Origin: Cypionkella sp. | Lineage (GTDB): Bacteria; Pseudomonadota; Alphaproteobacteria; Rhodobacterales; Rhodobacteraceae | Length of the DNA stretch: 64,000 bases | Direction: 5' to 3' | NCBI RefSeq assembly: GCF_030652235.1 | Contig: NZ_JAUSBA010000018.1 | Span: 1-64,000 of the forward strand | Shown: positions 1-64,000 of the stretch, one piece after another | Numbering within the stretch: the stretch's first letter is position 1 | How the letters are laid out: every line of letters starts with the position of its first letter | Made by a program: the position numbers and the translations under genes | Notes under the pieces: generated by a model | Database searches by the model: none | Seen by the model: only the letters and a program-made list of their open reading frames with translations | What the model was told of the DNA's origin: nothing

Positions 1-139
1 CAAGGCAAGCTCAGCCGCTGCAGCCCAAAAAAAGAAGGAGTGAAACTCGCCCTTGACCCAAGCATGACCCAAAATCCATAATCAAAGGTGGGTCAATTCT
101 CGATGAAAAACCCGGGTCACTTCTCAGTGCAAATCAACA
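1..139 (+). mobile_element. Terminal end of an IS21-like insertion sequence (partial)
   Basis: The first 43 bases read in frame as a short Ala/Ser/Lys-rich tail ending KASSAAAAQKKKE then TGA, which would suit the C-terminus of an IstB-type helper ATPase. Behind it are two imperfect direct repeats, gggtcaattctcgatgaaaa (about 93-112) and gggtcacttctcagtgcaaa (about 114-133), plus tgaccca copies in the opposite direction. Multiple such repeats are typical of IS21-family ends. The element would end at the CA near 138-139. The rest lies outside the window, so the assignment rests on the end structure only. Confidence 0.5.
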
Positions 140-435
140 CTGTGACCTTCAGGTTATGATCCAAAACCCCAGCGATTACAATAGCTTAGGTAATTCAACA
201 ACTTACGGCGCGAGCCTTTAATTTCGCGCATTTTTCATTCCCACAGCGACGGACATTGGCGTGGTTCCACCCATACCGACCGCGCCAAATCGGCATATGC
301 GGGTTGACGTGGCGTTGACATGCCACGTTTGCAGTAATCAAAACTCGTCAGCAACGGCAGCGCAAGCACTGTCAGCTTGGAGCGTCAAAGGCCATGCCTA
401 TTGATGTTACAGTTCCACGGAATTGAAAGTGAGCA
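140..435. other. Intergenic region, no gene seen
   Basis: Between the IS21-like end and the 3' end of the LacI-type regulator I see no open frame with a plausible start and no RNA gene. The stretch is more AT-rich than its surroundings, consistent with a former insertion site. Confidence 0.5.
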
Positions 436-1470
436 TCAGATATTTTCGCGTGTATATATTTGAAAAGGCACGATCTTCGTGTGATTTACGCCATCTTGCG
501 GCGAACGCGTGGCGCGGACCATACCACTGATCAATGCGTCCGCTACTTGGCGCAAGGGGTGGGCGATCACCACCTTCAAAGTTCCATCAAGCAGCCCGGC
601 GCGGGTGCTGTCCATCAAGTCATAGGCGACGACAACGAGGTCAGATGCGCGGCCCGAAGCCCGAAGCGACGCCATGGCCCCTGTTACGCCGCCGCCTGAC
701 ACGAACAAAGAGGTCAGGTCGGGATTCTGTGTCAAAAGCCTATCGGTCATTTCTTCGGCAACGGCGGCGGATTCAAAGGTCGACAGCGGCTCCAGCAGGG
801 TGAAATCGGGGGCGTGTTCGCGGAAGTAGGACCGAAACCCCGACTCATTCATTTCTTGATTACGATAGCGAGGGTTCCCCATCAGGATACCTATCTTGCC
901 GGGTTTCTTGCAGAGGTTCTCAATGGCCCATGCCGAGGTGCGTCCGACCTTCCAGTTGTCGAGCCCGACATAATGCACCAGACCAGCCGCCGAAAGCTGC
1001 GAAATCAGGGCAAAGACCGGCAGACCCCGGTGCTGCAAGGTTTCGACGGCTTGTATGACAACAGGGTGGACGGCAGAGGTGATGCAGATCGAATCGCATT
1101 CGTCGCCCAATGCCAATGCGCGGGCAGCGGTATTCTGAGGCGACAGATCCTCCAGAAACTCAATGCGGACATCGACATCGAAGCCTGCCTCTGAAACGCT
1201 GGCTGCCGCATCGCGAATAGCCGCTGCACAGCTTTGGTAAAATTGGCGATGCGGTTGCAACAAAAGAAAGCCAAAGCGATAGCGCGGACGGCTGGCGGAC
1301 ACTTTGGCCTGAATAGTGCCAAGTCCGTAAAAACCAATCTTTTCTGCGGCTTCCTGCACCAGCAACCGGGTCGGCATACGGACTTTTTCGGTGCCCGCAA
1401 GGACGCGGTTCACTGTGGCAACCGATACGCCTGCGGCCTTTGCAAGATCTGGGATCGTTGGGCGGGTCAT
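436..1470 (-). CDS. LacI-family transcriptional regulator
   Basis: A 344-residue LacI/GalR-type repressor. The N-terminus (MTRPTIPDLAKAAGVSVATVNRVLAG, in two pieces about residues 1-26) is a classic LacI helix-turn-helix with its hinge helix following. Residues about 60-340 form a periplasmic-binding-protein-like effector domain, expected to bind a sugar or cyclitol. It is transcribed away from the oxygenase/ABC transporter run that starts at 1770, so it is the obvious local regulator of that run. The start at 1470 places the HTH at the very N-terminus as usual. The effector is not predictable from sequence; the neighbours suggest an inositol-like or methylated sugar compound. Confidence 0.9.
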   Translation of the reverse strand: MTRPTIPDLAKAAGVSVATVNRVLAGTEKVRMPTRLLVQEAAEKIGFYGLGTIQAKVSASRPRYRFGFLLLQPHRQFYQSCAAAIRDAAASVSEAGFDVDVRIEFLEDLSPQNTAARALALGDECDSICITSAVHPVVIQAVETLQHRGLPVFALISQLSAAGLVHYVGLDNWKVGRTSAWAIENLCKKPGKIGILMGNPRYRNQEMNESGFRSYFREHAPDFTLLEPLSTFESAAVAEEMTDRLLTQNPDLTSLFVSGGGVTGAMASLRASGRASDLVVVAYDLMDSTRAGLLDGTLKVVIAHPLRQVADALISGMVRATRSPQDGVNHTKIVPFQIYTRENI

Positions 1471-1558
1471 CGAAGCCTCATATCATTTCATGTCAAATTT
1501 CACCCCCATCCTGACATGATGAGACGAAATAGCCCGTGACACATCATCGCATCTTGAT

Positions 1559-1572
1559 TTGATCTACGTCAA
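1559..1572 (+). promoter_or_regulatory. FNR/FnrL-type box
   Basis: TTGATCTACGTCAA matches the FNR/FnrL consensus TTGAT-N4-ATCAA at all but one position. It lies 88 bases upstream of the LacI-type gene start and about 200 bases upstream of the oxygenase gene. A larger inverted repeat, CATCTTGA...TCAAGATG (1550-1576), encloses it. Oxygen-responsive control is an inference from the motif. Confidence 0.5.
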
Positions 1573-1769
1573 GATGCCAGTCTGAGGACGGGAAGAAAGC
1601 GATGCCTGTCAGCGATCTGATAGGTGCCGCAAAGGGGACTAACACCGATCATCACGAACCTTGACCGACCGCTTGCCGCGGCTCGAAGAGTGTTTCGATG
1701 CCTTGTGACAACGGCATTTGGTGGTGTGCATGAAGACTGGGCGGTTGCCTTGATGTTGGGGAGGCTGGG

Positions 1770-2786
1770 ATGGATGATCTGAAATTCGGGACGCGTAACA
1801 AGCGTGGTGACTGGGCACCCGCTACCCCGTTGGAGATCGCTTCCAGTTGGGCTTGGCCGTTCAACCTGTCGAAGTTCCTGAAGTTCCTGATCGGCTACAT
1901 CTGGCCATGGAACACGTTCCACATGGTCACCACACTGCTGTATTGGTATTATGTGATCCCCGATGTGGAGACGATGAAGACCCTAAGCTTTGGCTGGGCG
2001 TTGTGGCTGTTTGCCGTGAACGCTGCTGCGATTTTCGTGATGTACGGCTCGGTTGAGCTGTTCTGGTATGTCAAACGCAAGCAGGCCACGCGGTTCAAGT
2101 TCAACGGTAAATTCCCGGCTGACAACCCGTCCGATGTCTTTTGGTTCAAAAGCCAGAACATCGATAATTTCCTGCGGTCTTTCTTCTTTTCGATCCCGCT
2201 GTGGACTCTGGTCGAGGTGTTGTTTCTACATGCCTATGCCGTGGGTTATGTGCCGTGGCTGACTTGGGCAGATCAACCGGTTTATCTGGCAGCACTTACC
2301 CTGATGGTTCCGGTTATTCATGAGGTGCATTTTTTCTGCATCCACCGCCTGATCCACACGCCCATTCTATATAAATGGGTCCATTCGGTCCACCACAACT
2401 CGATCAACCCCAGCCCTTGGTCATCTCTTTCAATGCATCCGGTGGAGGGTTTTCTGTATCATGCTGTCGCATTCTGGCACCTGATCATTCCGTCCAATCC
2501 GATCATCGCGCTGTTCCAGCTGCACTCCGCGGGCTTTGGCGCGATCAACGGCCATATCGGTTTTGACAAGCTGGAGATCAGCGAGGACGTCGCGTTGGAC
2601 AGCCACGCCTATGCCCACTACCTGCACCACAAGCATTTCGAAGTGAACTACGGCGGCGACGGCCTGATCCCATTGGATAAATGGTTCGGCTATTGGCACG
2701 ACGGCACCAAAGAGGCCGAAGCCCGTATGGATGCACGTTTTCAGAAAAAGAAGGCCCGGATGAACGCCAAGGCGGCGCGCGGCTGA
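1770..2786 (+). CDS. Sterol desaturase/fatty acid hydroxylase superfamily di-iron oxygenase
   Basis: A 338-residue membrane di-iron enzyme. Hydrophobic segments lie around residues 40-65, 75-95, 135-160 and 170-190. The histidine clusters that bind the two irons are visible: H184-x2-H187-x4-H192-x3-H196, then H205-x2-H208-H209, and H279-x3-H283-x2-H286-H287-x-H289 near the C-terminus. The family hydroxylates or desaturates C-H bonds using O2 and electrons from a carrier. It is the first gene of a run with an ABC importer and a Rieske ferredoxin (5850) that could be its electron donor. In this setting O-demethylation or hydroxylation of the imported compound is plausible, by analogy with MocD of rhizopine catabolism, although MocD belongs to a different di-iron family. 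The substrate is unknown. Confidence 0.85.
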   Translation: MDDLKFGTRNKRGDWAPATPLEIASSWAWPFNLSKFLKFLIGYIWPWNTFHMVTTLLYWYYVIPDVETMKTLSFGWALWLFAVNAAAIFVMYGSVELFWYVKRKQATRFKFNGKFPADNPSDVFWFKSQNIDNFLRSFFFSIPLWTLVEVLFLHAYAVGYVPWLTWADQPVYLAALTLMVPVIHEVHFFCIHRLIHTPILYKWVHSVHHNSINPSPWSSLSMHPVEGFLYHAVAFWHLIIPSNPIIALFQLHSAGFGAINGHIGFDKLEISEDVALDSHAYAHYLHHKHFEVNYGGDGLIPLDKWFGYWHDGTKEAEARMDARFQKKKARMNAKAARG

Positions 2787-2887
2787 TCTCAGAATGACAC
2801 GGACCATCCCCCGCGAGGAGGCGGGAGATGGAGTTTTACGCAACGGAAACCCGTCAAAAAATGGCGGACAAAGGGAGGATACGACAC

Positions 2888-3859
2888 ATGACTTTTCTGA
2901 AAACACTTGCCAAGGTTTTGGCCACTACTGCACTGGTCAGCAGCGCAAGTGCGGCAATGGCTGCAGATATCGCTGTCATCGGCGGTTCGAACGATGATGC
3001 GTTCTGGAACATCATCAAAAAGGGCATCGACGATGCAACCCCCGGCGTTGTGGCCAATGGCGGCACCGTCAACTACCTGCGTCTGGTGAATTATGACAAC
3101 TTCGCCCCTGACGTTGTGCAACTGATCCGCACCGCGATTTCGATGGAAGTCGATGGTCTCGTGATCCCGAACTGGGTGCCAGAAGCTGAAGATCCGGCGA
3201 TCAAAGACGCGATTGCGGCTGGCATCACCGTGATCCTGATGAACGCAGGCGGCGCAGACAAAGCGACAGAGTTGGGCGCGATCAACTATGTCGGCTCTGA
3301 CGAATATGTAGCCGGTCTGGCCGGTGGCGAGTATTTCGGCAAAGCAGGCAAAAAGAACGTTCTGTGCATCAACACTCTGCCGGGTGCGGCGAACACTGAA
3401 GCCCGCTGCAAAGGCGTAATCGAGGGTGCGGTGGCTGCTGGTGGCAAGGGCGTGCAACTGCCGCTGCCGACCACCAGCTTTGGCGATGCGACGGCTGTGG
3501 CCGAAGCCATCAAGGCCGAACTGATCAAGGACGCCACAATCGACGGTGTGATCACCATCTCGGCAGGCGATGCGGACAGCGCAGCTATCGCTGTGGCTCA
3601 GGCAGGTCAGGCAACCCCCGCGATGCTGGGCTCGTTTGACATGAACCAGGCCGGTCTGGACCGGATCAAGGGCGGCACCCAAGCCTTTGCGATTGACCAG
3701 CAGCCCTACCTGCAGTCGTTCCTGGCGGTCAGCATGCTGGCATCCGCCATCGACTTTGGCACAGATCTGCCGGTTTTCCCGGTTCTGACCGGTCCGGGCA
3801 TCGTGGATGCGTCAAACATCGAGGCCACGCTGGCCGGTGTCGCCAAGGGCGCGCGCTGA
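2888..3859 (+). CDS. Sugar/cyclitol ABC transporter substrate-binding protein
   Basis: A 323-residue periplasmic type I binding protein of the ribose/inositol class. The start at 2888 is chosen because gggagg precedes it and it gives a clean signal peptide (MTFLKTLAKVLATTALVSSA, cleavage after AMA near residue 25). The mature part begins ADIAVIGGSNDDAFWNIIKKG, as in ribose-type binding proteins, and contains the two Rossmann-like lobes. An in-frame upstream ATG at 2828 would bury the signal peptide and is unlikely. It is followed by a strong stem-loop and then by permease and ATPase genes. It probably captures the compound handled by the downstream enzymes (MocB/IbpA-like role). Confidence 0.9.
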   Translation: MTFLKTLAKVLATTALVSSASAAMAADIAVIGGSNDDAFWNIIKKGIDDATPGVVANGGTVNYLRLVNYDNFAPDVVQLIRTAISMEVDGLVIPNWVPEAEDPAIKDAIAAGITVILMNAGGADKATELGAINYVGSDEYVAGLAGGEYFGKAGKKNVLCINTLPGAANTEARCKGVIEGAVAAGGKGVQLPLPTTSFGDATAVAEAIKAELIKDATIDGVITISAGDADSAAIAVAQAGQATPAMLGSFDMNQAGLDRIKGGTQAFAIDQQPYLQSFLAVSMLASAIDFGTDLPVFPVLTGPGIVDASNIEATLAGVAKGAR

Positions 3860-3869
3860 TCTGACGATC

Positions 3870-3899
3870 GGTCCGGCCTGCACATCCGCAGGCCGGACC
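3870..3899 (+). promoter_or_regulatory. Intra-operon stem-loop after the binding-protein gene
   Basis: GGTCCGGCCTGC and GCAGGCCGGACC form a perfect 12-bp stem with a 6-base loop, 11 bases after the stop codon. There is no T-tract. Such structures commonly protect the binding-protein part of ABC operon mRNAs and give it higher expression than the permease. Confidence 0.65.
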
Positions 3900-3928
3900 C
3901 TTATTCCGCAGCCATTCCGGGGGCCATC

Positions 3929-4936
3929 ATGCTTCGCAATTTCTCTTTTGGTGCCCTTGCGCGCCGACCCGAAGCCGGGGCAGCCCTCGGTCTGATCGCG
4001 GTTTTGATCTTTTTCGCTATCTTTGGCGGCCTGACCTTTTTGAAACCTGCGGGCATGGCCAGCTGGTTGAACGTCGCGGCCAATCTTGGCGTCATCGCCA
4101 TTCCCTTGGGCCTACTGATGATCGCCGGAGAGTTGGACATTTCAGTGGGTGCCATGGTGCCCTTTGGCGCGCTGACCGTTGCGGTGATCTCAGGTCACTA
4201 CGGCCTACCGATCTGGATCGGCATCGCCGCGTCGCTGTCTTTCGGCGTCATCGTCGGGCTGGTGAACGGCTTTCTGGTCATCCGCACCGCCGTGCCATCG
4301 CTGATCGTGACCCTTGGCAGCCTGTTTGCGGTCCAAGGCATCGTTCTGGGCCTGACAGTGTTGATCACCAAATCCACCAGCGTTGCGCTGAAAACTGAAG
4401 GCGTCGCCAAGGCGATGTTTGGCGATTTCGTTATGGGTGGCCAGATGCAGGTTATGGTGCTGTGGTGGCTGGGGCTGACCGCGCTCTATGTCTTTTACGT
4501 CCACCTGTCACCTTTCGGAAACTGGATCTTCGCCATGGGCGGCGACAAGGTGTCCGCCCGCAACGCCGGTATCCCGACCGAACGCCTGACAATGGTCCTG
4601 TTCGTGCTGTCATCCACAAGTGCCGCCTTTGTCGGCATGTGTCAGGCGATGCTTTACAACTCGGCCCAAGTCGCAGGCGGGCAGTCGTTCATCTTCAACT
4701 CGATCATTTCGGTTGTGGTGGGGGGCGTATTGCTGACCGGCGGCTTTGGATCGGTGATCGGGATCTTCTTTGGCACCATCACCTTCGCGATTGTGACCCA
4801 AGGTATTTACTACACTGATTTTGACCGCAACTGGTCGTCGCTGATCATCGGAGTGCTGCTGCTCGGTGCAGTTTTGATGAACAACACCTTCCGTCAGATG
4901 GCGCTGTCTTATGCGCCAAAGAAAGGGGCCAAGTGA
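3929..4936 (+). CDS. ABC transporter permease (RbsC-like)
   Basis: A 335-residue integral membrane permease of the ribose/inositol (RbsC/IatP) family. About eight to ten hydrophobic segments are visible, and the sequence LLMIAGELDISVGAMVPFG near residues 61-79 is the family signature for the second/third helices. It follows the binding-protein gene and its stop overlaps the start of the ATPase gene. It would form the membrane channel of the importer, as a dimer. The substrate is inferred only from the neighbours. Confidence 0.9.
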   Translation: MLRNFSFGALARRPEAGAALGLIAVLIFFAIFGGLTFLKPAGMASWLNVAANLGVIAIPLGLLMIAGELDISVGAMVPFGALTVAVISGHYGLPIWIGIAASLSFGVIVGLVNGFLVIRTAVPSLIVTLGSLFAVQGIVLGLTVLITKSTSVALKTEGVAKAMFGDFVMGGQMQVMVLWWLGLTALYVFYVHLSPFGNWIFAMGGDKVSARNAGIPTERLTMVLFVLSSTSAAFVGMCQAMLYNSAQVAGGQSFIFNSIISVVVGGVLLTGGFGSVIGIFFGTITFAIVTQGIYYTDFDRNWSSLIIGVLLLGAVLMNNTFRQMALSYAPKKGAK

Positions 4937-5754
4937 TGGCCGCCCCAATCCTTGCCCTGCGCGGCGTCAACAAATCTTTCGGCCCCATCGACGTGCTGCA
5001 CGACATCACGCTAGAGGTTCACGCAGGCGAAGTGCTGTGCCTTCTGGGCGATAACGGCGCGGGCAAATCGACGTTGATCAAGCTTATGTCGGGCGTGCAC
5101 CAACCCACCAACGGGCACATCGAGATCGACGGGGCCACCATCACCCTGCCCACCCCGCGCGCTGCGTCCGACAAAGGCATCGCCACAGTTCATCAGTTCG
5201 GCGGCACATTCCCCTTAATGTCCATCGGGCGCAGCTTTTTCGTGGGCGTCGAGAAGACCAAAGGCTGGGGGCCGTTCAAGGTTTACGACCGCAAAGGTGC
5301 CAATGACATCGCCGTCAAAGCCGTGCGCGACTTTGGCATCACGCGGATTGACGACGGCGACCGGCTCGTCGGCGGTCTGTCGGGCGGGGAACGTCAGTCG
5401 CTTGCCATCGCGCGGGCGGTGCATTTCGGTGCCCGCGTGCTGATTTTGGACGAACCCACGGCGGCCCTTGGCGTCAAGCAGGCCACCCACGTTCTGCGGA
5501 TCGTGAACGAGGCGAAACGGCGCGGGTTGGCGGTGATTTTCATCACCCATCAGGTCATGCACGCGATGGCAGTTGGCGATCACTTTGCCGTGCTGATCCG
5601 CGGCGCTGTCGCGGCCGATTTCCACAAGGGCGAGAAAACCCGCGAGGAAATCACCGATCTGATGGCGGGTGGAGCCAGCATGGCCAGTCTTGAAGCCGAG
5701 ATTGAAATCTACATGAACAGCCATGGCGGCCACCCGCCCCCGCCTGCGGCCTAA
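4936..5754 (+). CDS. ABC transporter ATP-binding protein, single domain
   Basis: A 272-residue nucleotide-binding subunit. Walker A GDNGAGKS (near residue 40), signature LSGGERQ (near 150) and Walker B VLILDEPTAAL (near 170) are all present. The ATG at 4936 overlaps the permease stop as TGATG, so I prefer it to the GTG one codon upstream. Most ribose-type importers use a double-length ATPase of about 500 residues; this one has only one domain and would act as a homodimer, as in a subset of carbohydrate importers of this class. Confidence 0.9.
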   Translation: MAAPILALRGVNKSFGPIDVLHDITLEVHAGEVLCLLGDNGAGKSTLIKLMSGVHQPTNGHIEIDGATITLPTPRAASDKGIATVHQFGGTFPLMSIGRSFFVGVEKTKGWGPFKVYDRKGANDIAVKAVRDFGITRIDDGDRLVGGLSGGERQSLAIARAVHFGARVLILDEPTAALGVKQATHVLRIVNEAKRRGLAVIFITHQVMHAMAVGDHFAVLIRGAVAADFHKGEKTREEITDLMAGGASMASLEAEIEIYMNSHGGHPPPPAA

Positions 5755-5798
5755 GCTCTCCCCGTCGGCAAGTCGGATTTCTCCCCGGCCCCGACCTT

Positions 5799-5829
5799 GC
5801 CCCGGCCCGACCTCCACGCGGGCCGGGGC
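5799..5829 (+). promoter_or_regulatory. GC-rich stem-loop between ATPase and ferredoxin genes
   Basis: GCCCCGGCCCG and CGGGCCGGGGC form a perfect 11-bp stem with a 9-base loop in the 95-base gap. There is no T-tract. It could attenuate or stabilise the operon transcript and separates the transport genes from the enzyme genes. Confidence 0.55.
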
Positions 5830-5849
5830 CCCAACAACGGATCTGACAC

Positions 5850-6161
5850 ATGACAAACTGGATACGCGCCTGCGCCACGACAGATATCGATCCGGATGAT
5901 CTGATCCGCTTTGATCACGGCACGCAGACCTTCATCATCATCCGCAGCGAAGACGATACCTTTCATGCCATGGACGGCATTTGCAGCCACGAAAAGGTGC
6001 ATCTTTGCGATGGTCTGGTGATGGAAGGCCGCGTCGAATGCCCCAAGCACAGCGCGACTTTTGACTATCGCACGGGCGAGGCCAAAACCGCCCCAGCCTG
6101 CATCAACCTGAAAACCTTTGCTGTCAAAGTTGAAGACGGCTCTGTTTATATCGAGATTTGA
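5850..6161 (+). CDS. Small Rieske [2Fe-2S] ferredoxin (MocE-like)
   Basis: A 103-residue soluble Rieske protein. The two cluster-binding motifs are CSH (in GICSHEKVHL, near residue 46) and CPKH (near residue 66), spaced as in Rieske ferredoxins of oxygenases. No catalytic domain is attached, so it is an electron carrier. It lies inside the importer/dehydrogenase run, and the only oxygenase nearby is the di-iron protein at 1770, so a donor-acceptor pair is a natural inference. Rhizopine catabolism uses a ferredoxin of this kind (MocE). No ferredoxin reductase (MocF equivalent) is encoded in the run. It ends one base before the next start codon. Confidence 0.9.
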   Translation: MTNWIRACATTDIDPDDLIRFDHGTQTFIIIRSEDDTFHAMDGICSHEKVHLCDGLVMEGRVECPKHSATFDYRTGEAKTAPACINLKTFAVKVEDGSVYIEI

Positions 6162-6162
6162 C

Positions 6163-6936
6163 ATGACATTCCAACTTGCTGCCTGCGCGGAAATGCTGTG
6201 GCGCGACCGGCCCATCGAGTGGCGGGCGTCGCGTCTGAATGAGATGGGCTTTGGCGTCGGCCTGTGGAACTGGCCCGCTTGGGACTTGGCTAAGTTGGAA
6301 GCAACTGGTGCGACGTTCACTATTATGAATGGCTATCTGCAGGGCCGTCTGACCGATGCCGACGGCTGCGCGATGCTGCTGGCTTCTGCCGCCGAGACTG
6401 CCGCCGTAGGCAAGCGGCTGGGCGTGCATCGGTTGAACCTGCATGGCACGGGGCTTGGCGATATGGGCATCCCAATTCCGCAGATCGGGTCTTTTGCCCC
6501 TGGTATGGAACAGCGCGCCCGCGACACGCTGCACCGCATCTGCGATCTGGCAGATGCAGGGGGCCAAGTGTTCACTCTTGAAAACCTGAACCCCATCGAC
6601 CACCCCGGTTGCCCGTTCGGGTCTACCGCCGATGTGCTGGCGCTGGTGTCGGCGGTCAACCGTCCGCAGTTGCGTATCAATCTGGACCTTTACCATACCC
6701 AGATAGGCGAGGGCGATCTAATCCGTTGGTGCGAGGCCTGCCTGCCGTGGATCGGCGAAGTGCAAGTCGCCGACAATCCGGGCCGGTGTGAACCGGGCAC
6801 CGGAGAGATCAACTATCCAGGCATTGCCAAGGCTCTGAAAGCCATGGGCTATTCCGGCCCTGTGGGCATGGAGGCCAATGCGGCGGGTGATGAAGAGTTG
6901 GCTTTGAAAGCCTTCCGCAACGCATTTACGGTGTAG
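6163..6936 (+). CDS. Hydroxypyruvate isomerase-like TIM-barrel protein (MocC/IolE-like fold)
   Basis: A 257-residue protein of the xylose isomerase-like TIM-barrel superfamily, closest in look to hydroxypyruvate isomerases. Candidate metal ligands are the Glu in TLENLNP, the Asp-x-x-His in LDLYHTQ, and the Glu in VGMEANAAG near the C-terminus. The start at 6163 follows the ferredoxin stop by one base; a longer upstream reading would overlap the ferredoxin and is rejected. Proteins of this fold isomerise, epimerise or dehydrate sugars and inosose intermediates. A catabolic step after dehydrogenation is likely, but the exact reaction is not predictable. Confidence 0.8.
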   Translation: MTFQLAACAEMLWRDRPIEWRASRLNEMGFGVGLWNWPAWDLAKLEATGATFTIMNGYLQGRLTDADGCAMLLASAAETAAVGKRLGVHRLNLHGTGLGDMGIPIPQIGSFAPGMEQRARDTLHRICDLADAGGQVFTLENLNPIDHPGCPFGSTADVLALVSAVNRPQLRINLDLYHTQIGEGDLIRWCEACLPWIGEVQVADNPGRCEPGTGEINYPGIAKALKAMGYSGPVGMEANAAGDEELALKAFRNAFTV

Positions 6937-6938
6937 TT

Positions 6939-7748
6939 ATGGTCCACAAAGCAAACCGCCCTACCGTCCACGACATGCGCGCCATGAAGGCGCGAGGGCA
7001 GAAGATTTCGATGCTTTACGTCACCTCGCTGGACGAAGCGGCGGCGGCGGATGCCGCGGGCATCCATATGCTGTCCATCGAAAGCCGCTTCTTCACGCCA
7101 GAAATGCGCGAGGCAGCGGGCAAGTGTTTCGTGCAGGTGGGCCTGCCCTTCGGCCCCTACGGCGGGCTGGCGACGGCGGAAGATTACTTGCGCGAGGCGT
7201 TCAAGTTCACCGCGATGGGAGGTGACTGTTTTTATTGCGCTGCCTCCTTGGCTATTCAGAAAGCGATGTGCGACAACCACATGCCGGTGGTCGCACATGT
7301 TGGCCTGATCCCCAGTTACATCACTTGGACTGGCTGGCGCGCGGTTGGCAAGACGGCTGATGAGGCCCGCGCCGTGTGGGACCACGTCAAGCAACTGGAA
7401 GCCATCGGTTGCTTTGGGGCTGAGTTGGAGGTTGTTCCCGACCGCCTGGGCGAGATTATTTCCCAAAACACCCCGATGATCATGCTGGGCATGGGGGCTG
7501 GCCCCGGTGCCGACGCCCAATACCTGTTCGCCGAGGATGTTCTGGGCTGCACCGACGGCCACAAGCCGCGCCACGCCAAAACCTACCGCAACTTCGCCGC
7601 CGAATATGCCCGGCTGCAGACCGAACGTGTGGCTGCGTTTGCCGAGTTCATCGCTGACGTAAACGCAGGCCAATATCCCGAACCCCGTCACAACGTCGCC
7701 ATGGTCGACGCTGAGTTTTCCGCTTTCAAGGCCGATCTGGGCCTTTAA
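6939..7748 (+). CDS. PanB-like protein lacking the ketopantoate synthase catalytic residues
   Basis: A 269-residue homologue of 3-methyl-2-oxobutanoate hydroxymethyltransferase. Conserved blocks align by eye: PVVAHVGLIP (PanB GHLGLTP), GAELEVVPDRL (LVLECVPVEL) and MIMLGMGAGPGADAQ (VIGIGAGNVTDGQ). The residues that bind Mg2+ and act in PanB are changed: Asp45 of the GDS motif is Glu48, Asp84 of DLPF is Gly68, and the Lys112/Glu114 pair is Tyr99/Ala101; only Glu181 (here Glu164) remains. The segment after the first motif is also shorter. It is therefore unlikely to make ketopantoate and probably serves the catabolic run as an aldolase or lyase. Any automatic 'PanB' label here would be misleading. 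Confidence 0.75.
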   Translation: MVHKANRPTVHDMRAMKARGQKISMLYVTSLDEAAAADAAGIHMLSIESRFFTPEMREAAGKCFVQVGLPFGPYGGLATAEDYLREAFKFTAMGGDCFYCAASLAIQKAMCDNHMPVVAHVGLIPSYITWTGWRAVGKTADEARAVWDHVKQLEAIGCFGAELEVVPDRLGEIISQNTPMIMLGMGAGPGADAQYLFAEDVLGCTDGHKPRHAKTYRNFAAEYARLQTERVAAFAEFIADVNAGQYPEPRHNVAMVDAEFSAFKADLGL

Positions 7749-7763
7749 CTTCAAGGACATAAA

Positions 7764-8765
7764 ATGCTGAACGTAGCCCTTCTTGGCGCAGGCCGTATTG
7801 CCGGCGTCCATGCCACCGCCATTTCGACCAACCCCGGTTCGCGCCTTGTTGCGGTGTCTGACATCAATGCAGATGCCGCTGCCAAACTGGCCGCAGAGTA
7901 TGGCGCAGAGGTGCGCACGACCGATGCCATTCTGGCTGACACATCCATCAACGCCGTACTGATTGCCACGTCGACCGATACCCATTCGGACTTGATCGAA
8001 AGCGCCACAGCAGCAGGCAAGGCCGTGTTGTGTGAAAAGCCGGTGGACTTGTCTTTGGCCCGTGCGCAGGCCTGCCAGAAAGTCGTGGCCAGCAACGGCC
8101 GTCCGGTGATGATCGGCTTCAACCGCCGCTTTGACCCGAACTTTTCGGCATTGAAGGCGGCCTTAGACAAGGGCGAAATCGGCAAGGCCGAACTTCTTTC
8201 GATCACTTCATTCGATCCTGCCCCGCCGCCGGTGGCCTATATCAAGGTATCGGGTGGGTTGTTCCGCGACATGATGATCCACGACTTCGATATGGCCAAC
8301 TTCATCTTTGGCGCGGTTCCGGTCAGCGTCTCGGCAACGGGATCTTGCATTGTTGACCCAGCCATCGGTGCGGCTGGCGATGTTGACACCGCAGTCGTCA
8401 CTCTGTCCTACGCAGACGGAAGCATTGCCGTCATCAAGAACTCTCGCCGCGCCGTCTATGGCTATGATCAACGCGTTGAACTGCTGGGTTCTGAAGGATT
8501 GCTGCAGGCGCAGAACATGCTGGAAAACACCGTCGTGAAATCGACCACTGCGGGGGTAACCGGGGCCAAGCCGACCTATTTCTTCCTTGAGCGTTATATG
8601 CCCGCTTATCGTGCCGAATGGGCCGCCTTCGTCACAGCAGTTGACGCTGGATCTGCCCTGCCAGTGACACTTGCGGACGGTGTCGCCGCCCTTGCGATGG
8701 CTGAGGCCGCAACCCTATCGCTAAAGTCAGGGGCGCCCGTACACATAAAAGACATCGTCGCATAA
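7764..8765 (+). CDS. Gfo/Idh/MocA-family dehydrogenase (inositol 2-dehydrogenase-like)
   Basis: A 333-residue NAD(P)-dependent oxidoreductase. The N-terminal Rossmann motif GAGRIAGVHA (near residues 8-17), the EKPVDLSL motif (near 93-100) and the HDFDMANF motif (near 173-180) are those of IolG/MocA enzymes that oxidise inositols and related cyclitols or aldoses. It is the last gene of the run and starts 15 bases after the PanB-like gene. Its presence next to an RbsC-class importer is the main argument for a sugar or cyclitol substrate. Substrate specificity cannot be fixed by sequence alone. Confidence 0.9.
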   Translation: MLNVALLGAGRIAGVHATAISTNPGSRLVAVSDINADAAAKLAAEYGAEVRTTDAILADTSINAVLIATSTDTHSDLIESATAAGKAVLCEKPVDLSLARAQACQKVVASNGRPVMIGFNRRFDPNFSALKAALDKGEIGKAELLSITSFDPAPPPVAYIKVSGGLFRDMMIHDFDMANFIFGAVPVSVSATGSCIVDPAIGAAGDVDTAVVTLSYADGSIAVIKNSRRAVYGYDQRVELLGSEGLLQAQNMLENTVVKSTTAGVTGAKPTYFFLERYMPAYRAEWAAFVTAVDAGSALPVTLADGVAALAMAEAATLSLKSGAPVHIKDIVA

Positions 8766-9064
8766 CATGCGTCACTGAAGCAGTCTTCCCCTTGAAAGAC
8801 GCGGCGACCAGCATCCTCTCAACGTACCTTTGCCAACACGTCTTCAGGAACCGCCTCGTCCAGTAGGCCGCTCATCGAGGCGCGCATCACTTTCCAGCCT
8901 GACGCCGCACTCGGCGCGAAACACCGTCTTTTGTCGATAAGTCGGTGTTTAGATGTCGAAGGTCACCCGCCGATGGCGAAGTTGAGGATCTCCGTGACAC
9001 CGGTCGTCGTCGCGCCGGTATCCCGATCCTCTTTTTATGATGGCTACTGAAGAGGCGGCCTCCG
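8766..9064. other. Intergenic junction between catabolic run and AAA island
   Basis: No convincing gene. An inverted repeat AAACACCG (8919-8926) / CGGTGTTT (8943-8950) could be a terminator for either flanking transcript. On the minus strand a short open stretch ending DEAVPEDVLAKVR then TGA (about 8820-8940) looks protein-like but has no recognisable homology and may be a gene remnant. Confidence 0.35.
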
Positions 9065-10144
9065 CTACAGTCTCTCGGCGTTTTCCAACAGCCGGATAAC
9101 TCTGCGCAGATCTGGCTGGTGGCCCTGGGCCACCGCCCAGTCGAGTGTTGCGCAGATCGCCTCGACCGATGCGTCGGAGAGGCCGCGCGTTGCGCCTTGG
9201 CGTCGAGCGAAGGCGAGGCGTTGCGCATTTGATGGCCCTTGCAATTGCATCGGCGGACACCGGCTGAGCAGCGGTTCGGGCAGATGTCGCCAGTCGTTCG
9301 CGGTCAGTATCCAAGCGATCCAACTCATATCGAAGCCCACCTCGAAGTAGGGACAGCTCCACGTCCGTGCCGTCATCGGCTCAAGCAACGGCAGCAGCGC
9401 ATCGGTCAGGGAGAAGCTTTGGCCTTTGTTGGATTTAGCAAGTCCGGCTTTCTCGACCTCGTCGACAATGACGACGGGGTTGGCAACCAACCTTGCAAGG
9501 ATCAGCTTCATCAGCCGACCCGGCGCGGCATTGCCCCAACCACGCTGGCTGCCCACCAGACCGAAGCTAGCGTTCTCGGCTGTTGCCTCCAGGGTCATGC
9601 CCGGCACACCAATCAGGTGGGCGAGCTGTCTGGCCCAATGGCTCTTGGCTATCCCCGGTGGTCCGACAAGCAGCAGCGGGCGAATACGGATGCCTGACTC
9701 GCCGGTCTGCACCGAGCGCCGCAGACTGTGCCATATCTCCTCGGTGGCCCTACCCAGCCACGGGAAGCCGTCATGAAGTTCTGCCGCGATCTCGTCGGCG
9801 CGGTGTTCGGACGGGAGAGCGACCAATTCGACGCCATTGTGCAAAACGTCCAGACGCTTGCGGTCCTCGGTCTTCATGCGGCCCAGCGGCGACCGCTGGC
9901 TGGCGCATGCGCTGATAGAGGCGGCCCTCCGGGCGATGCGCTGCGACTTCTTCCACGGTATCTCGATGTGGCGGGTGATAGCCTCGAGCTGACCCTCGGT
10001 CGCGTCGTTTTGCTGCTTTGGGAACTCCAGACCGGCCTTCCGTGCGAGCAGGCCATGCTGATGTCGCGCCAAACGTTGCTCGATCCGGGTTCGCGACATA
10101 TTAGGGTCAGGGAAGGCGGCGTCGATGAAGGGGATGCGGCGCAT
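9065..10144 (-). CDS. Lon-like AAA+ ATPase without protease domain
   Basis: A 359-residue AAA+ ATPase. After a basic, helical N-terminal 120 residues comes an AAA module like that of Lon: Walker A GPPGIAKS (161-168), a GLVGSQRGWGNAAPGRL segment (195-211) equivalent to the Lon GHRRTYIGALPGR loop, Walker B VVIVDEVEK (224-232), sensor 1 N283 in LTAND, arginine finger R295 in PLLSRC and sensor 2 in DLRRVIR (345-351). No peptidase domain follows. Walker A has Ala166 where Gly is nearly invariant before the Lys. The start at 10144 (MRRIPF) is preferred because gagagaa precedes it; an upstream ATG at 10213 is possible. It follows the small gene at 10226 on the same strand. The role is unknown; an unfoldase or remodeller in an accessory module is inferred. 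Confidence 0.75.
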   Translation of the reverse strand: MRRIPFIDAAFPDPNMSRTRIEQRLARHQHGLLARKAGLEFPKQQNDATEGQLEAITRHIEIPWKKSQRIARRAASISACASQRSPLGRMKTEDRKRLDVLHNGVELVALPSEHRADEIAAELHDGFPWLGRATEEIWHSLRRSVQTGESGIRIRPLLLVGPPGIAKSHWARQLAHLIGVPGMTLEATAENASFGLVGSQRGWGNAAPGRLMKLILARLVANPVVIVDEVEKAGLAKSNKGQSFSLTDALLPLLEPMTARTWSCPYFEVGFDMSWIAWILTANDWRHLPEPLLSRCPPMQLQGPSNAQRLAFARRQGATRGLSDASVEAICATLDWAVAQGHQPDLRRVIRLLENAERL

Positions 10145-10225
10145 TATATTTCTCTCGGCATGATGAGCCCGCCGGGCGGTTGGCGCCCGTACGGATTGAT
10201 GTGTGGAGTGCAATTATGTCGGACG

Positions 10226-10690
10226 TCAGTCCTGACGCGCGGCCCTCGAAAGGCGTCGGATGCTGTCGATGCGGGTGGCCAGCAAGCGGGCAAGCAGTTC
10301 AGAATCGTTGAGCGGGGTGTACCCCGGCAGGTCGAATACAATCACGCCGACCGCCAAGTCGATCTTTTCGAGATCGCGCACCAGATTTTTCTCGACCTGG
10401 CCGAATGCCGTGCCAAGCTGATACCAGCGGCTCAAAGAGCGGGCCCAACCGGCCTCGGCATCCAGCGCGATCAGCGCCGAGGTCGTGATCATGTCATCGC
10501 CGAGGCGGGGGTGGCCAGACGCGCGGCCCCAGAGGATCGGCATGCCGTACCGGCTCAGCATCGGTCGCCAGAGCTCAAGCCTTGGTGCAGTCGCAATGTC
10601 GGCTGCGGAGGGTCCGGCCTCTGCTGAATTGATCGCCAGAAGGAACTGGTCGAGGGTCGTTCGGTCGTTGGGTGTCATGGGATGGTCCAT
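10226..10690 (-). CDS. Conserved hypothetical protein, partner of the AAA ATPase (DUF6634-like)
   Basis: A 154-residue soluble protein lying just upstream of and co-directional with the Lon-like ATPase. It has no Cys-rich or catalytic signature that I recognise. Features: a Trp-containing block LELWRPMLSRYGMPILWGR (about 38-56), a GHPRLGDDMITTSALIALD block, and a Leu/Arg-rich C-terminus. It resembles, from memory, the DUF6634 proteins found beside AAA ATPases in Rhodobacterales, but this was not checked. The start at 10690 (MDHPMTPND) is a choice; 10735 and 10678 are alternatives and no strong ribosome binding site decides. Confidence 0.55.
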   Translation of the reverse strand: MDHPMTPNDRTTLDQFLLAINSAEAGPSAADIATAPRLELWRPMLSRYGMPILWGRASGHPRLGDDMITTSALIALDAEAGWARSLSRWYQLGTAFGQVEKNLVRDLEKIDLAVGVIVFDLPGYTPLNDSELLARLLATRIDSIRRLSRAARQD

Positions 10691-10896
10691 CGTTGAAGGC
10701 AAGCGGGAACGGCCCGCGGCAAGATCGCGGATCACTCTTGGTGTCGGTGGGGGACGGAGTTCAGCTGCGGGGCGGGCCGTTCATATGCGGGATGGCTAGT
10801 GCGGAACGGAGGGCATTCGAGCCGCTGGAGCGTTTCATACTGGACCTTCCCTGTCTGGCCAGCATCGCACTCCGCCAGCCCGTTCGCCTGTTGCAG

Positions 10897-11028
10897 TTAC
10901 GGAAACGTCAGCCGCTCTTCCCGGTCAGCCGTGAAGGCCATGTCCAAAGGGAACGTTCCGCCGCCGTCTCGTCGGGCCAAGAAGACCGCGATCCGGCTCT
11001 TGGTCAAGTCGCCCTCAAGCGCCACCAC
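10897..11028 (-). pseudogene. Short degraded coding stretch upstream of the ATPase pair
   Basis: From a GTG at 11028 the minus strand encodes 43 residues (VVALEGDLTKSRIAVFLARR then DGGGTFPLDMAFTADREERL, ending TFP). The same frame is protein-like further upstream (to about 11068, no good start) and downstream past the TAA, where about 50 more residues including GLAECDAGQTGKVQYETLQR follow. That pattern suggests a gene interrupted by an in-frame stop. I do not recognise the family. A functional small protein is also possible. Confidence 0.3.
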
Positions 11029-11193
11029 CCCCCGAAATGCAGAACGCCGCCCCTCGGGACGGCGTCTGACGATTCTTGCAAATTCAACGGCTTATGGCGA
11101 GGTGGACAAAAATGACCGCGCAGGTGGACAACTATTCAGCCAGTTTGGCCAAGGTTCGGCTGTCGAAACAATCACCTTAGCCGCATTTGGCCC
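11029..11193. other. Intergenic, with repeated ggtggaca motif
   Basis: Two direct copies of aggtggacaa (about 11099-11108 and 11122-11131) lie 23 bases apart at the right edge of the ATPase island. They could be terminal repeats of a lost mobile element. Nothing else is seen. Confidence 0.3.
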
Positions 11194-13470
11194 TCAGCCA
11201 CATTTAGAATGACCGCAATCCGAACAGGTCATGCAGCCCTCTTTCATCTGTAAGGCATAGCCACCACAGCTTGGGCAAGCCTTGCCCTTGGGCCGCTCTC
11301 CCACAGCCATCACCTGCATCTGCGGGTCGGTTTTCAGCCCCATTCCCTCACCCTCGATGAAGCCAATCGAGACCAGATGCCGCTCAATCACCCCACCGAT
11401 CGCCGCCAGAATAGACGGAATATACCGTCCCTCCATCCAAGCCCCGCCACGCGGATCGAACACGGCTTTCAGCTCCTCGACCACAAACGAGATATCCCCG
11501 CCACGCCGGAACACCGCCGAGATCATCCGCGTCAAAGCCACGGTCCAGGCGAAATGCTCCATATTCTTCGAGTTGATAAACACCTCAAACGGCCGCCGAT
11601 GCCCGGCAATGATGATGTCATTGATGGTGATATAAAGCGCGTGCTCGGACCCCGGCCATTTCACCTTATAGGTCTGCCCCTCCAGCGCCGCAGGACGGTC
11701 CAGCGGGTCGGTCAGATACACCACCTCGCCGCCCGCAACCATCGCGGGCGCCTCAGCCGGAACCTGATCCGTGCTTTCCGAAACCGTCAGCACCGACCCT
11801 GTCACCGCATTGGGCCGGTATGTCGTGCAGCCTTTGCAACCCTGATCCCAAGCGGCCATATAGACCTCTTGGAACGCCTCAAAGCTGATGTCTTCCGGGC
11901 AGTTGATCGTCTTGGAAATCGAGCTGTCGATCCACTTCTGCGCCGCCGCCTGCATCCGCACATGGTCCAAGGGCGGCAGGGTCTGCGCGTTGACAAAGTA
12001 ATCCGGCAACGCCGCATCACCCTTCAATTCCCGCCACAACCGCACTGCGTAATCGACGACTTCTTCCTCGGTCCGCGAGCCGTCTTTTTGCAGAACTTTG
12101 CGGGTGTAGGCATAGGCAAACACCGGCTCAATCCCGCTCGACACGTTCCCTGCATACAAAGAAATCGTCCCGGTCGGCGCAATCGAGGTCAGCAGGGCAT
12201 TGCGAATCCCATGCGTGCGGATTGCATCGCGCACGTCATCATCCATCTGCATCATATTGCCCGATGCGAGATACGGCTCGGCCTCAAACAGCGGAAACGC
12301 ACCCTTTTCCTTGGCCAGATCGACAGACGCCAAATAAGACGCCCGCGCAATCGCATGCATCCAATCCTCGGTCTGGCGGGCGGCCTCAACCGAGCCATAG
12401 CGCAAGCCGACCATCAGCAAAGCATCGGCCAGCCCAGTCACGCCCAGCCCAATCCGCCGCTTCGCTTTCGCCTCAGCCTGCTGCTCTGGCAACGGAAAGC
12501 GGCTGGCATCCACCACGTTATCCATCATCCGCACGGCCAACCGCACCAGATCATCCAGCGCCACCAGATCCAGCTTGGCACCCTTGGTAAACGCCCCCGC
12601 CACCAGCGTCGGCATGTTGATCGACCCCAGCAAACACGCGCCATAAGGCGGCAATGGCTGCTCCCCGCAGGGGTTGGTGGCGGCAATCGTCTCGCAATAG
12701 CCCAGATTGTTGGCCTTGTTGATGCGGTCGATGAAAATCACGCCGGGTTCGGCAAAATCATAGGTGTTGCGCATGATCTTGTTCCACAGATCGCGCGCTT
12801 GCAAAGTGCGGTAGACCCGGCCCTGAAACACCAAATCCCAAGACCCATCGGCCTTGACCGCATCCATGAACGGATCGGTGATCAGCACTGAAAGGTTGAA
12901 CATCCGCAGCCGGGCGGCATCCTTCTTGGCTTCGATAAACGCTTCCACATCCGGGTGATCGCAGCGCATCGTCGCCATCATCGCCCCGCGACGCGACCCC
13001 GCCGACATGATGGTGCGACACATCGCATCCCACACATCCATGAACGAGAGTGGCCCAGAGGCATCCGCAGCCACACCCTTCACTTCCGCCCCACGCGGCC
13101 GGATCGTGCTGAAGTCATAGCCAATGCCGCCACCCTGCTGCATCGTCAGCGCGGCTTCTTTCAGCGCATCAAAAATTCCGCCCATGCTGTCGGGCACAGT
13201 GCCCATAACAAAGCAGTTGAACATCGTGACATTGCGGCCTGTGCCAGCACCTGCGGTGATCCGACCGGCTGGCAGATATTTGAAACCTTCCAAGGCGGCA
13301 TAGAACCGCTCCTCCCAAACCGCAGGTTCCGCCTCAACCTCAGCCAAAGCCCGGGCGATTCGCCGCCAGCTGTCTTCAACTGATCCATCAATCGGCGTAC
13401 CATCCTGCGCCTTTAGGCGGTATTTCATGTCCCAAATCTGCTCGGCAATAGGGGCTGCAAATCGCGACAT
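11194..13470 (-). CDS. nrdJ: Adenosylcobalamin-dependent (class II) ribonucleoside-diphosphate reductase
   Basis: A 758-residue class II ribonucleotide reductase that makes deoxyribonucleotides with a coenzyme B12-derived radical, with or without oxygen. Recognisable are the substrate-site Cys in FNCFVMGT, the NPCGEQPLPPYGACLLGSIN active-site loop with the radical Cys region, the SAGSRRGAMMATMRCDHPD block and PTGTISLYAGNVSSGIEP. The C-terminus carries a CPSCGG...CMTCSDCGHSKCG tail with four to five cysteines that can bind zinc and act in re-reduction. The start at 13470 (MSRFAAP) is chosen because an upstream ATG adds an unrelated 42 residues. No cobalamin riboswitch is evident upstream. Confidence 0.95.
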   Translation of the reverse strand: MSRFAAPIAEQIWDMKYRLKAQDGTPIDGSVEDSWRRIARALAEVEAEPAVWEERFYAALEGFKYLPAGRITAGAGTGRNVTMFNCFVMGTVPDSMGGIFDALKEAALTMQQGGGIGYDFSTIRPRGAEVKGVAADASGPLSFMDVWDAMCRTIMSAGSRRGAMMATMRCDHPDVEAFIEAKKDAARLRMFNLSVLITDPFMDAVKADGSWDLVFQGRVYRTLQARDLWNKIMRNTYDFAEPGVIFIDRINKANNLGYCETIAATNPCGEQPLPPYGACLLGSINMPTLVAGAFTKGAKLDLVALDDLVRLAVRMMDNVVDASRFPLPEQQAEAKAKRRIGLGVTGLADALLMVGLRYGSVEAARQTEDWMHAIARASYLASVDLAKEKGAFPLFEAEPYLASGNMMQMDDDVRDAIRTHGIRNALLTSIAPTGTISLYAGNVSSGIEPVFAYAYTRKVLQKDGSRTEEEVVDYAVRLWRELKGDAALPDYFVNAQTLPPLDHVRMQAAAQKWIDSSISKTINCPEDISFEAFQEVYMAAWDQGCKGCTTYRPNAVTGSVLTVSESTDQVPAEAPAMVAGGEVVYLTDPLDRPAALEGQTYKVKWPGSEHALYITINDIIIAGHRRPFEVFINSKNMEHFAWTVALTRMISAVFRRGGDISFVVEELKAVFDPRGGAWMEGRYIPSILAAIGGVIERHLVSIGFIEGEGMGLKTDPQMQVMAVGERPKGKACPSCGGYALQMKEGCMTCSDCGHSKCG

Positions 13471-13539
13471 GAGGGCGGTCCTTCCTGTGGGGGCATCGAA
13501 TAAGGGGTGACTGTTAACGGCAACCGACGCGGCGGGCAA

Positions 13540-13575
13540 GGCGACAGAATGCCCATCTGGCATATTGTGTCCAGC
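13540..13575 (-). promoter_or_regulatory. Possible NrdR half-site upstream of nrdJ
   Basis: On the minus strand GTGTTGTGCTGGACACAATATG contains acacaatat, the first nine bases of the NrdR box consensus acacwatatatwgtgt, but the second half is absent. The site lies 70-105 bases upstream of the nrdJ start. Weak evidence only. Confidence 0.25.
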
Positions 13576-13651
13576 ACAACACATTTGAACGAGCAAGCCT
13601 TGAGCCTACCAGATTTAGCTCTATTCTACATCCTCAAAGTTCGAGGGACTC

Positions 13652-14077
13652 ATGGCGCTCAACATCCTAAAACTCAGCGTCGGAACCGAGTCGGTCGATG
13701 ACCTCACCCAATGGCACCGCGCCCATGCCCATGTTTGGGCACCCGGCACCACCGAACATGTCACAAGGATGTGGCCAAAGCGCGAGGAAGAAATCCTAAA
13801 CGGGGGCTCGCTCTACTGGGTGATCAAAGGCGTGATCCAAGCCCGCCAGCGCCTTGTCGGCCTCGCCGAGCGTCGCGGCCAAGACGGCATCCTGCGCTGT
13901 GCCCTGGTGCTCGACGCGGAACTCATCCGCACCGAAAACGCCCTGCGCCGCCCGTTTCAAGGCTGGCGCTACCTCGATCCCGCCGAATCGCCGCGTGACC
14001 TGCCGAAAACCCGCGTCCAAGACGATACCCTGCCGCCAGCCCTCGCCGCCGCCTTGGCAGAAATCGGCCTGCGCTAA
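13652..14077 (+). CDS. DUF1489 family protein
   Basis: A 141-residue protein of the alphaproteobacterial DUF1489 family, recognised from the N-terminal KLSVGTESVDDLTQWH block, the GSLYWVIKGVIQARQRL block (near 52-68) and the RRPFQGWRYLDPAE C-terminal part. The function is unknown; a cytoplasmic location is expected since there is no signal peptide or membrane segment. It is divergent from nrdJ and sits 129 bases upstream of an EamA exporter, with a dispersed hairpin repeat between them. Confidence 0.85.
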   Translation: MALNILKLSVGTESVDDLTQWHRAHAHVWAPGTTEHVTRMWPKREEEILNGGSLYWVIKGVIQARQRLVGLAERRGQDGILRCALVLDAELIRTENALRRPFQGWRYLDPAESPRDLPKTRVQDDTLPPALAAALAEIGLR

Positions 14078-14102
14078 CCCGTCCAATTTGACTAAAATTT
14101 GC

Positions 14103-14150
14103 TTTCACATTGGCCCAAATACTCCACGGGGTTTGGGGGTGTGAAACCCC
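14103..14150 (+). repeat. Dispersed AAATACTC hairpin repeat, copy 1
   Basis: tttcacattggcccaaatac followed by tccacggggtttgggggtgt and gaaacccc. The ggggttt/aaacccc arms can pair. Copy 2 at 39424-39473 is nearly identical; more divergent copies are at 49967, 52916 and 58324. Confidence 0.7.
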
Positions 14151-14205
14151 AAATTCCACCACCTCCACCCTTCCCTTCCCCCAAAATCCGCGCCACAACC
14201 CAGAT

Positions 14206-15135
14206 ATGATCAAACGCCCGCTCTGGCTTGTCGCCGCTCCCGTCCTGTTTTTGCTGCTGTGGTCCGGCGGCTTCGGCATCGCCAAACTTGGCCTGCAACA
14301 TGCAGAACCCCTCACCCTACTGGCCTTACGCTACAGTTGCGTTCTGGCCCTGCTGCTGCCGCTCGCGCTGATCCTCCGGCCGCCACTGCCGAAAACCAAA
14401 CGCGCTTGGGCCGATGTCGCCATCACCGGCTTTTTGATCCAAGTCGTCTACTTCGGCCTCTGCTGCATCGCGTTTAAATCCGGAGTCTCGGCGGGCGGCG
14501 TGGCGATCATCGTCTGCCTGCAACCGATTCTCGTCGCCCTCGCAGCCCCTTACACCGTCGGCGAAGCCACCTCGCGCCTCGGCTGGATCGGCCTCGCTCT
14601 GGGCCTTGCAGGGGCAGCCATCGCCATCCTGTCACGCTCCAGCCTTCAGGCCGAAAACCCCTGGGGCATCCTGCTTACATTCGGCGCGCTGTTGGGCATG
14701 ACAGGCGGCACGCTTTATGAAAAACGCTTCGGCGTCAGCCAACACCCGATCACCGCCAACCTGATCCAATACGCCACCGGCGCCGCCTTCACCCTGCCCG
14801 CCGCCTACCTGACCGAAGGCATGGCGGTGCGCTGGTCGCCCGAATTCCTGCTGATCCTCGGGTATCTGGTGATCGGCAATTCCATCCTTGCGATCAGCCT
14901 CTTGCTGGCAATGATCCGTGCCGGAGAGGTCGCCCGAGTCTCGGCGCTGTTCTACCTTGTGCCCGCGCTGTCTGCCCTGTTCGCATGGCCGCTGCTGGGC
15001 GAGGCGATGCCGCCCTTGGCATGGGCAGGCATGGCATTGGCGGGTCTGGGTGTGGCTTTGGTCAGCAAAAAATCTGGGGTCAGCAAAAAATCTGGGGTAA
15101 ACAAAAAGTCGGCCCTTTCCAAGCCAGAGGCCTGA
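14206..15135 (+). CDS. EamA/DMT-superfamily transporter
   Basis: A 309-residue membrane protein with ten predicted helices in two EamA repeats, as in RhaT/YdcZ-type drug/metabolite exporters; the WSGGFGIAKLGL motif in the first helix and ALLGMTGGTLYEKRFG around the second repeat are typical. The start at 14206 (MIKRPLWL) removes 32 residues encoded inside an upstream hairpin repeat. The C-terminal tail after the last helix consists of three copies of a six-residue SKKSGV-like unit (see the tandem repeat). The substrate is unknown; exporters of this type handle amino acids and metabolites. Confidence 0.85.
   Translation: MIKRPLWLVAAPVLFLLLWSGGFGIAKLGLQHAEPLTLLALRYSCVLALLLPLALILRPPLPKTKRAWADVAITGFLIQVVYFGLCCIAFKSGVSAGGVAIIVCLQPILVALAAPYTVGEATSRLGWIGLALGLAGAAIAILSRSSLQAENPWGILLTFGALLGMTGGTLYEKRFGVSQHPITANLIQYATGAAFTLPAAYLTEGMAVRWSPEFLLILGYLVIGNSILAISLLLAMIRAGEVARVSALFYLVPALSALFAWPLLGEAMPPLAWAGMALAGLGVALVSKKSGVSKKSGVNKKSALSKPEA
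15061..15114 (+). repeat. 18-bp tandem repeat in the EamA C-terminal tail
   Basis: gtcagcaaaaaatctggg occurs twice exactly (15061-15078, 15079-15096) and a third time with changes (15097-15114). It encodes a repeating V-S-K-K-S-G unit, giving a basic cytoplasmic or periplasmic tail whose length could vary by slippage. Confidence 0.85.
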
Positions 15136-15477
15136 TCACCAGCCGCCGGGATTGCCCGGTTTGATTTTGCCGTGGCCTTCTTCGCCCGCTTCGCTCATCC
15201 AGATCACCTGCGCGCCACTGATCGCAACCGACCAGCACACTTCCGGGTCTTGACCATAGGTGAAGCACATTTTATCACCCTTCACCGCCCAAGCCCCGGT
15301 GTAGTCCGCCGCGTGCAAACTGCCATCGGGGGCATAGAACTCGGCATAGCCGCCCGAGGCCACCATGCTGCCAGTCACGGTATTGCCGACCAGCGCCGCG
15401 CGAATCGCATCGCCCTTTGCCAAATCGGCCGCCAGCGCGGGCGAGGCCATCAGCATCAGCGGCAGAATATAGCGCAC
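15136..15477 (-). CDS. Small secreted hypothetical protein
   Basis: A 113-residue protein with a clear signal peptide (MRYILPLMLMASPALA, cleavage after residue 16). The mature part has a GGYAEFYAPDGSLHAADYTG block and two Cys (in DKMCFTYG and EVCWSV) that could form a disulphide. It resembles the small periplasmic beta-barrel-like proteins widespread in Rhodobacteraceae, but I cannot name the family. It is convergent with the EamA gene with no gap, and co-directional with hisG upstream. Confidence 0.7.
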   Translation of the reverse strand: MRYILPLMLMASPALAADLAKGDAIRAALVGNTVTGSMVASGGYAEFYAPDGSLHAADYTGAWAVKGDKMCFTYGQDPEVCWSVAISGAQVIWMSEAGEEGHGKIKPGNPGGW

Positions 15478-15535
15478 GGGGGCCTCCTCAGGTTAGGGGT
15501 GAGAGTTAACCCTTCGCCCCCCAAGGTCAAGCGGC

Positions 15536-16237
15536 TTAAATGCGCGGCAGTATCAGACCAAGTTGCGTCGCCAACCGCTCCAGCACGCCACGCGCCTGCG
15601 TCCAATCGGCCCCACGGCTGGCAAACAGCACCGCCTGACTTTGCAAGATCACGCTGTCAGACAGGATTTTCAGATGGTTCGCCCGCAGCGTCTCGCCCGA
15701 CGAAGTTATATCCGCAATCGCTTCGGCCGTCAGGTTCTTCACTGTGCCCTCAGTCGCGCCCTGACTGTCGACCAGTTGATAATCCGCCACGCCCTGCGCG
15801 GTCAGAAACTCGCGCACCAGCCGATGATATTTGGTGGCAATCCGCAACCGAAAGCCATGCACAGCGCGAAATGCCGCCGCCGCTGCGTCCAGATCATCCA
15901 CCGTATCGACATCAATCCAGCAGCTTGGCACCGCGATGATCAGATCGGCATGGCCAAAGCCCAAAGGCGAAAGCTCCGCCACCTGCACATCCCAATCCGC
16001 CAGCTTGTCGCGCACAAGGTCACTGCCAGTCACGCCCAGATGAATCCGCCCCGCCGCCAATTCACGCGGGATTTCCCCCGCCGACAGCATCACCAGCTCC
16101 ACGCCGTCAATGCCCTCAACCGCGCCGGAATACTCCCGCTCCGCCCCGGTTTGCCGCATCGCAACCCCGCGCGCGCCGAACCACTCGAAGGTCTTTTCCA
16201 TCAACCGGCCCTTCGAGGGCACCCCGATCTTCAACAT
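15536..16237 (-). CDS. hisG: ATP phosphoribosyltransferase, short form
   Basis: A 233-residue catalytic subunit that starts histidine biosynthesis by joining ATP and PRPP. The GVPSKGRLME N-terminus, the DVQVAELSPLGFGHADLIIAV region and the PRPP-binding EAIADITSSGETLRANHL block (about 168-185) identify it. It lacks the C-terminal regulatory ACT-like domain of the long form, so it needs HisZ, whose gene lies immediately upstream and overlaps it as TGATG. This hisS-hisZ-hisG order is typical for Rhodobacteraceae. Confidence 0.95.
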   Translation of the reverse strand: MLKIGVPSKGRLMEKTFEWFGARGVAMRQTGAEREYSGAVEGIDGVELVMLSAGEIPRELAAGRIHLGVTGSDLVRDKLADWDVQVAELSPLGFGHADLIIAVPSCWIDVDTVDDLDAAAAAFRAVHGFRLRIATKYHRLVREFLTAQGVADYQLVDSQGATEGTVKNLTAEAIADITSSGETLRANHLKILSDSVILQSQAVLFASRGADWTQARGVLERLATQLGLILPRI

Positions 16238-17340
16238 CAGATCGCCCCCTTCAAGGCCGCCACAAGATGCGGCCGAATGATCCCGCCCACCGCCGGAATA
16301 GACCGCCCCGCCCCCAGCACCGCCGTCAGCGCATCATACCGCCCGCCCGTCGCCACCGCAGGCATCCCGTCCGCGTGAAAGCTGAACACAAAGCCGTCGT
16401 AATATTCCATCGAGGTCCGCCCAAGGCTCGCCTCAAACGCCAGCGTGTCCACCGCCACACCCCGCGCCCGCAGCGCTTCCAACCTATGCGCAAACCGATC
16501 CACCGCAGGCGCAATCGCGGGCAACATCGGGGTAATCCCGCGCAAATGCCCCAAAGCCGCCCCGGCCGGGGCCTGCAGCCCCAACAAATCGTACAGCAAC
16601 GCTGCTTCAGGGGCCTTGATCGGTGCCGCCTGCGCATCCTCAATCAACGCCTGCGCCCGCGCCGCAATATCCTCGGGCGCGCGCAGCCCAATGAACGCCC
16701 CCGCCTGCGCGATCAACTCGTCAGGCGCACCGCCCGCCAACCGCTCCAACAATGCCACCCGCCCCGCAGGCACCGCCGCCCGCCCGGCAAACCGATCCAG
16801 CAAAGCCCGGAACCGCTTTGGCCGCCAGATATGCCGCAACAACGCCGCCCGCCGCCGCTCGGTCGTCTCCAGCCCCCGCACCGCCGCCATCAAGATGCCG
16901 ATGTCGCCCGTCACCGCACGCAAACCCAGCCCGCTGACCAACCCCGCAAACAACGCAAACACCTCGGCATCCGCCGCCTCGGGGGCCGTGCGATCAAACA
17001 CCTCAAAGCCAACCTGCAAATACTCGCTCGCCCGGTTGCCCAAGTGTTCCTGCTTGCGGAAAACCTCGCCCATGTAGCAATAGCGCGCCGGGTCCGCGCC
17101 ATCGGCCATATGCGCCTGCACCACCGGCACGGTGAAATCCGGCCGCAGCATCATCTCGCCGCGCAACGGGTCGGTGGTGACATAAGCCCGCGCCCGAATA
17201 TCCTCGCCATAAAGATCCAGCAGAGTCTCGGCCGGCAGCAGCAAATCCGCCTCAACCGCCACGGCCCCCGCCGCCTGAAACGCCGCAAACAGCAGCGAAG
17301 CCTCAGCCCGGATCGCCGCCTTGTTGCCAGGCTGGCTCAT
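16237..17340 (-). CDS. hisZ: ATP phosphoribosyltransferase regulatory subunit
   Basis: A 367-residue HisRS-like protein without tRNA-charging function that forms the hetero-octamer with HisG and carries histidine feedback. Class II aminoacyl-synthetase-like motif regions are visible ([29 protein letters not shown]), while the anticodon-binding domain is missing. It overlaps hisS by 4 bases and hisG by 1 base, so translation of the three is probably coupled. This is a confident call from context and sequence together. Confidence 0.93.
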
Positions 17341-18917
17341 TGCCCCAGCATCTTCCGCACCGCCGCCACCAGATCACCGCGCGGCACTTCCACCTGCGCA
17401 GGCTGGTCTTTCCATTCCTCCAGCGTCGCAGATTGCGCAATCTTCGCGCCCAAAATCAGGTCTTTCAGGATCACAACACCCTTCTCGGCCTCGTTCCCAC
17501 CCTGAATAACCGCAATCGGCGACTGCCGCTTATCGGCATATTTCAACTGGTTGCCGAATTGCTTAGGGTTGCCGAGATAAACCTCCGCCCGGATGCCAGC
17601 CGCGCGCAACTCCCCCACCATCCCCATATAATCCGCCATCCGGTCACGATCCATCACCGTCACGACGACAGGCCCCGCCGTGTCCGAGGCCCCACGCCCC
17701 TTAGCAGCCAATGCCGCCAGCAACCGATCCACCCCAATCGAGACACCAGTCGCAGGCACCGCCTGTCCGGTAAAGCGCTTGACCAGATCGTCATATCTCC
17801 CCCCGCCCGCAACCGAGCCGAACGACCGCTTCCGGCCCTTCTCGTCGAGGATTTCAAAGGTCAGTTCCGCCTCGTAAACCGGGCCCGTGTAGTAACCGAG
17901 GCCACGCACGACGCCGGGGTCGATGACGATGCGGTCGGGGCCGTAGCCTTGCGCATTCAAGAGCGTTGCGATTGTCTCCAGCTCATCCAGTCCGTCTCGC
18001 CCTATTTGACTAAGCCCTACAACGCTTCTCAAATATCCAATTGTAGTAGCATTTCGGAAATGTGGAGAAAGCGAGGCCTCAAACATTGGATGGCTTGGCC
18101 CGCTGTCTTCAATTTCCGCAATTGCTCGAGCAATCGAACGCGGAGCAGACACGAATGTCATGACTGTTGCGGCTTGGTGGGACGTTAGGCCCGCCCCTGC
18201 GGTAAAATCGCCGCTCTCATCTTCACGACCAGAAGTAAGCAATGACATTACGCCATCTTCCCCAAGCCGATCGATCTTATCAATCGCTCGAAGCACAATA
18301 CCACGCTCACGCGAAAACCGGTCCGGGTCAGAAGCGTCCAAAACCCCTGCGACTTCCATCACCCCGTTCAGCACCTTGCGGTTGTTGACCTTCACCACAT
18401 AGTCACCGCGCGGGATGCCCACGATCTCCAACGCATCCGACAGCATCGCACAAATCTCGGCATCGGCGGCCACACTCGCCGACCCCACCGTATCCGCATC
18501 GCATTGATAAAACTGCCGGAACCGCCCCGGTCCCGGTTTCTCATTGCGCCACACCGGACCCATCGCATACCGCCGATACGGCGATGGCAGGTCGTTGCGA
18601 TACTGCGCCGCCACCCGTGCCAAGGGCGCGGTCAGGTCATAGCGCAACGCCAGCCAATCGGCATCTTCATCCTGCCAACCAAACACACCTTCATTCGGGC
18701 GATCCACATCGGGCAGGAACTTGCCCAAAGCCTCGACGGTTTCCACCGCCGAAGTCTCCAGCGGATCAAAGCCATAGCGATGATAAACCTCGGCAATCTT
18801 GTCCAGCATCGCCTTGCGGGCGGTGACCTCCGCGCCAAAGTAATCGCGGAAGCCCTTCGGGGTTTCCGCGCGCGGGCGGCGCGCCGCTTTCGGGGCGGGG
18901 GTTTTGTCATTTGCCAT
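17337..18917 (-). CDS. hisS: Histidine-tRNA ligase
   Basis: A 526-residue class II synthetase that charges tRNA-His. Motif 1 ([16 protein letters not shown]), motif 2 ([24 protein letters not shown]), the HisA motif region ([20 protein letters not shown]) and motif 3 ([15 protein letters not shown]) are present, with a C-terminal anticodon-binding domain. It is longer than E. coli HisRS (424) because of an insertion domain typical of alphaproteobacteria. About 18001-18300, coding for roughly residues 205-305, is clearly AT-richer than both flanks (see finding). It leads the hisS-hisZ-hisG unit. Confidence 0.95.
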
Positions 18918-18988
18918 AGCTTACAGCCTTCGCTTTTTCTCGCGCTCCGTGTAACGGATGGGGGCATCCGCAGCAAGCAGGGGACGAT

Positions 18989-19186
18989 ATGGACCGCACC
19001 GAAGCCCTAGAAGAACGCATCGCCCATTTGACCCGCGCCGTCGAAGACCTGTCGGATGTGGTCGCCCGGCAGTCGAAAGACCTAGACCGCTTGCTGCGCC
19101 TGACCCAGCTTTTGGCCGAGCGAGAGGCCGAGCGTGAAGGCCCCGGCCAAGCCCCCGAAGCCAACGTCCGCCCCCCTCACTGGTAA
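18989..19186 (+). CDS. slyX: SlyX family protein
   Basis: A 65-residue coiled-coil protein. It has the SlyX pattern: an N-terminal heptad-rich helix (LEERIAHLTRAVEDLSDVVA, about residues 6-25, continuing to residue 46) and the C-terminal RPPHW, matching the family's PPHY ending. The function of SlyX is not established. It is divergent from hisS and convergent with the TauE/SafE gene. Confidence 0.85.
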   Translation: MDRTEALEERIAHLTRAVEDLSDVVARQSKDLDRLLRLTQLLAEREAEREGPGQAPEANVRPPHW

Positions 19187-19201
19187 CGGGCGCATTGGTG
19201 A

Positions 19202-19963
19202 TTACATCGTCGCCAACCGATAAACCGCCACGCCCAGCGCGAACAGCCCGACCGCAATCGTAAGCGGCCTGCGCGGGGCCATCTTCGCCAGATATCCGCC
19301 AAAGAACGCCGCAGGCAAGCCACCCAAAGCCAGCCCGAACACTGTCATCCGCACTTGGCTCCAGTCAGTTTCCTCACCCCACCAGCCGAAATAATACGCC
19401 ACGCCCAGCGCGGTAAACACCACGAAGCTGACAATAAATTCCGAGAAATTCGTCGAGCCAATCGCATAGCGCGACTGCACCCCCGAGCCGAGCAGCCCGG
19501 TGTTCACAATCGGCCCCCACGATCCGCCGATGCCCTCAATAAGGCCGCCCGCAAAGCCAATCGCCTGAAACCGCCGGGTTTTCACCACTTTGACGGCGAT
19601 GCCATAGATGCCACGATAGACGATATAGCTGCCCATCAGCACCAGATAGCCGTTGACCAGATACTGCAAAGCATGGCCCTTCAGCCCCGACAGCAGCGTC
19701 GCCCCAACTATTCCACCAATCGACCCAAACACCGCCAGTGCCCCGACAATCCGCCAGTCAATATTGCGATGATACAGGTTCGACAGCGCCGCCGTCCCCC
19801 CGGTGGGCAGTTTCGCCGCATTGACCGAGGCCGAAACCAAGGGCGGCGGCACACCCTGCGCCAGCAGCACGGCAGACGAGATCACCCCAAAGCCCATGCC
19901 CAATGATCCATCAATCAACTGCGCAATGAACCCGATGAGCATGTAGTCCCAAATGCTGTCCAT
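19202..19963 (-). CDS. TSUP-family permease (TauE/SafE)
   Basis: A 253-residue membrane protein with about eight helices, of the sulfite exporter TauE/SafE family. The N-terminal GFIAQLIDGSLGMGFGVIS motif and the mid-protein GFAGGLIEGIGGSWGPIVNT motif are the two characteristic repeats. Members move sulfite, sulfonates or other organosulfur anions; the substrate here is not predictable. It stands alone between slyX and dnaE. Confidence 0.88.
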   Translation of the reverse strand: MDSIWDYMLIGFIAQLIDGSLGMGFGVISSAVLLAQGVPPPLVSASVNAAKLPTGGTAALSNLYHRNIDWRIVGALAVFGSIGGIVGATLLSGLKGHALQYLVNGYLVLMGSYIVYRGIYGIAVKVVKTRRFQAIGFAGGLIEGIGGSWGPIVNTGLLGSGVQSRYAIGSTNFSEFIVSFVVFTALGVAYYFGWWGEETDWSQVRMTVFGLALGGLPAAFFGGYLAKMAPRRPLTIAVGLFALGVAVYRLATM

Positions 19964-20151
19964 GCTGATTCCGCCCCTTAATTACGACAATTTCCGTAGA
20001 TATTTACTTATTCAATCCAGCAAACAACTATTTTTTTCTCTTTCGAAGGAATTTGGCATGGATTCGACCTTTCTGCGCACAAAAGCGTCATCATCGGCGA
20101 GGTTTCGCACAAGCTTGGGCACGGCTCATGGGTGGGTCAGACGTGGAAGCA

Positions 20152-23100
20152 TCACACTTCTTCCACCATCACCACGCCCTGCATCGCCTTGATCGCACCC
20201 TTGATTTGCGCCGTCACCGGATAGCTTTGCGGCAGGATCAGATCAATCTCGCGGCCCTGATCATCGGGCACACAGAGGGTAATTTGCGCCTTGTTGCGGC
20301 CCTCCACCTTGGCCAACAGTATCGCAATCGACACCGCCGCCTCGGCCCGGTTCAAGTGAATCCGCAACGCCTGCGCCCCCGCCGCATCAGCCACCTGATC
20401 AATCGGCTGCACCGCATTGGCCAGCAGTTTCAACGTCTCGCCTTCCAACTCGGCCTTCACCGTCAGCACCACATTCATCCCCGGCTCCAACAGATCGCGG
20501 GCGGCTTCCAGCGTGTCGGAAAACACCGTGACCTCATAAAGCCCGGTCGGATCTGACAGCGACACGAAAGCAAAGCGGTTGCCCTTGGCCGATTTACGCT
20601 CCTGTTTCGACGCCACCGAGCCTGCAATCTTGGCAATGCACATGCCACGCTCGGCTTTCCGCGTCACTTCGGTCAGCGTCAATACATCGCGCCGTTTCAG
20701 CGCCGACATGTAATCATCCAGCGGATGGCCCGACAGATAAAACCCAATCGCCAGGTGCTCTTGCGTCAACCGCTCCACCGGCAGCCAGTCATCGCGATAC
20801 GCCAATCGCGGTTCGGGAATATCTGCCCCCGCCTCGCCAAACAAACTCACCTGATTGGACGATTTCGCCTCATGGATCGCCGCCGAATAGGCGACCAACG
20901 CATCCAGAGCCTCAAACACCCGCGCGCGGTTGCCATCCAGCACATCAAACGCCCCAGCCCGCGCCAACATCTCCAACGGCCGCTTGCCAACCCGCTTCAT
21001 ATCCACCCGGCGGGCGAAATCGAACAAGGTCGCGAACGGTTTTTCGCCGCGCGCGGCTACAATCAGCCCCATCGCATCCGCGCCCACGCCCTTCAGCGCG
21101 CCTAAAGCATAGACCACAGCCCCATCGCGCACCGTGAACGTCGCCAAAGACGCATTCACACAAGGCGCTACCGTCTTGATCCCCAGCTTGCCGACTTCGC
21201 GCTTATACACCGCCAGCTTGTCGGTCAGATGAATATCGCAGTTCATCACCCCGGCCATGAACTCCACCGGATGGTTCGCCTTCAGCCAAGCGGTCTGATA
21301 GCTGACCACCGCATAAGCCGCCGCGTGCGATTTGTTAAAGCCGTAGTTGGCGAATTTCTCCAGCAAGTCAAAGACTTCACCGGCCTTTTTTACATCGACA
21401 TTATGGGTCTTCTTGGCACCCTCAACAAACTTGGGGCGCTCCTTTGCCATCTCCTCGGCGATCTTCTTACCCATCGCGCGGCGCAGCAAATCCGCCCCGC
21501 CCAAAGAATACCCCGCCATCACCTGAGCAATCTGCATAACCTGCTCTTGGTAAACGATAATCCCTTGGGTTTCCGCCAGAATATGATCAATCGTCGGATG
21601 GATCGACTCCAGATCCTTCAGCCCGTTCTTCACCTCGCAATAGGTCGGGATATTCTCCATCGGGCCGGGCCGATACAAAGCCACCAAAGCCACGATGTCC
21701 TCGATGCAGGTCGGCTTCATCCGCCGCAAAGCATCCATCATGCCGCTGGATTCCACCTGAAACACCGCCACGGTTTTCGCCGCCGCATACAGCTCATACG
21801 ACGCTTTATCGTCCAGTGGGATAAGCCCGATGTCGTTCTCGGCCCCCGGTTTCGCCTCATACAGCGCGCGACCATCGGCGGATTGATTAAGCGCCCGGTT
21901 GCCGTTGTTGATCTGATCAATCGCGTTCTGGATCACCGTCAGCGTCTTCAGCCCGAGGAAGTCGAACTTCACCAGCCCGGCCTGCTCCACCCATTTCATG
22001 TTGAACTGCGTGGCAGGCATGTCCGACTTCGGGTCTTGATAAAGCGGCACCAACTCATCCAGGGGGCGATCGCCAATCACCACCCCGGCGGCATGGGTCG
22101 AGGCGTTGCGATACAGCCCCTCAATTTGCGCGCCGTAATTCAGCAGCCGCGCGACCACTTCTTCCTTCGCCGCTTCCCGCAACCGAGGCTCATCGGCCAA
22201 AGCCTTGGTGATTGAGACCGGCTTCACCCCCTCCACCGGGATCATCTTCGACAAGCGGTCCACCTGCCCATAAGACATCTGCAACACCCGACCGACATCG
22301 CGCACCGCCGCCTTCGACAACAAAGCGCCAAAAGTGATGATCTGCCCGACCTTATCGCGGCCATATTTGGCTTGAACGTATTGAATAACCTCGCCCCGGC
22401 GATCCATGCAGAAGTCGATGTCAAAGTCGGGCATCGACACCCGCTCCGGGTTCAAAAACCGCTCAAACAGCAAAGCATAACGCAAAGGGTCAAGATCAGT
22501 GATCGTCAGCGCATAAGCCACCAATGACCCCGCACCCGATCCCCGCCCCGGCCCGACCGGAATATGCTGTTTCTTCGCCCAGCCGATAAAATCCGCCACG
22601 ATCAGGAAATAGCCGGGAAACCCCATCTTCTCGATGATCCCAAGCTCAAAATCCAACCGCGCCTGATAGTCCTCGACGCTCACCGCATGTGGAATAATCG
22701 CCAGCCGCGCCTGCAACCCGGCATTGGCCTGCCGCCGCAACTCGTTCACCTCATCATCGGCAAATTTCGGCAGGATCGGCGCGCGCTTGAACGCCGCAAA
22801 CGCACAGCGCCGCGCGATTTCCACGGTGTTCTGCACCGCTTCCGGCAGATCGGCGAACAGAGTCACCATCTCGGCCTCAGACTTGAAATAGTGCTGCGGC
22901 GTCAGCCTACGCCGCGGCTGCTGTTGATCAACATAAGCCCCCTCGGCAATGCAGATCAGCGCATCATGCGCCTCATACATCGTGGCGGCGGGGAAATAGA
23001 CATCATTGGTCGCCACCAGCGGCAGTTCCAACGCGTAAGCCGTCTCAATAAACCACCGCTCGGTGCCCGCTTCCGCATCGGTCAGCCGCCCGCCCTCGCC

Positions 23101-23634
23101 GGGATGGCGCTGCAACTCCATATAAAGCCGCCCCGGATAAGCCGCAGCCAACCGCTCCACCAGCACCCGCGCTTTCGGGGTTTGCGCCGTCTGCACCAGC
23201 CGCCCCAGCGGCCCATCCGCCCCGCCAGTCAAACAGATCAACCCCGCCGAATACTTCTCCAACTCCGCGACGGTCACTTCCGGCAAAGCCCCGCCCTTGT
23301 CGATATACAAACAAGAGTTCAGCTTCATCAGGTTCATATACCCGGCTTCATTCTGCGCCAGCAGCACAACCGAAGCCGCCGCCTTCAGCTTCTCGCCCGC
23401 CGCCACCGGATCATAAGCCACCGAGACCTGACAGCCCACAATCGGCTGCACCCCGGCGTCTTTCGCGTAAACCGAAAACTCCAGCGCCGCGAACATGTTA
23501 TTGCTGTCAGTGACCGCCACCGCAGGCATCTCGTGCTTCGCGCAAAGCTTCAAAAGCGCCTTCACAGGCACAGCCCCCTCCAACAGTGAATGTTCGGTAT
23601 GGGTGCGCAGATGGATGAATCGAGGTGCTGACAT
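20152..23634 (-). CDS. dnaE: DNA polymerase III subunit alpha
   Basis: An 1160-residue replicative polymerase. The N-terminal PHP domain begins FIHLRTHTEHSLLEGA, the palm active site carries PDFDIDFCMDRR with the three catalytic Asp residues, and the finger region, tandem HhH and OB-fold (KAERGMCIAKIAGSVAS) follow in the usual order. The start at 23634 (MSAPRFIHLR) is chosen over an ATG 11 codons upstream because the PHP domain begins directly there. The length fits alphaproteobacterial DnaE1. Transcribed alone as far as the window shows. Confidence 0.96.
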   Translation of the reverse strand: MSAPRFIHLRTHTEHSLLEGAVPVKALLKLCAKHEMPAVAVTDSNNMFAALEFSVYAKDAGVQPIVGCQVSVAYDPVAAGEKLKAAASVVLLAQNEAGYMNLMKLNSCLYIDKGGALPEVTVAELEKYSAGLICLTGGADGPLGRLVQTAQTPKARVLVERLAAAYPGRLYMELQRHPGEGGRLTDAEAGTERWFIETAYALELPLVATNDVYFPAATMYEAHDALICIAEGAYVDQQQPRRRLTPQHYFKSEAEMVTLFADLPEAVQNTVEIARRCAFAAFKRAPILPKFADDEVNELRRQANAGLQARLAIIPHAVSVEDYQARLDFELGIIEKMGFPGYFLIVADFIGWAKKQHIPVGPGRGSGAGSLVAYALTITDLDPLRYALLFERFLNPERVSMPDFDIDFCMDRRGEVIQYVQAKYGRDKVGQIITFGALLSKAAVRDVGRVLQMSYGQVDRLSKMIPVEGVKPVSITKALADEPRLREAAKEEVVARLLNYGAQIEGLYRNASTHAAGVVIGDRPLDELVPLYQDPKSDMPATQFNMKWVEQAGLVKFDFLGLKTLTVIQNAIDQINNGNRALNQSADGRALYEAKPGAENDIGLIPLDDKASYELYAAAKTVAVFQVESSGMMDALRRMKPTCIEDIVALVALYRPGPMENIPTYCEVKNGLKDLESIHPTIDHILAETQGIIVYQEQVMQIAQVMAGYSLGGADLLRRAMGKKIAEEMAKERPKFVEGAKKTHNVDVKKAGEVFDLLEKFANYGFNKSHAAAYAVVSYQTAWLKANHPVEFMAGVMNCDIHLTDKLAVYKREVGKLGIKTVAPCVNASLATFTVRDGAVVYALGALKGVGADAMGLIVAARGEKPFATLFDFARRVDMKRVGKRPLEMLARAGAFDVLDGNRARVFEALDALVAYSAAIHEAKSSNQVSLFGEAGADIPEPRLAYRDDWLPVERLTQEHLAIGFYLSGHPLDDYMSALKRRDVLTLTEVTRKAERGMCIAKIAGSVASKQERKSAKGNRFAFVSLSDPTGLYEVTVFSDTLEAARDLLEPGMNVVLTVKAELEGETLKLLANAVQPIDQVADAAGAQALRIHLNRAEAAVSIAILLAKVEGRNKAQITLCVPDDQGREIDLILPQSYPVTAQIKGAIKAMQGVVMVEEV

Positions 23635-24085
23635 GGGGGCAGAGTAACCAACCAGCGCCCAGAACAAAAGCCCGCCCTCTTCGCAGGCAAATCCTGCAAC
23701 TGCTTTCTGCCGCAGCCTAAGTCTCTTTTCTCAACCCCTCAGCAACAGGGAACCAGTCGTAGGGTGGGGTTTCAACCCACCGCTTGCCCTCAATCCTTAA
23801 CAAATCCTTAATTCGACTACCCCAACCCATTGTTTCAAAACACATAAAAAAGGTCCCGAGTTGGGACCGCCCCTCATCCGCATCCAAAACCGTCGCCCTC
23901 CGACCGCCGGCCCGCGGCTTTCCCGCAAGAATCTAGAAACTCCTTTCGCGAAACCCATCAAGGTATCCCTTGCGCAACGCCACAGACCAAGGCTTGATAC
24001 CCCATAGGGTCGCGCGACCCGCTTTCCGCCGCATCGGGCGGGCGCGCACACGGCCCAGTTGATACAGACAGCGGCAGGATGAACC
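23635..24085. other. Intergenic between dnaE and xdhA
   Basis: 450 bases between divergent genes. It holds the inverted repeat ggtggggtttcaacccacc (about 23764-23782), a minus-strand terminator (listed separately) and the promoter regions of both flanking genes. A minus-strand frame of about 43 codons beginning at an ATG near 23845 is open but overlaps the inverted repeat, and I do not call it a gene. Confidence 0.5.
23846..23868 (-). terminator. Orphan Rho-independent terminator, minus strand
   Basis: Read on the minus strand: GGTCCCAACTCGGGACC followed by TTTTTTAT. The 6-bp stem with a 5-base loop and a 6-T tract is a good intrinsic terminator, but no protein gene on that strand ends here: dnaE starts 210 bases further along and xdhA is on the other strand. 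It may end an unannotated small RNA running from about 24060 towards 23846. Confidence 0.55.
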
Positions 24086-25480
24086 ATGACCGAGACAGCG
24101 TTTCTCTTGAACGGAACGCCGGTGCGCATCGCAGGCGGCAGCCCGACGCGCACCCTGTTGGAATATCTGCGTGAAGACCAATCCCTCTGCGGCACCAAAG
24201 AGGGCTGCAATGAAGGCGATTGCGGGGCCTGCACCGTCATGGTCACCGACGCGAACGGCCCCAAGGCGCTGAACGCCTGCATCCTGTTCCTACCGCAACT
24301 GCACGGCAAAGCCGTCCGCACCGTGGAGGGCATTTCTGGCCCGAACGGCGAACTTCACCCGGTCCAAGCCGAAATGATCGCCCACCACGGCAGCCAATGC
24401 GGCTTCTGCACGCCGGGTTTTATCGCCTCAATGGCCGTGGCCCACACCCTGAACCGCACCGATCACGACACCACCCTCGCCGGAAACCTCTGCCGCTGCA
24501 CCGGCTACGCCCCGATCATCCGGGCCGCAAAAGCCGCCGAATCCGCGAAGGTTCCCGCATGGATGCAATCCGACCAGCGCAACCTGCCCACCGTGGTGGG
24601 GACGGGGGAGGCGTACAGCCTCCCCGGCGCGTTCCGACCCACCAACTCCGATGATCTCGCCGATTGGTATCAGCAAAACCCAGATGCCACCCTGATCGCA
24701 GGTGCCACCGATGTCGGCCTTTGGGTCACAAAACAACTGCGCGACCTCGGGCCGGTGGCCTTCCTGAACGCCGTCACCGACCTGCAACAGATCGAACACT
24801 CCCCCGGCCAACTTCACATCGGGGCTGCCGTCACCATCAATCAACTGCGCGAAGCCCTGCTGCCGCTGCACCCGTCCTTCGCGGAAATGCTGCGCCGCTA
24901 CGCCTCGGAACAGGTCCGCAACGCCGCCACCATCGGCGGCAACATCGCCAACGGCTCGCCGATCGGAGACGCCCCGCCCGCCCTGATCGCGCTGGGTGCC
25001 ACCTTACACCTGCGCAAAGGCCCCGACCTGCGCTCTATCGCGCTGGAGAATTTCTTCATCGAATACCGCAAACAAGACCGCCACCCCGGCGAGTTCGTCG
25101 CAGGCCTTTCCATCCCCACCAGCGCCCCAAACTTACGCTGCTACAAACTGACCAAACGCTTCGATCAAGACATTTCCGCCGTTCTCGGCTGCTTCAACCT
25201 CACAGTTGAGGCCAACCAAATCACCCAAGCCCGCATCGCCTTCGGCGGCATGGCAGGCATCCCCAAACGCGCCGCCGCAGTTGAAACCGCCGTCCTCAAC
25301 AAACCCTTTTCCCTGCAAACCCTAGAATGCGCGCTCCCCGCCTTCGCCAAAGATTTTCAACCCCTCACCGACATGCGCGCCTCATCCACCTACCGCCTCA
25401 CCACCGCGCAAAACCTGCTGATCCGCTATTTCCACGACCTCAGCGGCACCAAAACCAACGTGCTGGAGGTCTCGGTATGA
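24086..25480 (+). CDS. xdhA: Xanthine dehydrogenase small (FeS/FAD) subunit
   Basis: A 464-residue subunit. The N-terminal ferredoxin-like [2Fe-2S] domain has Cys41, Cys46, Cys49 and Cys65; the second [2Fe-2S] domain has QCGFC (Cys105, Cys108) and CRC (Cys136, Cys138). Residues about 165-460 form the FAD domain, with GATDVGLWV and [15 protein letters not shown]. It passes electrons from the molybdenum site to NAD+. It overlaps xdhB as ATGA. With xdhB and xdhC it forms the Rhodobacter-type enzyme that oxidises hypoxanthine and xanthine to urate. Confidence 0.95.
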
Positions 25481-27819
25481 CCAAGGGTAAACCGCTCCCA
25501 CACGATTCTGCCCCCCTGCACGTCACAGGCCAAGCCCGCTATCTTGACGACATTCCGCTGCCCGCAGGCACCTTGCACGCCGCCTTTGGCCTGTCCCCCT
25601 GCGCCCACGGCACCATCACCGACATTGACCTTTCCGCCGTCCGCGCAGCCCCCGGTGTGATCAAAACCTATGCCAGCGCCGACTTCACCGAGATGCCCGA
25701 TTGCTCGCCCTCCACCCATGACGAACCGCTGCTCGCCACGGGTAAAGTCCACTACATCGGCCAACCCGTCTTCCTTGTCATCGCCGACACCCATCTCAAC
25801 GCCCGCAAAGCCGCGCGCTTGGGCAAAATAACCTACGCCGACCTCCCCGCCTTGCTGACGGTGGACGACGCCCTCAAAGCCAATTCCCGGTTTGAGCAAG
25901 GCCCGATCATCTGGACCAAAGGCGACGCCGCCAAAGCCATCGCCACCGCCGCACAAATCATCGAAGGCACTATGGACGTCGGCGGCCAAGAACACTTCTA
26001 CCTCGAAGGCCAGATCGCCGCCGCCATCCCACAAGAAGACGGCGTGCATATCTATTCCTCGACCCAACACCCGACCGAGATTCAACACAAAGTCGCCCAC
26101 GCCCTGCACCTTCCCATGAGCGCTGTCCGCGTCGAAACCCGCCGCATGGGCGGTGGTTTCGGCGGCAAGGAATCCCAGGGCAACGCCCTCGCCATCGCCT
26201 GCGCCATTGCTGCCCGCGACCTGAATAAACCCTGCAAAATGCGCTACGACCGCGACGACGATATGATGATCACTGGCAAACGCCACGATCTGCGCATCAG
26301 CTACCGCGCCGGGATCGACGCGCAAGGCCGCATCTTAGGGATAGATTTCACCCATCTCGTCCGCTGCGGCTGGGCGCAAGATCTGTCGCTCGCCGTCGCC
26401 GACCGGGCCATGCTGCACGCCGACAACTGCTATCACCTCCCCGACATCCGCATTGAATCGCACCGCCTGAAAACCAACACCCAATCCGCCACCGCATACC
26501 GGGGCTTCGGTGGCCCGCAGGGCATCATCGGGATTGAGCGGGTGATCGACCACGTCGCCCACGCGCTGAAAAAAGACCCCAACGAGATCCGCAAACTCAA
26601 CTACTATCGCGCCGCGCAACCCACCGGGCCCGGCACAGGTCACCGCATAGGCTCCACCTATTCCCCCACCAACGCGCAGGCGCAAACCACCCCCTATTTC
26701 ATGGAGGTCGAGGATTTCATCGGCCAAGACATCCACGACGCCTTGGAGAAATCGAGCAATTACCAAGCCCGCCGTACTGAAATCGCCGCTTGGAATAGCA
26801 CTAACCCAATCTTGAAGCGCGGCCTCGCCTTCACCCCGGTAAAGTTCGGCATCTCCTTTACCCTGACATGGCTGAACCAAGCCGGAGCCCTCGTGCATGT
26901 CTATCAAGACGGCTCGATCCACCTCAACCACGGCGGCACCGAGATGGGCCAGGGCCTGAACCAAAAGGTCGCGCAAGTCGCGGCCTCGGTGTTCGGCGTC
27001 GACGCGTCGCAGGTGAAAATCACCGCCACCGACACTGCAAAAGTGCCCAACACCTCGGCCACCGCCGCCTCGTCGGGGGCCGATATGAACGGCATGGCCG
27101 CGCAAAACGCCTGCGAGATCATCCGCGCCCGCATGGCCGATTTCCTTGCCGACAAGCTTGGCACCCAGCCCAACGAAGTCCGCTTTGAGAACGGCACCGT
27201 GCGGGCGGGCGGCGAATCCTATCCCTTTGCCCAAATCGCCGCATGGGCCTACCAAGCCCGCATCTCGCTGTCCTCAACCGGCTTCTACGCCACCCCAAAA
27301 ATCAACTGGGACCGTGTGAAAGGCAAAGGCCGCCCGTTCCTCTACTTCGCCTATGGTGCCGCCATCACCGAGGTCGTGATCGACAGCCTCACCGGCGAAA
27401 ACCGCATCCTGCGCACCGATATATTGCACGACGCCGGAACCAGCCTGAACCCCGCCCTCGACATCGGCCAGGTCGAGGGCGCTTATGTCCAAGGCGCAGG
27501 CTGGCTGACCACCGAAGAACTGGTCTGGAACGCCAAAGGTGCTTTGACCACCCACGCCCCCAGCACCTACAAAATCCCCGCCTGCTCCGACCGCCCGCCG
27601 ATTTTCAACGTCGCCCTTTGGGATAAACCCAACCGCGAAGACACCGTCGGCAAATCCAAAGCTGTGGGCGAGCCGCCGTTCAACCTTGGCATCTCCGCCT
27701 TCCTCGCCCTGTCTGACGCGATAGCCGCCTGCGGAGACGGCACGCGCTATCCAAACCTCGATGCCCCCGCCACCCCCGAACGCATCCTCAAAGCCGTGCA
27801 AGATCAGCGCCATGTTTGA
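25477..27819 (+). CDS. xdhB: Xanthine dehydrogenase large (molybdopterin) subunit
   Basis: A 780-residue molybdenum subunit that carries the hydroxylation site for xanthine. Visible are [13 protein letters not shown] (about 223-235) in the cofactor-binding region, YRGFGGPQG, and [10 protein letters not shown] near residue 730 with the catalytic Glu. The start at 25477 overlaps the xdhA stop as ATGA; an in-frame upstream ATG lies inside xdhA and is rejected. The next gene, xdhC, begins within its last codons, so all three are translationally linked. Confidence 0.95.
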
Positions 27820-28756
27820 CTTAGAAACACTCACCGAAACCGTTACCCAACACGGCCCTACCGCCCGCGTCGTCATCGCCGCCCACCAAGGCTCCTCCCC
27901 CCGTGAAGTCGGCGCATCCATGCTGGTCTGGTCTTCAGGCCAATCCGGCACCATCGGCGGCGGCGCCCTAGAACATCAAGCCACCCAACACGCCCGCAGC
28001 CTTCTCGCCACAAAAGAAAAATCCCTCACCCACACCGCCCTCGGCCCCAAACTAAACCAATGCTGCGGCGGGGCCGTCACCCTGTTCACCGAAGTGTTTA
28101 CTGCCGAAACCCTCCCCGAACCGAACTCGCTGATCGCCCGCCCCACCAACGACACGGCAATGCCCCTTGCCGTCAAACGCCTGCTCGCCACCGCCCGCAA
28201 CCAAGGCGCACTCCCCGCCCCGCACCTGATGCAAGGCTGGATGATCGAACCACTCGCCCATCCCACACGCCAGCTTTGGATCTGGGGCGCAGGCCACGTC
28301 GGGCGCGCCCTAATACACACACTCGCCCCGCTCTCCGATCTACACATCACTTGGATCGACACCGCCCCCAGCCGCTTCCCCTTTACCATCCCCGACAACA
28401 CCACCGCCCTGCCCGTCGAAACCCCCACCAACGCCACCGAACTCGCCCCCCGCAACGCCGAGCACCTGATCCTCACCTATTCGCACGCCCTCGACCTTGA
28501 TCTCTGCCACCGCCTGCTGCTGCACGGCTTCCAATCGCTGGGCCTGATCGGATCACAAACCAAATGGGCCCGCTTCCAATCCCGCCTGCGCGCCCTTGGC
28601 CATACCCCGCAAACCATCGCCAAAATCACCTGCCCGATTGGCGACCCCAGCCTTGGCAAACACCCAAATGCCATCGCCATTGGCGTCGCCGCCCAGCTGC
28701 TGCGCCCCACCGCACAGGCGGGCCACAGCCTAACCGCCCCCAGCCGCAGCGCTTGA
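27812..28756 (+). CDS. xdhC: Xanthine dehydrogenase accessory protein XdhC
   Basis: A 314-residue chaperone that binds molybdenum cofactor, promotes its sulfuration and inserts it into XdhB. The N-terminal XdhC/CoxI domain (VIAAHQGSSPREVGASMLV, then GTIGGGALEHQA) and the C-terminal Rossmann-like domain (LWIWGAGHVGRALIHTL; GLIGSQTKWARF) are intact. The ATG at 27812 overlaps the xdhB stop by 8 bases. It ends the xdh operon; a deaminase gene follows after 49 bases. Confidence 0.93.
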   Translation: MFDLETLTETVTQHGPTARVVIAAHQGSSPREVGASMLVWSSGQSGTIGGGALEHQATQHARSLLATKEKSLTHTALGPKLNQCCGGAVTLFTEVFTAETLPEPNSLIARPTNDTAMPLAVKRLLATARNQGALPAPHLMQGWMIEPLAHPTRQLWIWGAGHVGRALIHTLAPLSDLHITWIDTAPSRFPFTIPDNTTALPVETPTNATELAPRNAEHLILTYSHALDLDLCHRLLLHGFQSLGLIGSQTKWARFQSRLRALGHTPQTIAKITCPIGDPSLGKHPNAIAIGVAAQLLRPTAQAGHSLTAPSRSA

Positions 28757-28805
28757 CGCCAAAGCGAAAACCCTCAACCCTGCCGCAAACCTCCAAGGGG
28801 CACCC

Positions 28806-30095
28806 ATGTTCGATCTGATCCTAAGAAACGCCAACCTCCCCGATGGCCGCAAAGGCCACGATATCGCCATCACGGCCAATAAAATCGCCGAAATCGCCCC
28901 GAACATCCAAGCCACCGCCCGAGAAGAAATCGACGCCACAGGCCGCCTCGCCTCGCCCCCCTTCGTCGATCCACATTTTCACATGGACGCCACCCTGTCG
29001 CTCGGCCTGCCACGGATGAACCGCTCCGGCACGCTGCTCGAAGGCATCGCCCTATGGGGGGAACTCCGCCCCACCCTCACCATCGACGCCCTCGTTGCCC
29101 GCGCCCTGCGCTACTGCGACCTCGCCGTCACCCAAGGCCTGCTGGCGATCCGCACCCATGTCGACACCTCCGACCCCAAACTCATCACCGTGCAGGCGAT
29201 GCTAGAGGTCAAGGCCCGCGTCAAACCCTACATCGACCTGCAACTCGTCGCTTTCCCGCAAGACGGCTACTTCCGCGCCTCCGAAGGCGTCACATCCCTG
29301 ACCCGCGCCCTTGACATGGGCGTCGACATCGTCGGCGGCATCCCGCATTTTGAGCGCACCATGGCCGAAGGCCAGGCCAGCGTCGAAGCCCTCTGCCGCC
29401 TTGCCGCCGAGCGTGGCCTACCCGTCGATATGCATTGCGATGAAACCGATGACCCCAACTCTCGCCATGTCGAAACCCTCGCCCAGCAAACCATCCGCCA
29501 CGGGCTGCAAGGCCGCGTTGCAGGCTCTCACCTCACATCCATGCATTCGATGGACAATTACTACGTCTCGAAACTGATCCCGCTGATCGCGGAATCGCAG
29601 ATGAACGTGATCCCCAATCCGCTGATCAACATCATGCTGCAGGGCCGTCACGACACCTATCCCAAACGCCGCGGCATGACCCGGGTGCCCGAACTGATGG
29701 CCGCTGGCATCAATGTCTCGTTCGGCCATGATTGCGTGATGGACCCGTGGTACGCGATGGGCTCGGGCGATATGCTGGAAGTTGGCCATATGGCGATCCA
29801 CTCTGCGCAAATGGGCAGCCTTGAGGATAAAACCAAAATCTTCAACGCCCTGACCGTGAACTCGGCCAAAACCATGGGCCTGCAAAACTACGGGCTGGAA
29901 AAAGGCCGCAACGCCGATCTGATCCTGCTGCAAGCCCGCGACCCCGCCGAGGCGCTCCGCCTGAAAGCCACCAAACTCTTGGTGATCAAAGCGGGCAAAA
30001 TCATCGCCCGCACCCCGGCGCGTGTCGGCGCTTTGTTCCTAGAAGGCCGCCCGTCCGAAATCGACCCAGCGCTAGACTTCGCGCCAGAGTACTAG
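28806..30095 (+). CDS. codA: Cytosine deaminase (CodA-type amidohydrolase)
   Basis: A 429-residue metal-dependent amidohydrolase. The order of motifs follows E. coli CodA: DPHFHMDATLS (first HxH), DMHCDETDDPNSRHVETLA (His and Glu of the proton shuttle), and SFGHDCVMDPWYAMGSGDM with the metal-binding Asp. It converts cytosine to uracil; related enzymes act on isoguanine or other bases, so specificity is not certain. It lies 49 bases after xdhC on the same strand, in a nucleobase-use region. Its TAG stop shares the sequence ctag with the stop of a truncated tetR remnant on the other strand. Confidence 0.85.
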   Translation: MFDLILRNANLPDGRKGHDIAITANKIAEIAPNIQATAREEIDATGRLASPPFVDPHFHMDATLSLGLPRMNRSGTLLEGIALWGELRPTLTIDALVARALRYCDLAVTQGLLAIRTHVDTSDPKLITVQAMLEVKARVKPYIDLQLVAFPQDGYFRASEGVTSLTRALDMGVDIVGGIPHFERTMAEGQASVEALCRLAAERGLPVDMHCDETDDPNSRHVETLAQQTIRHGLQGRVAGSHLTSMHSMDNYYVSKLIPLIAESQMNVIPNPLINIMLQGRHDTYPKRRGMTRVPELMAAGINVSFGHDCVMDPWYAMGSGDMLEVGHMAIHSAQMGSLEDKTKIFNALTVNSAKTMGLQNYGLEKGRNADLILLQARDPAEALRLKATKLLVIKAGKIIARTPARVGALFLEGRPSEIDPALDFAPEY

Positions 30096-30238
30096 GCGAG
30101 GCTCTCGCGCTTCGCCCCGGCGGTCAACTCGTCCATCGACGTTGCGGCAAAGCCCTGTTCACCAAAGGCTTTACGCCCCGCCACGATCAGCTTGGGGCGG
30201 GTTTCTTCCATCATCGCACTGCGATGTTTCGCGGCCAT
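30092..30238 (-). pseudogene. Truncated TetR-family regulator (N-terminal remnant)
   Basis: Only 48 residues remain: MAAKHRSAMMEETRPKLIVA, GRKAFGEQGFAATSMDELTA, GAKRESLA, stop. The first 40 match the start of a TetR DNA-binding domain up to the middle of the helix-turn-helix. A complete regulator is about 190 residues. The frame runs straight into the 3' end of codA, so the rest has been deleted or replaced. It is divergent from a broken ridA-like gene, the usual partner arrangement. Confidence 0.7.
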
Positions 30239-30374
30239 TTTGCCTACTTTCACATACGCGACGCATCCATATTGACATGCGACTCGAATGTAAAATCCAA
30301 GACAGAACGTGTAGCCGCTTCTGTCACTGGCTTTTCTACTGGGTTCCCCAAACCAAACCCAAAAGAAGTTCCAA

Positions 30375-30767
30375 ATGATACAGCGCAGCGCCATCTTCCC
30401 GGCCAACCGCCACGCGCTTGACGCGGTGCACGGCTATTCCGCCGCGATCCGCTCGGGCGATGGTTTGTGCGTATCGGGCCAAGTCGGCAGCGGCAGCGAC
30501 AGCAGTCCGAATCCGGGTTTTGAGGCCCAAGTCCGGCTTGCGTTTTCAAATCTGGCCGACACACCCAACGCCGCAGGTTACAGCTTCGACGGTATCGTGG
30601 ATGTGACCTGCTTCCACGCCGAACCCGAAACCCAGCTCCCCACCATCATGCAGGGGAAAGCCGAAATCCTGCCATCCGCGCCCGATCGAAATTGGACGGC
30701 CCTCGGGGTGACATAGCGCGCGAGTTTTGAGGTTGAAATCAAGCTAACCGCGCGTATCCCCGATTGA
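30375..30767 (+). pseudogene. RidA-family gene with an in-frame amber stop
   Basis: The frame codes for a RidA/YjgF-type protein (imine deaminase family): FDGIVDVTCFHAEPETQLPT and APDRNWTALGVT match the family. It then hits TAG at 30714-30716, where the family has Trp (GVTWL...). The same frame continues after the stop as RASFEVEIKLTARIPD and ends at TGA 30765-30767, just like an intact RidA C-terminus (130 residues in total). A TGG to TAG change would explain it. The lost C-terminal strand makes a functional trimer unlikely. Confidence 0.85.
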
Positions 30768-30894
30768 ATCAGGCGCATAACGCCCTGCGCAGATCACGCA
30801 AGTCGCCTCCGATATGTGAAAAGGCCACCCTGCAGACAGCATTGCATAGGGTGCTGCCCGCGTCACAGACCCTGATTTATGACTTCATAAATCG

Positions 30895-31377
30895 CTACCC
30901 CCAAACCCCGACATGCACCAACGCCGCCTCATCCTCCAGCATCGGCCCAATCACCTCAATCTGCCGCTGCCCCGCCGCAAACACCACCCGACACGGCAAA
31001 TCCAGCGTCGGATTCTCCGGGTGGTTGCCGGTCATCTCTTTCAACAGTTGCTCTGACATCCCGTAAACAACGCGGCGTAACCCGGTCCAATAAATCGCCC
31101 CCGAACACATCGCGCAGGGCTCGGCCGAGGTGTAAATCGTACACTCTCGCAGCAATTCCGCTGGCAAACTGGTCGAGGCCCGCGTCATCAAAACCCGCTC
31201 GGCATGACCCGTCATATCGTGATCCGGCATAAAAGCATTGTGCTGCGTCATCAGCACCGCGCCATCCGGCCCGACCAAAATCGAGGCGAACGGATGCACC
31301 CCGGCGTCCCGCGCTTTCGCGGATTCGGCAATCGCCAGCCGCAACAGCGACACATGATCCAGTGCTTCACCCGCCAT
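30895..31377 (-). CDS. CDA-fold nucleoside/guanine deaminase
   Basis: A 160-residue zinc-dependent deaminase. The active site is GHAERVLM (zinc His and catalytic Glu) and SAEPCAMCSGAIYW (two zinc Cys). The family includes bacillus-type guanine deaminase and TadA; the context of xanthine dehydrogenase and a purine importer favours guanine deaminase, which would feed xanthine to XdhAB. The start at 31377 has aaggag 7 bases upstream on the minus strand. Specificity is inferred from neighbours. Confidence 0.8.
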   Translation of the reverse strand: MAGEALDHVSLLRLAIAESAKARDAGVHPFASILVGPDGAVLMTQHNAFMPDHDMTGHAERVLMTRASTSLPAELLRECTIYTSAEPCAMCSGAIYWTGLRRVVYGMSEQLLKEMTGNHPENPTLDLPCRVVFAAGQRQIEVIGPMLEDEAALVHVGVWG

Positions 31378-31852
31378 CGCCCGCTCCTTTTCTGTCCCAA
31401 TATCTGATGACAGAGTCACCGCTTCCCCGCCCGCAAGCAAGCCAAGTTTCGCCCCCATTCTGCGGCATAATTCAGCAGCTGCTTCTGGCTTTGCCTACAA
31501 ATACAGCGACACAACCCACGCCGCATCCGCATCCATGCACCATGACACTCTATATCACCTTGATATTGATATATTTTCAGACATTCACCCAATCCTATAA
31601 ATCCGCCCCCTCGGCAGACGCGGCGCTTGCGACAGCAAAGCCATCCGGTCTAACCTGCCTAAGCTTAACTGCGCAAAAACCCAGCATCTGCTGCCCTCTC
31701 AAAAAAAACGCCGGCCCGCCGCTTTCAAGAAAAACCAACGCAATTAAGCGCGGAAACCTTGAAAGTCTTTCAACCTCAATCCGCATAGCCACCGCCCCAC
31801 GCAACAGTGTCCACTACGCCACCACCCCTCAGCCCGAAGGACCACGCACCCG
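31378..31852. other. AT-rich promoter region between divergent deaminase and importer genes
   Basis: No gene is supported; the open frame through it has no family resemblance. It contains an inverted repeat TATATCA (31551-31557) / TGATATA (31567-31573), a possible operator for the purine genes on either side. The region is much richer in A and T than its surroundings. Confidence 0.45.
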
Positions 31853-33409
31853 ATGCAAACGCCGCCACGCCTTGATCTTTCGGGCATCACCAAACGCTTC
31901 CCCGGCGTGCTTGCCAATGATCAGGTCAGCTTTGCGGTGCAACCCGGCGAGATCCATGCGCTGCTGGGCGAAAATGGCGCGGGCAAGTCGACGCTGGTGA
32001 AGATGATCTACGGCATCATGCAGCCCGACGCCGGAGAAATCCGCTGGAACGGTGCGCGCATCACCATCGCCAACCCCAAAGCCGCCCGCAAACTCGGCAT
32101 CGGCATGGTGTTCCAGCATTTCTCGCTGTTTGAGGCGATGACGGTCTTGGAAAATATCGCCCTCGGTATGGACGCCAAAATCCCCGCCCGCGATCTTGAG
32201 GCGAAAATCCTCTCCGTCATGCAACAATACGGGTTAAAACTCGAACCCCACCGCATTGTCTCGACCCTTTCGGTGGGTGAGCGCCAACGCATTGAGATCG
32301 TCCGCGCTTTGCTCTTGAACCCCAACCTGCTGATCATGGACGAACCGACTTCGGTGCTGACCCCGCAAGAAGTCGAACAACTGTTCGTCGTGCTGCGGCA
32401 ACTGGCGAAAGAAGGCTGCTCGATCCTCTACATCTCCCACAAACTGCATGAAATCAAAGCGCTGTGTGATGCCGCCACCATCCTGCGCGGCGGGAAATTG
32501 GTCGATACCTGCGATCCGGCGAAGGAAACTTCGCGCTCGATGGCCGAGAAGATGATCGGCGGCAGCCTGAAAGACATCCAACGCGGCGAGGGGCGCGCCT
32601 TGGGCAGCGCCAAGCTGGCCGTGCAGGGCCTTAGCATCCCGAAAGACGGCCCCTTCGGTATCGCGCTGAAAGACATCAGCTTTTCGGTCAAAGCGGGCGA
32701 GATTTTCGGCATCGCGGGCGTCGCGGGCAACGGTCAGAACGCCCTGCTGCTCGCGCTTTCCGGTGAAACCCCGTCGCAAAACCCCGACGCCATCCAGATC
32801 GATGGCAGCAAAATCGCCGCTCTCACCGCCAAACAACGCCGCCTTGCGGGGATGGCAAGCGTCCCCGAGGAACGCAACGGCCACGCCGCCGTGCCCGATT
32901 TCAGCCTGTCCGACAACGCTATCCTGACCGCGCGCGACCGCATGGGCATGGTGTCGGGCGGGATGGTCAACGCGCGTTCCGCGCGCACCTACGCAGGCGA
33001 GGTGATCGCCGCCTTCTCGGTCAAAGCCACCGGCCCCGCGGCGATGGCCGACTCACTCTCGGGTGGCAATCTGCAAAAGTTCATAATGGGCCGCGAGATC
33101 ATGCAGAAACCGCAGGTTCTGGTGGTCAGCCAGCCGACCTGGGGCGTCGACGCCGGGGCGGCCGCTGCGATCCATCAGGCGCTGGTAGACCTTGCCGCCA
33201 CCGGATCGGCCATCGTGGTGATCAGCCAAGACCTTGATGAACTGCTCTCGCTCTGCGACACCCTTGCGGTGATCAACGAAGGGCACCTGTCGAAACCGAT
33301 GCCGGTCGCAGGCGCCAATATTGAAGAAATCGGCCTGCTCATGGGCGGTGTCCACGGCGACCCCAACGCGCCAACCCACATCTCCAGCGAGGTCGCCCAT
33401 GCGTATTAA
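31853..33409 (+). CDS. ABC transporter ATP-binding protein, double domain (BMP-type nucleoside/purine importer)
   Basis: A 518-residue fusion of two ATPase domains. Domain 1 has Walker A GENGAGKS, signature LSVGERQ and Walker B LLIMDEPTSVL. Domain 2 (from about residue 260) has a degenerate Walker A (GVAGNGQN), signature LSGGNLQK and VSQPTWGVD in place of the usual DEPT. This is the RbsA-like architecture of nucleoside importers of the BMP class. It is followed by two permeases and a BMP binding protein with overlapping or close starts. It likely imports purine nucleosides or bases for the deaminases and xanthine dehydrogenase nearby. Confidence 0.9.
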   Translation: MQTPPRLDLSGITKRFPGVLANDQVSFAVQPGEIHALLGENGAGKSTLVKMIYGIMQPDAGEIRWNGARITIANPKAARKLGIGMVFQHFSLFEAMTVLENIALGMDAKIPARDLEAKILSVMQQYGLKLEPHRIVSTLSVGERQRIEIVRALLLNPNLLIMDEPTSVLTPQEVEQLFVVLRQLAKEGCSILYISHKLHEIKALCDAATILRGGKLVDTCDPAKETSRSMAEKMIGGSLKDIQRGEGRALGSAKLAVQGLSIPKDGPFGIALKDISFSVKAGEIFGIAGVAGNGQNALLLALSGETPSQNPDAIQIDGSKIAALTAKQRRLAGMASVPEERNGHAAVPDFSLSDNAILTARDRMGMVSGGMVNARSARTYAGEVIAAFSVKATGPAAMADSLSGGNLQKFIMGREIMQKPQVLVVSQPTWGVDAGAAAAIHQALVDLAATGSAIVVISQDLDELLSLCDTLAVINEGHLSKPMPVAGANIEEIGLLMGGVHGDPNAPTHISSEVAHAY

Positions 33410-34490
33410 GCTGGAAAAACGCTCCGTCCCCAGCACCTTCATGCTGATCGCCACCCCCATCGCCTCGGTGCTGCTGACCATGCTGATCGGCGTCATCGTG
33501 TTCGACGCCATCGGCATCGACGGCCAGCGCGCCGTGGTCGATATTTTCCTGACCCCGATCCTCGCCAGCTACAAATGGCAGGACGTCGCCGTCAAAGCCG
33601 CCCCCTTGATCATCATCGCGCTTGGCCTCTCGATCGGCAATCGCGCCCAAATCTGGAACATCGGCGCAGAGGGCCAATATGTGCTGGGTGCGCTGTTTGC
33701 CGCGGGCGTCGGCATTGCCGCAGGCCCAACGGGCGGCCCCTTCACCCTGATCCTGATGATCCTTGCTGGCATCGTCGGCGGTGCGGCTTGGGCTGCGATC
33801 CCGGCGTTTCTGAAAACCCGCTGGGACGTCAACGAAATCCTCACCTCCTTGATGCTCACCTATGTCTCGTTCCAAGTCTTGGGCTTCTTGGTCGGCGGCC
33901 CGTGGAAAGACCCCAATGGCCGCAACTTCCCCGCCACAGCACCCCTGCCTGAAAGCCTCACCCTGCCGATCCTGTTCCAAGGCACCACCGTCCACCTTGG
34001 CGTTGCCATCGCTTTGATCCTGCCCTTCGTGTTCTGGGTGCTGATGTCAAAATCCGTCTTCGGCTTTCAGATCCGAGTCGTAGGCTCTGCCCCGCACGCC
34101 GCCCGCCACGGCGGCTTTGACGCCAAGCAAACCATCTGGATGGCCCTGCTGATCGGCGGCGGCATGGCGGGCCTTGCCGGAGCCTTGGAATTCACCGGAT
34201 CGCTGAAAGCCATCAACCTCGGTTTCCCCTCCGGCTACGGCTTTTCCGCCATCATCGTCGCCTTTTTGGGCCGCCTCAATCCCATCGGCTGCCTGATTGC
34301 GGGCTTTGTGCTGGCCGTCACCTATGTCGGCGGCCAAGTCGCGCAAACCACCGTCCATATCCCGAATTCCACCGCTGGCATTTTCCAAGCCATGATGCTG
34401 TTCTTCATCCTCGCCTCAGACATCCTGATCCGCTACCGCGTCCGCTTCATCCCCAAAAAAACCGCCAACTCAACGGAAGCGCACATATGA
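33399..34490 (+). CDS. ABC transporter permease 1 (nucleoside/purine importer)
   Basis: A 363-residue permease with about eight to ten membrane helices, typical of the first permease in BMP-type importers (LSIGNRAQIWNIGAEGQYVLG is the family motif, near residue 79). The ATG at 33399 overlaps the ATPase stop by 11 bases. A longer upstream frame lies inside the ATPase gene and is rejected. It pairs with the second permease, whose start overlaps its stop as ATGA. Confidence 0.9.
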   Translation: MRIKLEKRSVPSTFMLIATPIASVLLTMLIGVIVFDAIGIDGQRAVVDIFLTPILASYKWQDVAVKAAPLIIIALGLSIGNRAQIWNIGAEGQYVLGALFAAGVGIAAGPTGGPFTLILMILAGIVGGAAWAAIPAFLKTRWDVNEILTSLMLTYVSFQVLGFLVGGPWKDPNGRNFPATAPLPESLTLPILFQGTTVHLGVAIALILPFVFWVLMSKSVFGFQIRVVGSAPHAARHGGFDAKQTIWMALLIGGGMAGLAGALEFTGSLKAINLGFPSGYGFSAIIVAFLGRLNPIGCLIAGFVLAVTYVGGQVAQTTVHIPNSTAGIFQAMMLFFILASDILIRYRVRFIPKKTANSTEAHI

Positions 34491-35431
34491 GCCCGGAATT
34501 CATCATCGCCTCGATTGTCACCATCATCGGCCTCACCACGCCGATCCTGCTGGCGGGCTTGGGCGAACTCATCACCGAGAAATCCGGTGTGCTGAACCTC
34601 GGGGTTGAGGGGATGATGCTGATGGGGGCGATCTCGGGCTTTGTCATCACCGCCCTGACCTTCAACCCATGGCTTGGCGTGATCGGAGCAGCCGCAGGCG
34701 GCGCGCTGTCGTCGATGCTGTTCGCCGTTCTCGTGCTGCAACTCAACTCCAACCAAGTCGCCACCGGCCTTGCGCTGTCGATCTTCGGCACCGGCCTGTC
34801 GTCGCTGATCGGCGTATCTTTCACTGGCCGCATCGTGCCGCAGTTTGGCTCGATCTTTCCCGACGTGCTGGCGAAAGACCCGATCTGGAAGCTGTTCTTC
34901 GGCTACTCCCCCCTCGTCTATTTCGCCCTGATCATGGTGCCGCTTACCGCATGGTTCCTGAAATCCACCCGCGCGGGCCTGATCCTGCGCGCAGTCGGCG
35001 AAAACGACCATTCCGCCCATTCCATCGGTTATTCCGTGACAGGCGTGCGTTACGCCGCCATCGCCTTTGGCGGCGCTATGGCAGGCATCGGCGGCGCCTA
35101 TTTCAGCATGGTGATCACCCCAATGTGGGCCGAGAAAATGACCGCCGGACGCGGTTGGATCGCGCTGGCGCTGGTGGTCTTCGCCGGCTGGCGCACCGGG
35201 CGCTTGCTGGCGGGGGCGTATTTTTTCGGCTTCCTGATGTGGCTGGAATTATTTGCCAAGGCCAACGGCTTTGGCCCCAGCCTGCCGTTTATCCAAGCGA
35301 TACCCTCGCAATTCTGGGCGGCTATGCCATACGTTATGACAGTGGTGGCCCTGACCCTGATTTCGTCCCGTGGCAACGTCGGGGCCTCTGCCCCCGCCTG
35401 CCTCGGCAAACCATTCCTACCTTCTACCTAA
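34487..35431 (+). CDS. ABC transporter permease 2 (nucleoside/purine importer)
   Basis: A 314-residue permease, the second membrane subunit of the BMP-type importer. LGELITEKSGVLNLGVEGMM (about residues 23-42) is the family signature in the second permease. It overlaps the first permease by four bases and ends 19 bases before the binding-protein gene, so all four importer genes form one unit. Confidence 0.9.
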   Translation: MSPEFIIASIVTIIGLTTPILLAGLGELITEKSGVLNLGVEGMMLMGAISGFVITALTFNPWLGVIGAAAGGALSSMLFAVLVLQLNSNQVATGLALSIFGTGLSSLIGVSFTGRIVPQFGSIFPDVLAKDPIWKLFFGYSPLVYFALIMVPLTAWFLKSTRAGLILRAVGENDHSAHSIGYSVTGVRYAAIAFGGAMAGIGGAYFSMVITPMWAEKMTAGRGWIALALVVFAGWRTGRLLAGAYFFGFLMWLELFAKANGFGPSLPFIQAIPSQFWAAMPYVMTVVALTLISSRGNVGASAPACLGKPFLPST

Positions 35432-35450
35432 ACACCAACAGGAGAATAAT

Positions 35451-36533
35451 ATGACGACACTCAACCGTCGCAGTCTGATGAAAGCCGTGGGCGCTGCTGC
35501 CACGCTTTCACTGGTCGGCACCACAGCCCATGCCGCCGACAAAGTGAAAATCGGCTTCATCTTCCTCGGCCCCATCGGCGACTATGGCTGGACCTGGGCG
35601 CATAACAAAGGCCGCGAGGCGATTGACGCAGCGCTTGGCGACAAGGTCGAGACGATCTATGTCGAAAATGTCGCTGAAGATGCGTCGGCGATTCCGCTGA
35701 TCCGCGATCTGGCTCAGCAAGGTTGCAAGCTGATCTTCACCTGCTCTTACGGCTACATGGACCAAACTTTGGCCGTCGCCGCCGAGTTCCCCGATGTGAA
35801 GTTTGAACATTGCACGGGCTTCAAGCGCACCGATAACGTCGCGACCTATAACTCCAAATTCCACGAAGGCCGCGCCGTTCTGGGCACCATCGCGGGTAAA
35901 ATGTCGAAATCCGGCAGCTTGGGCTATCTCGGCTCCTACAAAGTGCCGGAAGTGGTCTTGGGCGTGAACGCCTTCACTCTTGCGGCGCAAAAGCAAAACC
36001 CGGCTGCGACCGTGAAACTGGTGCTGATCGATTCTTGGTTCGACCCACCGAAAGAAGCCGCTGCGACCGAGACCCTGATCAACCTCGGCTGCGATATCGT
36101 CACCACCCACACCGACAGCCCCGGCCCACTGCAAATCCTCGAGCAGAAAGGCCTCTACGGCTTTGGCCAAGGCGCCGATATGTCGGCCTTCGCCCCCACC
36201 GCGCATTTGACTGCGATTGAGGACATCTGGGGGCCGTATTACGTTCAACGCGCCCAAGCCATCGTTGACGGCACTTGGACCTCGACCGACACGTGGGATG
36301 GCATGAAAGAAGGCACCGTTGTGATCGCCCCCTACAATGCCGCGATCCCCGCCGATGTGGTGGCCTTGGCCGATGCAGTGCAAGCAGGCTACAAAGACGG
36401 CAGCTACGACATCTTCACTGGCCCGATTTTCGACCAGGACGGGGTGGAAAAGGTCAAAGCGGGTGAGATCATGACGCTAGAGCAACTCGCCACCATCGAC
36501 TGGTTTGTCAAAGGCGTCGAAAGCGCGTCCTAA
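35451..36533 (+). CDS. BMP-family substrate-binding lipoprotein-like protein
   Basis: A 360-residue periplasmic binding protein of the basic membrane protein (PnrA/Med) family, which binds nucleosides or purines. The start at 35451 is preceded by aggaga. The signal peptide has a twin-arginine pattern, NRRSLMKAVGAAATLSLVG, with cleavage after AHA near residue 28, so Tat export is plausible; there is no lipobox Cys. The mature chain starts ADKVKIGFIFLGPIGDYGWT, as in the family. A strong terminator follows the gene. Confidence 0.9.
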   Translation: MTTLNRRSLMKAVGAAATLSLVGTTAHAADKVKIGFIFLGPIGDYGWTWAHNKGREAIDAALGDKVETIYVENVAEDASAIPLIRDLAQQGCKLIFTCSYGYMDQTLAVAAEFPDVKFEHCTGFKRTDNVATYNSKFHEGRAVLGTIAGKMSKSGSLGYLGSYKVPEVVLGVNAFTLAAQKQNPAATVKLVLIDSWFDPPKEAAATETLINLGCDIVTTHTDSPGPLQILEQKGLYGFGQGADMSAFAPTAHLTAIEDIWGPYYVQRAQAIVDGTWTSTDTWDGMKEGTVVIAPYNAAIPADVVALADAVQAGYKDGSYDIFTGPIFDQDGVEKVKAGEIMTLEQLATIDWFVKGVESAS

Positions 36534-36571
36534 GTCAAACGCAGTTTCTAAGCCAATCCTTGCCACCAAAG

Positions 36572-36602
36572 AAGGCCCGCGCAACCAGCGCGGGCCTTTT
36601 GC
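36572..36602 (+). terminator. Rho-independent terminator of the purine importer operon
   Basis: AAGGCCCGCGC and GCGCGGGCCTT form a perfect 11-bp stem with a 5-base loop, running into TTTTG. It lies 39 bases after the BMP gene stop. Confidence 0.88.
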
Positions 36603-36663
36603 TTGCCACAAGCCCAATCCGGTAGAAAGCTGCATCAACCCAGCAGACCGAAAGGAACGCCCG

Positions 36664-37146
36664 ATGGCCAAAGCCGCGAAAAATACCATCTGTATCTGGT
36701 ATGACAAAGACGCCGAAGAAGCCGCAAACTTCTACGCCAGCATCTTCCCCGATACGTCCGTCAACGCCGTCTTTCACGCCCCCGGCGACTATCCGTCAGG
36801 CCATAAGGGCGATGTGCTCACCGTCGATTTCACCGTTTGCGGCGTCCGCTGCATCGGGTTGAACGGCGGGCCTGCGTTCAAACACACCGAGGCGTTTTCC
36901 ATGCAGATCGCCACCGACGACCAAGCCGAAACCGACCGCTACTGGAACGCCATCATCGACAATGGCGGCCAGGCCAGCGAATGTGGCTGGTGCCGCGACA
37001 AATGGGGCATCAACTGGCAAATCACCCCGCGCACCCTGACCGAAGCCATGGTCGCAGGCGGAGCCGAGGCCGCGCGCGCTTTTGCCGCCATGATGACGAT
37101 GCAGAAAATCGACGTCGCCAAAATCGACGCCGCCCGGCGCGGCTGA
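36664..37146 (+). CDS. VOC-family protein (PhnB/glyoxalase-like)
   Basis: A 160-residue vicinal-oxygen-chelate superfamily protein, of the PhnB / 3-demethylubiquinone methyltransferase-like group. Typical features are NTICIWYDKDAEEAANFYAS at the start, the GPAFKHTEAFSMQI block and DKWGINWQITPR near residue 117. The function of these small proteins is usually unknown. The start at 36664 follows aaagga; the longer frame upstream runs through the terminator and is rejected. Confidence 0.85.
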   Translation: MAKAAKNTICIWYDKDAEEAANFYASIFPDTSVNAVFHAPGDYPSGHKGDVLTVDFTVCGVRCIGLNGGPAFKHTEAFSMQIATDDQAETDRYWNAIIDNGGQASECGWCRDKWGINWQITPRTLTEAMVAGGAEAARAFAAMMTMQKIDVAKIDAARRG

Positions 37147-37182
37147 CCGCTCCGCCGCAACCAAACCGAACCAACACAGAAT

Positions 37183-37204
37183 TGCTCTTTCTCAAATACT
37201 CAAA
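37183..37204 (+). repeat. Short copy of the GCTCTTT-AAATACTC repeat
   Basis: tgctctttctcaaatactca, 40 bases after the VOC gene, matches the core of the repeats at 58324 (gttgctcttttggaaatact) and, inverted, at 59389. Confidence 0.5.
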
Positions 37205-37344
37205 CTGCGCGGCCCCAACCAGCACAACGCCGCAGACCCGCAGCATCCCACGCCATATCGCCGAAATCCCACAACATTTCGCCACCGCCCCCTTGCGTTT
37301 CGCCCAAGCATACCAACCAATCGCGCAAAACCATGGGGGCAGAC

Positions 37345-38421
37345 ATGCACACAGATTTCCTGATCATCGGCGGTGGCATCGCAGGCGTTTCTGCCGCAGC
37401 CCGCCTCTCCCAGCATGGCAAAGTCACCCTGCTCGAGGCCGAATCCAACCTCGCCCACCATGCCTCTGGCCGCTCGGCTGCCCTTTATGAACCCCGCTAC
37501 GGCCTCGCCCCAGTGGTCGAACTCTCCATCGCCTCAGGCGAATACTTCCGCGCGCAACCCAACGTGCTCTCCCCGCGCGGCATCATGATCTTGGGTCGCC
37601 CCGGCGAAGACACAGCCTTCGAGCATGACATCGCCGATATGCACCTGCCCGAAATCGCCTTCGACGAGGCGCGCGCCCTCGTGCCGATCCTCAACCCCGA
37701 AACCGTCACCCGCGCCGCCCTCGCCAGCCATGCATGGGACATCGACACCGACCTCCTCCTGCAAAATTTTGCCCGCGAAGCGAAAGCCAATGCGGCCGAA
37801 TTCCACCTCAACGCCCGCGCCACCGCCATCACCAAAACCGCCAAAGGCTGGCGCGTCACCACCGCCAACGGCGAATATGAAGCCGCCATCCTGATCAACG
37901 CCTCCGGCGCTTGGGTCGACCACACCGCAGCAATGGCCGGCATCACCCCGCTCGGCTTCCAGCCCAACCGTCGCTCGATGGCCCGCATCCCCGCCCCCGG
38001 CGGCCATGATGTCACCCATTGGCCAATGATGTTTGGTTGCGGCGAGACATGGTATGCCAAACCCGACGCAGGCGCGCTGATCGTCTCGCCCGCCGAGGAA
38101 CACCCGATGGAGCCGCACGACGCTTGGGCCGACGATATGGTGCTGGCCGAGGGCCTTGCCCGCTACGAAGAATTCGTCACCGAACCCGTCACAAAACTGC
38201 TGTCAAACTGGGCGGGCCTGCGCACCTTCAGCCCCGACCGCGTGCTGGTGATCGGCCCCGACGCCCGCGACCCCAGCTTCTTCTGGCTGGCGGGCCAAGG
38301 TGGCTACGGCTTTCAATCCAGCCCCGCGGCCAGCCAACTTAGCGCCGATCTGATCATCGGCACTCCACCCAACGCCAGCGCCAGCCTGATCGCCTCACTG
38401 TCGCCCGCGCGCTTCGGATAA
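37345..38421 (+). CDS. FAD-dependent amino acid/glycine oxidase-like oxidoreductase (DAO family)
   Basis: A 358-residue flavoprotein. The N-terminal dinucleotide-binding motif FLIIGGGIAGVSAAARL, the ASGRSAALYEPRYG segment and the C-terminal FFWLAGQGGYGFQSSPAA FAD-contact motif are those of the D-amino acid oxidase/DadA family. The substrate may be a D-amino acid, glycine or an N-methylated amine. The start at 37345 follows gggggcag; 37333, four codons upstream, is an alternative. A GC hairpin follows its stop. Confidence 0.85.
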   Translation: MHTDFLIIGGGIAGVSAAARLSQHGKVTLLEAESNLAHHASGRSAALYEPRYGLAPVVELSIASGEYFRAQPNVLSPRGIMILGRPGEDTAFEHDIADMHLPEIAFDEARALVPILNPETVTRAALASHAWDIDTDLLLQNFAREAKANAAEFHLNARATAITKTAKGWRVTTANGEYEAAILINASGAWVDHTAAMAGITPLGFQPNRRSMARIPAPGGHDVTHWPMMFGCGETWYAKPDAGALIVSPAEEHPMEPHDAWADDMVLAEGLARYEEFVTEPVTKLLSNWAGLRTFSPDRVLVIGPDARDPSFFWLAGQGGYGFQSSPAASQLSADLIIGTPPNASASLIASLSPARFG

Positions 38422-38437
38422 CCCCCTCCGCCAAGCC

Positions 38438-38457
38438 GCCCCGGCAAAAGCCGGGGC
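38438..38457 (+). terminator. Stem-loop after the FAD oxidoreductase gene
   Basis: GCCCCGGC-AAAA-GCCGGGGC, a perfect 8-bp stem 16 bases after the stop codon. No T-tract, so it may be a weak terminator or an mRNA 3'-end stabiliser. Confidence 0.5.
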
Positions 38458-38564
38458 CACCGGGTCGCCACCGCATGAGGCCGCCGCAAAACCGCAGGGG
38501 GAATCCCGCCGAGCCTTAAATTTCCCCCACTGACAAACCCCGCCGGCTCTGGCATTTTGACCCG

Positions 38565-39356
38565 ATGCGCCACGCCCTCACCCTCGCCCTGATCCTCACC
38601 CTCGCCGCCTGCGGCGGGCGTCCGCGCGAAACCACCCAATCCACCTCCTCGCCCACCGCCACCCCGAACCGCGCCAATTTCGGCGATGTCCATCCGCAAG
38701 ATTTCGGTTCGGCAGCACCGCAAGATCACCGCATCCACGGCATTGACGTCTCAAAGTTCCAGACCGCCGTCGATTGGCAAACCGCGCAAGCCAACGGCGT
38801 CAGCTTTGCTTTCATCAAAGCCACCGAAGGCGGCGACCAAGCCGATCCCCTCTTCACCCAACATTGGCAAGGCTCAGCCCGCGCAGGCGTCCCGCGCGGC
38901 GCTTACCATTTCTTCTACCACTGCCGCCCGGCCATCGAGCAAGCCCGCTGGTTCTTCGCCCATGTCCCCCGCACGCCCGGAGCACTCCCGCCGGTGCTCG
39001 ACATGGAGTGGACCCCCACTTCCCCGACCTGCCGCATCCGCAACAGCCCAGACCACATCCGGTCCGAGGCGCAAATCTTCATCCGCGCCCTGCAATCCCA
39101 CTACGGCCAGCGCCCGATCCTTTACACCGCCATCGACTTCTTCGAAGACAACCAGATGTGGAAAGTCCAAGGCGCTGATTTCTGGCTGCGCTCCGTTGCA
39201 GCACATCCGCGCGACCTCTACGCAGGCCAGCACTGGACCTTCTGGCAATACAGCGGCACCGGCCAAGTCCCCGGCATCGCAGGCAAAGTTGACCTCAACG
39301 CCTTCGCAGGCAACGCCCGCGACTGGCAAGCATGGCTCGCCGCCAGCCAGCGCTAG
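38565..39356 (+). CDS. GH25 lysozyme-like lipoprotein
   Basis: A 263-residue lipoprotein. The signal peptide ends in the lipobox LAAC with the lipidated Cys at residue 16. After a disordered linker the glycoside hydrolase family 25 fold begins HGIDVSKFQTAVDW; FAFIKATEGG, RGAYHFF and VLDMEWTP follow in order, with the catalytic Asp/Glu in DMEW. It would cleave peptidoglycan in the periplasm or at the outer membrane. It is a single gene between an oxidoreductase and a convergent flavoprotein. Confidence 0.88.
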   Translation: MRHALTLALILTLAACGGRPRETTQSTSSPTATPNRANFGDVHPQDFGSAAPQDHRIHGIDVSKFQTAVDWQTAQANGVSFAFIKATEGGDQADPLFTQHWQGSARAGVPRGAYHFFYHCRPAIEQARWFFAHVPRTPGALPPVLDMEWTPTSPTCRIRNSPDHIRSEAQIFIRALQSHYGQRPILYTAIDFFEDNQMWKVQGADFWLRSVAAHPRDLYAGQHWTFWQYSGTGQVPGIAGKVDLNAFAGNARDWQAWLAASQR

Positions 39357-39423
39357 ACCAACTCCCAACTGCTAAAATTCGTCTAAAATTTTCTCCCGCG
39401 AGGTCGCCCGCCCCGCTCTGCAA

Positions 39424-39473
39424 TTTCACATTGGCACAAATACTCCACGGGGGTCTGGGGGTGTGAAACCCCC
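39424..39473 (+). repeat. Dispersed AAATACTC hairpin repeat, copy 2
   Basis: tttcacattggcacaaatac then tccacgggggtctgggggtg then tgaaaccccc. Nearly identical to copy 1 at 14103-14150, with compensating extra G/C in both arms. It lies between two convergent genes. Confidence 0.75.
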
Positions 39474-39601
39474 GGCGATCAGCCCCAAAAAGAAGGGCGG
39501 CAGGATCACTCCCACCGCCCCAAATCCTGAACGATCCGTAAACGTTCAAACCCAACCCTTTGATCTCAATAGGTTAGTTCCAGCGCCCACGCGCAGACAA
39601 A

Positions 39602-42097
39602 TCAGCCATCAACCCTGATCCGCGCATTGCTCGGATCAAACGGAGAATCCTCAACCACCACTGCATCCCACAGCTCCAGGTTCATCCGAACCTTCAACTT
39701 GGTGCCAACTTCCGCCAGATCAGGCCGCACATAGCCCATGCCGATCTGCTTGCCAAAAGCCACCGAATAGCCGCCCGAGGTCAGACGCCCGATCTTCACG
39801 CCATCCAGCAACAACGCCTCTTTGCCCCACGGATCGGTATCCGAAGGCCCATCAATCAACAACGTGCAGCATTTCGACCGGATCCCCACATCCAGCATCG
39901 CCTGCTTGCCCTGAAAGTCCTTCTTCAGATCGACAAACCGATCCAAAGCCGCCTCCAGTGGCGTCGCATCACGGCCCAATTCGTTGCCAAACGCCCGATA
40001 CGATTTCTCCTGCCGCAGCCAGTTCTGCGCCCGTGCGCCGACCAACTTCATGCCATGCTTGGCCCCAGCGGCGATCAACTGATCCCACAAATAGCGCTGC
40101 ATCTCGATCGGATGGTGCAATTCCCAGCCCAGTTCGCCAGTGTAAGCCACCCGGATCGCATTGACCGGGCACATGCCCAGTTCAATCCGCCGCGCCGACA
40201 GCCACGGGAAGCGCTTGTTCGACAAAGCCGTCGTCGGGTTCTCATCCTTGATGATCTCAGCCAAAATCTTGCGGCTGTTCGGCCCCGCAATCGCAAACAC
40301 CCCCCACTGGGTCGTCACATCGTGAATCTCGATGTAACCAAACTCCGGCGCTTTATCTTCCGCACACTTCCGCAAGAAATCGGCGTCGTAAGCGGTCCAA
40401 GCACCGGCGCTGACCAGATAATAATCATCCTCGCCATTGCGCACGATGGTGTATTCCGTCCGCGTCGTACCGGCAGGCGTTAGCGCATAGGTCAGATTGA
40501 TCCGGCCAACTTTCGGCAAAGCGTTACAGGTGAACCAGTCAAGGAACGCCGTCGCCCCCGGTCCTTTCACCACATGCTTGGTGAACGCCGTCGCATCAAT
40601 CAGCCCAGCGGTTTCGCGGATAGCCTTGGCTTCCTCGACCGCATATTGCCACCAGGCCCCACGCCGGAACGACCGCGATGTGTGGTCGAAATCCTCTGGT
40701 GCATCCAATGGCCCGTAGTAAATCGGCCGCTCCCAGCCATTCACCTGACCAAATTGCGCGCCCAAAGCCTTCTGGCGGTCATAAACCGGAGCAGTGCGCA
40801 GCGGACGGCACGCCTCACGTTCTTCATCCGGGTGGTGCAGCACGAACACATGGTCGTAGCATTCTTCATTCTTCCGCGCGGCATATTCGGTGGTGATCCA
40901 CGAGCCATAGCGGCGCGGGTCCAGCGAGGCCATGTCAATCTCGGCCTCGCCATTCACCATCATCTGCGCAAGGTAGTAGCCCGTACCGCCCGCCGCCGTG
41001 ATGCCAAACGAAAAGCCTTCCGCAATCCACATATTCCGCAAGCCCGGAACCGGGCCAACCAGCGGGTTGCCATCTGGCGTGTAGCAGATCGGGCCGTTGA
41101 AATCGTCTTTCAAACCAACCACTTCCGACGACGGCAAGCGGTGGATCATCGCCATGTACTCCGCCTCGATCCGCTCTAGGTTCAGCGGGAACAGATCGGC
41201 ACGGAAGCTATCGGGCACCGAATATTCAAACCGGGCAGGCGCACCCTTTTCATACGGCCCCAAAATCCAGCCGCCGCGCTCTTCGCGCACATACCACTTG
41301 GCATCCGCATCGCGCAAAACCGGATGCTCGGGGTTGGTCTTGCGATACTCAACCAACATCGGATCAGGCTCGGTCACGATGAACTGATGCTCGACCGGAA
41401 TCGCCGGAATTTTGATCCCCAACAGCCGCGCCGTGCGCTGCGCGTGGTTGCCGGTTGCCGTCACCACATGCTCGGCCCGGATTTCAAACTTATCGTCCGA
41501 GGCGACCAGGTTGCCGCCCTGCTCGACCATCCGGGTGCAAGACACGATCCACTCAGATCCCGCCCACTTATAACCGTCCACCTGCACCTTACGCTCGATC
41601 GTCACGCCATGCTGTCGCGCGCCCTTGGCCATCGCCTGCGTCACATCGGCGGGGTTAATGTAACCATCCTGCGGGTGATACAAAGCGCCCACCAGATCAT
41701 CGGTGCGCAGCAACGGCCAACGCTCTTTCATCTGCACCGGAGTCATAAACTCATGGTAAACCCCGGCGGTTTCTGCCACCGACGAATAGAGCATATACTC
41801 ATCCATCCGCGCGGCATTTTGCGCCATCCGCAAATTGCCAACCACGGCGAATCCCGCGTTCAGCCCGGTTTCGGCCTCCAGTGACTTATAAAAATCCACC
41901 GAATACTTGTGAATATGCGTCGTCGCATAGCCCATGTTGAACAAAGGCAGCAGCCCCGCTGCGTGCCAGGTCGAGCCTGACGTCAGCTCATCCCGTTCCA
42001 CCAGCATGGTGTCCCATCCGGCCTTCGCCAGATGATAGGCAATGCCATTACCAACCGCACCACCGCCCACAACCAGCGCCTTGACATGAGTCTTCAT
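39602..42097 (-). CDS. Dimethylglycine/sarcosine dehydrogenase-like flavoprotein with GcvT domain
   Basis: An 831-residue two-part enzyme. The N-terminal half is an FAD oxidase of the DAO family (ALVVGGGAVGNGIAYHLAKA at residues 8-27, then SGSTWHAAGLL with the likely FAD-linking His). The C-terminal half from about residue 440 is an aminomethyltransferase (GcvT) fold that binds tetrahydrofolate (GELGWELHHPIEMQRYLWD; AYRAFGNELGRDATPLEA). Such enzymes demethylate dimethylglycine, sarcosine or related N-methyl amines and pass the methyl to folate. The substrate is not fixed by sequence. It is transcribed alone towards a convergent lipoprotein gene. Confidence 0.88.
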   Translation of the reverse strand: MKTHVKALVVGGGAVGNGIAYHLAKAGWDTMLVERDELTSGSTWHAAGLLPLFNMGYATTHIHKYSVDFYKSLEAETGLNAGFAVVGNLRMAQNAARMDEYMLYSSVAETAGVYHEFMTPVQMKERWPLLRTDDLVGALYHPQDGYINPADVTQAMAKGARQHGVTIERKVQVDGYKWAGSEWIVSCTRMVEQGGNLVASDDKFEIRAEHVVTATGNHAQRTARLLGIKIPAIPVEHQFIVTEPDPMLVEYRKTNPEHPVLRDADAKWYVREERGGWILGPYEKGAPARFEYSVPDSFRADLFPLNLERIEAEYMAMIHRLPSSEVVGLKDDFNGPICYTPDGNPLVGPVPGLRNMWIAEGFSFGITAAGGTGYYLAQMMVNGEAEIDMASLDPRRYGSWITTEYAARKNEECYDHVFVLHHPDEEREACRPLRTAPVYDRQKALGAQFGQVNGWERPIYYGPLDAPEDFDHTSRSFRRGAWWQYAVEEAKAIRETAGLIDATAFTKHVVKGPGATAFLDWFTCNALPKVGRINLTYALTPAGTTRTEYTIVRNGEDDYYLVSAGAWTAYDADFLRKCAEDKAPEFGYIEIHDVTTQWGVFAIAGPNSRKILAEIIKDENPTTALSNKRFPWLSARRIELGMCPVNAIRVAYTGELGWELHHPIEMQRYLWDQLIAAGAKHGMKLVGARAQNWLRQEKSYRAFGNELGRDATPLEAALDRFVDLKKDFQGKQAMLDVGIRSKCCTLLIDGPSDTDPWGKEALLLDGVKIGRLTSGGYSVAFGKQIGMGYVRPDLAEVGTKLKVRMNLELWDAVVVEDSPFDPSNARIRVDG

Positions 42098-42231
42098 CGA
42101 GTCTCTCCGAATGGAATTTGCACCATATGTGCCGCAAGCGCAGCTCAGCGGGCAAGGCCAGCCGACACATGGCGGATAAAAACGACATGGGCGTCAAAAA
42201 GCGGCATCGCCAGCGGCGCCACCCGCCCGGT

Positions 42232-43023
42232 TTACATTCGCCGCATCCGCCCAAACACCGCCGCCAGCGCGAAAATCACCGCTGCCGCACTGACAATCGA
42301 CGGGCCCGCAGGGGTGTCTTGCCACAACGACAGCCGCAGCCCAACCAGACAGGCCAGCGCACCAAACCCCGCAGCATAAAGCGCCATCGCCTCGGGCGTC
42401 CGCGCCAAGCCGCGCGCCGCTGCAGCCGGAATAATCAGCATCGCCGCGATCAGCAACGCCCCGACGATCTTCAACGCCACCGCCACCACCAAAGCCAAGG
42501 CCAGCGTCAAAACCAACCGCTCGCGGTCCGGGTTCAATCCCGAGGCATGCGCAAGATCCTCATTCAGCGTCGCCGTCAACAACGCCTGCCAGCGCCAGAC
42601 CAGCAGCGCCACCACCAGCAAAGACCCGGCCCAGATGAACCCCAGATCGGCCTTGGACACCGCCAGAATATCGCCAAACAGATAACTGGATAAATCCGCC
42701 CGCACCCCCGGCACATAGGAAATTGCCACCAGCCCAAAGGCCAAAGCCGAATGTGCCAGCACCCCCAAAGTGGTATCCATCAACCAGCCCCGCGCCGCCA
42801 AAGTTGAAACCGTCCCGGCCATCGCCAGCGCCACCAGCAGCGTGCCCACCCCAATCGGCAGCTGCAAGGCCAGCGCCAAAGCCACGCCGAGGATCGCCGC
42901 GTGGGACGTGGCATCGCCAAAATACGCCATCCGCCGCCAGACCACGAAAGACCCCAAAGGCCCGGTCGCCAGCGCCAAACCAATCCCGGCCAAAACCGCG
43001 CGTATCAGAAAATCGTCAAGCAT
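42232..43023 (-). CDS. znuB: Zinc ABC transporter permease
   Basis: A 263-residue permease with about eight helices of the ABC-3 family; WRRMAYFGDATSHAAILGVA is the family signature. The ATG at 43023 (MLDDFLIR) overlaps the znuC stop by 8 bases. A second ATG four codons upstream (43035) is possible. It forms the membrane part of the zinc importer, after zur and znuC in one minus-strand unit. Confidence 0.93.
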   Translation of the reverse strand: MLDDFLIRAVLAGIGLALATGPLGSFVVWRRMAYFGDATSHAAILGVALALALQLPIGVGTLLVALAMAGTVSTLAARGWLMDTTLGVLAHSALAFGLVAISYVPGVRADLSSYLFGDILAVSKADLGFIWAGSLLVVALLVWRWQALLTATLNEDLAHASGLNPDRERLVLTLALALVVAVALKIVGALLIAAMLIIPAAAARGLARTPEAMALYAAGFGALACLVGLRLSLWQDTPAGPSIVSAAAVIFALAAVFGRMRRM

Positions 43024-43789
43024 GATTATGTCCATGATGCGGGTCAGACGGCGCGCGGCCATGGGCATCGACCATATCCGGCTCGTGGCTGTGATCATGC
43101 TGATGCTGGTACAGTGCCAGCGCGCCCTGCGATCCCAGCCCAAACAACGCCCGATATTCCGGCGCATTCGACACCACCAGCGGCGAGCCCTGACAGCAAA
43201 TATGGCCGTTCAGACAAATCACCCGGTCCGACGCCGCCATCACCACATGCAGATCGTGGCTGACCATCAAAATCGCCGCCCCGGTTTCCCGCCGCACTTC
43301 CTCAATCAGCCGATAAAACCCGGCCTCGCCGGGCTGATCCAACCCTTGGGTAGGCTCGTCCAAAATCAACAGTTGCGGCGCCGACAACAAAGCCCGCGCC
43401 AACAGCACCCGCTGAAACTGCCCCCCCGACAACCCGGCCATCTGCCGCGCCTCTAACCCCGGCAGACCCACCCGCGCCAGCGCCGTCGTGGCTTCCGTAT
43501 CACCCACCCGCACCGGCAGCGACAAAAACCGCCGCACCGTCATCGGCATTGACCGATCAATGCTCAGTTTCTGCGGCACATAGCCCAGCCGCAGCCCCAC
43601 AGCGCGGCTGACCGACCCCGCTGCCAACGGCAAAATGCCCAGCAACGCCCGCAACAACGTCGATTTTCCCGAGCCATTCGGCCCCAGAATCGTCACGATC
43701 TCCCCCGGCTCGATCGCCAAGGACACATCCGACAGCACCGCCTCGCCGCCAAACCGCACGGTGATTTTATGCGCCGCAAGCAAACTCAT
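43016..43789 (-). CDS. znuC: Zinc ABC transporter ATP-binding protein
   Basis: A 257-residue ATPase with Walker A GPNGSGKS, signature LSGGQFQ and Walker B LLILDEPTQGLD. The C-terminal tail is His-rich (HQHDHSHEP ... DPHHGHNHA), a usual feature of zinc importers. The ATG at 43789 overlaps the zur stop as TGATG, which settles the start. It is repressed with zur by the palindromic Zur site at 44316. Confidence 0.93.
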   Translation of the reverse strand: MSLLAAHKITVRFGGEAVLSDVSLAIEPGEIVTILGPNGSGKSTLLRALLGILPLAAGSVSRAVGLRLGYVPQKLSIDRSMPMTVRRFLSLPVRVGDTEATTALARVGLPGLEARQMAGLSGGQFQRVLLARALLSAPQLLILDEPTQGLDQPGEAGFYRLIEEVRRETGAAILMVSHDLHVVMAASDRVICLNGHICCQGSPLVVSNAPEYRALFGLGSQGALALYQHQHDHSHEPDMVDAHGRAPSDPHHGHNHA

Positions 43790-44301
43790 GCCGCCACCTG
43801 ACAGTTTGGGCACAGCCCCAAAGCCTCGATGGTAGAGCGTTCGATCACAAAGCCGCTCTGCCCTGCCGCCACCTGCAACGCCGCCATAACGGGTGCTGCG
43901 GGCGCTTCGGCCACCACATTACAGCCGCGGCAGATCAGGAACGCAGGCGCATGCGCCTCACCAGGATGCATACAAGCGGTAAAGGCGTTTAGGCGGCGGA
44001 TACGATGCGCAAGCCCTTGTTCCTCAAGAAAATCCAGCGCGCGGTAAGCCACAGGCGGCTGATTGCCAAAGCCCTCGGCGGCCAACCTGGTCAGCACATC
44101 ATAGGCTCCAAGCGCCCGATGCTCCTCCAGCAAAATCTCTAAAACCCTACGGCGCACCGGGGTCAGCCGCAGCCCCTTCTCGGCCACCAAAGCCTCGGCC
44201 CGCGCCAGCGCATCGGCACTGCAATGCGCGTGGTCATGCGCCGCAAAAGCCAGATCCGGCACCTCGCAGCCGGGGCATGCGTCGATATGTGAATGCGCCA
44301 T
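43786..44301 (-). CDS. zur: Zinc uptake regulator (Fur family)
   Basis: A 171-residue Fur-family repressor. The winged helix spans about residues 40-100 (GLRLTPVRRRVLEILLEEHR; PPVAYRALDFLEEQGLAHRI), and the metal sites include HPGEAHAPAFLICRGC and the C-terminal LCPNC. The N-terminus is His-rich (MAHSHIDACPGC ... HDHAHC). It is divergent from znuA with a Zur box between them, so it probably represses itself together with znuC-znuB, and znuA, when zinc is sufficient. Confidence 0.92.
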   Translation of the reverse strand: MAHSHIDACPGCEVPDLAFAAHDHAHCSADALARAEALVAEKGLRLTPVRRRVLEILLEEHRALGAYDVLTRLAAEGFGNQPPVAYRALDFLEEQGLAHRIRRLNAFTACMHPGEAHAPAFLICRGCNVVAEAPAAPVMAALQVAAGQSGFVIERSTIEALGLCPNCQVAA

Positions 44302-44315
44302 GCGGCCCTCTTGAC

Positions 44316-44332
44316 ATGTTATATTATAACAT
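44316..44332. promoter_or_regulatory. Zur operator
   Basis: ATGTTATATTATAACAT is a perfect palindrome around one central base and matches the proteobacterial Zur consensus (GATATGTTATAACATATC core). It lies between the divergent starts of zur (44301) and znuA (44371), so one operator can control both. Confidence 0.85.
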
Positions 44333-44370
44333 TTATACCGCCCTTCGTCGCAAAACAAAAGGCCTTACCG

Positions 44371-45294
44371 ATGCGTTATATCATATCACTTGCGCTTGCC
44401 AGTCTGCCAACGCTTGCCCTCGCCGAAGTTCCCAAAGTCGTCACCGACATCCCCCCGGTTCACGCGCTGGTAAGCCAAGTGATGGGCGGCCTCGGCACGC
44501 CCGTTTTGCTGCTGGAAAAGGGCGCGGATGAGCATGATTTCCAACTCCGCCCCAGCCAGATGCAAAGCATTGCCGACGCCGACACCGTGATCTGGATCGG
44601 CCCGGAACTGACGCCATGGCTCGACCGCGCGATGACCGACAGCAAGGCGGTGTCGCTGGCCCTGCTGGACGACAAAGGCACCGAAACCCAAGCCTATCCC
44701 GCAGCTCGGGGCGAGGAAGAGCCAGCCCATGATGATGCCGACACCACCGAAGTCGGACACAGCCACGCCCATGACAGCACCGACCCCCATGCCTGGATGA
44801 ACCCCGCCAATGCCGCGATCTGGGCCGATCTGATCGCCGCAGACCTTAGCGCGCTAGACCCCGAACACGCCACCACCTACGCTGCCAACGCCGCCGCCAC
44901 CAAAGCCCGCATCACCGCGATGGATGCCGAAATCACCGCGCAACTAATTGCAATAAAAGACAAACCTTTCGTCACCTTCCACGCCGCCTACGGTTATTTC
45001 ACCACTCATTACGGCCTCGCCCATCACGGATCACTCGCAATGGGCGATGCCACCACGCCCGGTGCCGCCAAACTGACCGAGTTGCAAGCCGAGCTGAAAT
45101 CCGGCGCCTACACCTGCGCCTTCCCCGAAGTGCAACACGACCCCGCGATGCTGACGCAACTGATGCAGGGCACCGCCACCAAACTGGGCGCAGCCCTCGA
45201 TCCCGTCGGCTCCTCGCTGCCATTTGGTCCCGATGCCTATGACACCCTGATGCGCAGCATTGCCAAAACTCTGACCGATTGCCTGAACGGCTGA
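44371..45294 (+). CDS. znuA: Zinc ABC transporter substrate-binding protein
   Basis: A 307-residue periplasmic zinc binder. The signal peptide is MRYIISLALASLPTLALA, the mature chain starts EVPKVVTDIPPVHALV, and metal ligands are in EHDFQLRP (His), DPHAWMNP (His), FVTFHAAYGYF (His) and the C-terminal region. Between them is a loop rich in His/Asp/Glu (HDDADTTEVGHSHAHDS), characteristic of zinc rather than manganese binders. The start at 44371 lies 39 bases from the Zur box, so the gene is under Zur control. Confidence 0.93.
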   Translation: MRYIISLALASLPTLALAEVPKVVTDIPPVHALVSQVMGGLGTPVLLLEKGADEHDFQLRPSQMQSIADADTVIWIGPELTPWLDRAMTDSKAVSLALLDDKGTETQAYPAARGEEEPAHDDADTTEVGHSHAHDSTDPHAWMNPANAAIWADLIAADLSALDPEHATTYAANAAATKARITAMDAEITAQLIAIKDKPFVTFHAAYGYFTTHYGLAHHGSLAMGDATTPGAAKLTELQAELKSGAYTCAFPEVQHDPAMLTQLMQGTATKLGAALDPVGSSLPFGPDAYDTLMRSIAKTLTDCLNG

Positions 45295-45327
45295 AGCGCT
45301 TCGACGCACCCGCCAAACCCGCTTGAC

Positions 45328-45363
45328 CTTGCTGCGGCGATAAAGCTTCATCGCCGCAGCAAG
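45328..45363. promoter_or_regulatory. Perfect 14-bp inverted repeat before galM
   Basis: CTTGCTGCGGCGAT (45328-45341) and ATCGCCGCAGCAAG (45350-45363) are exact complements around an 8-base loop AAAGCTTC. The right arm ends immediately before cggagg, the ribosome binding site of the next gene. No T-tract. It may end the znuA transcript, act as an operator, or fold in the galM leader. Confidence 0.7.
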
Positions 45364-45373
45364 CGGAGGCAGC

Positions 45374-46324
45374 ATGGCACATTTCGGCACAACCACCACA
45401 GGCGAGGCGGTTGAGAAAATCACCCTCACCGCAGGCGATCTCACCGTCGCGATCCTGACGTGGGGTGCCGTGATCCAATCCGTCCGCCTCGCCAAAATCC
45501 CCTACGATCTTACCCTAGGCTCCGAAACCCTCACCGATTACGAAGGCTCGCTGCGCTATCACGGCTCGATCATCGCCCCGGTTGTGAACCGCCTGAGCAA
45601 TGCCCAAGCCCCGCTCTGTGACAAAACCCTGCACTTTCAACTGAATTTCAACGGCCAGCACACCTTGCACTCCGGCGATGCAGGCACCCATCTGAAGGTC
45701 TGGCAAATCGTCCACGCCACTGAAACCGAGTGTCTCCTCGCCCTCACCCTGCCCCACAACGAAGGTGGCTTCCCCGGCACCCGCCGCATCACCGCGCTGT
45801 TTCAGGTCACAGCCCCCGCCAGCCTGCGCCTGACGATCACCACCCAAACCGATGCCGACACCCTGCTGAATGCCACCAACCACAGCTATTGGAACCTTGA
45901 CGGCAGCGCAGATTTCACCGGCCACAGCCTACAGATCGCTGCCGATCACTACCTTCCCGCCAGCGATGAATTCATCCCGACCGGAGAAATCCGCCCCGCC
46001 CACGATATGTTCGATTTCCGCAAACCAAGACCCGTCGCCCCACAATCCCCTGACCTGGACAATTGCTTTTGTCTCAGCACCACGCAGCACCCCCTGCGCG
46101 ATGTCCTCACCCTGACCGGCCAATCAAACCTCAAAATGACCGTCGCCACCACCGAACCCGGCATCCAGATCTACGACTGCCGCCATGATGCCTACAAAGG
46201 CCTCGCGATTGAGGCGCAGGGCTGGCCCGATGCCCCCAACAAACCCGGCTTCCCGCCGATCACCTTGGCAAAAGGCGAAACCCTGACCCAAATCACCGAA
46301 TGGCGCTTCACACCGGGCCACTGA
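45374..46324 (+). CDS. galM: Aldose 1-epimerase (galactose mutarotase family)
   Basis: A 316-residue mutarotase-like protein. Signature elements are the NRLSNAQ segment, HTLHSG near residue 96 (general acid/base His), the NATNHSYWNL motif (second catalytic His) near 165, and the late Glu in GLAIEAQGWPDAP. It interconverts alpha and beta anomers of aldoses. It is preceded by a perfect inverted repeat next to its ribosome binding site. No sugar-specific neighbours define its substrate. Confidence 0.87.
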   Translation: MAHFGTTTTGEAVEKITLTAGDLTVAILTWGAVIQSVRLAKIPYDLTLGSETLTDYEGSLRYHGSIIAPVVNRLSNAQAPLCDKTLHFQLNFNGQHTLHSGDAGTHLKVWQIVHATETECLLALTLPHNEGGFPGTRRITALFQVTAPASLRLTITTQTDADTLLNATNHSYWNLDGSADFTGHSLQIAADHYLPASDEFIPTGEIRPAHDMFDFRKPRPVAPQSPDLDNCFCLSTTQHPLRDVLTLTGQSNLKMTVATTEPGIQIYDCRHDAYKGLAIEAQGWPDAPNKPGFPPITLAKGETLTQITEWRFTPGH

Positions 46325-46491
46325 AATCACACCGCCGGATCAACCCCCGGAACGCCGATAGCATCCACCGACGCCGCCCTTTTCCGCCAAAATACCCTCC
46401 CCCCTGACACAGGCGGCACAAAAGCCACATCCGCCCCTTCCCCTTCCCGCCGCCAAACCCTAAGCCTGTCAGCGCTAACGGGAGGGTCACG

Positions 46492-47664
46492 ATGCAGAAA
46501 ATACAAACGGCACGCTGGGCGGTGGCGGCGATGTTTGCCACCAATGGCTTCGTGATGGGCGCTTGGGCACCGCAAATCCCGCTGCTGCTGACACGGCACA
46601 ATATCACCAACACCACCCTTGGCCTGCTGATCCTTGCGCTCGGCCTGGGTGCTGTCAGCGCCATGCTGTTCGCCGGTCGCCTGATCCAAAGCCATGGCTC
46701 GCGCCGCATCGCCCGCGCCTTTGGCCTTGCCACCGCCCCCGCCCTGCCGCTGGTGGTCTTTGCCCCCGACCTCTGGCTGCTGACCCCGGCGATGGCGCTG
46801 ATGGGTGCGCTGATCGGCTGCATGGATGTGGCGATAAACGCCAACGCGATCGAGGTCGAACGCCGCATGGGTCGCGCCATAATGTCCTCCAGCCACGGGT
46901 TCTGGAGCCTTGGCGGCTTCATCGGCGGCTTTGCGGGCAGCTATGTCGCGGCCCTTTTGGGGGCCGAGACCCAGGCCCTGATCGTGGCCTGCATCGCCCT
47001 GCTGACCGTGCTGCTGGCAGGCCCGCACCTGATCGCCGACGCGCCGCATCCCAGCGCTGAAAAGCCCGTGCCCCACGCATTGTTCCCGCGTGACGCTTCG
47101 CTCTGGATTCTGGGCTTTATGGCGCTGTTCTGCATGGTCCCCGAAGGCGCGGTGCTGGATTGGGCGGCGATCTACCTCAGCCGCGAACTGGGGTCCGATT
47201 TGTTCCGCGCAGGTCTCGGCTTTGCCGGTTTCGCGGGCGCTATGGCAGTGATGCGCTTTGCAGGCGACCGTTTGCGCAACCGCTTCGGAGCCGTGAAAAC
47301 CCTGCAAATCTCTGGCATTATCTCAGCCGCAGGCCTGATGGGCGGTGCATTGGCCCCGAATGACATCACAGCCATCGCCAGCTTCACCTTCGCAGGTCTG
47401 GGCGTCGCCAACATGGTGCCGATCCTGTTTTCCGCCGCAGGCAACCACCCCGGCATGGCCGCAGGCGCTGCAATTTCCACCGTCACCATGGTCGGCTATG
47501 CAGGCATATTGGTGGCTCCGTCCAGCATCGGCTTCATCGCCGATCACATCGGCTTTCGCGCCACCTATGCCGCCCTCGCCGTGGTGCTTCTGATCGTCAC
47601 AGCACTTGCGCCAAGGGTGAAAGCCGCTGACGGGGTGAGGACCACAGGTTTGGCTGGTCAGTGA
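46492..47664 (+). CDS. MFS transporter
   Basis: A 390-residue major facilitator protein with twelve predicted helices. The N-terminal ATNGFVMGAWAPQIPLLL segment and the first-loop FAGRLIQSHGSRRIAR (MFS loop 2-3 pattern) resemble YbjJ-like sugar/drug exporters. The substrate cannot be predicted. It stands alone, 167 bases after galM. Confidence 0.85.
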   Translation: MQKIQTARWAVAAMFATNGFVMGAWAPQIPLLLTRHNITNTTLGLLILALGLGAVSAMLFAGRLIQSHGSRRIARAFGLATAPALPLVVFAPDLWLLTPAMALMGALIGCMDVAINANAIEVERRMGRAIMSSSHGFWSLGGFIGGFAGSYVAALLGAETQALIVACIALLTVLLAGPHLIADAPHPSAEKPVPHALFPRDASLWILGFMALFCMVPEGAVLDWAAIYLSRELGSDLFRAGLGFAGFAGAMAVMRFAGDRLRNRFGAVKTLQISGIISAAGLMGGALAPNDITAIASFTFAGLGVANMVPILFSAAGNHPGMAAGAAISTVTMVGYAGILVAPSSIGFIADHIGFRATYAALAVVLLIVTALAPRVKAADGVRTTGLAGQ

Positions 47665-47787
47665 TCTGCGGGGCGTTACTGGCCCGAAAAAGTCTTCCCC
47701 GCGGGGAATCACTTGTGTAAAATGCCTAATTCTGCGGCTATTTCCACAATATGTTGTAGACGATCGAGAATATTCTGGTGCAGCGGG

Positions 47788-48348
47788 TCAAGTGGCCACT
47801 TGCGTCAAAATCTCATTCACCGAGGCGATATGCGCGCATTCGCCCTCCAGATTGGCCAAGGTCAGCGCCAGCACATCGCCCGCCGCCATCTCGCGGCCAT
47901 CGCGCAGACGCTGGCGGAAGTTGATCAAAGCATCGCCCACCACCGTGGTGGCATAGCCCAAATTCCCCGCCATCCGCGCGGTTGAATCCACGCAGTAATT
48001 CGCAGCGCCACCGACAATCACCAAGCCGGTGATGCCTTCGGCGGTCAGGTGATCGGCCAAACCGGTGCCAATGAACCCCGACGAGCCGTGCTTTATAAAC
48101 ACCGCTTCACCCGGCAGCGGAGCAGCGAAAGGCTGCACCGCCGATCCCGGTTGACCCGCGTGAAAGCTGTCTTCGGGGTTCGGGTCATTGTGATGCACAT
48201 GCAGCACCGGCAAACCCTTGTCACGAAACGCTTTCAGAACCTTGGCAATGCTGGTGTCGGCGTCAGGGTTGCCCCAAACCATACCGCGATCACGCCGCGT
48301 GACGAAATCCATCTGCACGTCGATCACCAGCAAAGCCGTTGACATCAT
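47788..48348 (-). CDS. Isochorismatase-family cysteine hydrolase
   Basis: A 186-residue hydrolase. The catalytic triad is visible: Asp in LLVIDVQMDF (near residue 9), Lys in FIKHGSSGFIG and Cys in GAANYCVDSTARMAGNLGY. Family members split amides such as nicotinamide, ureidoacrylate or biuret. The start overlaps the stop of the DUF1993 gene (TAATGATG), with ATGs at 48348 and 48345 both possible, so the two are probably co-expressed. Confidence 0.87.
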   Translation of the reverse strand: MMSTALLVIDVQMDFVTRRDRGMVWGNPDADTSIAKVLKAFRDKGLPVLHVHHNDPNPEDSFHAGQPGSAVQPFAAPLPGEAVFIKHGSSGFIGTGLADHLTAEGITGLVIVGGAANYCVDSTARMAGNLGYATTVVGDALINFRQRLRDGREMAAGDVLALTLANLEGECAHIASVNEILTQVAT

Positions 48349-48836
48349 TACGCCCCCAAAAAGTCGGTCTTACCCACCTCAACGCCATTGGCGCGCAGGA
48401 TGTTATAGGCCGTCGTCATGTGGAAATAGAAATTCGGCACCGCATAGCCGTGGTAGTACTGCGCCGCCGCAAACGACAATTCGCGAGGCCCCGCCTTCAC
48501 CGCGATGGTGCGCGCCTCGGCGCCGTCAAACGCATCCGCCGGGATGGTGGCAAGGAACGCAATCGTCTTGGCGATGCGCTCTTTCAACTCGGCCAAGGTG
48601 GTTTCGGTATCGGCAAAGCTCGGCACCTCCAGCCCCGCCAATCGGGCAGGCGCGCCTTTGGCATGATCGCAAGCAATCGTCACCTGCCGCCACAGTGGCA
48701 ACATATCCGCGATCAGCCGCAGTTGCGGGATCACCTCGGGCTTCAACTTTTTAGCCTCTGCAAAGGCTTCGGCCTTATCAAGGATCTTCGACAAAGCGGT
48801 CAGCGAATGGGTGAAGAACGGGACTGGATTTTGCAT
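48348..48836 (-). CDS. DUF1993 family protein
   Basis: A 162-residue protein of the DUF1993 family (DinB-like helical bundle). FFTHSLTALSKILDKAEAFA at the N-terminus and NFYFHMTTAYNILRANGVEVGK at the C-terminus identify it. Biochemical role unknown. It overlaps the isochorismatase-like gene downstream. Confidence 0.85.
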   Translation of the reverse strand: MQNPVPFFTHSLTALSKILDKAEAFAEAKKLKPEVIPQLRLIADMLPLWRQVTIACDHAKGAPARLAGLEVPSFADTETTLAELKERIAKTIAFLATIPADAFDGAEARTIAVKAGPRELSFAAAQYYHGYAVPNFYFHMTTAYNILRANGVEVGKTDFLGA

Positions 48837-49013
48837 CAGTGCGGCCTTTCAGGCGATGTTTTCTGGCCGATAGATGGCCGCACAAACCCCGAAGATGCAA
48901 GGGGGACAATCGCCCGATCAAAACCAGCCCAGATCAACAAACCTTCATCTGGGCTGGATAAGCCATTGATTCTTATACCGCTGCTTCAGTGCCCAGCGCG
49001 GACAGCAGCACGC

Positions 49014-49940
49014 TCAAACCCCCAAACACCAGCGCATCACCGCCTTTTGAGCATGCAGCCGGTTCTCAGCCTCATCAAAGATCACCGAATGCGGCCCGTC
49101 CATCACCGCAGACGTCGCCTCATCATTGCGGTGTGCAGGCAGGCAATGCATGAACAAGGCATCCGGCTTGGCGCGCGCCATCAAAGCCTCGTTGACCTGA
49201 TAGGACCGCAACTGATTGTGCCGCCGTTCTTTTGCAGACTCGGGGTCGTGCATCGACACCCAAGTATCAGTCACCACCAAATCCGCCCCGGTGACCGCCT
49301 TCGCCGGATCGCGCTCAATCGTCACCCGACTGCCCTTTTCGCGCGCAAACCCGATGAACTTACCCTCCGGCTCCAAGGTTTCCGGCCCGGTAAAGGTGAA
49401 ATCAAAACCAAACTGCCCCGCCGCATGCAGGAAGCTGCCGCAGACGTTGTTGCCGTCGCCCGCCCAAACCACCTTTTTACCCGCAATCGGGCCGCGATGT
49501 TCTTCATAGGTCATCACATCCGCCATGATCTGACAGGGATGCGTGCGGTTGGTCAGCCCATTGATCACCGGCACCGTGGCGTGCTCGGCCATCTCAAGCA
49601 GCGTCGCCTCTTCAAACGTGCGGATCATGATCAGATCGACATAACGCGACAAAACCCGCGCGGTATCGGCAATCGTCTCGCCATGGCCCAACTGCATTTC
49701 CTTACCGGACAGCACCATGGTCTGCCCGCCCAACTGCCGCACGCCCACGTCAAACGACACACGGGTGCGGGTGGAAGGTTTCTCAAAAATCAGCGCCACC
49801 ATCCGCCCCGCCAAGGGCTGGTCATCATCCGGCGTGCCCTTGGGGCGGTTGTTGCGCGCGGTCTTCATCGCCAGCGCCGAGTTGATCATCGCCCGCAAAT
49901 CGCTGGCGTCAGTTTTGTGGATATCGAGGAAATGTTTCAT
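49014..49940 (-). CDS. argF: Ornithine carbamoyltransferase
   Basis: A 308-residue enzyme that makes citrulline from ornithine and carbamoyl phosphate in arginine synthesis. The carbamoyl-phosphate loop [12 protein letters not shown] and the [17 protein letters not shown] motif (HPCQ) are intact, as is the late MHCLPAHR ornithine motif. It follows argD on the same strand with 146 bases between them that contain a dispersed repeat. Confidence 0.95.
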
Positions 49941-49966
49941 AAAGCGTCTCTTGTTGATGAGAGATT

Positions 49967-50010
49967 GGGGGTTTTACACCCCCAAACCCCATAGGATATT
50001 TGAGCAGAGA
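49967..50010 (-). repeat. Dispersed hairpin repeat, inverted copy between argD and argF
   Basis: On the minus strand tctctgctcaaatatcctat is followed by ggggtttgggggtgtaaaac and cccc, the same plan as copies 1 and 2 (AAATAyyC, then ggggtttgggggtgt and a C-rich arm). It may attenuate argF relative to argD. Confidence 0.6.
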
Positions 50011-50086
50011 GGATGACCAAAAGGTCAGCAAAATACTCGTCGGGACGCACAATGGGCCGCCTCGGCGCTGGGGTGGATCAGTCGCA

Positions 50087-51262
50087 TTATGCCGCCTCAA
50101 TCCGAAGCGCGGTGCGATCCAGCCGCGCCAAAGCTTCCGTTATATCGGCATCGGGGATGTTCAAAGCAGGCAGCAACCGCAGCACGTTATCCGCCGCAGG
50201 CACGGTCAACAGGTGTTCGGCATATGCCGCCTTCACCACATCCGTGGTCGCAGCCTTGCACTTCAGCCCCAGAATAAGCCCTTGGCCGCGCACCGCCTCA
50301 AACACGGTTGGGTGTGAGGCGACCAGGCCCTCTAGCCCCTGCCGGAACTGCGCCGCTTTGCGCGACACCGCATCCAGGAAGGCATCATCAGCGACAATCT
50401 CCATCACTTTCGCGCCCACAGCACAGCCCAATGGATTGCCGCCATAGGTCGAGCCATGCGTGCCTGCGACCATGCCACTGGCCGCGTTTTCGGTCGCCAG
50501 CACCGCGCCCAGTGGAAAGCCGCCGCCGATGCCCTTGGCGACCATCATGATATCGGGGTAAACCCCCGCCCATTCATGCGCGAACAGCTTGCCAGTTCGC
50601 CCGACGCCACATTGCACCTCGTCGAAAATCAGCAAAGTGCCGGTTTCATCGCACAGATCGCGCAGGCCCTTCAGGCATTGATCCGGCACCACCCGGATGC
50701 CGCCTTCGCCCTGCACCGGCTCGATAATCACCGCACAGGTGCGGGTGCTGATCGCCGCGCGGATCGCATCGTGATCGCCCCATTTCAACTGCTTGAAGCC
50801 GGGCATCAGCGGGCCAAAGCCCTTGACCATCTTTTCCGATCCCGCCGCCGCAATCGCCCCGGTAGAGCGGCCATGGAAGGCACCCTCAAACGCGATAATC
50901 TCAACCCGGTCGGCCATATCATTGTCATAATGGTATTTCCGGGCCATTTTGATCGCCAATTCGCAGGCTTCTGTGCCGGAATTGGTGAAAAACACCGTAT
51001 CGGCAAAGGTCTTGTCCACCAGCATCTGCGCCAGCTTTTCCTGCTGCGGGATGCGATACAGGTTCGAGACATGCCACAACTGGCCTGCCTGCTCGGTCAA
51101 CGCCGCAACAAGCGCCGGATTGGCATGGCCCAACGCGTTCACCGCAATGCCTGCGCCCAAATCCAGATATCGGCTGCCATCCTCTGCGGTCAGCCAAGAG
51201 CCTTCGCCTTTGACAAAAGCCATCGGCGCGCGGTTGTAGGTGGGCAAAACTGCGGTGATCAT
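50087..51262 (-). CDS. argD: Acetylornithine aminotransferase
   Basis: A 391-residue PLP-dependent class III aminotransferase in arginine synthesis. GSTYGGNPLGCAVG, LLIFDEVQCGVGRTGKLFAHE (PLP Asp) and MVAKGIGGGFPLGAVLA (PLP Lys) are intact. The order argD-argF on one strand is common in Rhodobacteraceae. Succinyldiaminopimelate aminotransferase activity is also usual for the family. Confidence 0.95.
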   Translation of the reverse strand: MITAVLPTYNRAPMAFVKGEGSWLTAEDGSRYLDLGAGIAVNALGHANPALVAALTEQAGQLWHVSNLYRIPQQEKLAQMLVDKTFADTVFFTNSGTEACELAIKMARKYHYDNDMADRVEIIAFEGAFHGRSTGAIAAAGSEKMVKGFGPLMPGFKQLKWGDHDAIRAAISTRTCAVIIEPVQGEGGIRVVPDQCLKGLRDLCDETGTLLIFDEVQCGVGRTGKLFAHEWAGVYPDIMMVAKGIGGGFPLGAVLATENAASGMVAGTHGSTYGGNPLGCAVGAKVMEIVADDAFLDAVSRKAAQFRQGLEGLVASHPTVFEAVRGQGLILGLKCKAATTDVVKAAYAEHLLTVPAADNVLRLLPALNIPDADITEALARLDRTALRIEAA

Positions 51263-51470
51263 GGGCGGGGCCTTTCACGGGAAAGCCTAGGCGTAGCCAA
51301 GGAGTGTAGGGGAAGTCAACGGAGGGCAGCCCATTTCGCCGGGCCAAAGCGGATCAAACGTCTGCGCTTTTCAGCGCAGGCGTCGGGGACGGGCGAAACA
51401 GGCGGTCCGGGTGATCATAGGATTTGGATAGCGGATGCACTGCGGCCTGTAAATGTTTTTTCGCGCGCGC

Positions 51471-52805
51471 TTAAATCAACCGCCGCGCCAACTGGTTCTG
51501 CCGCGCGATCACCTTGGCCAAATCAATCGTCACCATCTGGCCACCGCGCACCACCGCACGGCCCTCGACGAACAAATCCCGCACCTTTGATGGTCCACAA
51601 AGAAGCAAACTCGCCACAGGATCCCAAGACCCCGCCGCCTCAATCCCCGACACATCCCAGATCGCAATATCGGCGCGTTTGCCGACCTCCAACGCGCCGC
51701 AATCCCCGCGCCCCAGCACGCCCGCCCCCCCCAAAGTGGCAATCTCCAACGCCTCGCGCGCCGCCATCGCATCGGCCCCGCGCGACACCCTTTGCAACAG
51801 TAACGCCTGCCGCGCCTCCAGAATCAAATTCCCCGCGTCATTGCTGGCCGAACCATCCACCCCCAGCCCGACCTTCACGCCCCGATCCCGCATCGCCCGA
51901 ACCGGCGCAATCCCCGACCCCAAGCGACAATTCGAACACGGGCAATGCGCCACCCCGGTGCCCGAGCGCGCAAACAAATCAATCTCAGCCGCATCCAGCT
52001 TCACACAATGCGCGTGCCAGACATCATCCCCGGTCCAGCCCAAATCCTCGGCATATTGCCCTGGGCGGCAGCCGAATTTCGCCAGCGAATAGGCGATATC
52101 TTCGTCATTCTCGGCCAGATGGGTGTGCAACATCACGCCCTTGTCCCGTGCCAACACCGCTGCCTCGCGCATCAAATCGCGACTGACGGAAAACGGCGAA
52201 CAAGGCGCTATTCCCACCCGCAGCATCGAACCCTCACCCGCATCATGGAAACGATCCACCACCCGGATGCAATCCTCAAGGATCAAAGCCTCGCGCTCCA
52301 CCAACGCATCCGGCGGCAACCCGCCATCGCTCACCCCAATGCTCATCGCGCCGCGGGTGGGGTGAAACCGCAAGCCCACCTCGCCCGCCGCCGCAATCGT
52401 ATCATCCAACCGCGACCCATTCGGGAACAGATAAAGATGATCCGACGTCAGCGAACAGCCCGACAGTGCCAGTTCCGCCAAGCCCACCTGTGCCGAGATA
52501 AACATCTCCTCCGGCCCAAACTTTGCCCAAATCGGATACAACGTCTGCAACCAGCCAAACAGCAGCGCGTCCTGCCCCCCCGGCACCGCCCGCGTCAGGG
52601 TCTGATACAGATGATGATGGGTGTTGACCAAACCCGGCGTCACCACGCAACCCCGCGCCTCCACCACCGCGCCCGAGGTGACAAGCCCCTGCCCGACCGC
52701 CGCAATCAGCCCACCGCGCAGCAACACATCGCCGCCCGCAATCTCGCGGCGCGCGCCATCCATCGTCACCACAACATCGGCGTTCTTGATCAGAATTTCG
52801 GACAT
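51471..52805 (-). CDS. 8-oxoguanine deaminase-like amidohydrolase
   Basis: A 444-residue metal-dependent deaminase of the ATZ/TRZ group. GLVNTHHHLYQTLTRAVPGG (first HxH) followed by LFGWLQTLYPIWAKF matches 8-oxoguanine deaminases; HTHLAENDEDI, HAHCVKLDAAEI and GLGVDGSASND carry the remaining metal and proton-shuttle residues. The enzyme would convert 8-oxoguanine to urate, a third purine-deaminating gene in this window. The start at 52805 (MSEILIKNADVVV) is chosen over an upstream ATG that adds an unrelated 37 residues. Confidence 0.82.
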   Translation of the reverse strand: MSEILIKNADVVVTMDGARREIAGGDVLLRGGLIAAVGQGLVTSGAVVEARGCVVTPGLVNTHHHLYQTLTRAVPGGQDALLFGWLQTLYPIWAKFGPEEMFISAQVGLAELALSGCSLTSDHLYLFPNGSRLDDTIAAAGEVGLRFHPTRGAMSIGVSDGGLPPDALVEREALILEDCIRVVDRFHDAGEGSMLRVGIAPCSPFSVSRDLMREAAVLARDKGVMLHTHLAENDEDIAYSLAKFGCRPGQYAEDLGWTGDDVWHAHCVKLDAAEIDLFARSGTGVAHCPCSNCRLGSGIAPVRAMRDRGVKVGLGVDGSASNDAGNLILEARQALLLQRVSRGADAMAAREALEIATLGGAGVLGRGDCGALEVGKRADIAIWDVSGIEAAGSWDPVASLLLCGPSKVRDLFVEGRAVVRGGQMVTIDLAKVIARQNQLARRLI

Positions 52806-52915
52806 GATTTCCCCTGAATACCACCCCCTTCGGTGGATCAGGGAAGCGCGACAGAAGGGGGAGCTAAGGACTCGCGCGGGTAAACTTAGCAAAGCCTTGC
52901 CCAGCCGCCAAGCCA

Positions 52916-52979
52916 TTTCACATTGGTAAAAATACTCTCCGGGGTGAGGCCGCAGGCCGAGGGGGCAGACCGCCCCCCA
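52916..52979 (+). repeat. Dispersed hairpin repeat, divergent copy 3
   Basis: tttcacattggtaaaaatac then tctccggggtgaggccgcag and a G/C-rich arm pair (gggggcagaccgcccccc). The first 20 bases match copies 1 and 2 almost exactly. Confidence 0.65.
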
Positions 52980-52999
52980 CGATCTCTTTCAAAAATCGG

Positions 53000-53800
53000 C
53001 TACGCGTTCAAGAAAGCCAAAGCCTCGGCGTGAATCGCCGCATTCGCCGCGGCCAACACCTGACCACCCTCCAGACAAGGCCGCCCCGACCAATCGGTGA
53101 CAATCCCGCCCGCCGCTTCAATCACCGCGATCGGCGCCTGCACGTCATAGGCCTGCAAACCCGCCTCAATCACCAAATCAATCTGCCCGGCAGCGACCAG
53201 CCCGTAAGCGTAGCAATCCATGCCATAGCGCACCAGTTTTGCCTGCGGTGCCACGCGCCGGAATGCCGCGCCCTCCTCGGCAGTGCCCACTTCCGGGAAA
53301 GTCGAGAACAAAATCGCCTCCGACAACGGCCGCGCCGCCCGCGTGCGCAAAACCTTGCGCCCCATCGGCCCGTTCACTTCCGCGCGCCCCAAACCACCTT
53401 CAAACCGTTCACCAATATAGGGCTGGTCGATCACGCCATAAATCACGCCGGAAGCGTCACGAACCGAGATCAGCACCCCCCAGGTCGGCGTGCCCGACAA
53501 ATATCCGCGCGTGCCGTCAATCGGGTCCAACACCCAGGTCAGCCCCGAAGACCCAACCACCGGTGCGAATTCCTCACCCAATATCCCATCCAAAGGCCGA
53601 TGCGCGGCGAGGATCTCCCGCATCCGCTGCTCCGACAAGCGATCCGCCACCGTCACCGGATCAAACCGCGCCGCTTCTTTGTTATCTGCCGTCAGACCAT
53701 CGCTGCGAAAATGCTGCAAGGTCGCCACGCGCGCCGCATCCGCCAGCCGCGCCGCCGTGCGGATGATATCTTGCGCTTCAGTGTCAGAAAATTTCGTCAT
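53000..53800 (-). CDS. hisN: Inositol monophosphatase-family phosphatase (histidinol-phosphatase-like)
   Basis: A 266-residue Mg2+-dependent phosphatase. The metal-binding motifs are GEEFAPVVG, VLDPIDGTRGYLSG and the late YDVQAPIAVIEAAGGIVTDW. Alphaproteobacteria commonly use this family as histidinol-phosphatase (HisN), and the DPIDGTRGYLSGTPTWG sequence favours that over inositol monophosphatase. The start at 53800 (MTKFSDTEAQ) is preferred; upstream ATGs add a non-homologous leader. It is separated from the his genes at 15536-18917. Confidence 0.8.
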   Translation of the reverse strand: MTKFSDTEAQDIIRTAARLADAARVATLQHFRSDGLTADNKEAARFDPVTVADRLSEQRMREILAAHRPLDGILGEEFAPVVGSSGLTWVLDPIDGTRGYLSGTPTWGVLISVRDASGVIYGVIDQPYIGERFEGGLGRAEVNGPMGRKVLRTRAARPLSEAILFSTFPEVGTAEEGAAFRRVAPQAKLVRYGMDCYAYGLVAAGQIDLVIEAGLQAYDVQAPIAVIEAAGGIVTDWSGRPCLEGGQVLAAANAAIHAEALAFLNA

Positions 53801-53946
53801 GTTTCGCCCCATTACCGGGGCCAAAAAACGCCCGTCGCCCGTAAGTGTCTTGCCTTGGCTAAGCACTTGCAGGCAAGCGGTCAAGCTTTGTAACCAGCGC
53901 AATTGGGGGCAATGCACGCCGGGTTACAAAGCTATGTGCCCAGCGA

Positions 53947-54306
53947 TTAAGCCGCTTCACTCAATACGCGTGCCAGATCGAACAGCCGGCGCCGCTGTGC
54001 TTCGGGGATCGCGTAATAAGACCGCACCAGTTCCAGCGCTTCTTTATCCGCCATCAAGTCATGCCCGGCTGCTGCGGCTTGTGCGCCATCGGCCAGACCT
54101 TCAAAGAAGAAGGCAATCGTCACCCCAAGCGTTTCTGCAACATCCCACAGCCGCGAGGCAGAAACCCGGTTCATCCCGGTCTCATACTTTTGGATCTGCT
54201 GGAACTTGATACCCACCTTATCCGCAAGCTGTTGCTGCGTCATACCGATCATCCACCGGCGATGGCGGATGCGCTTGCCGACATGAGCGTCAACGGGGTG
54301 TTTCAT
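53947..54306 (-). CDS. XRE-family regulator (PraR/PhrR-like)
   Basis: A 119-residue DNA-binding protein. The Cro/C1-type HTH spans about residues 9-63 (VGKRIRHRRWMIGMTQQQLA; FQQIQKYETGMNRVSASRL), as in the rhizobial PraR/PhrR group. The C-terminal half is a helical region of unknown role. The ATG at 54306 has gtggag 7 bases upstream and is preferred to a TTG at 54324. The upstream AT-rich region contains several TTGCA repeats, candidates for autoregulation. Confidence 0.85.
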   Translation of the reverse strand: MKHPVDAHVGKRIRHRRWMIGMTQQQLADKVGIKFQQIQKYETGMNRVSASRLWDVAETLGVTIAFFFEGLADGAQAAAAGHDLMADKEALELVRSYYAIPEAQRRRLFDLARVLSEAA

Positions 54307-54723
54307 AACAGTCTCCACTTTCAATGCTACCTGACACTCGCTTACAAAGCAATTTCCGTGCCAACTTTTGTAAAACCAACTTTCTCCTCAGATTTTCCGA
54401 AAGCTTTCTGAAAACCTGTCTTTTTGGATATGTCCAATTATACAGGCGGAGAAGAAACAGCCCCCAGATGCGGGCTACATCCCCTTGCGTTTACGCTTAG
54501 CAGTTAACTCTCCCTAAGCGTGCATATTATTTTGCATTGCATTTTGCAATTAAATGCGCCAGAAAATTGCATATTGCTACAGTACTTCCGCATGGCATCG
54601 TTTCCAATTCGAATAGGGTCGTTTCCGTACCATGAATTTGTTGCCCTAAAGGCAATCCTGGCCATTTTGTTGGCGTTTTCCAGAAAAATCTGACACCACC
54701 TGCTCAGCAATCGGAGGCGGGAA
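54307..54723. other. AT-rich control region with TTGCA repeats and an inverted repeat
   Basis: No gene is supported. It contains ACGCTTAG (54493-54500) / CTAAGCGT (54514-54521), an exact 8-bp inverted repeat, and five TTGCA/TGCAA copies between 54521 and 54577. GC content is far below the neighbours. It separates the XRE regulator from the quinone oxidoreductase gene and probably holds both promoters. Confidence 0.5.
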
Positions 54724-55698
54724 ATGCAGGTTTGGCAAGTCGCAGCTTTGGGCACCCCAGCGCATCAGGCAGAGCGTCCACTGCCTACACCCGAACCGGG
54801 ACAGGCCCGGTTGAAAGTCGCCGCCGTCGGGTTGAATTTTGCCGATCTGCTGATGGCCGAGGGCAAATATCAAGAGCACCCCACGCTGCCCTTCATCCCC
54901 GGCATGGAATTTGCCGGCACCGTTGACGCCCTGCATCCCGCCACGCCCACCACTCTGAAACCCGGCACCCGTGTTGCAGGCTTTGCCAGCCACGGCGCTT
55001 TGGCCGAATATATCACCGCCCCAGCCGCCCAACTGATCGCGCTGCCCGACAGCATGAGCTTCCAGCAAGCCGCAGGCTTCCAGATCGCCTATGGCACCTC
55101 GCACTTGGCACTTGCCCACAAAGCCAGGCTGCAACCCGGCGAAACTCTGCTGGTGTTCGGTGCTGCCGGAGGCGTCGGTCTGACGGCGGTGGAAATCGGC
55201 AAACGCATGGGGGCAAAGGTGATCGCCTGCGCGCGTGGCCCGGAAAAGCTGGCCATCGCCCGCGCTGCCGGAGCCGACATTCTCATCGACAGCGACACCC
55301 CTGATCTGAAAGCCGCGCTTAAGGCCGCCGCAAAACCTTGGGGCGGCGTCGATGTGGTCTATGACCCGGTTGGCGGCCCCGCCTTCAGTGCAGCCCTCTC
55401 GGCTTGCCGCCCCGAAGGCCGCCTGCTGACCATCGGTTTCGCCAGCGGTCAGGTGCCAGACATCCCTGCCAACCACCTGCTGGTGAAAAACCTCAGCGTG
55501 ATCGGCCTGTACTGGGGCGGCTATCTGACCTTTGCACCGCACGTGCTGACCGACAGCCTGCGCACGCTGTTCCAATGGTTCGCGGAAGGTGGCCTGCGCC
55601 CCCACATCAGCCACGAGTTGGCCTTCGCAGATTACCCCAAAGGCCTCGAGCTGCTGCGCAGCCGTCAAGCCACTGGCAAGGTTGTGATCACCCTATAA
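54724..55698 (+). CDS. NADPH:quinone oxidoreductase-family protein (zinc-free MDR)
   Basis: A 324-residue medium-chain dehydrogenase/reductase without the structural or catalytic zinc Cys residues, as in quinone oxidoreductases (QOR). LNFADLLMAEGKYQ, the coenzyme-binding LLVFGAAGGVGLTAVEIGKRMGAKVIA region and VDVVYDPVGG are typical. The ATG at 54724 follows ggaggcggga. It is convergent with a LysR gene, with a two-way stem-loop between them. Confidence 0.88.
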   Translation: MQVWQVAALGTPAHQAERPLPTPEPGQARLKVAAVGLNFADLLMAEGKYQEHPTLPFIPGMEFAGTVDALHPATPTTLKPGTRVAGFASHGALAEYITAPAAQLIALPDSMSFQQAAGFQIAYGTSHLALAHKARLQPGETLLVFGAAGGVGLTAVEIGKRMGAKVIACARGPEKLAIARAAGADILIDSDTPDLKAALKAAAKPWGGVDVVYDPVGGPAFSAALSACRPEGRLLTIGFASGQVPDIPANHLLVKNLSVIGLYWGGYLTFAPHVLTDSLRTLFQWFAEGGLRPHISHELAFADYPKGLELLRSRQATGKVVITL

Positions 55699-55709
55699 GC
55701 TCACACCCC

Positions 55710-55737
55710 GCCGCCCCGGATCAAGTCCAGGGCGGCT
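55710..55737. terminator. Two-way stem-loop between convergent genes
   Basis: GCCGCCCCGGATCAAGTCCA followed by GGGCGGC: GCCGCCC pairs with GGGCGGC, and GGA with TCC inside. It lies between the stops of the oxidoreductase (55698) and the LysR gene (55744) and could serve both. T-tracts are poor. Confidence 0.5.
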
Positions 55738-55743
55738 TGGCGC

Positions 55744-56616
55744 TCACGCCGCAGACCGGATTGCCCGCGACAGATACACCTGCCGGATCATCTCAGCCAA
55801 AGCCGACACCGCCTCGGAATGCACCGGATCAGCGACATACATATTCACCTTGATCACCGCCAATTCGGGCAAGACCCCGCCATGCGCAATCCGCTCGACA
55901 AACGGCGGCTCTGAGCCCGCCAACACGGCATGCACCGCCAAATCGGCGGAAACGGATGCCTCAATCCCCCGCGTGTCATCGCTTTCCACCGCCATCTCCC
56001 ATGGCATACCCGCCGCGTTCAACGCCGCCTGCACGCCTTGGCGGAAGATGCAGTTGTGTGCGAACGCCAGCCGCAACGGCCGCCCCTTCCACACCGCGCC
56101 GTCCGGTGCCCCCACCCAAACCAACGGCAATTCTGCCAAGGTTTGGCCATCCACCCCCACAGATTCCTCGGTGGTCAAAATCACATCGCATTCGCCACGC
56201 GCAAATTGCGCCTTCAACACCCGCGTAAACGACGACGTCAGCGACACTTTCATCTTCGGGTATTCCTTGGCAAACCGCCTAAGCACCTGCGGAATAGCCG
56301 GATAGACAATGTCATGTGGCACCCCCAGCACGATCTCGCCCTCGTGCTGATCCTGCGTCAACCGCCCGAACACCTCGTCGTTCAGTGCCAGCATCCGCCG
56401 CGCATAGCCCAAAAGCTGCTCACCCGAGGCCGTCAGCCCAACCTGCCGCGCCGAGCGGTCCAGCAACTGGGTATCCAGCATCTCCTCCAGCCGCTTGATC
56501 TGCATCGACACCGCCGATTGCGTCAGGTTCAAAAACCCCGCCGCACGGGTCACACCGCCCGCATCGGCAATCGCCACGAAAGAGCGCAATGAGGTGAGGT
56601 CGAGATTCCGAGACAT
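55744..56616 (-). CDS. LysR-family transcriptional regulator
   Basis: A 290-residue LysR-type regulator. The N-terminal winged HTH (LDLTSLRSFVAIADAGGVTR, then LTQSAVSMQIKRLEEML) is standard; residues 90-290 form the effector domain. It is divergent from a DUF1127 gene 134 bases away. The target is unknown. Confidence 0.9.
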   Translation of the reverse strand: MSRNLDLTSLRSFVAIADAGGVTRAAGFLNLTQSAVSMQIKRLEEMLDTQLLDRSARQVGLTASGEQLLGYARRMLALNDEVFGRLTQDQHEGEIVLGVPHDIVYPAIPQVLRRFAKEYPKMKVSLTSSFTRVLKAQFARGECDVILTTEESVGVDGQTLAELPLVWVGAPDGAVWKGRPLRLAFAHNCIFRQGVQAALNAAGMPWEMAVESDDTRGIEASVSADLAVHAVLAGSEPPFVERIAHGGVLPELAVIKVNMYVADPVHSEAVSALAEMIRQVYLSRAIRSAA

Positions 56617-56750
56617 ATCACAATCCTTGATGCGTTAAGTCAAAACCATTCATTTTCCTAATGTCATCGATTCAGGCATAAGGATCAAGTGCTGTGATGA
56701 AACAAACGACTCACATCACCGACGCCGATGCACCCTGAAAGGATACCACC

Positions 56751-56981
56751 ATGTTCGCCTCGCTCCACACCTCCACGTTGGCTGTCGCCCACGTGCAGTC
56801 GCGCGGCACTCTCGCTGATCTTGTCAAACGCCTGCGTTTGGCGATGACCGCCCGCCGCCAGCGCGCGCAACTGGCGCGCCTTGACGACAATATGCTGGCC
56901 GATATCGGCATCACGCCGCGCCAAGCCGCAACCGAATCTGCCCGCCCGGCATGGGATGTTCCCAGCACTTGGCTGCGCTGA
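56751..56981 (+). CDS. DUF1127 family protein
   Basis: A 76-residue protein with the C-terminal DUF1127 domain: RQRAQLARLDDNMLADIGIT followed by RRQAATESARPAW. Small Arg-rich DUF1127 proteins act in RNA metabolism and stress responses in alphaproteobacteria; in Rhodobacter one (CcaF1) is co-transcribed with CcsR small RNAs. Here no CCUCC-type small-RNA loops are visible downstream, only one very strong stem-loop. The ATG follows gaaagga. Confidence 0.9.
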   Translation: MFASLHTSTLAVAHVQSRGTLADLVKRLRLAMTARRQRAQLARLDDNMLADIGITPRQAATESARPAWDVPSTWLR

Positions 56982-57020
56982 TCAGTCTGCGTTAACCCCG
57001 GTTGATGCGAGATCTACACC

Positions 57021-57049
57021 TCAAGGATTTCCGCAGCGGAAATCCTTGA
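57021..57049 (+). terminator. Perfect 13-bp stem-loop downstream of the DUF1127 gene
   Basis: TCAAGGATTTCCG and CGGAAATCCTTGA, exact complements around a 3-base loop (CAG), 39 bases after the DUF1127 stop. No T-tract. A terminator, mRNA 3' stabiliser or small-RNA precursor is possible. Confidence 0.6.
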
Positions 57050-57134
57050 AATCGCCGCCAACAGTGCCGATATTGACAGCATTAGGCAGCGCGGACATCC
57101 GCGTATGACCTTCAGTCCATAATCGGAGGCTTCC

Positions 57135-57926
57135 ATGGCTGACTATCAGACGATCCGCCCCTCGGGCCAGACCGCCGGCGTTGGTGCGCGGAGCGCCGAC
57201 ATTGACGCAGGTTTGCGGGCACATATGAATAAAGTCTACGGGCTGATGTCCGTGGCGATGCTGATCACCGCCCTTGCCGCTTGGGCGGTCGCCGGGCTTG
57301 CTGTCACGGATGTTCCGTCGCAAGCGGTGGGACAGATTGGCGATCACACCTATCTCACCAGCTTCGGCTCGGCGATCTACATGTCGCCGCTGAAATGGGT
57401 GCTGATGTTCGCGCCGCTGGTGATGGTGTTTGCGTTTGGTGCGCTGATCCCTCGCCTGTCGGTCGCAGCAGCACAACTGTTCTTCTACGTCTTTGCCGCG
57501 GCGATGGGCATTTCGCTTAGCTCGATCCTGCTGGTGTTCACCGGCGCTTCGGTTGTGACCACGTTCCTTGTGACCGCAATCGCCTTCGCCTCGCTGTCGC
57601 TCTACGGCTACACCACCAAGAAAGACCTGTCGGCGATGGGCACGTTCCTGATGATGGGCGTGATCGGGCTGGTCGTGGCCTCGGTCATCAACATCTTCTT
57701 GGCCTCCTCGGCGCTGGCCTTCGCAATCTCGGCAATCGGTGTTTTGGTCTTCGCAGGCCTGACAGCCTATGACACCCAGACGATCAAAAACACCTACCTG
57801 CAACATGCGCAGACCGGTGACAGCGAATGGCTGGGCAAATCGGCGATCATGGGCGCGTTGAACCTGTACCTCGACTTCATCAACATGTTCATGTTCCTGC
57901 TGCAATTCTTGGGCGACCGCCGCTAA
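57135..57926 (+). CDS. Bax inhibitor-1/YccA family membrane protein
   Basis: A 263-residue protein with seven predicted helices of the BI-1/YccA family. MNKVYGLMSVAMLITALAAW at the first helix, LSSILLVFTGASVVTTFLVT in the middle and ALNLYLDFINMFMFLLQFLG at the C-terminus match. Members form proton-sensitive calcium leak channels or modulate the FtsH protease. The ATG follows aatcggaggcttcc. A strong terminator ends the gene. Confidence 0.9.
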   Translation: MADYQTIRPSGQTAGVGARSADIDAGLRAHMNKVYGLMSVAMLITALAAWAVAGLAVTDVPSQAVGQIGDHTYLTSFGSAIYMSPLKWVLMFAPLVMVFAFGALIPRLSVAAAQLFFYVFAAAMGISLSSILLVFTGASVVTTFLVTAIAFASLSLYGYTTKKDLSAMGTFLMMGVIGLVVASVINIFLASSALAFAISAIGVLVFAGLTAYDTQTIKNTYLQHAQTGDSEWLGKSAIMGALNLYLDFINMFMFLLQFLGDRR

Positions 57927-57951
57927 GCCGCAGCAACAGCGCTAAACAGTC

Positions 57952-57986
57952 AAACCCTGCCAGCGACCATCGCTGGCAGGGTTTTT
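57952..57986 (+). terminator. Rho-independent terminator of the BI-1 gene
   Basis: AAACCCTGCCAGCGA and TCGCTGGCAGGGTTT form a perfect 15-bp stem with a 3-base loop, running into TTCTTT. It lies 26 bases after the stop codon. Confidence 0.9.
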
Positions 57987-58041
57987 CTTTGTCGGAACCC
58001 CTGCCGATGCTGCGTGTTGACGTGGCACAGAAGGTCGCGAT

Positions 58042-58248
58042 ATGAGCAAACTCGATCCGACCAAGCCAGCCGCCGACACCAAGGTCACCGTGCAAGCCGC
58101 GGCGCAAAAGCACAAGATGGACGCGGCAGCGACCAAACACGCCCATAAAATCCCCGGCAACACCGAACCCAACGCTGGTGGCCAGAACCGCGAAGCCGGC
58201 GACCGCAAAGCCCGCCAAAACGACCGCGCCACCAACGGCGGCGCATAA
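58042..58248 (+). CDS. Small disordered hydrophilic protein
   Basis: A 68-residue protein rich in Ala, Lys, Asn, Asp and Gln and without Cys, Trp, Tyr or Phe: MSKLDPTKPAADTKVTVQAA at the start, then an AAQKHKMDAAATKHAHKIPG segment and a Gly/Asn/Arg/Asp tail. It is probably intrinsically disordered, which is common for stress-related proteins, but I cannot assign a family. The ATG follows agaagg at good spacing. It is in its own unit after the BI-1 terminator. Confidence 0.6.
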   Translation: MSKLDPTKPAADTKVTVQAAAQKHKMDAAATKHAHKIPGNTEPNAGGQNREAGDRKARQNDRATNGGA

Positions 58249-58323
58249 AGCTGAGCAGCAGGGCCGGGAAAATCCCCGGCCTTTCGCTTTGCGCAAACTG
58301 CCTAAAACTTATCTAAAATTTGC

Positions 58324-58396
58324 GTTGCTCTTTTGGAAATACTCGCAGGGGGAGGCGCCCTTCGCGCCGGGGGGCGGCAGCCCCCCTCTTTCAAAC
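58324..58396 (+). repeat. GTTGCTCTTTTGGAAATACTC repeat with GC hairpin
   Basis: gttgctcttttggaaatact then cgcagggggaggcgcccttc, then ggggggcggcagcccccctc. Related to the other AAATACTC elements; an inverted match of its first 21 bases lies at 59389. It sits between the small disordered-protein gene and the broken VIT gene. Confidence 0.6.
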
Positions 58397-58433
58397 GACG
58401 CGGCGGGCTTCTTCAAACCGAGCAAGCAGCCCT

Positions 58434-58879
58434 CTAAACCACCGCGCGCGCAAACACCGTGCCGACCAGTGCCGTCACTGCCATCGCTACAGCCCCCCCC
58501 AGAACGTCACCCGCGCCACCGCGCGCGCCATCGGCGCGCCGCCCGCCTTGGCGCCAATCGCGCCCAGCACAGCAAGAAAAATCAGCGACAACACCGTCAC
58601 CCACAGGCTGATCCCGGCTTCTGGCACCAGTGCCGCCGTTGCCATCGGCAAAGCCGCCCCCACCGCGAAACTTGCCGCCGAAGCCCCCGCCGCCATCGAC
58701 AGCGCTCCGGCGACCAATCCCGCCATCCCTGCCACCAGCACCTCGGCCCGACCAGAGGCCGCCGCCACCCCCATGATCAGCGAGGCGGTCGAGATGATGC
58801 CGTCATTCGCCCCCCGCACCGCCGCGCGCAGCCAGCCGACCCGCGCGACATCATGTTCTTCACAATGGTTACGTTCCAT
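58434..58879 (-). pseudogene. VIT1/CCC1-family iron/manganese transporter, internally deleted and frameshifted
   Basis: The start MERNHCEEHDVARVGWLRAA (58879) and VRGANDGIISTASLIMGVAA match VIT-family proteins. After GLVAGALSMAAG the usual cytosolic metal-binding domain of about 80-90 residues (beginning EYVSVSSQADTE in relatives) is missing, and the chain jumps to ASAASFAVGAALPMATAALV and the C-terminal helices. A run of eight C on the plus strand (58493-58500) then shifts the frame to a stop at 58487; one more G would continue as AVAMAVTALVGTVFARAVV to a stop at 58434-58436. Two independent lesions make it very likely non-functional. Confidence 0.8.
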
Positions 58880-58942
58880 CGCACCTTCACCACTTGCCCA
58901 GCACAGTCCGCTTAACGCGTGGAACCCACACCACGCATAACG

Positions 58943-58966
58943 AAAAACCGCGCCCAAAGGGCGCGG
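58943..58966 (-). terminator. Rho-independent terminator of rpmG
   Basis: On the minus strand CCGCGCCC-TTT-GGGCGCGG followed by TTTTTCG. It lies 28 bases after the rpmG stop. Confidence 0.88.
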
Positions 58967-58993
58967 CACTTCCGCACAACGAAGCGCAAGATC

Positions 58994-59161
58994 TTACTTG
59001 ATCTTGCCTTCTTTGTATTCAACGTGCTGACGTTTGACGGGGTCATACTTGTTGACCGTCATTTTCTCGGTCATGGTCCGAGCATTCTTCTTGGTCACAT
59101 AGAAGTGCCCGGTGCCAGCCGTCGAGTTCAGACGGATCTTGATCGTCGCCGGTTTGGCCAT
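58994..59161 (-). CDS. rpmG: 50S ribosomal protein L33
   Basis: A 55-residue ribosomal protein: [20 protein letters not shown], then [20 protein letters not shown] and [15 protein letters not shown], matching bacterial L33 of the zinc-free (C-minus) type, with no CxxC pairs. It is a single-gene unit with a terminator. The start at 59161 is preferred because an upstream ATG adds a long unrelated leader. Confidence 0.96.
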
Positions 59162-59484
59162 AGTCGTCTCTCCTGCATCAAGGCAACACCGTTGCCCCGC
59201 GAAATCTCTTGAAGCCTGCCTTTTACGGATCAACGGGGCAGAGTCAACAGCCAAACCACAAGTTCGGCGATCTAGCGGTGATCTAATTGCGCGCGTGCCG
59301 CGCAAGTCTATCAGCGCTTACGCGCGGTGGGTGCTTGAGCCGGCAGTTCCGTTCGATTTCAAGCGAAGGATTTGCCGCGCGCCTAAGAATTTGAGTATTT
59401 CCAAAAGAGCAACTCAAAGCGGCTGCAAGCTTTTGGCGGTAGGGGGCAGTGTTGGAGGCAGATCTGCGAGGCACAGATCAGGTT
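59162..59484. other. Intergenic between rpmG and rnpB
   Basis: No gene is seen. It holds the rpmG promoter region, the inverted AAATACTC repeat at 59389-59415 and a minus-strand stem GATCTG...CAGATC (about 59460-59480) just beyond the 3' end of rnpB, a possible processing or termination signal. Confidence 0.5.
59389..59415 (-). repeat. Inverted copy of the GTTGCTCTTTTGGAAATACTC repeat
   Basis: Read on the minus strand, gttgctcttttggaaatact c, identical for 21 bases to the copy at 58324. It lies about 70 bases past the 3' end of rnpB. Confidence 0.6.
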
Positions 59485-59932
59485 GCGCGGATGGCCTATA
59501 AGCCGGATTTTGTCCCAGGGCCCTACCTTGCGGCGGGGCCCCATGGATGACCATTCCTCTGCCACCCGTGTTACCACGGGCAGTCAAGCTGCCAACCCGG
59601 GCCTCTGGGCTGAAAGGTCCCTGTGGTGGTCTCCGCTGTCGGTTTCGGCTTGCACCGATCCCAGTCGCGGACCTTACCACGCGAGGCCCCTATTCGGCAT
59701 TGCTCCGGGTGGGGCTTGCCATACCGTTCTTGTTACCAAGACCGTGGTGGGCTCTTACCCCACCGTTTCACCATCACCATGGACCCACCGGGCGAACCCG
59801 GCACCATGGCAGTCTTTTCTCTGTGGCGCTTTCCCTGGGGTTACCCCCGCCGGGCGTTACCCGGCACCCTTCCTTCATGGAGTCCGGACTTTCCTCGGGG
59901 TTTGCACCCCGCGGTCATCCAGCCATCCGCGC
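59485..59932 (-). ncRNA. rnpB: RNase P RNA (bacterial type A)
   Basis: The catalytic RNA that trims the 5' ends of tRNAs. Its hallmarks are on the minus strand: gaggaaagtccggactcca near the 5' end (the P4/J3-4 core, 59885-59905) and gggacaaaatccggcttat near the 3' end. The terminal helix P1 is exact: GCGCGGATGGC at the 5' end (59922-59932) pairs with GCCATCCGCGC at the 3' end (59485-59495), an 11-bp stem. Its length of about 450 bases fits alphaproteobacteria. It starts about 10 bases after the ampD stop, so its promoter must lie within ampD coding sequence unless it is co-transcribed. Confidence 0.95.
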
Positions 59933-59942
59933 GAGGGGCGGC

Positions 59943-60626
59943 TTACGCGGACCTGCCCGCGGCGTCAACCGGGAAGCGTGCCGCCAGATCGAAAGCAAGG
60001 CCCGCATCCACACGGTCGAGCGGCCCGCGCGCCATCGGTCGAAACCGCAAGCGAAAGCCTGCAAGCAGATCAGCCTCAGTTGCCTTTGGATAGCCGAACT
60101 GGCTTAGCGCGGGCAGGAAGGCCGCAACATCAGCCTCGCCAGCCTCAGGCCACACCGACAGCCCCTGCACGGCCAACCTGCGCCAATCAAACTTTGCGCC
60201 GGGATCGCGCTTGCGGCTGGGGGCCATATCCGAATGCGCAATCACCCGGTGCGCCGGAATGCCCCAGCGCTGCAGGATGCCCGCCAGCAAGACCTCCAAC
60301 GCCGCCATCTGCGGCTCGGCAAATGGCTGCCGCCCGGTGTTCGCCAATTCGATCCCGATCGAGGCCGAATTCACATCCGTCACACCAGCCCATGCGCCCG
60401 CGCCTGCGTGCCACGCACGCGACGCCTCTGGCACCAGCGCCTCAGCCATTCCGGTTTCCGAGATCAACCAATGCGCTGAAACTTCAAACGCCGGATCGCA
60501 CAGCCGCGCCCGCGCTTCAGCACAAGACGCCATAGCGGTGTAATGGAGGACGATAAGCGACGGCAAAACGCCGCCCCGCCGATCACCATAGTTGGGCGAG
60601 GGCCAAGGCGGCGTGTCTGCACGCAC
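59943..60626 (-). CDS. ampD: N-acetylmuramoyl-L-alanine amidase (AmpD-like)
   Basis: A 227-residue Amidase_2 enzyme that cuts the lactyl-amide bond in muropeptides during cell wall recycling. LIVLHYTAM (zinc His), VSAHWLISETG, ASIGIELAN (catalytic Glu region) and AHSDMAPSRKRDPGAKFDW (second His and Lys/Asp) are the expected motifs. No signal peptide, so it is cytosolic. I favour the GTG at 60626 because it follows the upstream lipoprotein stop by two bases; an ATG at 60668 lies inside that gene. The rnpB gene follows directly. Confidence 0.88.
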   Translation of the reverse strand: MRADTPPWPSPNYGDRRGGVLPSLIVLHYTAMASCAEARARLCDPAFEVSAHWLISETGMAEALVPEASRAWHAGAGAWAGVTDVNSASIGIELANTGRQPFAEPQMAALEVLLAGILQRWGIPAHRVIAHSDMAPSRKRDPGAKFDWRRLAVQGLSVWPEAGEADVAAFLPALSQFGYPKATEADLLAGFRLRFRPMARGPLDRVDAGLAFDLAARFPVDAAGRSA

Positions 60627-60628
60627 AC

Positions 60629-61432
60629 TCAATTCTGAACGGCAGCCCGGAACGGCGTCGGATCCCAAGCGCAGGCATAGCCGTCACCATCCGGGTCAAG
60701 CCCCTTGCGGTCGCGATCCGGTCCGCCCGCCGCCAGAAACGCCTCTTGCGCAAGGTCCGGCGAGGGGAACTTGCCGCAGGCCGCATTGTAGCTGGTCAAC
60801 CGTAAGCCACCACGCTTGTACATCTGCGTGCCCTTGGGGTGGTTGGTCGAAATCGCAAACTGCACGATATTCGGCGCGTCGCTGCCAGAGCGCTGCGGCA
60901 AAGCCGTCGGTTGATCGACCTGGTACTGCGCGCGGTTGCGCTCGATCCGGGCTTTGTCGCTTTGGATGGTTTCGCGCGCGCTTACCGCTTGGAAATCCTG
61001 TTCATCCGAGACCCCCGTATTGGCCGCCGAGCCGGGAATGTTCGCCATCTCCGAGGTGGTTTCCGCAATCCCCGCAGGCGCGTTGCCGCGCGGGCGATCC
61101 GCGCCGCCAATCACCGCGCCCTGCGTTTGCCCGTAAGGCTGCGCGGCAGGTGCGGCATAGGGCGAACTGGCCGCCTGCGCGCTGAGCGGCACATTGGTCG
61201 GCGTCAGCGCGGTATCGGTCGTCTTGCCCTCGGCCTTGTCAATCGCCGCCAGCGCCCCGCCCGGTGTGAAGCCAGCACTCGGGGTGAAGCCAGAACTTGG
61301 TGCCGCAGCCACCGGCGCAGGCGCGGTATAAGCATTATAATCCTGAAACCCCACGCCCGCACCCGAATCGGGGACAGCGGTTCCACACCCAGCCAGCCCA
61401 AGAGCGGCCAAAATCATCACTGCGCTACGCAT
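60629..61432 (-). CDS. Lipoprotein with C-terminal excalibur calcium-binding domain
   Basis: A 267-residue lipoprotein. The signal peptide MRSAVMILAALGLAGC ends in a lipobox with lipidated Cys16. Residues 30-190 are low-complexity, Ala/Pro/Gly-rich and probably disordered. The C-terminal 35 residues are an excalibur domain with DPDGDGYACAWDP, a DxDxDG calcium loop plus two Cys (ACGKFP, ACAW). The rest is unfamiliar. It is upstream of ampD and separated from it by two bases, so the two are likely co-transcribed. Confidence 0.85.
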   Translation of the reverse strand: MRSAVMILAALGLAGCGTAVPDSGAGVGFQDYNAYTAPAPVAAAPSSGFTPSAGFTPGGALAAIDKAEGKTTDTALTPTNVPLSAQAASSPYAAPAAQPYGQTQGAVIGGADRPRGNAPAGIAETTSEMANIPGSAANTGVSDEQDFQAVSARETIQSDKARIERNRAQYQVDQPTALPQRSGSDAPNIVQFAISTNHPKGTQMYKRGGLRLTSYNAACGKFPSPDLAQEAFLAAGGPDRDRKGLDPDGDGYACAWDPTPFRAAVQN

Positions 61433-61468
61433 CGTCTCTGCCTCGGCGGTTTATTCTGATATTGGCGC

Positions 61469-62947
61469 TTACCACCATTTATCTGGCTTGGCCACAAAGC
61501 CCGCCGCGCGCTCCAAAACATAAGCGTGATTGAGCAATCCAGCCTCATCCCAGGGCCGCCCCAGCAGTTGCAGCCCGATCGGCAGGCCTTTGCCATCAAG
61601 CCCCATGGGCACCGCCACCCCCGGCAATCCCGCCAAGTTTGCCGTCACGGTGAACACATCGTTCAGATACACCTCCACCGGGGTCGCCTGATCCATCTCG
61701 CCCAGCCCAAAGGCCGAGGTCGGCGTGGCGGGTGCCAAGATCGCCTCAATCCCCGCCGCAAACGCCTGCTCAAAGTCGCGCTTGATCAGTGCGCGCACCT
61801 TGCGCGCCCGGTTGTAATAGGCGTCATAGAACCCCGCCGACAGCACATAGGTGCCAACCATGATCCGCCGCTGCGTCTCTGGCCCAAAGCCTTCCGCCCG
61901 GGTCTTTTCGTACATCTCGGTGATGCCATCGCCAGCCGCCAAGCTGGCGCGATGGCCGTAGCGCACCCCATCATAGCGCGCGAGGTTGCTCGATGCCTCT
62001 GCGGGCGCAATCACATAATACGCAGGCAAAGCATATTTCGCATGCGGCAACGAGATATCGACAATCTCGGCCCCCGCATCGCGCAGCATCTCGCGCCCCT
62101 GCGTCCACAACGCATCAATCTCGGCAGGGATGCCCTCAATCCGATACTCGCGCGGAATGCCGATCTTCTTGCCGCGAATATCCCCAGTCAGGGCAGCTTC
62201 AAAATCCGGCACCGCCATATTGGCGCTGGTTGAATCTTTTGGGTCATGGCCCGCCATCGCGGCCAAGAAAATCGCCGCATCGCGCACCGATTTCGTCATC
62301 GGCCCGGCTTGGTCCAGAGACGAGGCATAGGCGATGATCCCCCAGCGGCTGACCCGGCCATAGGTTGGCTTGATCCCCACCGTCCCGGTAAACGCCGCAG
62401 GTTGCCGGATCGATCCGCCGGTATCCGTGCCGGTCGCAGCCAGACACAAATCCGCCGCCACCGCCGCAGCCGAGCCGCCCGAAGACCCTCCCGGCGTGCG
62501 CAGCACATCATCGACCTTCCACGGGTTCACCGCAGGGCCATAGCAACTGCTCTCGGTCGACGAACCCATGGCGAATTCGTCCATGTTCAGCTTGCCGAGC
62601 ATCACTGCGCCTGCGCCAAACAACTTCGCGGTCACGGTGGATTCATACTCCGGCACAAACCCCTTCAGGATGTGCGACGCCGCTTGCGAAGGCACGCCCT
62701 TGGTGCAGAACACATCCTTGATCCCCACAGGAATCCCGCACATATCCGGCGCATCGCCGCCCGCAATCCGCAGATCAGCCGCCCGCGCCTGCGCCAAAGC
62801 CAGCTCCGGCGTCTTGTGCACAAAGGCGTTCAGCGCATCGCCCGCGTCGATCGCCGTCAAACAAGACATCGTCAGATCAACCGCCGAAATCTCCCCCTTG
62901 CGCAACGCATCCCGCGCCGCCGCAATGGTCCAAGTGTTCGCGTTCAT
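61469..62947 (-). CDS. gatA: Aspartyl/glutamyl-tRNA amidotransferase subunit A
   Basis: A 492-residue amidase-signature enzyme that releases ammonia from glutamine for making Gln-tRNA(Gln) or Asn-tRNA(Asn). The Ser-cisSer-Lys triad is visible: Lys in [15 protein letters not shown], Ser in [15 protein letters not shown], and [16 protein letters not shown] for the third Ser. It overlaps gatC by four bases. gatB is not in the window. Confidence 0.95.
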
Positions 62948-63231
62948 TCCACCACCTTCGGCACTGCAAAAAACCCTTCCCGCGCATCCGGCGCATTGGC
63001 CAGAACCGCCCGTTGCTGATTGCCATCCGTGACCACATCCGCCCGGCGCACCAAACGCATTGGCGTCACCGACACCATCGGCTCGATGCCCGTCACATCG
63101 ACCTCATTCAGCTGCTCCATAAACCCAAGGATTCCAGACAACTGCTCTGCCAGTTTCGGCAAAGCCGCTTCCTCCACCCGGATACGCGCCAGCTTAGCCA
63201 CCTTGCGCGCGGTGTCGATGTCGATGGACAT
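62944..63231 (-). CDS. gatC: Aspartyl/glutamyl-tRNA amidotransferase subunit C
   Basis: A 95-residue small subunit that stabilises Gat[21 protein letters not shown] and [20 protein letters not shown] match GatC, with the C-terminal belt [13 protein letters not shown]. The ATG at 63231 is chosen because the upstream ATG (63288) adds an unrelated leader. It overlaps gatA by four bases. Confidence 0.94.
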
Positions 63232-63451
63232 GGGGTCTCTCCGCAAATTGATTGGCTGACGTTTACCCGCCAAGCCCCGGTGCCGCAAGTAGGGTGGGCT
63301 TCACGCCGCCACGCCCGCAATTTTCGGAGTGTGAAGTTCCACCCCACCGCCCCCATCCGCCCGAATACCGCTTGCCTGCCCAACACAATTCGCCCAAGTT
63401 TCAGCGAGACACTCCACAAACCACCCGATAACCCGTTGGAATTTGGCAATT

Positions 63452-64000
63452 ATGCTCGATGCAGACTATAGCGTAAAAGCTGCACGACGGGCGTTGCACG
63501 CATTTCTGCCAGACGAAGAATTCGCGCTGGCCTCGCTCAAAGATCCGACAAAGCTTTATGGCACATGGGTGTTTCGCTGCAAAACTCGCGGCAAGAACTC
63601 CACATTCGTCTGCAAACTCAGCACACCAGACGCGGCAGGTCGTGCCAAAATCCTGAACCAATATCAACGCCTCAAATCGACCCATGCCGCGATGAAAGAC
63701 CCGCTTTTAACCACACCGCAAGCCCTCGCTTTTGTGGAAAAAGACTGCGCCCTGATCATGCAGCATGTGAAAGGTGACTCGCTGCAACACCTGCTGCTGC
63801 AGTTTTCCAATCTCGCCGAGGCCAACACCCATCTGCAAAACGCAGGCCGCTGGATATCCAGCTTTCAACAGCCAACGATGCACCCTGCCGCATTTGACGC
63901 CAAGCCGCACATGAATTGGTTGCTGAAAAAACTCCAACGCCACGACGAAAAACTGATCGTTATTCCTGACCACGACGCCTTCATGATGGAGTTTCACCAG
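63452..64000 (+). CDS. Kinase-like (phosphotransferase fold) protein, 3' end outside window
   Basis: An open frame of 183 codons from ATG 63452 to the window edge without a stop. The N-terminal part, STFVCKL (a possible ATP-binding Lys) and TPQALAFVEKDCALIMQHVK followed by GDSLQHLLL, looks like the hinge and N-lobe of an aminoglycoside/choline kinase-like or lipopolysaccharide kinase-like fold. The catalytic loop would lie beyond the edge, so the call is tentative. It is divergent from gatC, 220 bases away, with lower GC than the neighbours. Confidence 0.55.
   Translation, partial: MLDADYSVKAARRALHAFLPDEEFALASLKDPTKLYGTWVFRCKTRGKNSTFVCKLSTPDAAGRAKILNQYQRLKSTHAAMKDPLLTTPQALAFVEKDCALIMQHVKGDSLQHLLLQFSNLAEANTHLQNAGRWISSFQQPTMHPAAFDAKPHMNWLLKKLQRHDEKLIVIPDHDAFMMEFHQ

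Follow-up and report, generated by a model that had tools for sequence, protein, structure and literature searches.

A nine-gene run in Cypionkella sp. (contig NZ_JAUSBA010000018.1) forms a module resembling the moc genes of rhizopine catabolism, in which a membrane di-iron oxygenase and a MocE-family ferredoxin are encoded together with an inositol-type importer, an inositol dehydrogenase and a protein related to ketopantoate hydroxymethyltransferase (PanB). The moc-like module itself is well supported. As to its function, we put the probability at about one in two that the operon serves the oxidative O-demethylation of a methylated cyclitol, with the PanB-like protein loading the resulting carbon onto tetrahydrofolate; both the methylated-cyclitol substrate and the PanB-like reaction are predictions.

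Gene content of the operon

The window is the 64,000-nucleotide stretch of DNA analysed, and every gene named for this locus in a preceding sequence-only reading was found in it with Pfam or NCBIfam profiles (Table 1). The regulator gene is indeed divergent from the run, as that reading had it, but lies outside the interval 1770-8765 to which it had been assigned. The permease and ATPase genes overlap by 4 bp, and gaps of 1, 2 and 15 bp separate the ferredoxin, TIM-barrel, PanB-like and IolG genes, which fits a single operon. A longer version of the binding-protein reading frame begins at 2828. In the divergent intergenic region only one imperfect 7-bp inverted repeat was found, at 1507, and no LacI operator could be demonstrated there.

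Table 1 Features of the moc-like locus of Cypionkella sp., with profile scores (cut-offs in brackets where given).
Feature	Position	Strand	Evidence
LacI-type regulator, sugar-binding-protein-like effector domain	436..1470	-	PF00356 43.7 bits; PF13407 98.5 bits
Divergent intergenic region, presumed promoter and operator	1471..1769	.	299 bp
Membrane di-iron oxygenase, FA_hydroxylase superfamily	1770..2786	+	PF04116 60.5 bits (31)
Periplasmic binding protein, inositol/rhizopine-type ABC importer	2888..3859	+	Peripla_BP_4 113.1 bits (35.1); NF052284 143.8 bits (420)
ABC permease	3929..4936	+	BPD_transp_2 137.9 bits (26.8)
ABC ATPase, single cassette	4933..5754	+	ABC_tran 105.2 bits (25)
MocE-family Rieske-type [2Fe-2S] ferredoxin	5850..6161	+	TIGR02377 150.3 bits (136.15)
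Xylose-isomerase-like TIM barrel, presumed isomerase/epimerase	6163..6936	+	AP_endonuc_2 PF01261 87.2 bits (31.1)
PanB-like protein, proposed carrier of demethylation carbon to tetrahydrofolate	6939..7748	+	Pantoate_transf PF02548 123.2 bits (28.7)
Gfo/Idh/MocA dehydrogenase, inositol 2-dehydrogenase (IolG)	7764..8765	+	TIGR04380 426.9 bits (355)

The oxygenase has four hydrophobic stretches, and its only Pfam match is to PF04116; the NCBIfam profiles gave no family, and a sequence search for solved relatives returned none at an E value of 0.01. In an alignment of 20 oxygenases that contains the window's own, nine histidines (187, 192, 196, 205, 208, 209, 283, 286 and 287) are invariant, and His184 and His279 are kept in 19 and 18 of the sequences, respectively. 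The match over the PF04116 cut-off and the conserved motifs bear out the assignment as a histidine-rich di-iron oxygenase.

The top NCBIfam match of the binding protein is the rhizopine binding protein model NF052284, below its cut-off; the same model gives only 45.9 bits with the binding protein of a Sinorhizobium locus with a genuine MocR (L127), so that this score speaks neither for nor against a rhizopine binding protein. By sequence as well as by fold, the nearest solved structure is 4ru1, which we take to contain bound myo-inositol. The dehydrogenase is IolG by its score above the TIGR04380 cut-off. The best NCBIfam match of the TIM barrel is TIGR03234 (106.8 bits, cut-off 353.45), and it showed no match to the IolE-like family TIGR04379. 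Three IolD proteins over the cut-off are encoded in the Cypionkella genome, on contigs other than that of the operon; in two relatives (L076 and L108) the operon continues into iolC and iolD.

The PanB-like protein and its genomic company

With 79.9 bits for TIGR00222 (panB, cut-off 207.55) and 108.4 bits for NF001452 (cut-off 272), the product of the penultimate gene is PanB-like rather than PanB. Its identification as a true PanB was rejected on these curated cut-offs and on the changed metal site, and a genuine PanB is encoded elsewhere in the genome (351 bits). The PanB-like protein shares 24% identity with PanB over 230 columns; it lacks a loop of about 20 residues and keeps the G-x-G-A-G stretch of PanB. 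The positions of His136 and Glu181 of E. coli PanB are kept in 135 of 135 PanB-like proteins, a set whose counts are not independent, since it includes near-copies (e.g. L127/L128 and L009/L077, L009 being from Gemmobacter aquatilis). At the metal ligands of PanB, which we take to be Asp45, Asp84 and Glu114 (E. coli numbering), the window's protein has Ser, Gly and Ala. These ligands are kept in 4, 1 and 0, respectively, of 133 PanB-like rows, a count that omits L120 and L125 and in which the Asp45 column, in a poorly conserved stretch, is the least certainly aligned of the three. Lys112, which presumably has a role in PanB, is likewise replaced in most PanB-like proteins. With so few rows retaining the metal ligands, the folate chemistry may have been lost too.

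One of five AlphaFold2 models of the PanB-like protein was usable (pLDDT 68.3, pTM 0.70). When compared to the PDB with Foldseek, the best 28 of the 50 matches listed were PanB entries (query TM 0.51-0.63), after which methylisocitrate lyase and PEP-mutase relatives were found close to the model. The protein is thus predicted to have the PanB barrel fold, a prediction of moderate weight as the model is modest.

Relatives of the locus were gathered by similarity to the window's PanB-like protein, which gave 54 loci; four lacked a PanB-like match over half the query and others fell short of 8.5 kb upstream, leaving 38, which are not independent draws because they were gathered through the same protein. 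The trio singled out by the sequence-only reading, oxygenase, ferredoxin and PanB-like gene, was found together within 9.5 kb in 36 of the 38. A LacI homologue lay within the same distance in 37 and an IolG-like gene in just 24, so that the suggested joint conservation of oxygenase, ferredoxin and dehydrogenase holds for the first two but less well for the third. In L038 the operon is present and no ferredoxin was detected, and Mesorhizobium loci such as L040 have no IolG-like gene near by.

Across 199 Rhizobium-family genomes, a PanB-like gene was found within 6 kb of MocE at 44 of the 47 places above 340 bits (against an expectation of about 0.2 summed over all 61 places) and within 6 kb of PurU at 9 of the 61 (about 0.15 expected). 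A chance neighbourhood was rejected on the frequency of the trio and on this excess of PanB-like/MocE proximity. A class-wide count gave MocE within 6 kb for only 10 of 28 PanB-like match rows, in 6 of 21 genomes. In the Cypionkella genome itself, three further clusters (L069, L070 and L071) also contain the ferredoxin-PanB-like pair. PanB-like genes lacking a close MocE occur in an iolE-D-C run (L172) and beside IolC-like kinases (L179-L181, L184 and L185).

The oxygenases accompanying the PanB-like clade belong to PF04116, PF00487 and, in outer branches, PhyH; L070 and L112, whose MocD-type genes were scanned, both match PF00487. On a tree of 122 PanB-like rows (13 of the 135 were omitted as cut by contig ends, L121 on its downstream side only), PF04116 partners appear at four separate places; L033 and L161 were relabelled by hand, as the distance to their PF04116 gene slightly exceeds 7 kb. 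None of the three oxygenase types was found within 7 kb of 30 of the 135 PanB-like proteins in the fetched loci; 13 of these are cut by contig ends and 2 have an oxygenase just beyond 7 kb, which leaves 15. The swapping of oxygenase families around the clade suggests that the constant target of the PanB-like protein is their product.

One-carbon genes are found in several of the related runs. Two plasmids have the gene order mocDEF-PanB-like-purU-folD, and L132 and L133 combine the window-type gene order with a PurU above its cut-off at the 3' end, L133 additionally carrying a MocF-like reductase. Genes for PurU, FolD and a MocF reductase are all missing from the window operon, and in the Cypionkella genome no PurU was found over the cut-off (best 76.4 bits).

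Proposed pathway and alternatives

The substrate would be an O-methyl inositol of the pinitol or ononitol kind, or a close relative. The LacI-type protein would control the divergent promoter until relieved by substrate or product, and the ABC system, clear in its family, would import the substrate. Electrons would pass through the ferredoxin to the oxygenase from a reductase encoded elsewhere in the genome. Hydroxylation of the O-methyl group would give a hemiacetal and, from it, free cyclitol and formaldehyde. The PanB-like protein may then combine formaldehyde, or the hemiacetal carbon, with tetrahydrofolate into 5,10-methylene-tetrahydrofolate; of the PanB reaction, this would keep the folate part and drop the keto-acid part. 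Where relatives also have FolD and PurU genes in the run, these two enzymes would carry the oxidation of this product on to formyl-tetrahydrofolate and set formate free. On the sugar side, IolG would oxidise the freed cyclitol, yielding an inosose; the TIM barrel would isomerise an intermediate, and the IolD-type enzymes of the genome would complete the breakdown. A tie to inositol is seen in IolG over its cut-off, in the iol genes adjoining L076, L108 and L172, and in the three IolD proteins of the genome. A passage of PMC5789663 reports that a root exudate induces mocDEF-like, mocB-like and inositol genes, and gives pinitol as the most concentrated component of the exudate (145 uM, with inositol at 0.73 uM).

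An oxygenase of this type need not act on a methyl ether. Carbon hydroxylation and desaturation are also carried out by membrane di-iron enzymes, which counts against O-demethylation, and the oxygenase could instead attack a ring or side-chain carbon, with the PanB-like protein as an aldolase, lyase or isomerase on the oxidised skeleton. This would agree with the closeness of the model to methylisocitrate lyase and PEP-mutase relatives, with a keto-acid site that is remodelled and not merely lost, and with the PanB-like genes in the iol run and beside IolC-like kinases; we consider it somewhat unlikely, as it would leave unexplained why PurU and FolD genes share these runs and why oxygenase families are exchanged around the clade. 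Alternatively, demethylation is correct and folate plays no part in the PanB-like step: the protein might break the hemiacetal, for instance, or pass the carbon to another acceptor, PurU and FolD then only clearing spontaneous folate adducts. The changed metal and keto-acid site points in this direction, as does the lack of PurU in most loci and, at the cut-off, in the Cypionkella genome. Formaldehyde does condense with tetrahydrofolate spontaneously, according to PMC7073904, where the uncatalysed reaction is nevertheless described as too slow for formaldehyde assimilation and PanB is put forward, with one other E. coli enzyme, as a possible catalyst. In the same paper, the formaldehyde-dependent growth of E. 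coli was unchanged without panB and ltaE, so that true PanB is dispensable for the condensation there, a point against the folate reading. Since the protein is predicted to fold like a hydroxymethyltransferase that depends on folate, a folate-free role seems unlikely to us.

The remaining explanations concern the operon as a whole. That it is a rhizopine operon proper, acting on 3-O-methyl-scyllo-inosamine, would be in line with the MocE score, IolG and the rhizopine model as best match of the binding protein. It is nonetheless improbable, given that the operon has no MocR, PF00487 oxygenase, IolE-like protein, reductase or aminotransferase and that window-type loci occur in many Rhodobacteraceae, several of them from ponds. 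That the operon is an ordinary importer of inositol or a monosaccharide, its other enzymes being unrelated passengers, is hardly credible: three ABC genes and IolG would be enough for inositol use, with the three IolD proteins elsewhere in the genome, but the trio would not be expected to stay together in 36 of 38 relatives, nor the ferredoxin-PanB-like pair to turn up in three more clusters in this genome.

Demethylation with transfer to tetrahydrofolate remains our preferred reading. Weighing against it are the lack of PurU, FolD and MocF in the window operon, the low share of PanB-like places near PurU (9 of 61), the class-wide MocE count, L038 and the 15 PanB-like proteins left with no oxygenase of the three types. 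We tentatively extend the reading to the whole PanB-like clade. The clade might be a dedicated family that arose from PanB when the keto-acid and metal site was lost, joins demethylation carbon at the formaldehyde level to tetrahydrofolate and acts after unrelated oxygenases (PF04116, PF00487 and perhaps PhyH). It could also represent an overlooked step of rhizopine catabolism, with the methyl carbon leaving as formate via the PanB-like protein, FolD and PurU. Whether cells possess an enzyme for joining formaldehyde to tetrahydrofolate bears on how they salvage methyl groups, and here a PanB offshoot is linked in the genome to oxygenases and, at some loci, to PurU and FolD. If true, the proposal would complete the rhizopine pathway and provide a bacterial route to the methyl-inositols, which are widely made by legumes according to a passage of PMC8730688.

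Comparison with known systems

The moc system of Sinorhizobium meliloti and Rhizobium leguminosarum (mocCABRDEF) has in common with the window operon a MocE ferredoxin over the cut-off, a membrane di-iron oxygenase, an inositol-type importer and a Gfo/Idh/MocA dehydrogenase. In S. meliloti 1021, mocD, mocE and mocF correspond to SM_b20818-SM_b20820 according to PMC11387232. In contrast to moc, the window has a LacI-type instead of a MocR-type (GntR/aminotransferase) regulator and no MocF ferredoxin reductase among its nine genes, its binding protein scores far under the rhizopine cut-off, and PF04116 stands where moc has MocD (PF00487, fatty-acid-desaturase type), in keeping with the suggestion of a moc analogue built on another di-iron family. 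Lacking MocR, MocD and MocF, the operon is, as judged from sequence, not moc proper. In L127, a MocR of 763.9 bits (cut-off 650) is encoded next to mocD-mocE-mocF-PanB-like-purU, and the TIGR04379 (IolE-like) protein of that locus (394.7 bits, cut-off 290) is by its position probably MocC. The TIM barrel of the window operon differs in kind from this IolE type. The PanB-like step had been seen as an addition relative to moc, which does not hold: in the genuine-MocR locus of S. meliloti T073 the same gene follows mocF and precedes purU, a further likeness, and a comparison of 55 Rhizobium-family loci places it behind mocDE or mocDEF in the majority. The idea that the gene had been added to moc locally was accordingly rejected. 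Among the matches listed from the open-licence literature, no title dealt with a PanB-like protein in moc, and the main text of PMC10107442 contains none of the words formaldehyde, folate and hydroxymethyl.

The FixV-regulated mocD clusters of rhizobia (PMC3538637, whose main text mentions neither panB nor hydroxymethyltransferase) resemble the window in that a regulator gene of the LacI/GalR type diverges from an oxygenase operon, with a sugar epimerase alongside; they differ in carrying mocDEF. From myo-inositol catabolism (iol) the window operon shares IolG over the cut-off, and some relatives extend into iolC and iolD; the window differs by the added oxygenase, ferredoxin and PanB-like genes and by IolD on other contigs. 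With PanB of pantothenate synthesis, the PanB-like protein has in common the predicted fold, the His136 and Glu181 positions and the glycine-rich stretch; low identity, the absent loop, scores under the cut-offs and the mostly replaced Lys112 and presumed metal ligands set the two apart. A parallel to vanillate-type O-demethylation is seen in L120, where a PanB relative that passes the PanB cut-offs, yet has Ser and Gln at the Asp84 and Glu114 positions, is encoded in one stretch with a GCV_T folate-binding protein and a VanA_C oxygenase, i.e. a Rieske oxygenase rather than the membrane di-iron enzyme of the window.

Composition and conservation of the operon

The run read from the sequence alone, encoding a di-iron oxygenase, an importer, a ferredoxin, a TIM barrel, a PanB-like protein and a dehydrogenase with a divergent LacI gene, was borne out by Pfam and NCBIfam. 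It comprises eight genes, with spacings of 1, 2 and 15 bp among the last four. The closest matches of the PanB-like protein in a protein search came from Gemmobacter, Rhodobacter, Tabrizicola and other Rhodobacteraceae; in Gemmobacter fulvus the operon is plasmid-borne and flanked on each side by a transposase gene.

Features of the window, its source genome and the comparison loci (L-numbers)
Feature	Location	Position (strand)	Basis or remark
LacI-type regulator gene	window	436-1470 (-)	divergent from operon
Operon, eight genes	window	1770-8765 (+)
Di-iron oxygenase	window operon		Pfam, PF04116
Sugar-type binding protein, permease, single-cassette ATPase	window operon		Pfam and NCBIfam
MocE-family ferredoxin	window operon		over family cut-off
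Xylose-isomerase-like TIM barrel	window operon		Pfam and NCBIfam
PanB-like protein	window operon	6939-7748 (+)	below both PanB cut-offs
Inositol 2-dehydrogenase	window operon		over family cut-off
Purine-type catabolic run (xanthine-dehydrogenase-like genes, deaminase-like gene), then nucleoside-type ABC importer	window	24086-36533	judged by eye
FAD-dependent enzyme, dimethylglycine/sarcosine dehydrogenase kind	window	39602-42097 (-)	judged by eye; possibly another folate-linked demethylation
Second window-type cluster	own genome, contig 68 (L069)	1553-13026
MocD-type cluster	own genome, contig 44 (L070)	6017-9384
Ferredoxin, then broken PanB-like gene	own genome, contig 3 (L071)	6389-7588
MocD-like oxygenase adjoining PanB-like gene	L114, genome G030 (1.4 Mb)	7202-8973
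PhyH dioxygenase adjoining PanB-like gene	L110	7232-10559	outer branch
PhyH dioxygenase adjoining PanB-like gene	L118	6592-8361	outer branch
PhyH dioxygenase adjoining PanB-like gene	L124	4938-6643	outer branch
PanB relative adjoining VanA_C oxygenase, near GCV_T folate-binding protein	L120	3209-7347

A search with the PanB-like protein was used to fetch 54 loci, and conservation was counted in the 38 where a script detected the PanB-like gene and at least 8.5 kb of upstream sequence was available. Oxygenase, ferredoxin and PanB-like gene occurred together within 9.5 kb in 36 of the 38, the two others being L038, in which no ferredoxin was detected, and L058. LacI, oxygenase and binding protein were each present in 37 loci and the ferredoxin in 36, against 33 for the TIM barrel and 24 for an IolG-like gene. 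Other Gfo/Idh genes replace or join one or other of the latter two in L033, L035, L036, L044, L049, L053 and L069, and IolG was not seen nearby in Mesorhizobium loci such as L040. What stays constant is thus the regulator, the oxygenase, the importer, the ferredoxin and the PanB-like gene, with a variable dehydrogenase part. Joint conservation of oxygenase, ferredoxin and dehydrogenase held for the first two and only in part for the dehydrogenase.

The own genome (76 contigs, 4.8 Mb) encodes a true PanB (351 bits) as well as additional PanB-like copies on contigs 68, 44 and 3. In the contig 68 cluster, a single ferredoxin-PanB-like pair is surrounded by PF04116-type oxygenases, binding proteins and Gfo/Idh genes, two of each, and by a further TIM barrel. 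On contig 44, a MocD-type oxygenase gene (PF00487, 122.9 bits) lies opposite a divergent LacI gene and is followed by ferredoxin and PanB-like gene; on contig 3, the PanB-like gene is broken across two reading frames, through either decay or assembly error.

The PanB-like protein and its oxygenase partners

The PanB-like protein aligned by profile with the E. coli and own-genome PanB at 99.7% probability, with 24% identity across 230 columns, and PanB structures were the first matches of its AlphaFold2 model (pLDDT 68.3). About 20 residues following D45 are missing. Among the positions whose roles in PanB are assumed here (D45, D84, E114, K112, H136 and E181), H136 and E181 were conserved in all 135 PanB-like proteins. 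Leaving out L120 and L125, D45 was retained in 4 of 133 rows (among those of the profile alignment, in Aestuarium's), D84 in one, and E114 and K112 in none, tyrosine replacing K112 in 120; the window protein has S, G, A and Y at D45, D84, E114 and K112, respectively. Passages of PMC7770189 confirm that enolisation by PanB involves a metal and that methylene-tetrahydrofolate is the source of the hydroxymethyl group. As these four residues are replaced in nearly all rows, the keto-acid-activating part of the site is largely gone, while barrel, histidine and glutamate remain. Although the PanB relative in L120 scores above the PanB cut-offs, its residues aligned with D84 and E114 are S and Q.

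Within 7 kb of the 135 PanB-like genes in the fetched loci, the oxygenase was of MocD type in 52 cases, PF04116 in 44, both in five, PhyH in four and none of these in 30; ferredoxin was found near 107, PurU near 14 and FolD near two. No MocE-type ferredoxin lay within 7 kb in the PhyH loci L110, L118 and L124. IolC-like kinases (matches of 24–27% identity) adjoin PanB-like genes in L179-L181, L184 and L185, with ABC importer matches also in L180, L181, L184 and L185 but not L179, and none of the tested oxygenase or ferredoxin types in the fetched stretches.

In a 124-row tree (122 PanB-like, two PanB), the PF04116 label required six changes, five of them forced by starred branches; labelling effects in the main group account for two (L019, labelled both, and L108, whose stretch shows no oxygenase). 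PF04116 partners occupy four separate places, i.e. the main group including the window, L171, L177 and L178, on a tree whose deep order is unsure because a quick method was used and long branches were flagged. The MocD-type rows nearest the window's group are L147, L076 (Aestuarium, Rhodobacterales), L107 and L160. Genome G161 (1.6 Mb) carries, one after another, MocD-like, MocF-like, MocE and PanB-like genes, then another MocD-like gene and one of PF04116. With the oxygenase partners changing around a PanB-like protein that is retained, its likeliest target is what those partners have in common, the oxygenation product.

Folate genes and proposed function

PurU (E 1e-50 or better) lay within 6 kb of 9 of 61 PanB-like places (E 1e-60 or better) found in 49 of 199 genomes of the family of Rhizobium sp. 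BK313 (G337, source of L058), taken as Rhizobiaceae. Given how many PurU matches there were and a genome size taken as 5.8 Mb, 0.15 were expected; the probability of 9e-14 assumes independent loci, which these are not. Two of the nine, L132 and L133, read LacI, PF04116 oxygenase, binding protein, permease, ATPase, ferredoxin, TIM barrel, PanB-like gene, IolG and PurU (331.7 and 330.3 bits; cut-off 285.95), a MocF-like reductase preceding PurU in L133; they are the window operon plus the parts it lacks. L108 reads ferredoxin, TIM barrel, PanB-like, Gfo/Idh, IolG, PurU (336.6 bits), iolC, iolD. No PurU over cut-off was found in the own genome, and the carbon would therefore need another folate route there.

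The substrate would be an O-methyl cyclitol, since both the importer and the dehydrogenase are inositol-type, the homologous mocDEF serves a methylated inosamine, and a root exudate with pinitol as its most concentrated component induces mocDEF-like and mocB-like genes together with inositol genes in Rhizobium mesoamericanum (passages of PMC5789663, whose authors propose rhizopine). The oxygenase would perform oxidative O-demethylation. Alkylglycerol monooxygenase is an ether-cleaving precedent among PF04116-kind membrane enzymes. The PanB-like protein would then transfer the released carbon to folate, as suggested by its PanB fold, lost acceptor site and association with PurU and FolD. According to passages of PMC7073904, growth wholly on the spontaneous formaldehyde-folate reaction would mean a doubling time of over three weeks; the candidate catalysts discussed there were PanB and LtaE, and E. 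coli lacking both showed no difference; such an activity would therefore be a gain in the PanB-like offshoot rather than a property of E. coli PanB. In a bold reading, the PanB-like protein may be a dedicated formaldehyde-to-folate enzyme.

The main rival is that the PanB-like protein acts on the carbon skeleton. PurU is missing at most PanB-like loci, the tie to MocE weakens beyond closer relatives, and a nine-row tree branch, made up of L113 and eight rows without a tested oxygenase within 7 kb, holds some PanB-like genes that neighbour IolC-like kinases and ABC importers, all of which count against the proposed mechanism. The nearest solved relative of the window's binding protein is 4ru1, which we take to be a myo-inositol complex.

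Relation to rhizopine moc loci

In the Rhizobium-family genomes, MocE lay within 6 kb of 44 of 47 PanB-like places above 340 bits, 2 of 5 at 280–340 bits and 0 of 9 below 280 bits. Across 337 alphaproteobacterial genomes, PanB-like matches (E 1e-40 or better) occurred in 21 and MocE-family matches (E 1e-20 or better) in 37, with MocE within 6 kb of 10 of 28 PanB-like rows (6 of the 21 genomes); rows without MocE nearby were mostly weaker profile matches. The linkage is thus looser there than in rhizobia, and the window protein is a member of a wider family. The small genomes G030 and G259 retain PanB-like genes, and neither gave a MocE-family match at E 1e-20.

The order LacI, mocD, mocE, mocF, PanB-like was found on plasmids of R. 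etli CIAT 652 and S. medicae ml29 (gene calls from others' annotation), and mocD, mocE, mocF, PanB-like, purU and folD form a single run in Agrobacterium tumefaciens HAMBI 105 and Mesorhizobium huakuii 7653R. The key case is pSymA of S. meliloti T073, where an IolE-like gene, two Gfo/Idh genes, a binding protein and MocR (763.9 bits; rhizopine MocR cut-off 650) are followed by mocD, mocE (183.7 bits; cut-off 136.15), mocF, the PanB-like gene and, overlapping it by 4 bp, purU (327.4 bits; cut-off 285.95). Judged by gene order, S. kummerowiae has the same arrangement. The T073 binding protein scored only 45.9 bits against the rhizopine-binding-protein model, which is therefore not diagnostic. 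The mocD promoter is rhizopine-inducible according to PMC10107442, whose main text, like that of a second paper, contains no occurrence of the word "hydroxymethyl"; if co-transcribed, the downstream PanB-like gene would be included in this induction.

The sequence-only reading had regarded the PanB-like step as an addition to moc, which did not stand, the gene sitting after mocF in the T073 moc locus; its proposal of a moc analogue built on a different di-iron family was upheld by the PF04116 oxygenase and the MocE-family ferredoxin. The window thus holds a moc-like operon with a different oxygenase family, and the PanB-like offshoot, with its folate connection, is common to this operon and T073-type moc loci.
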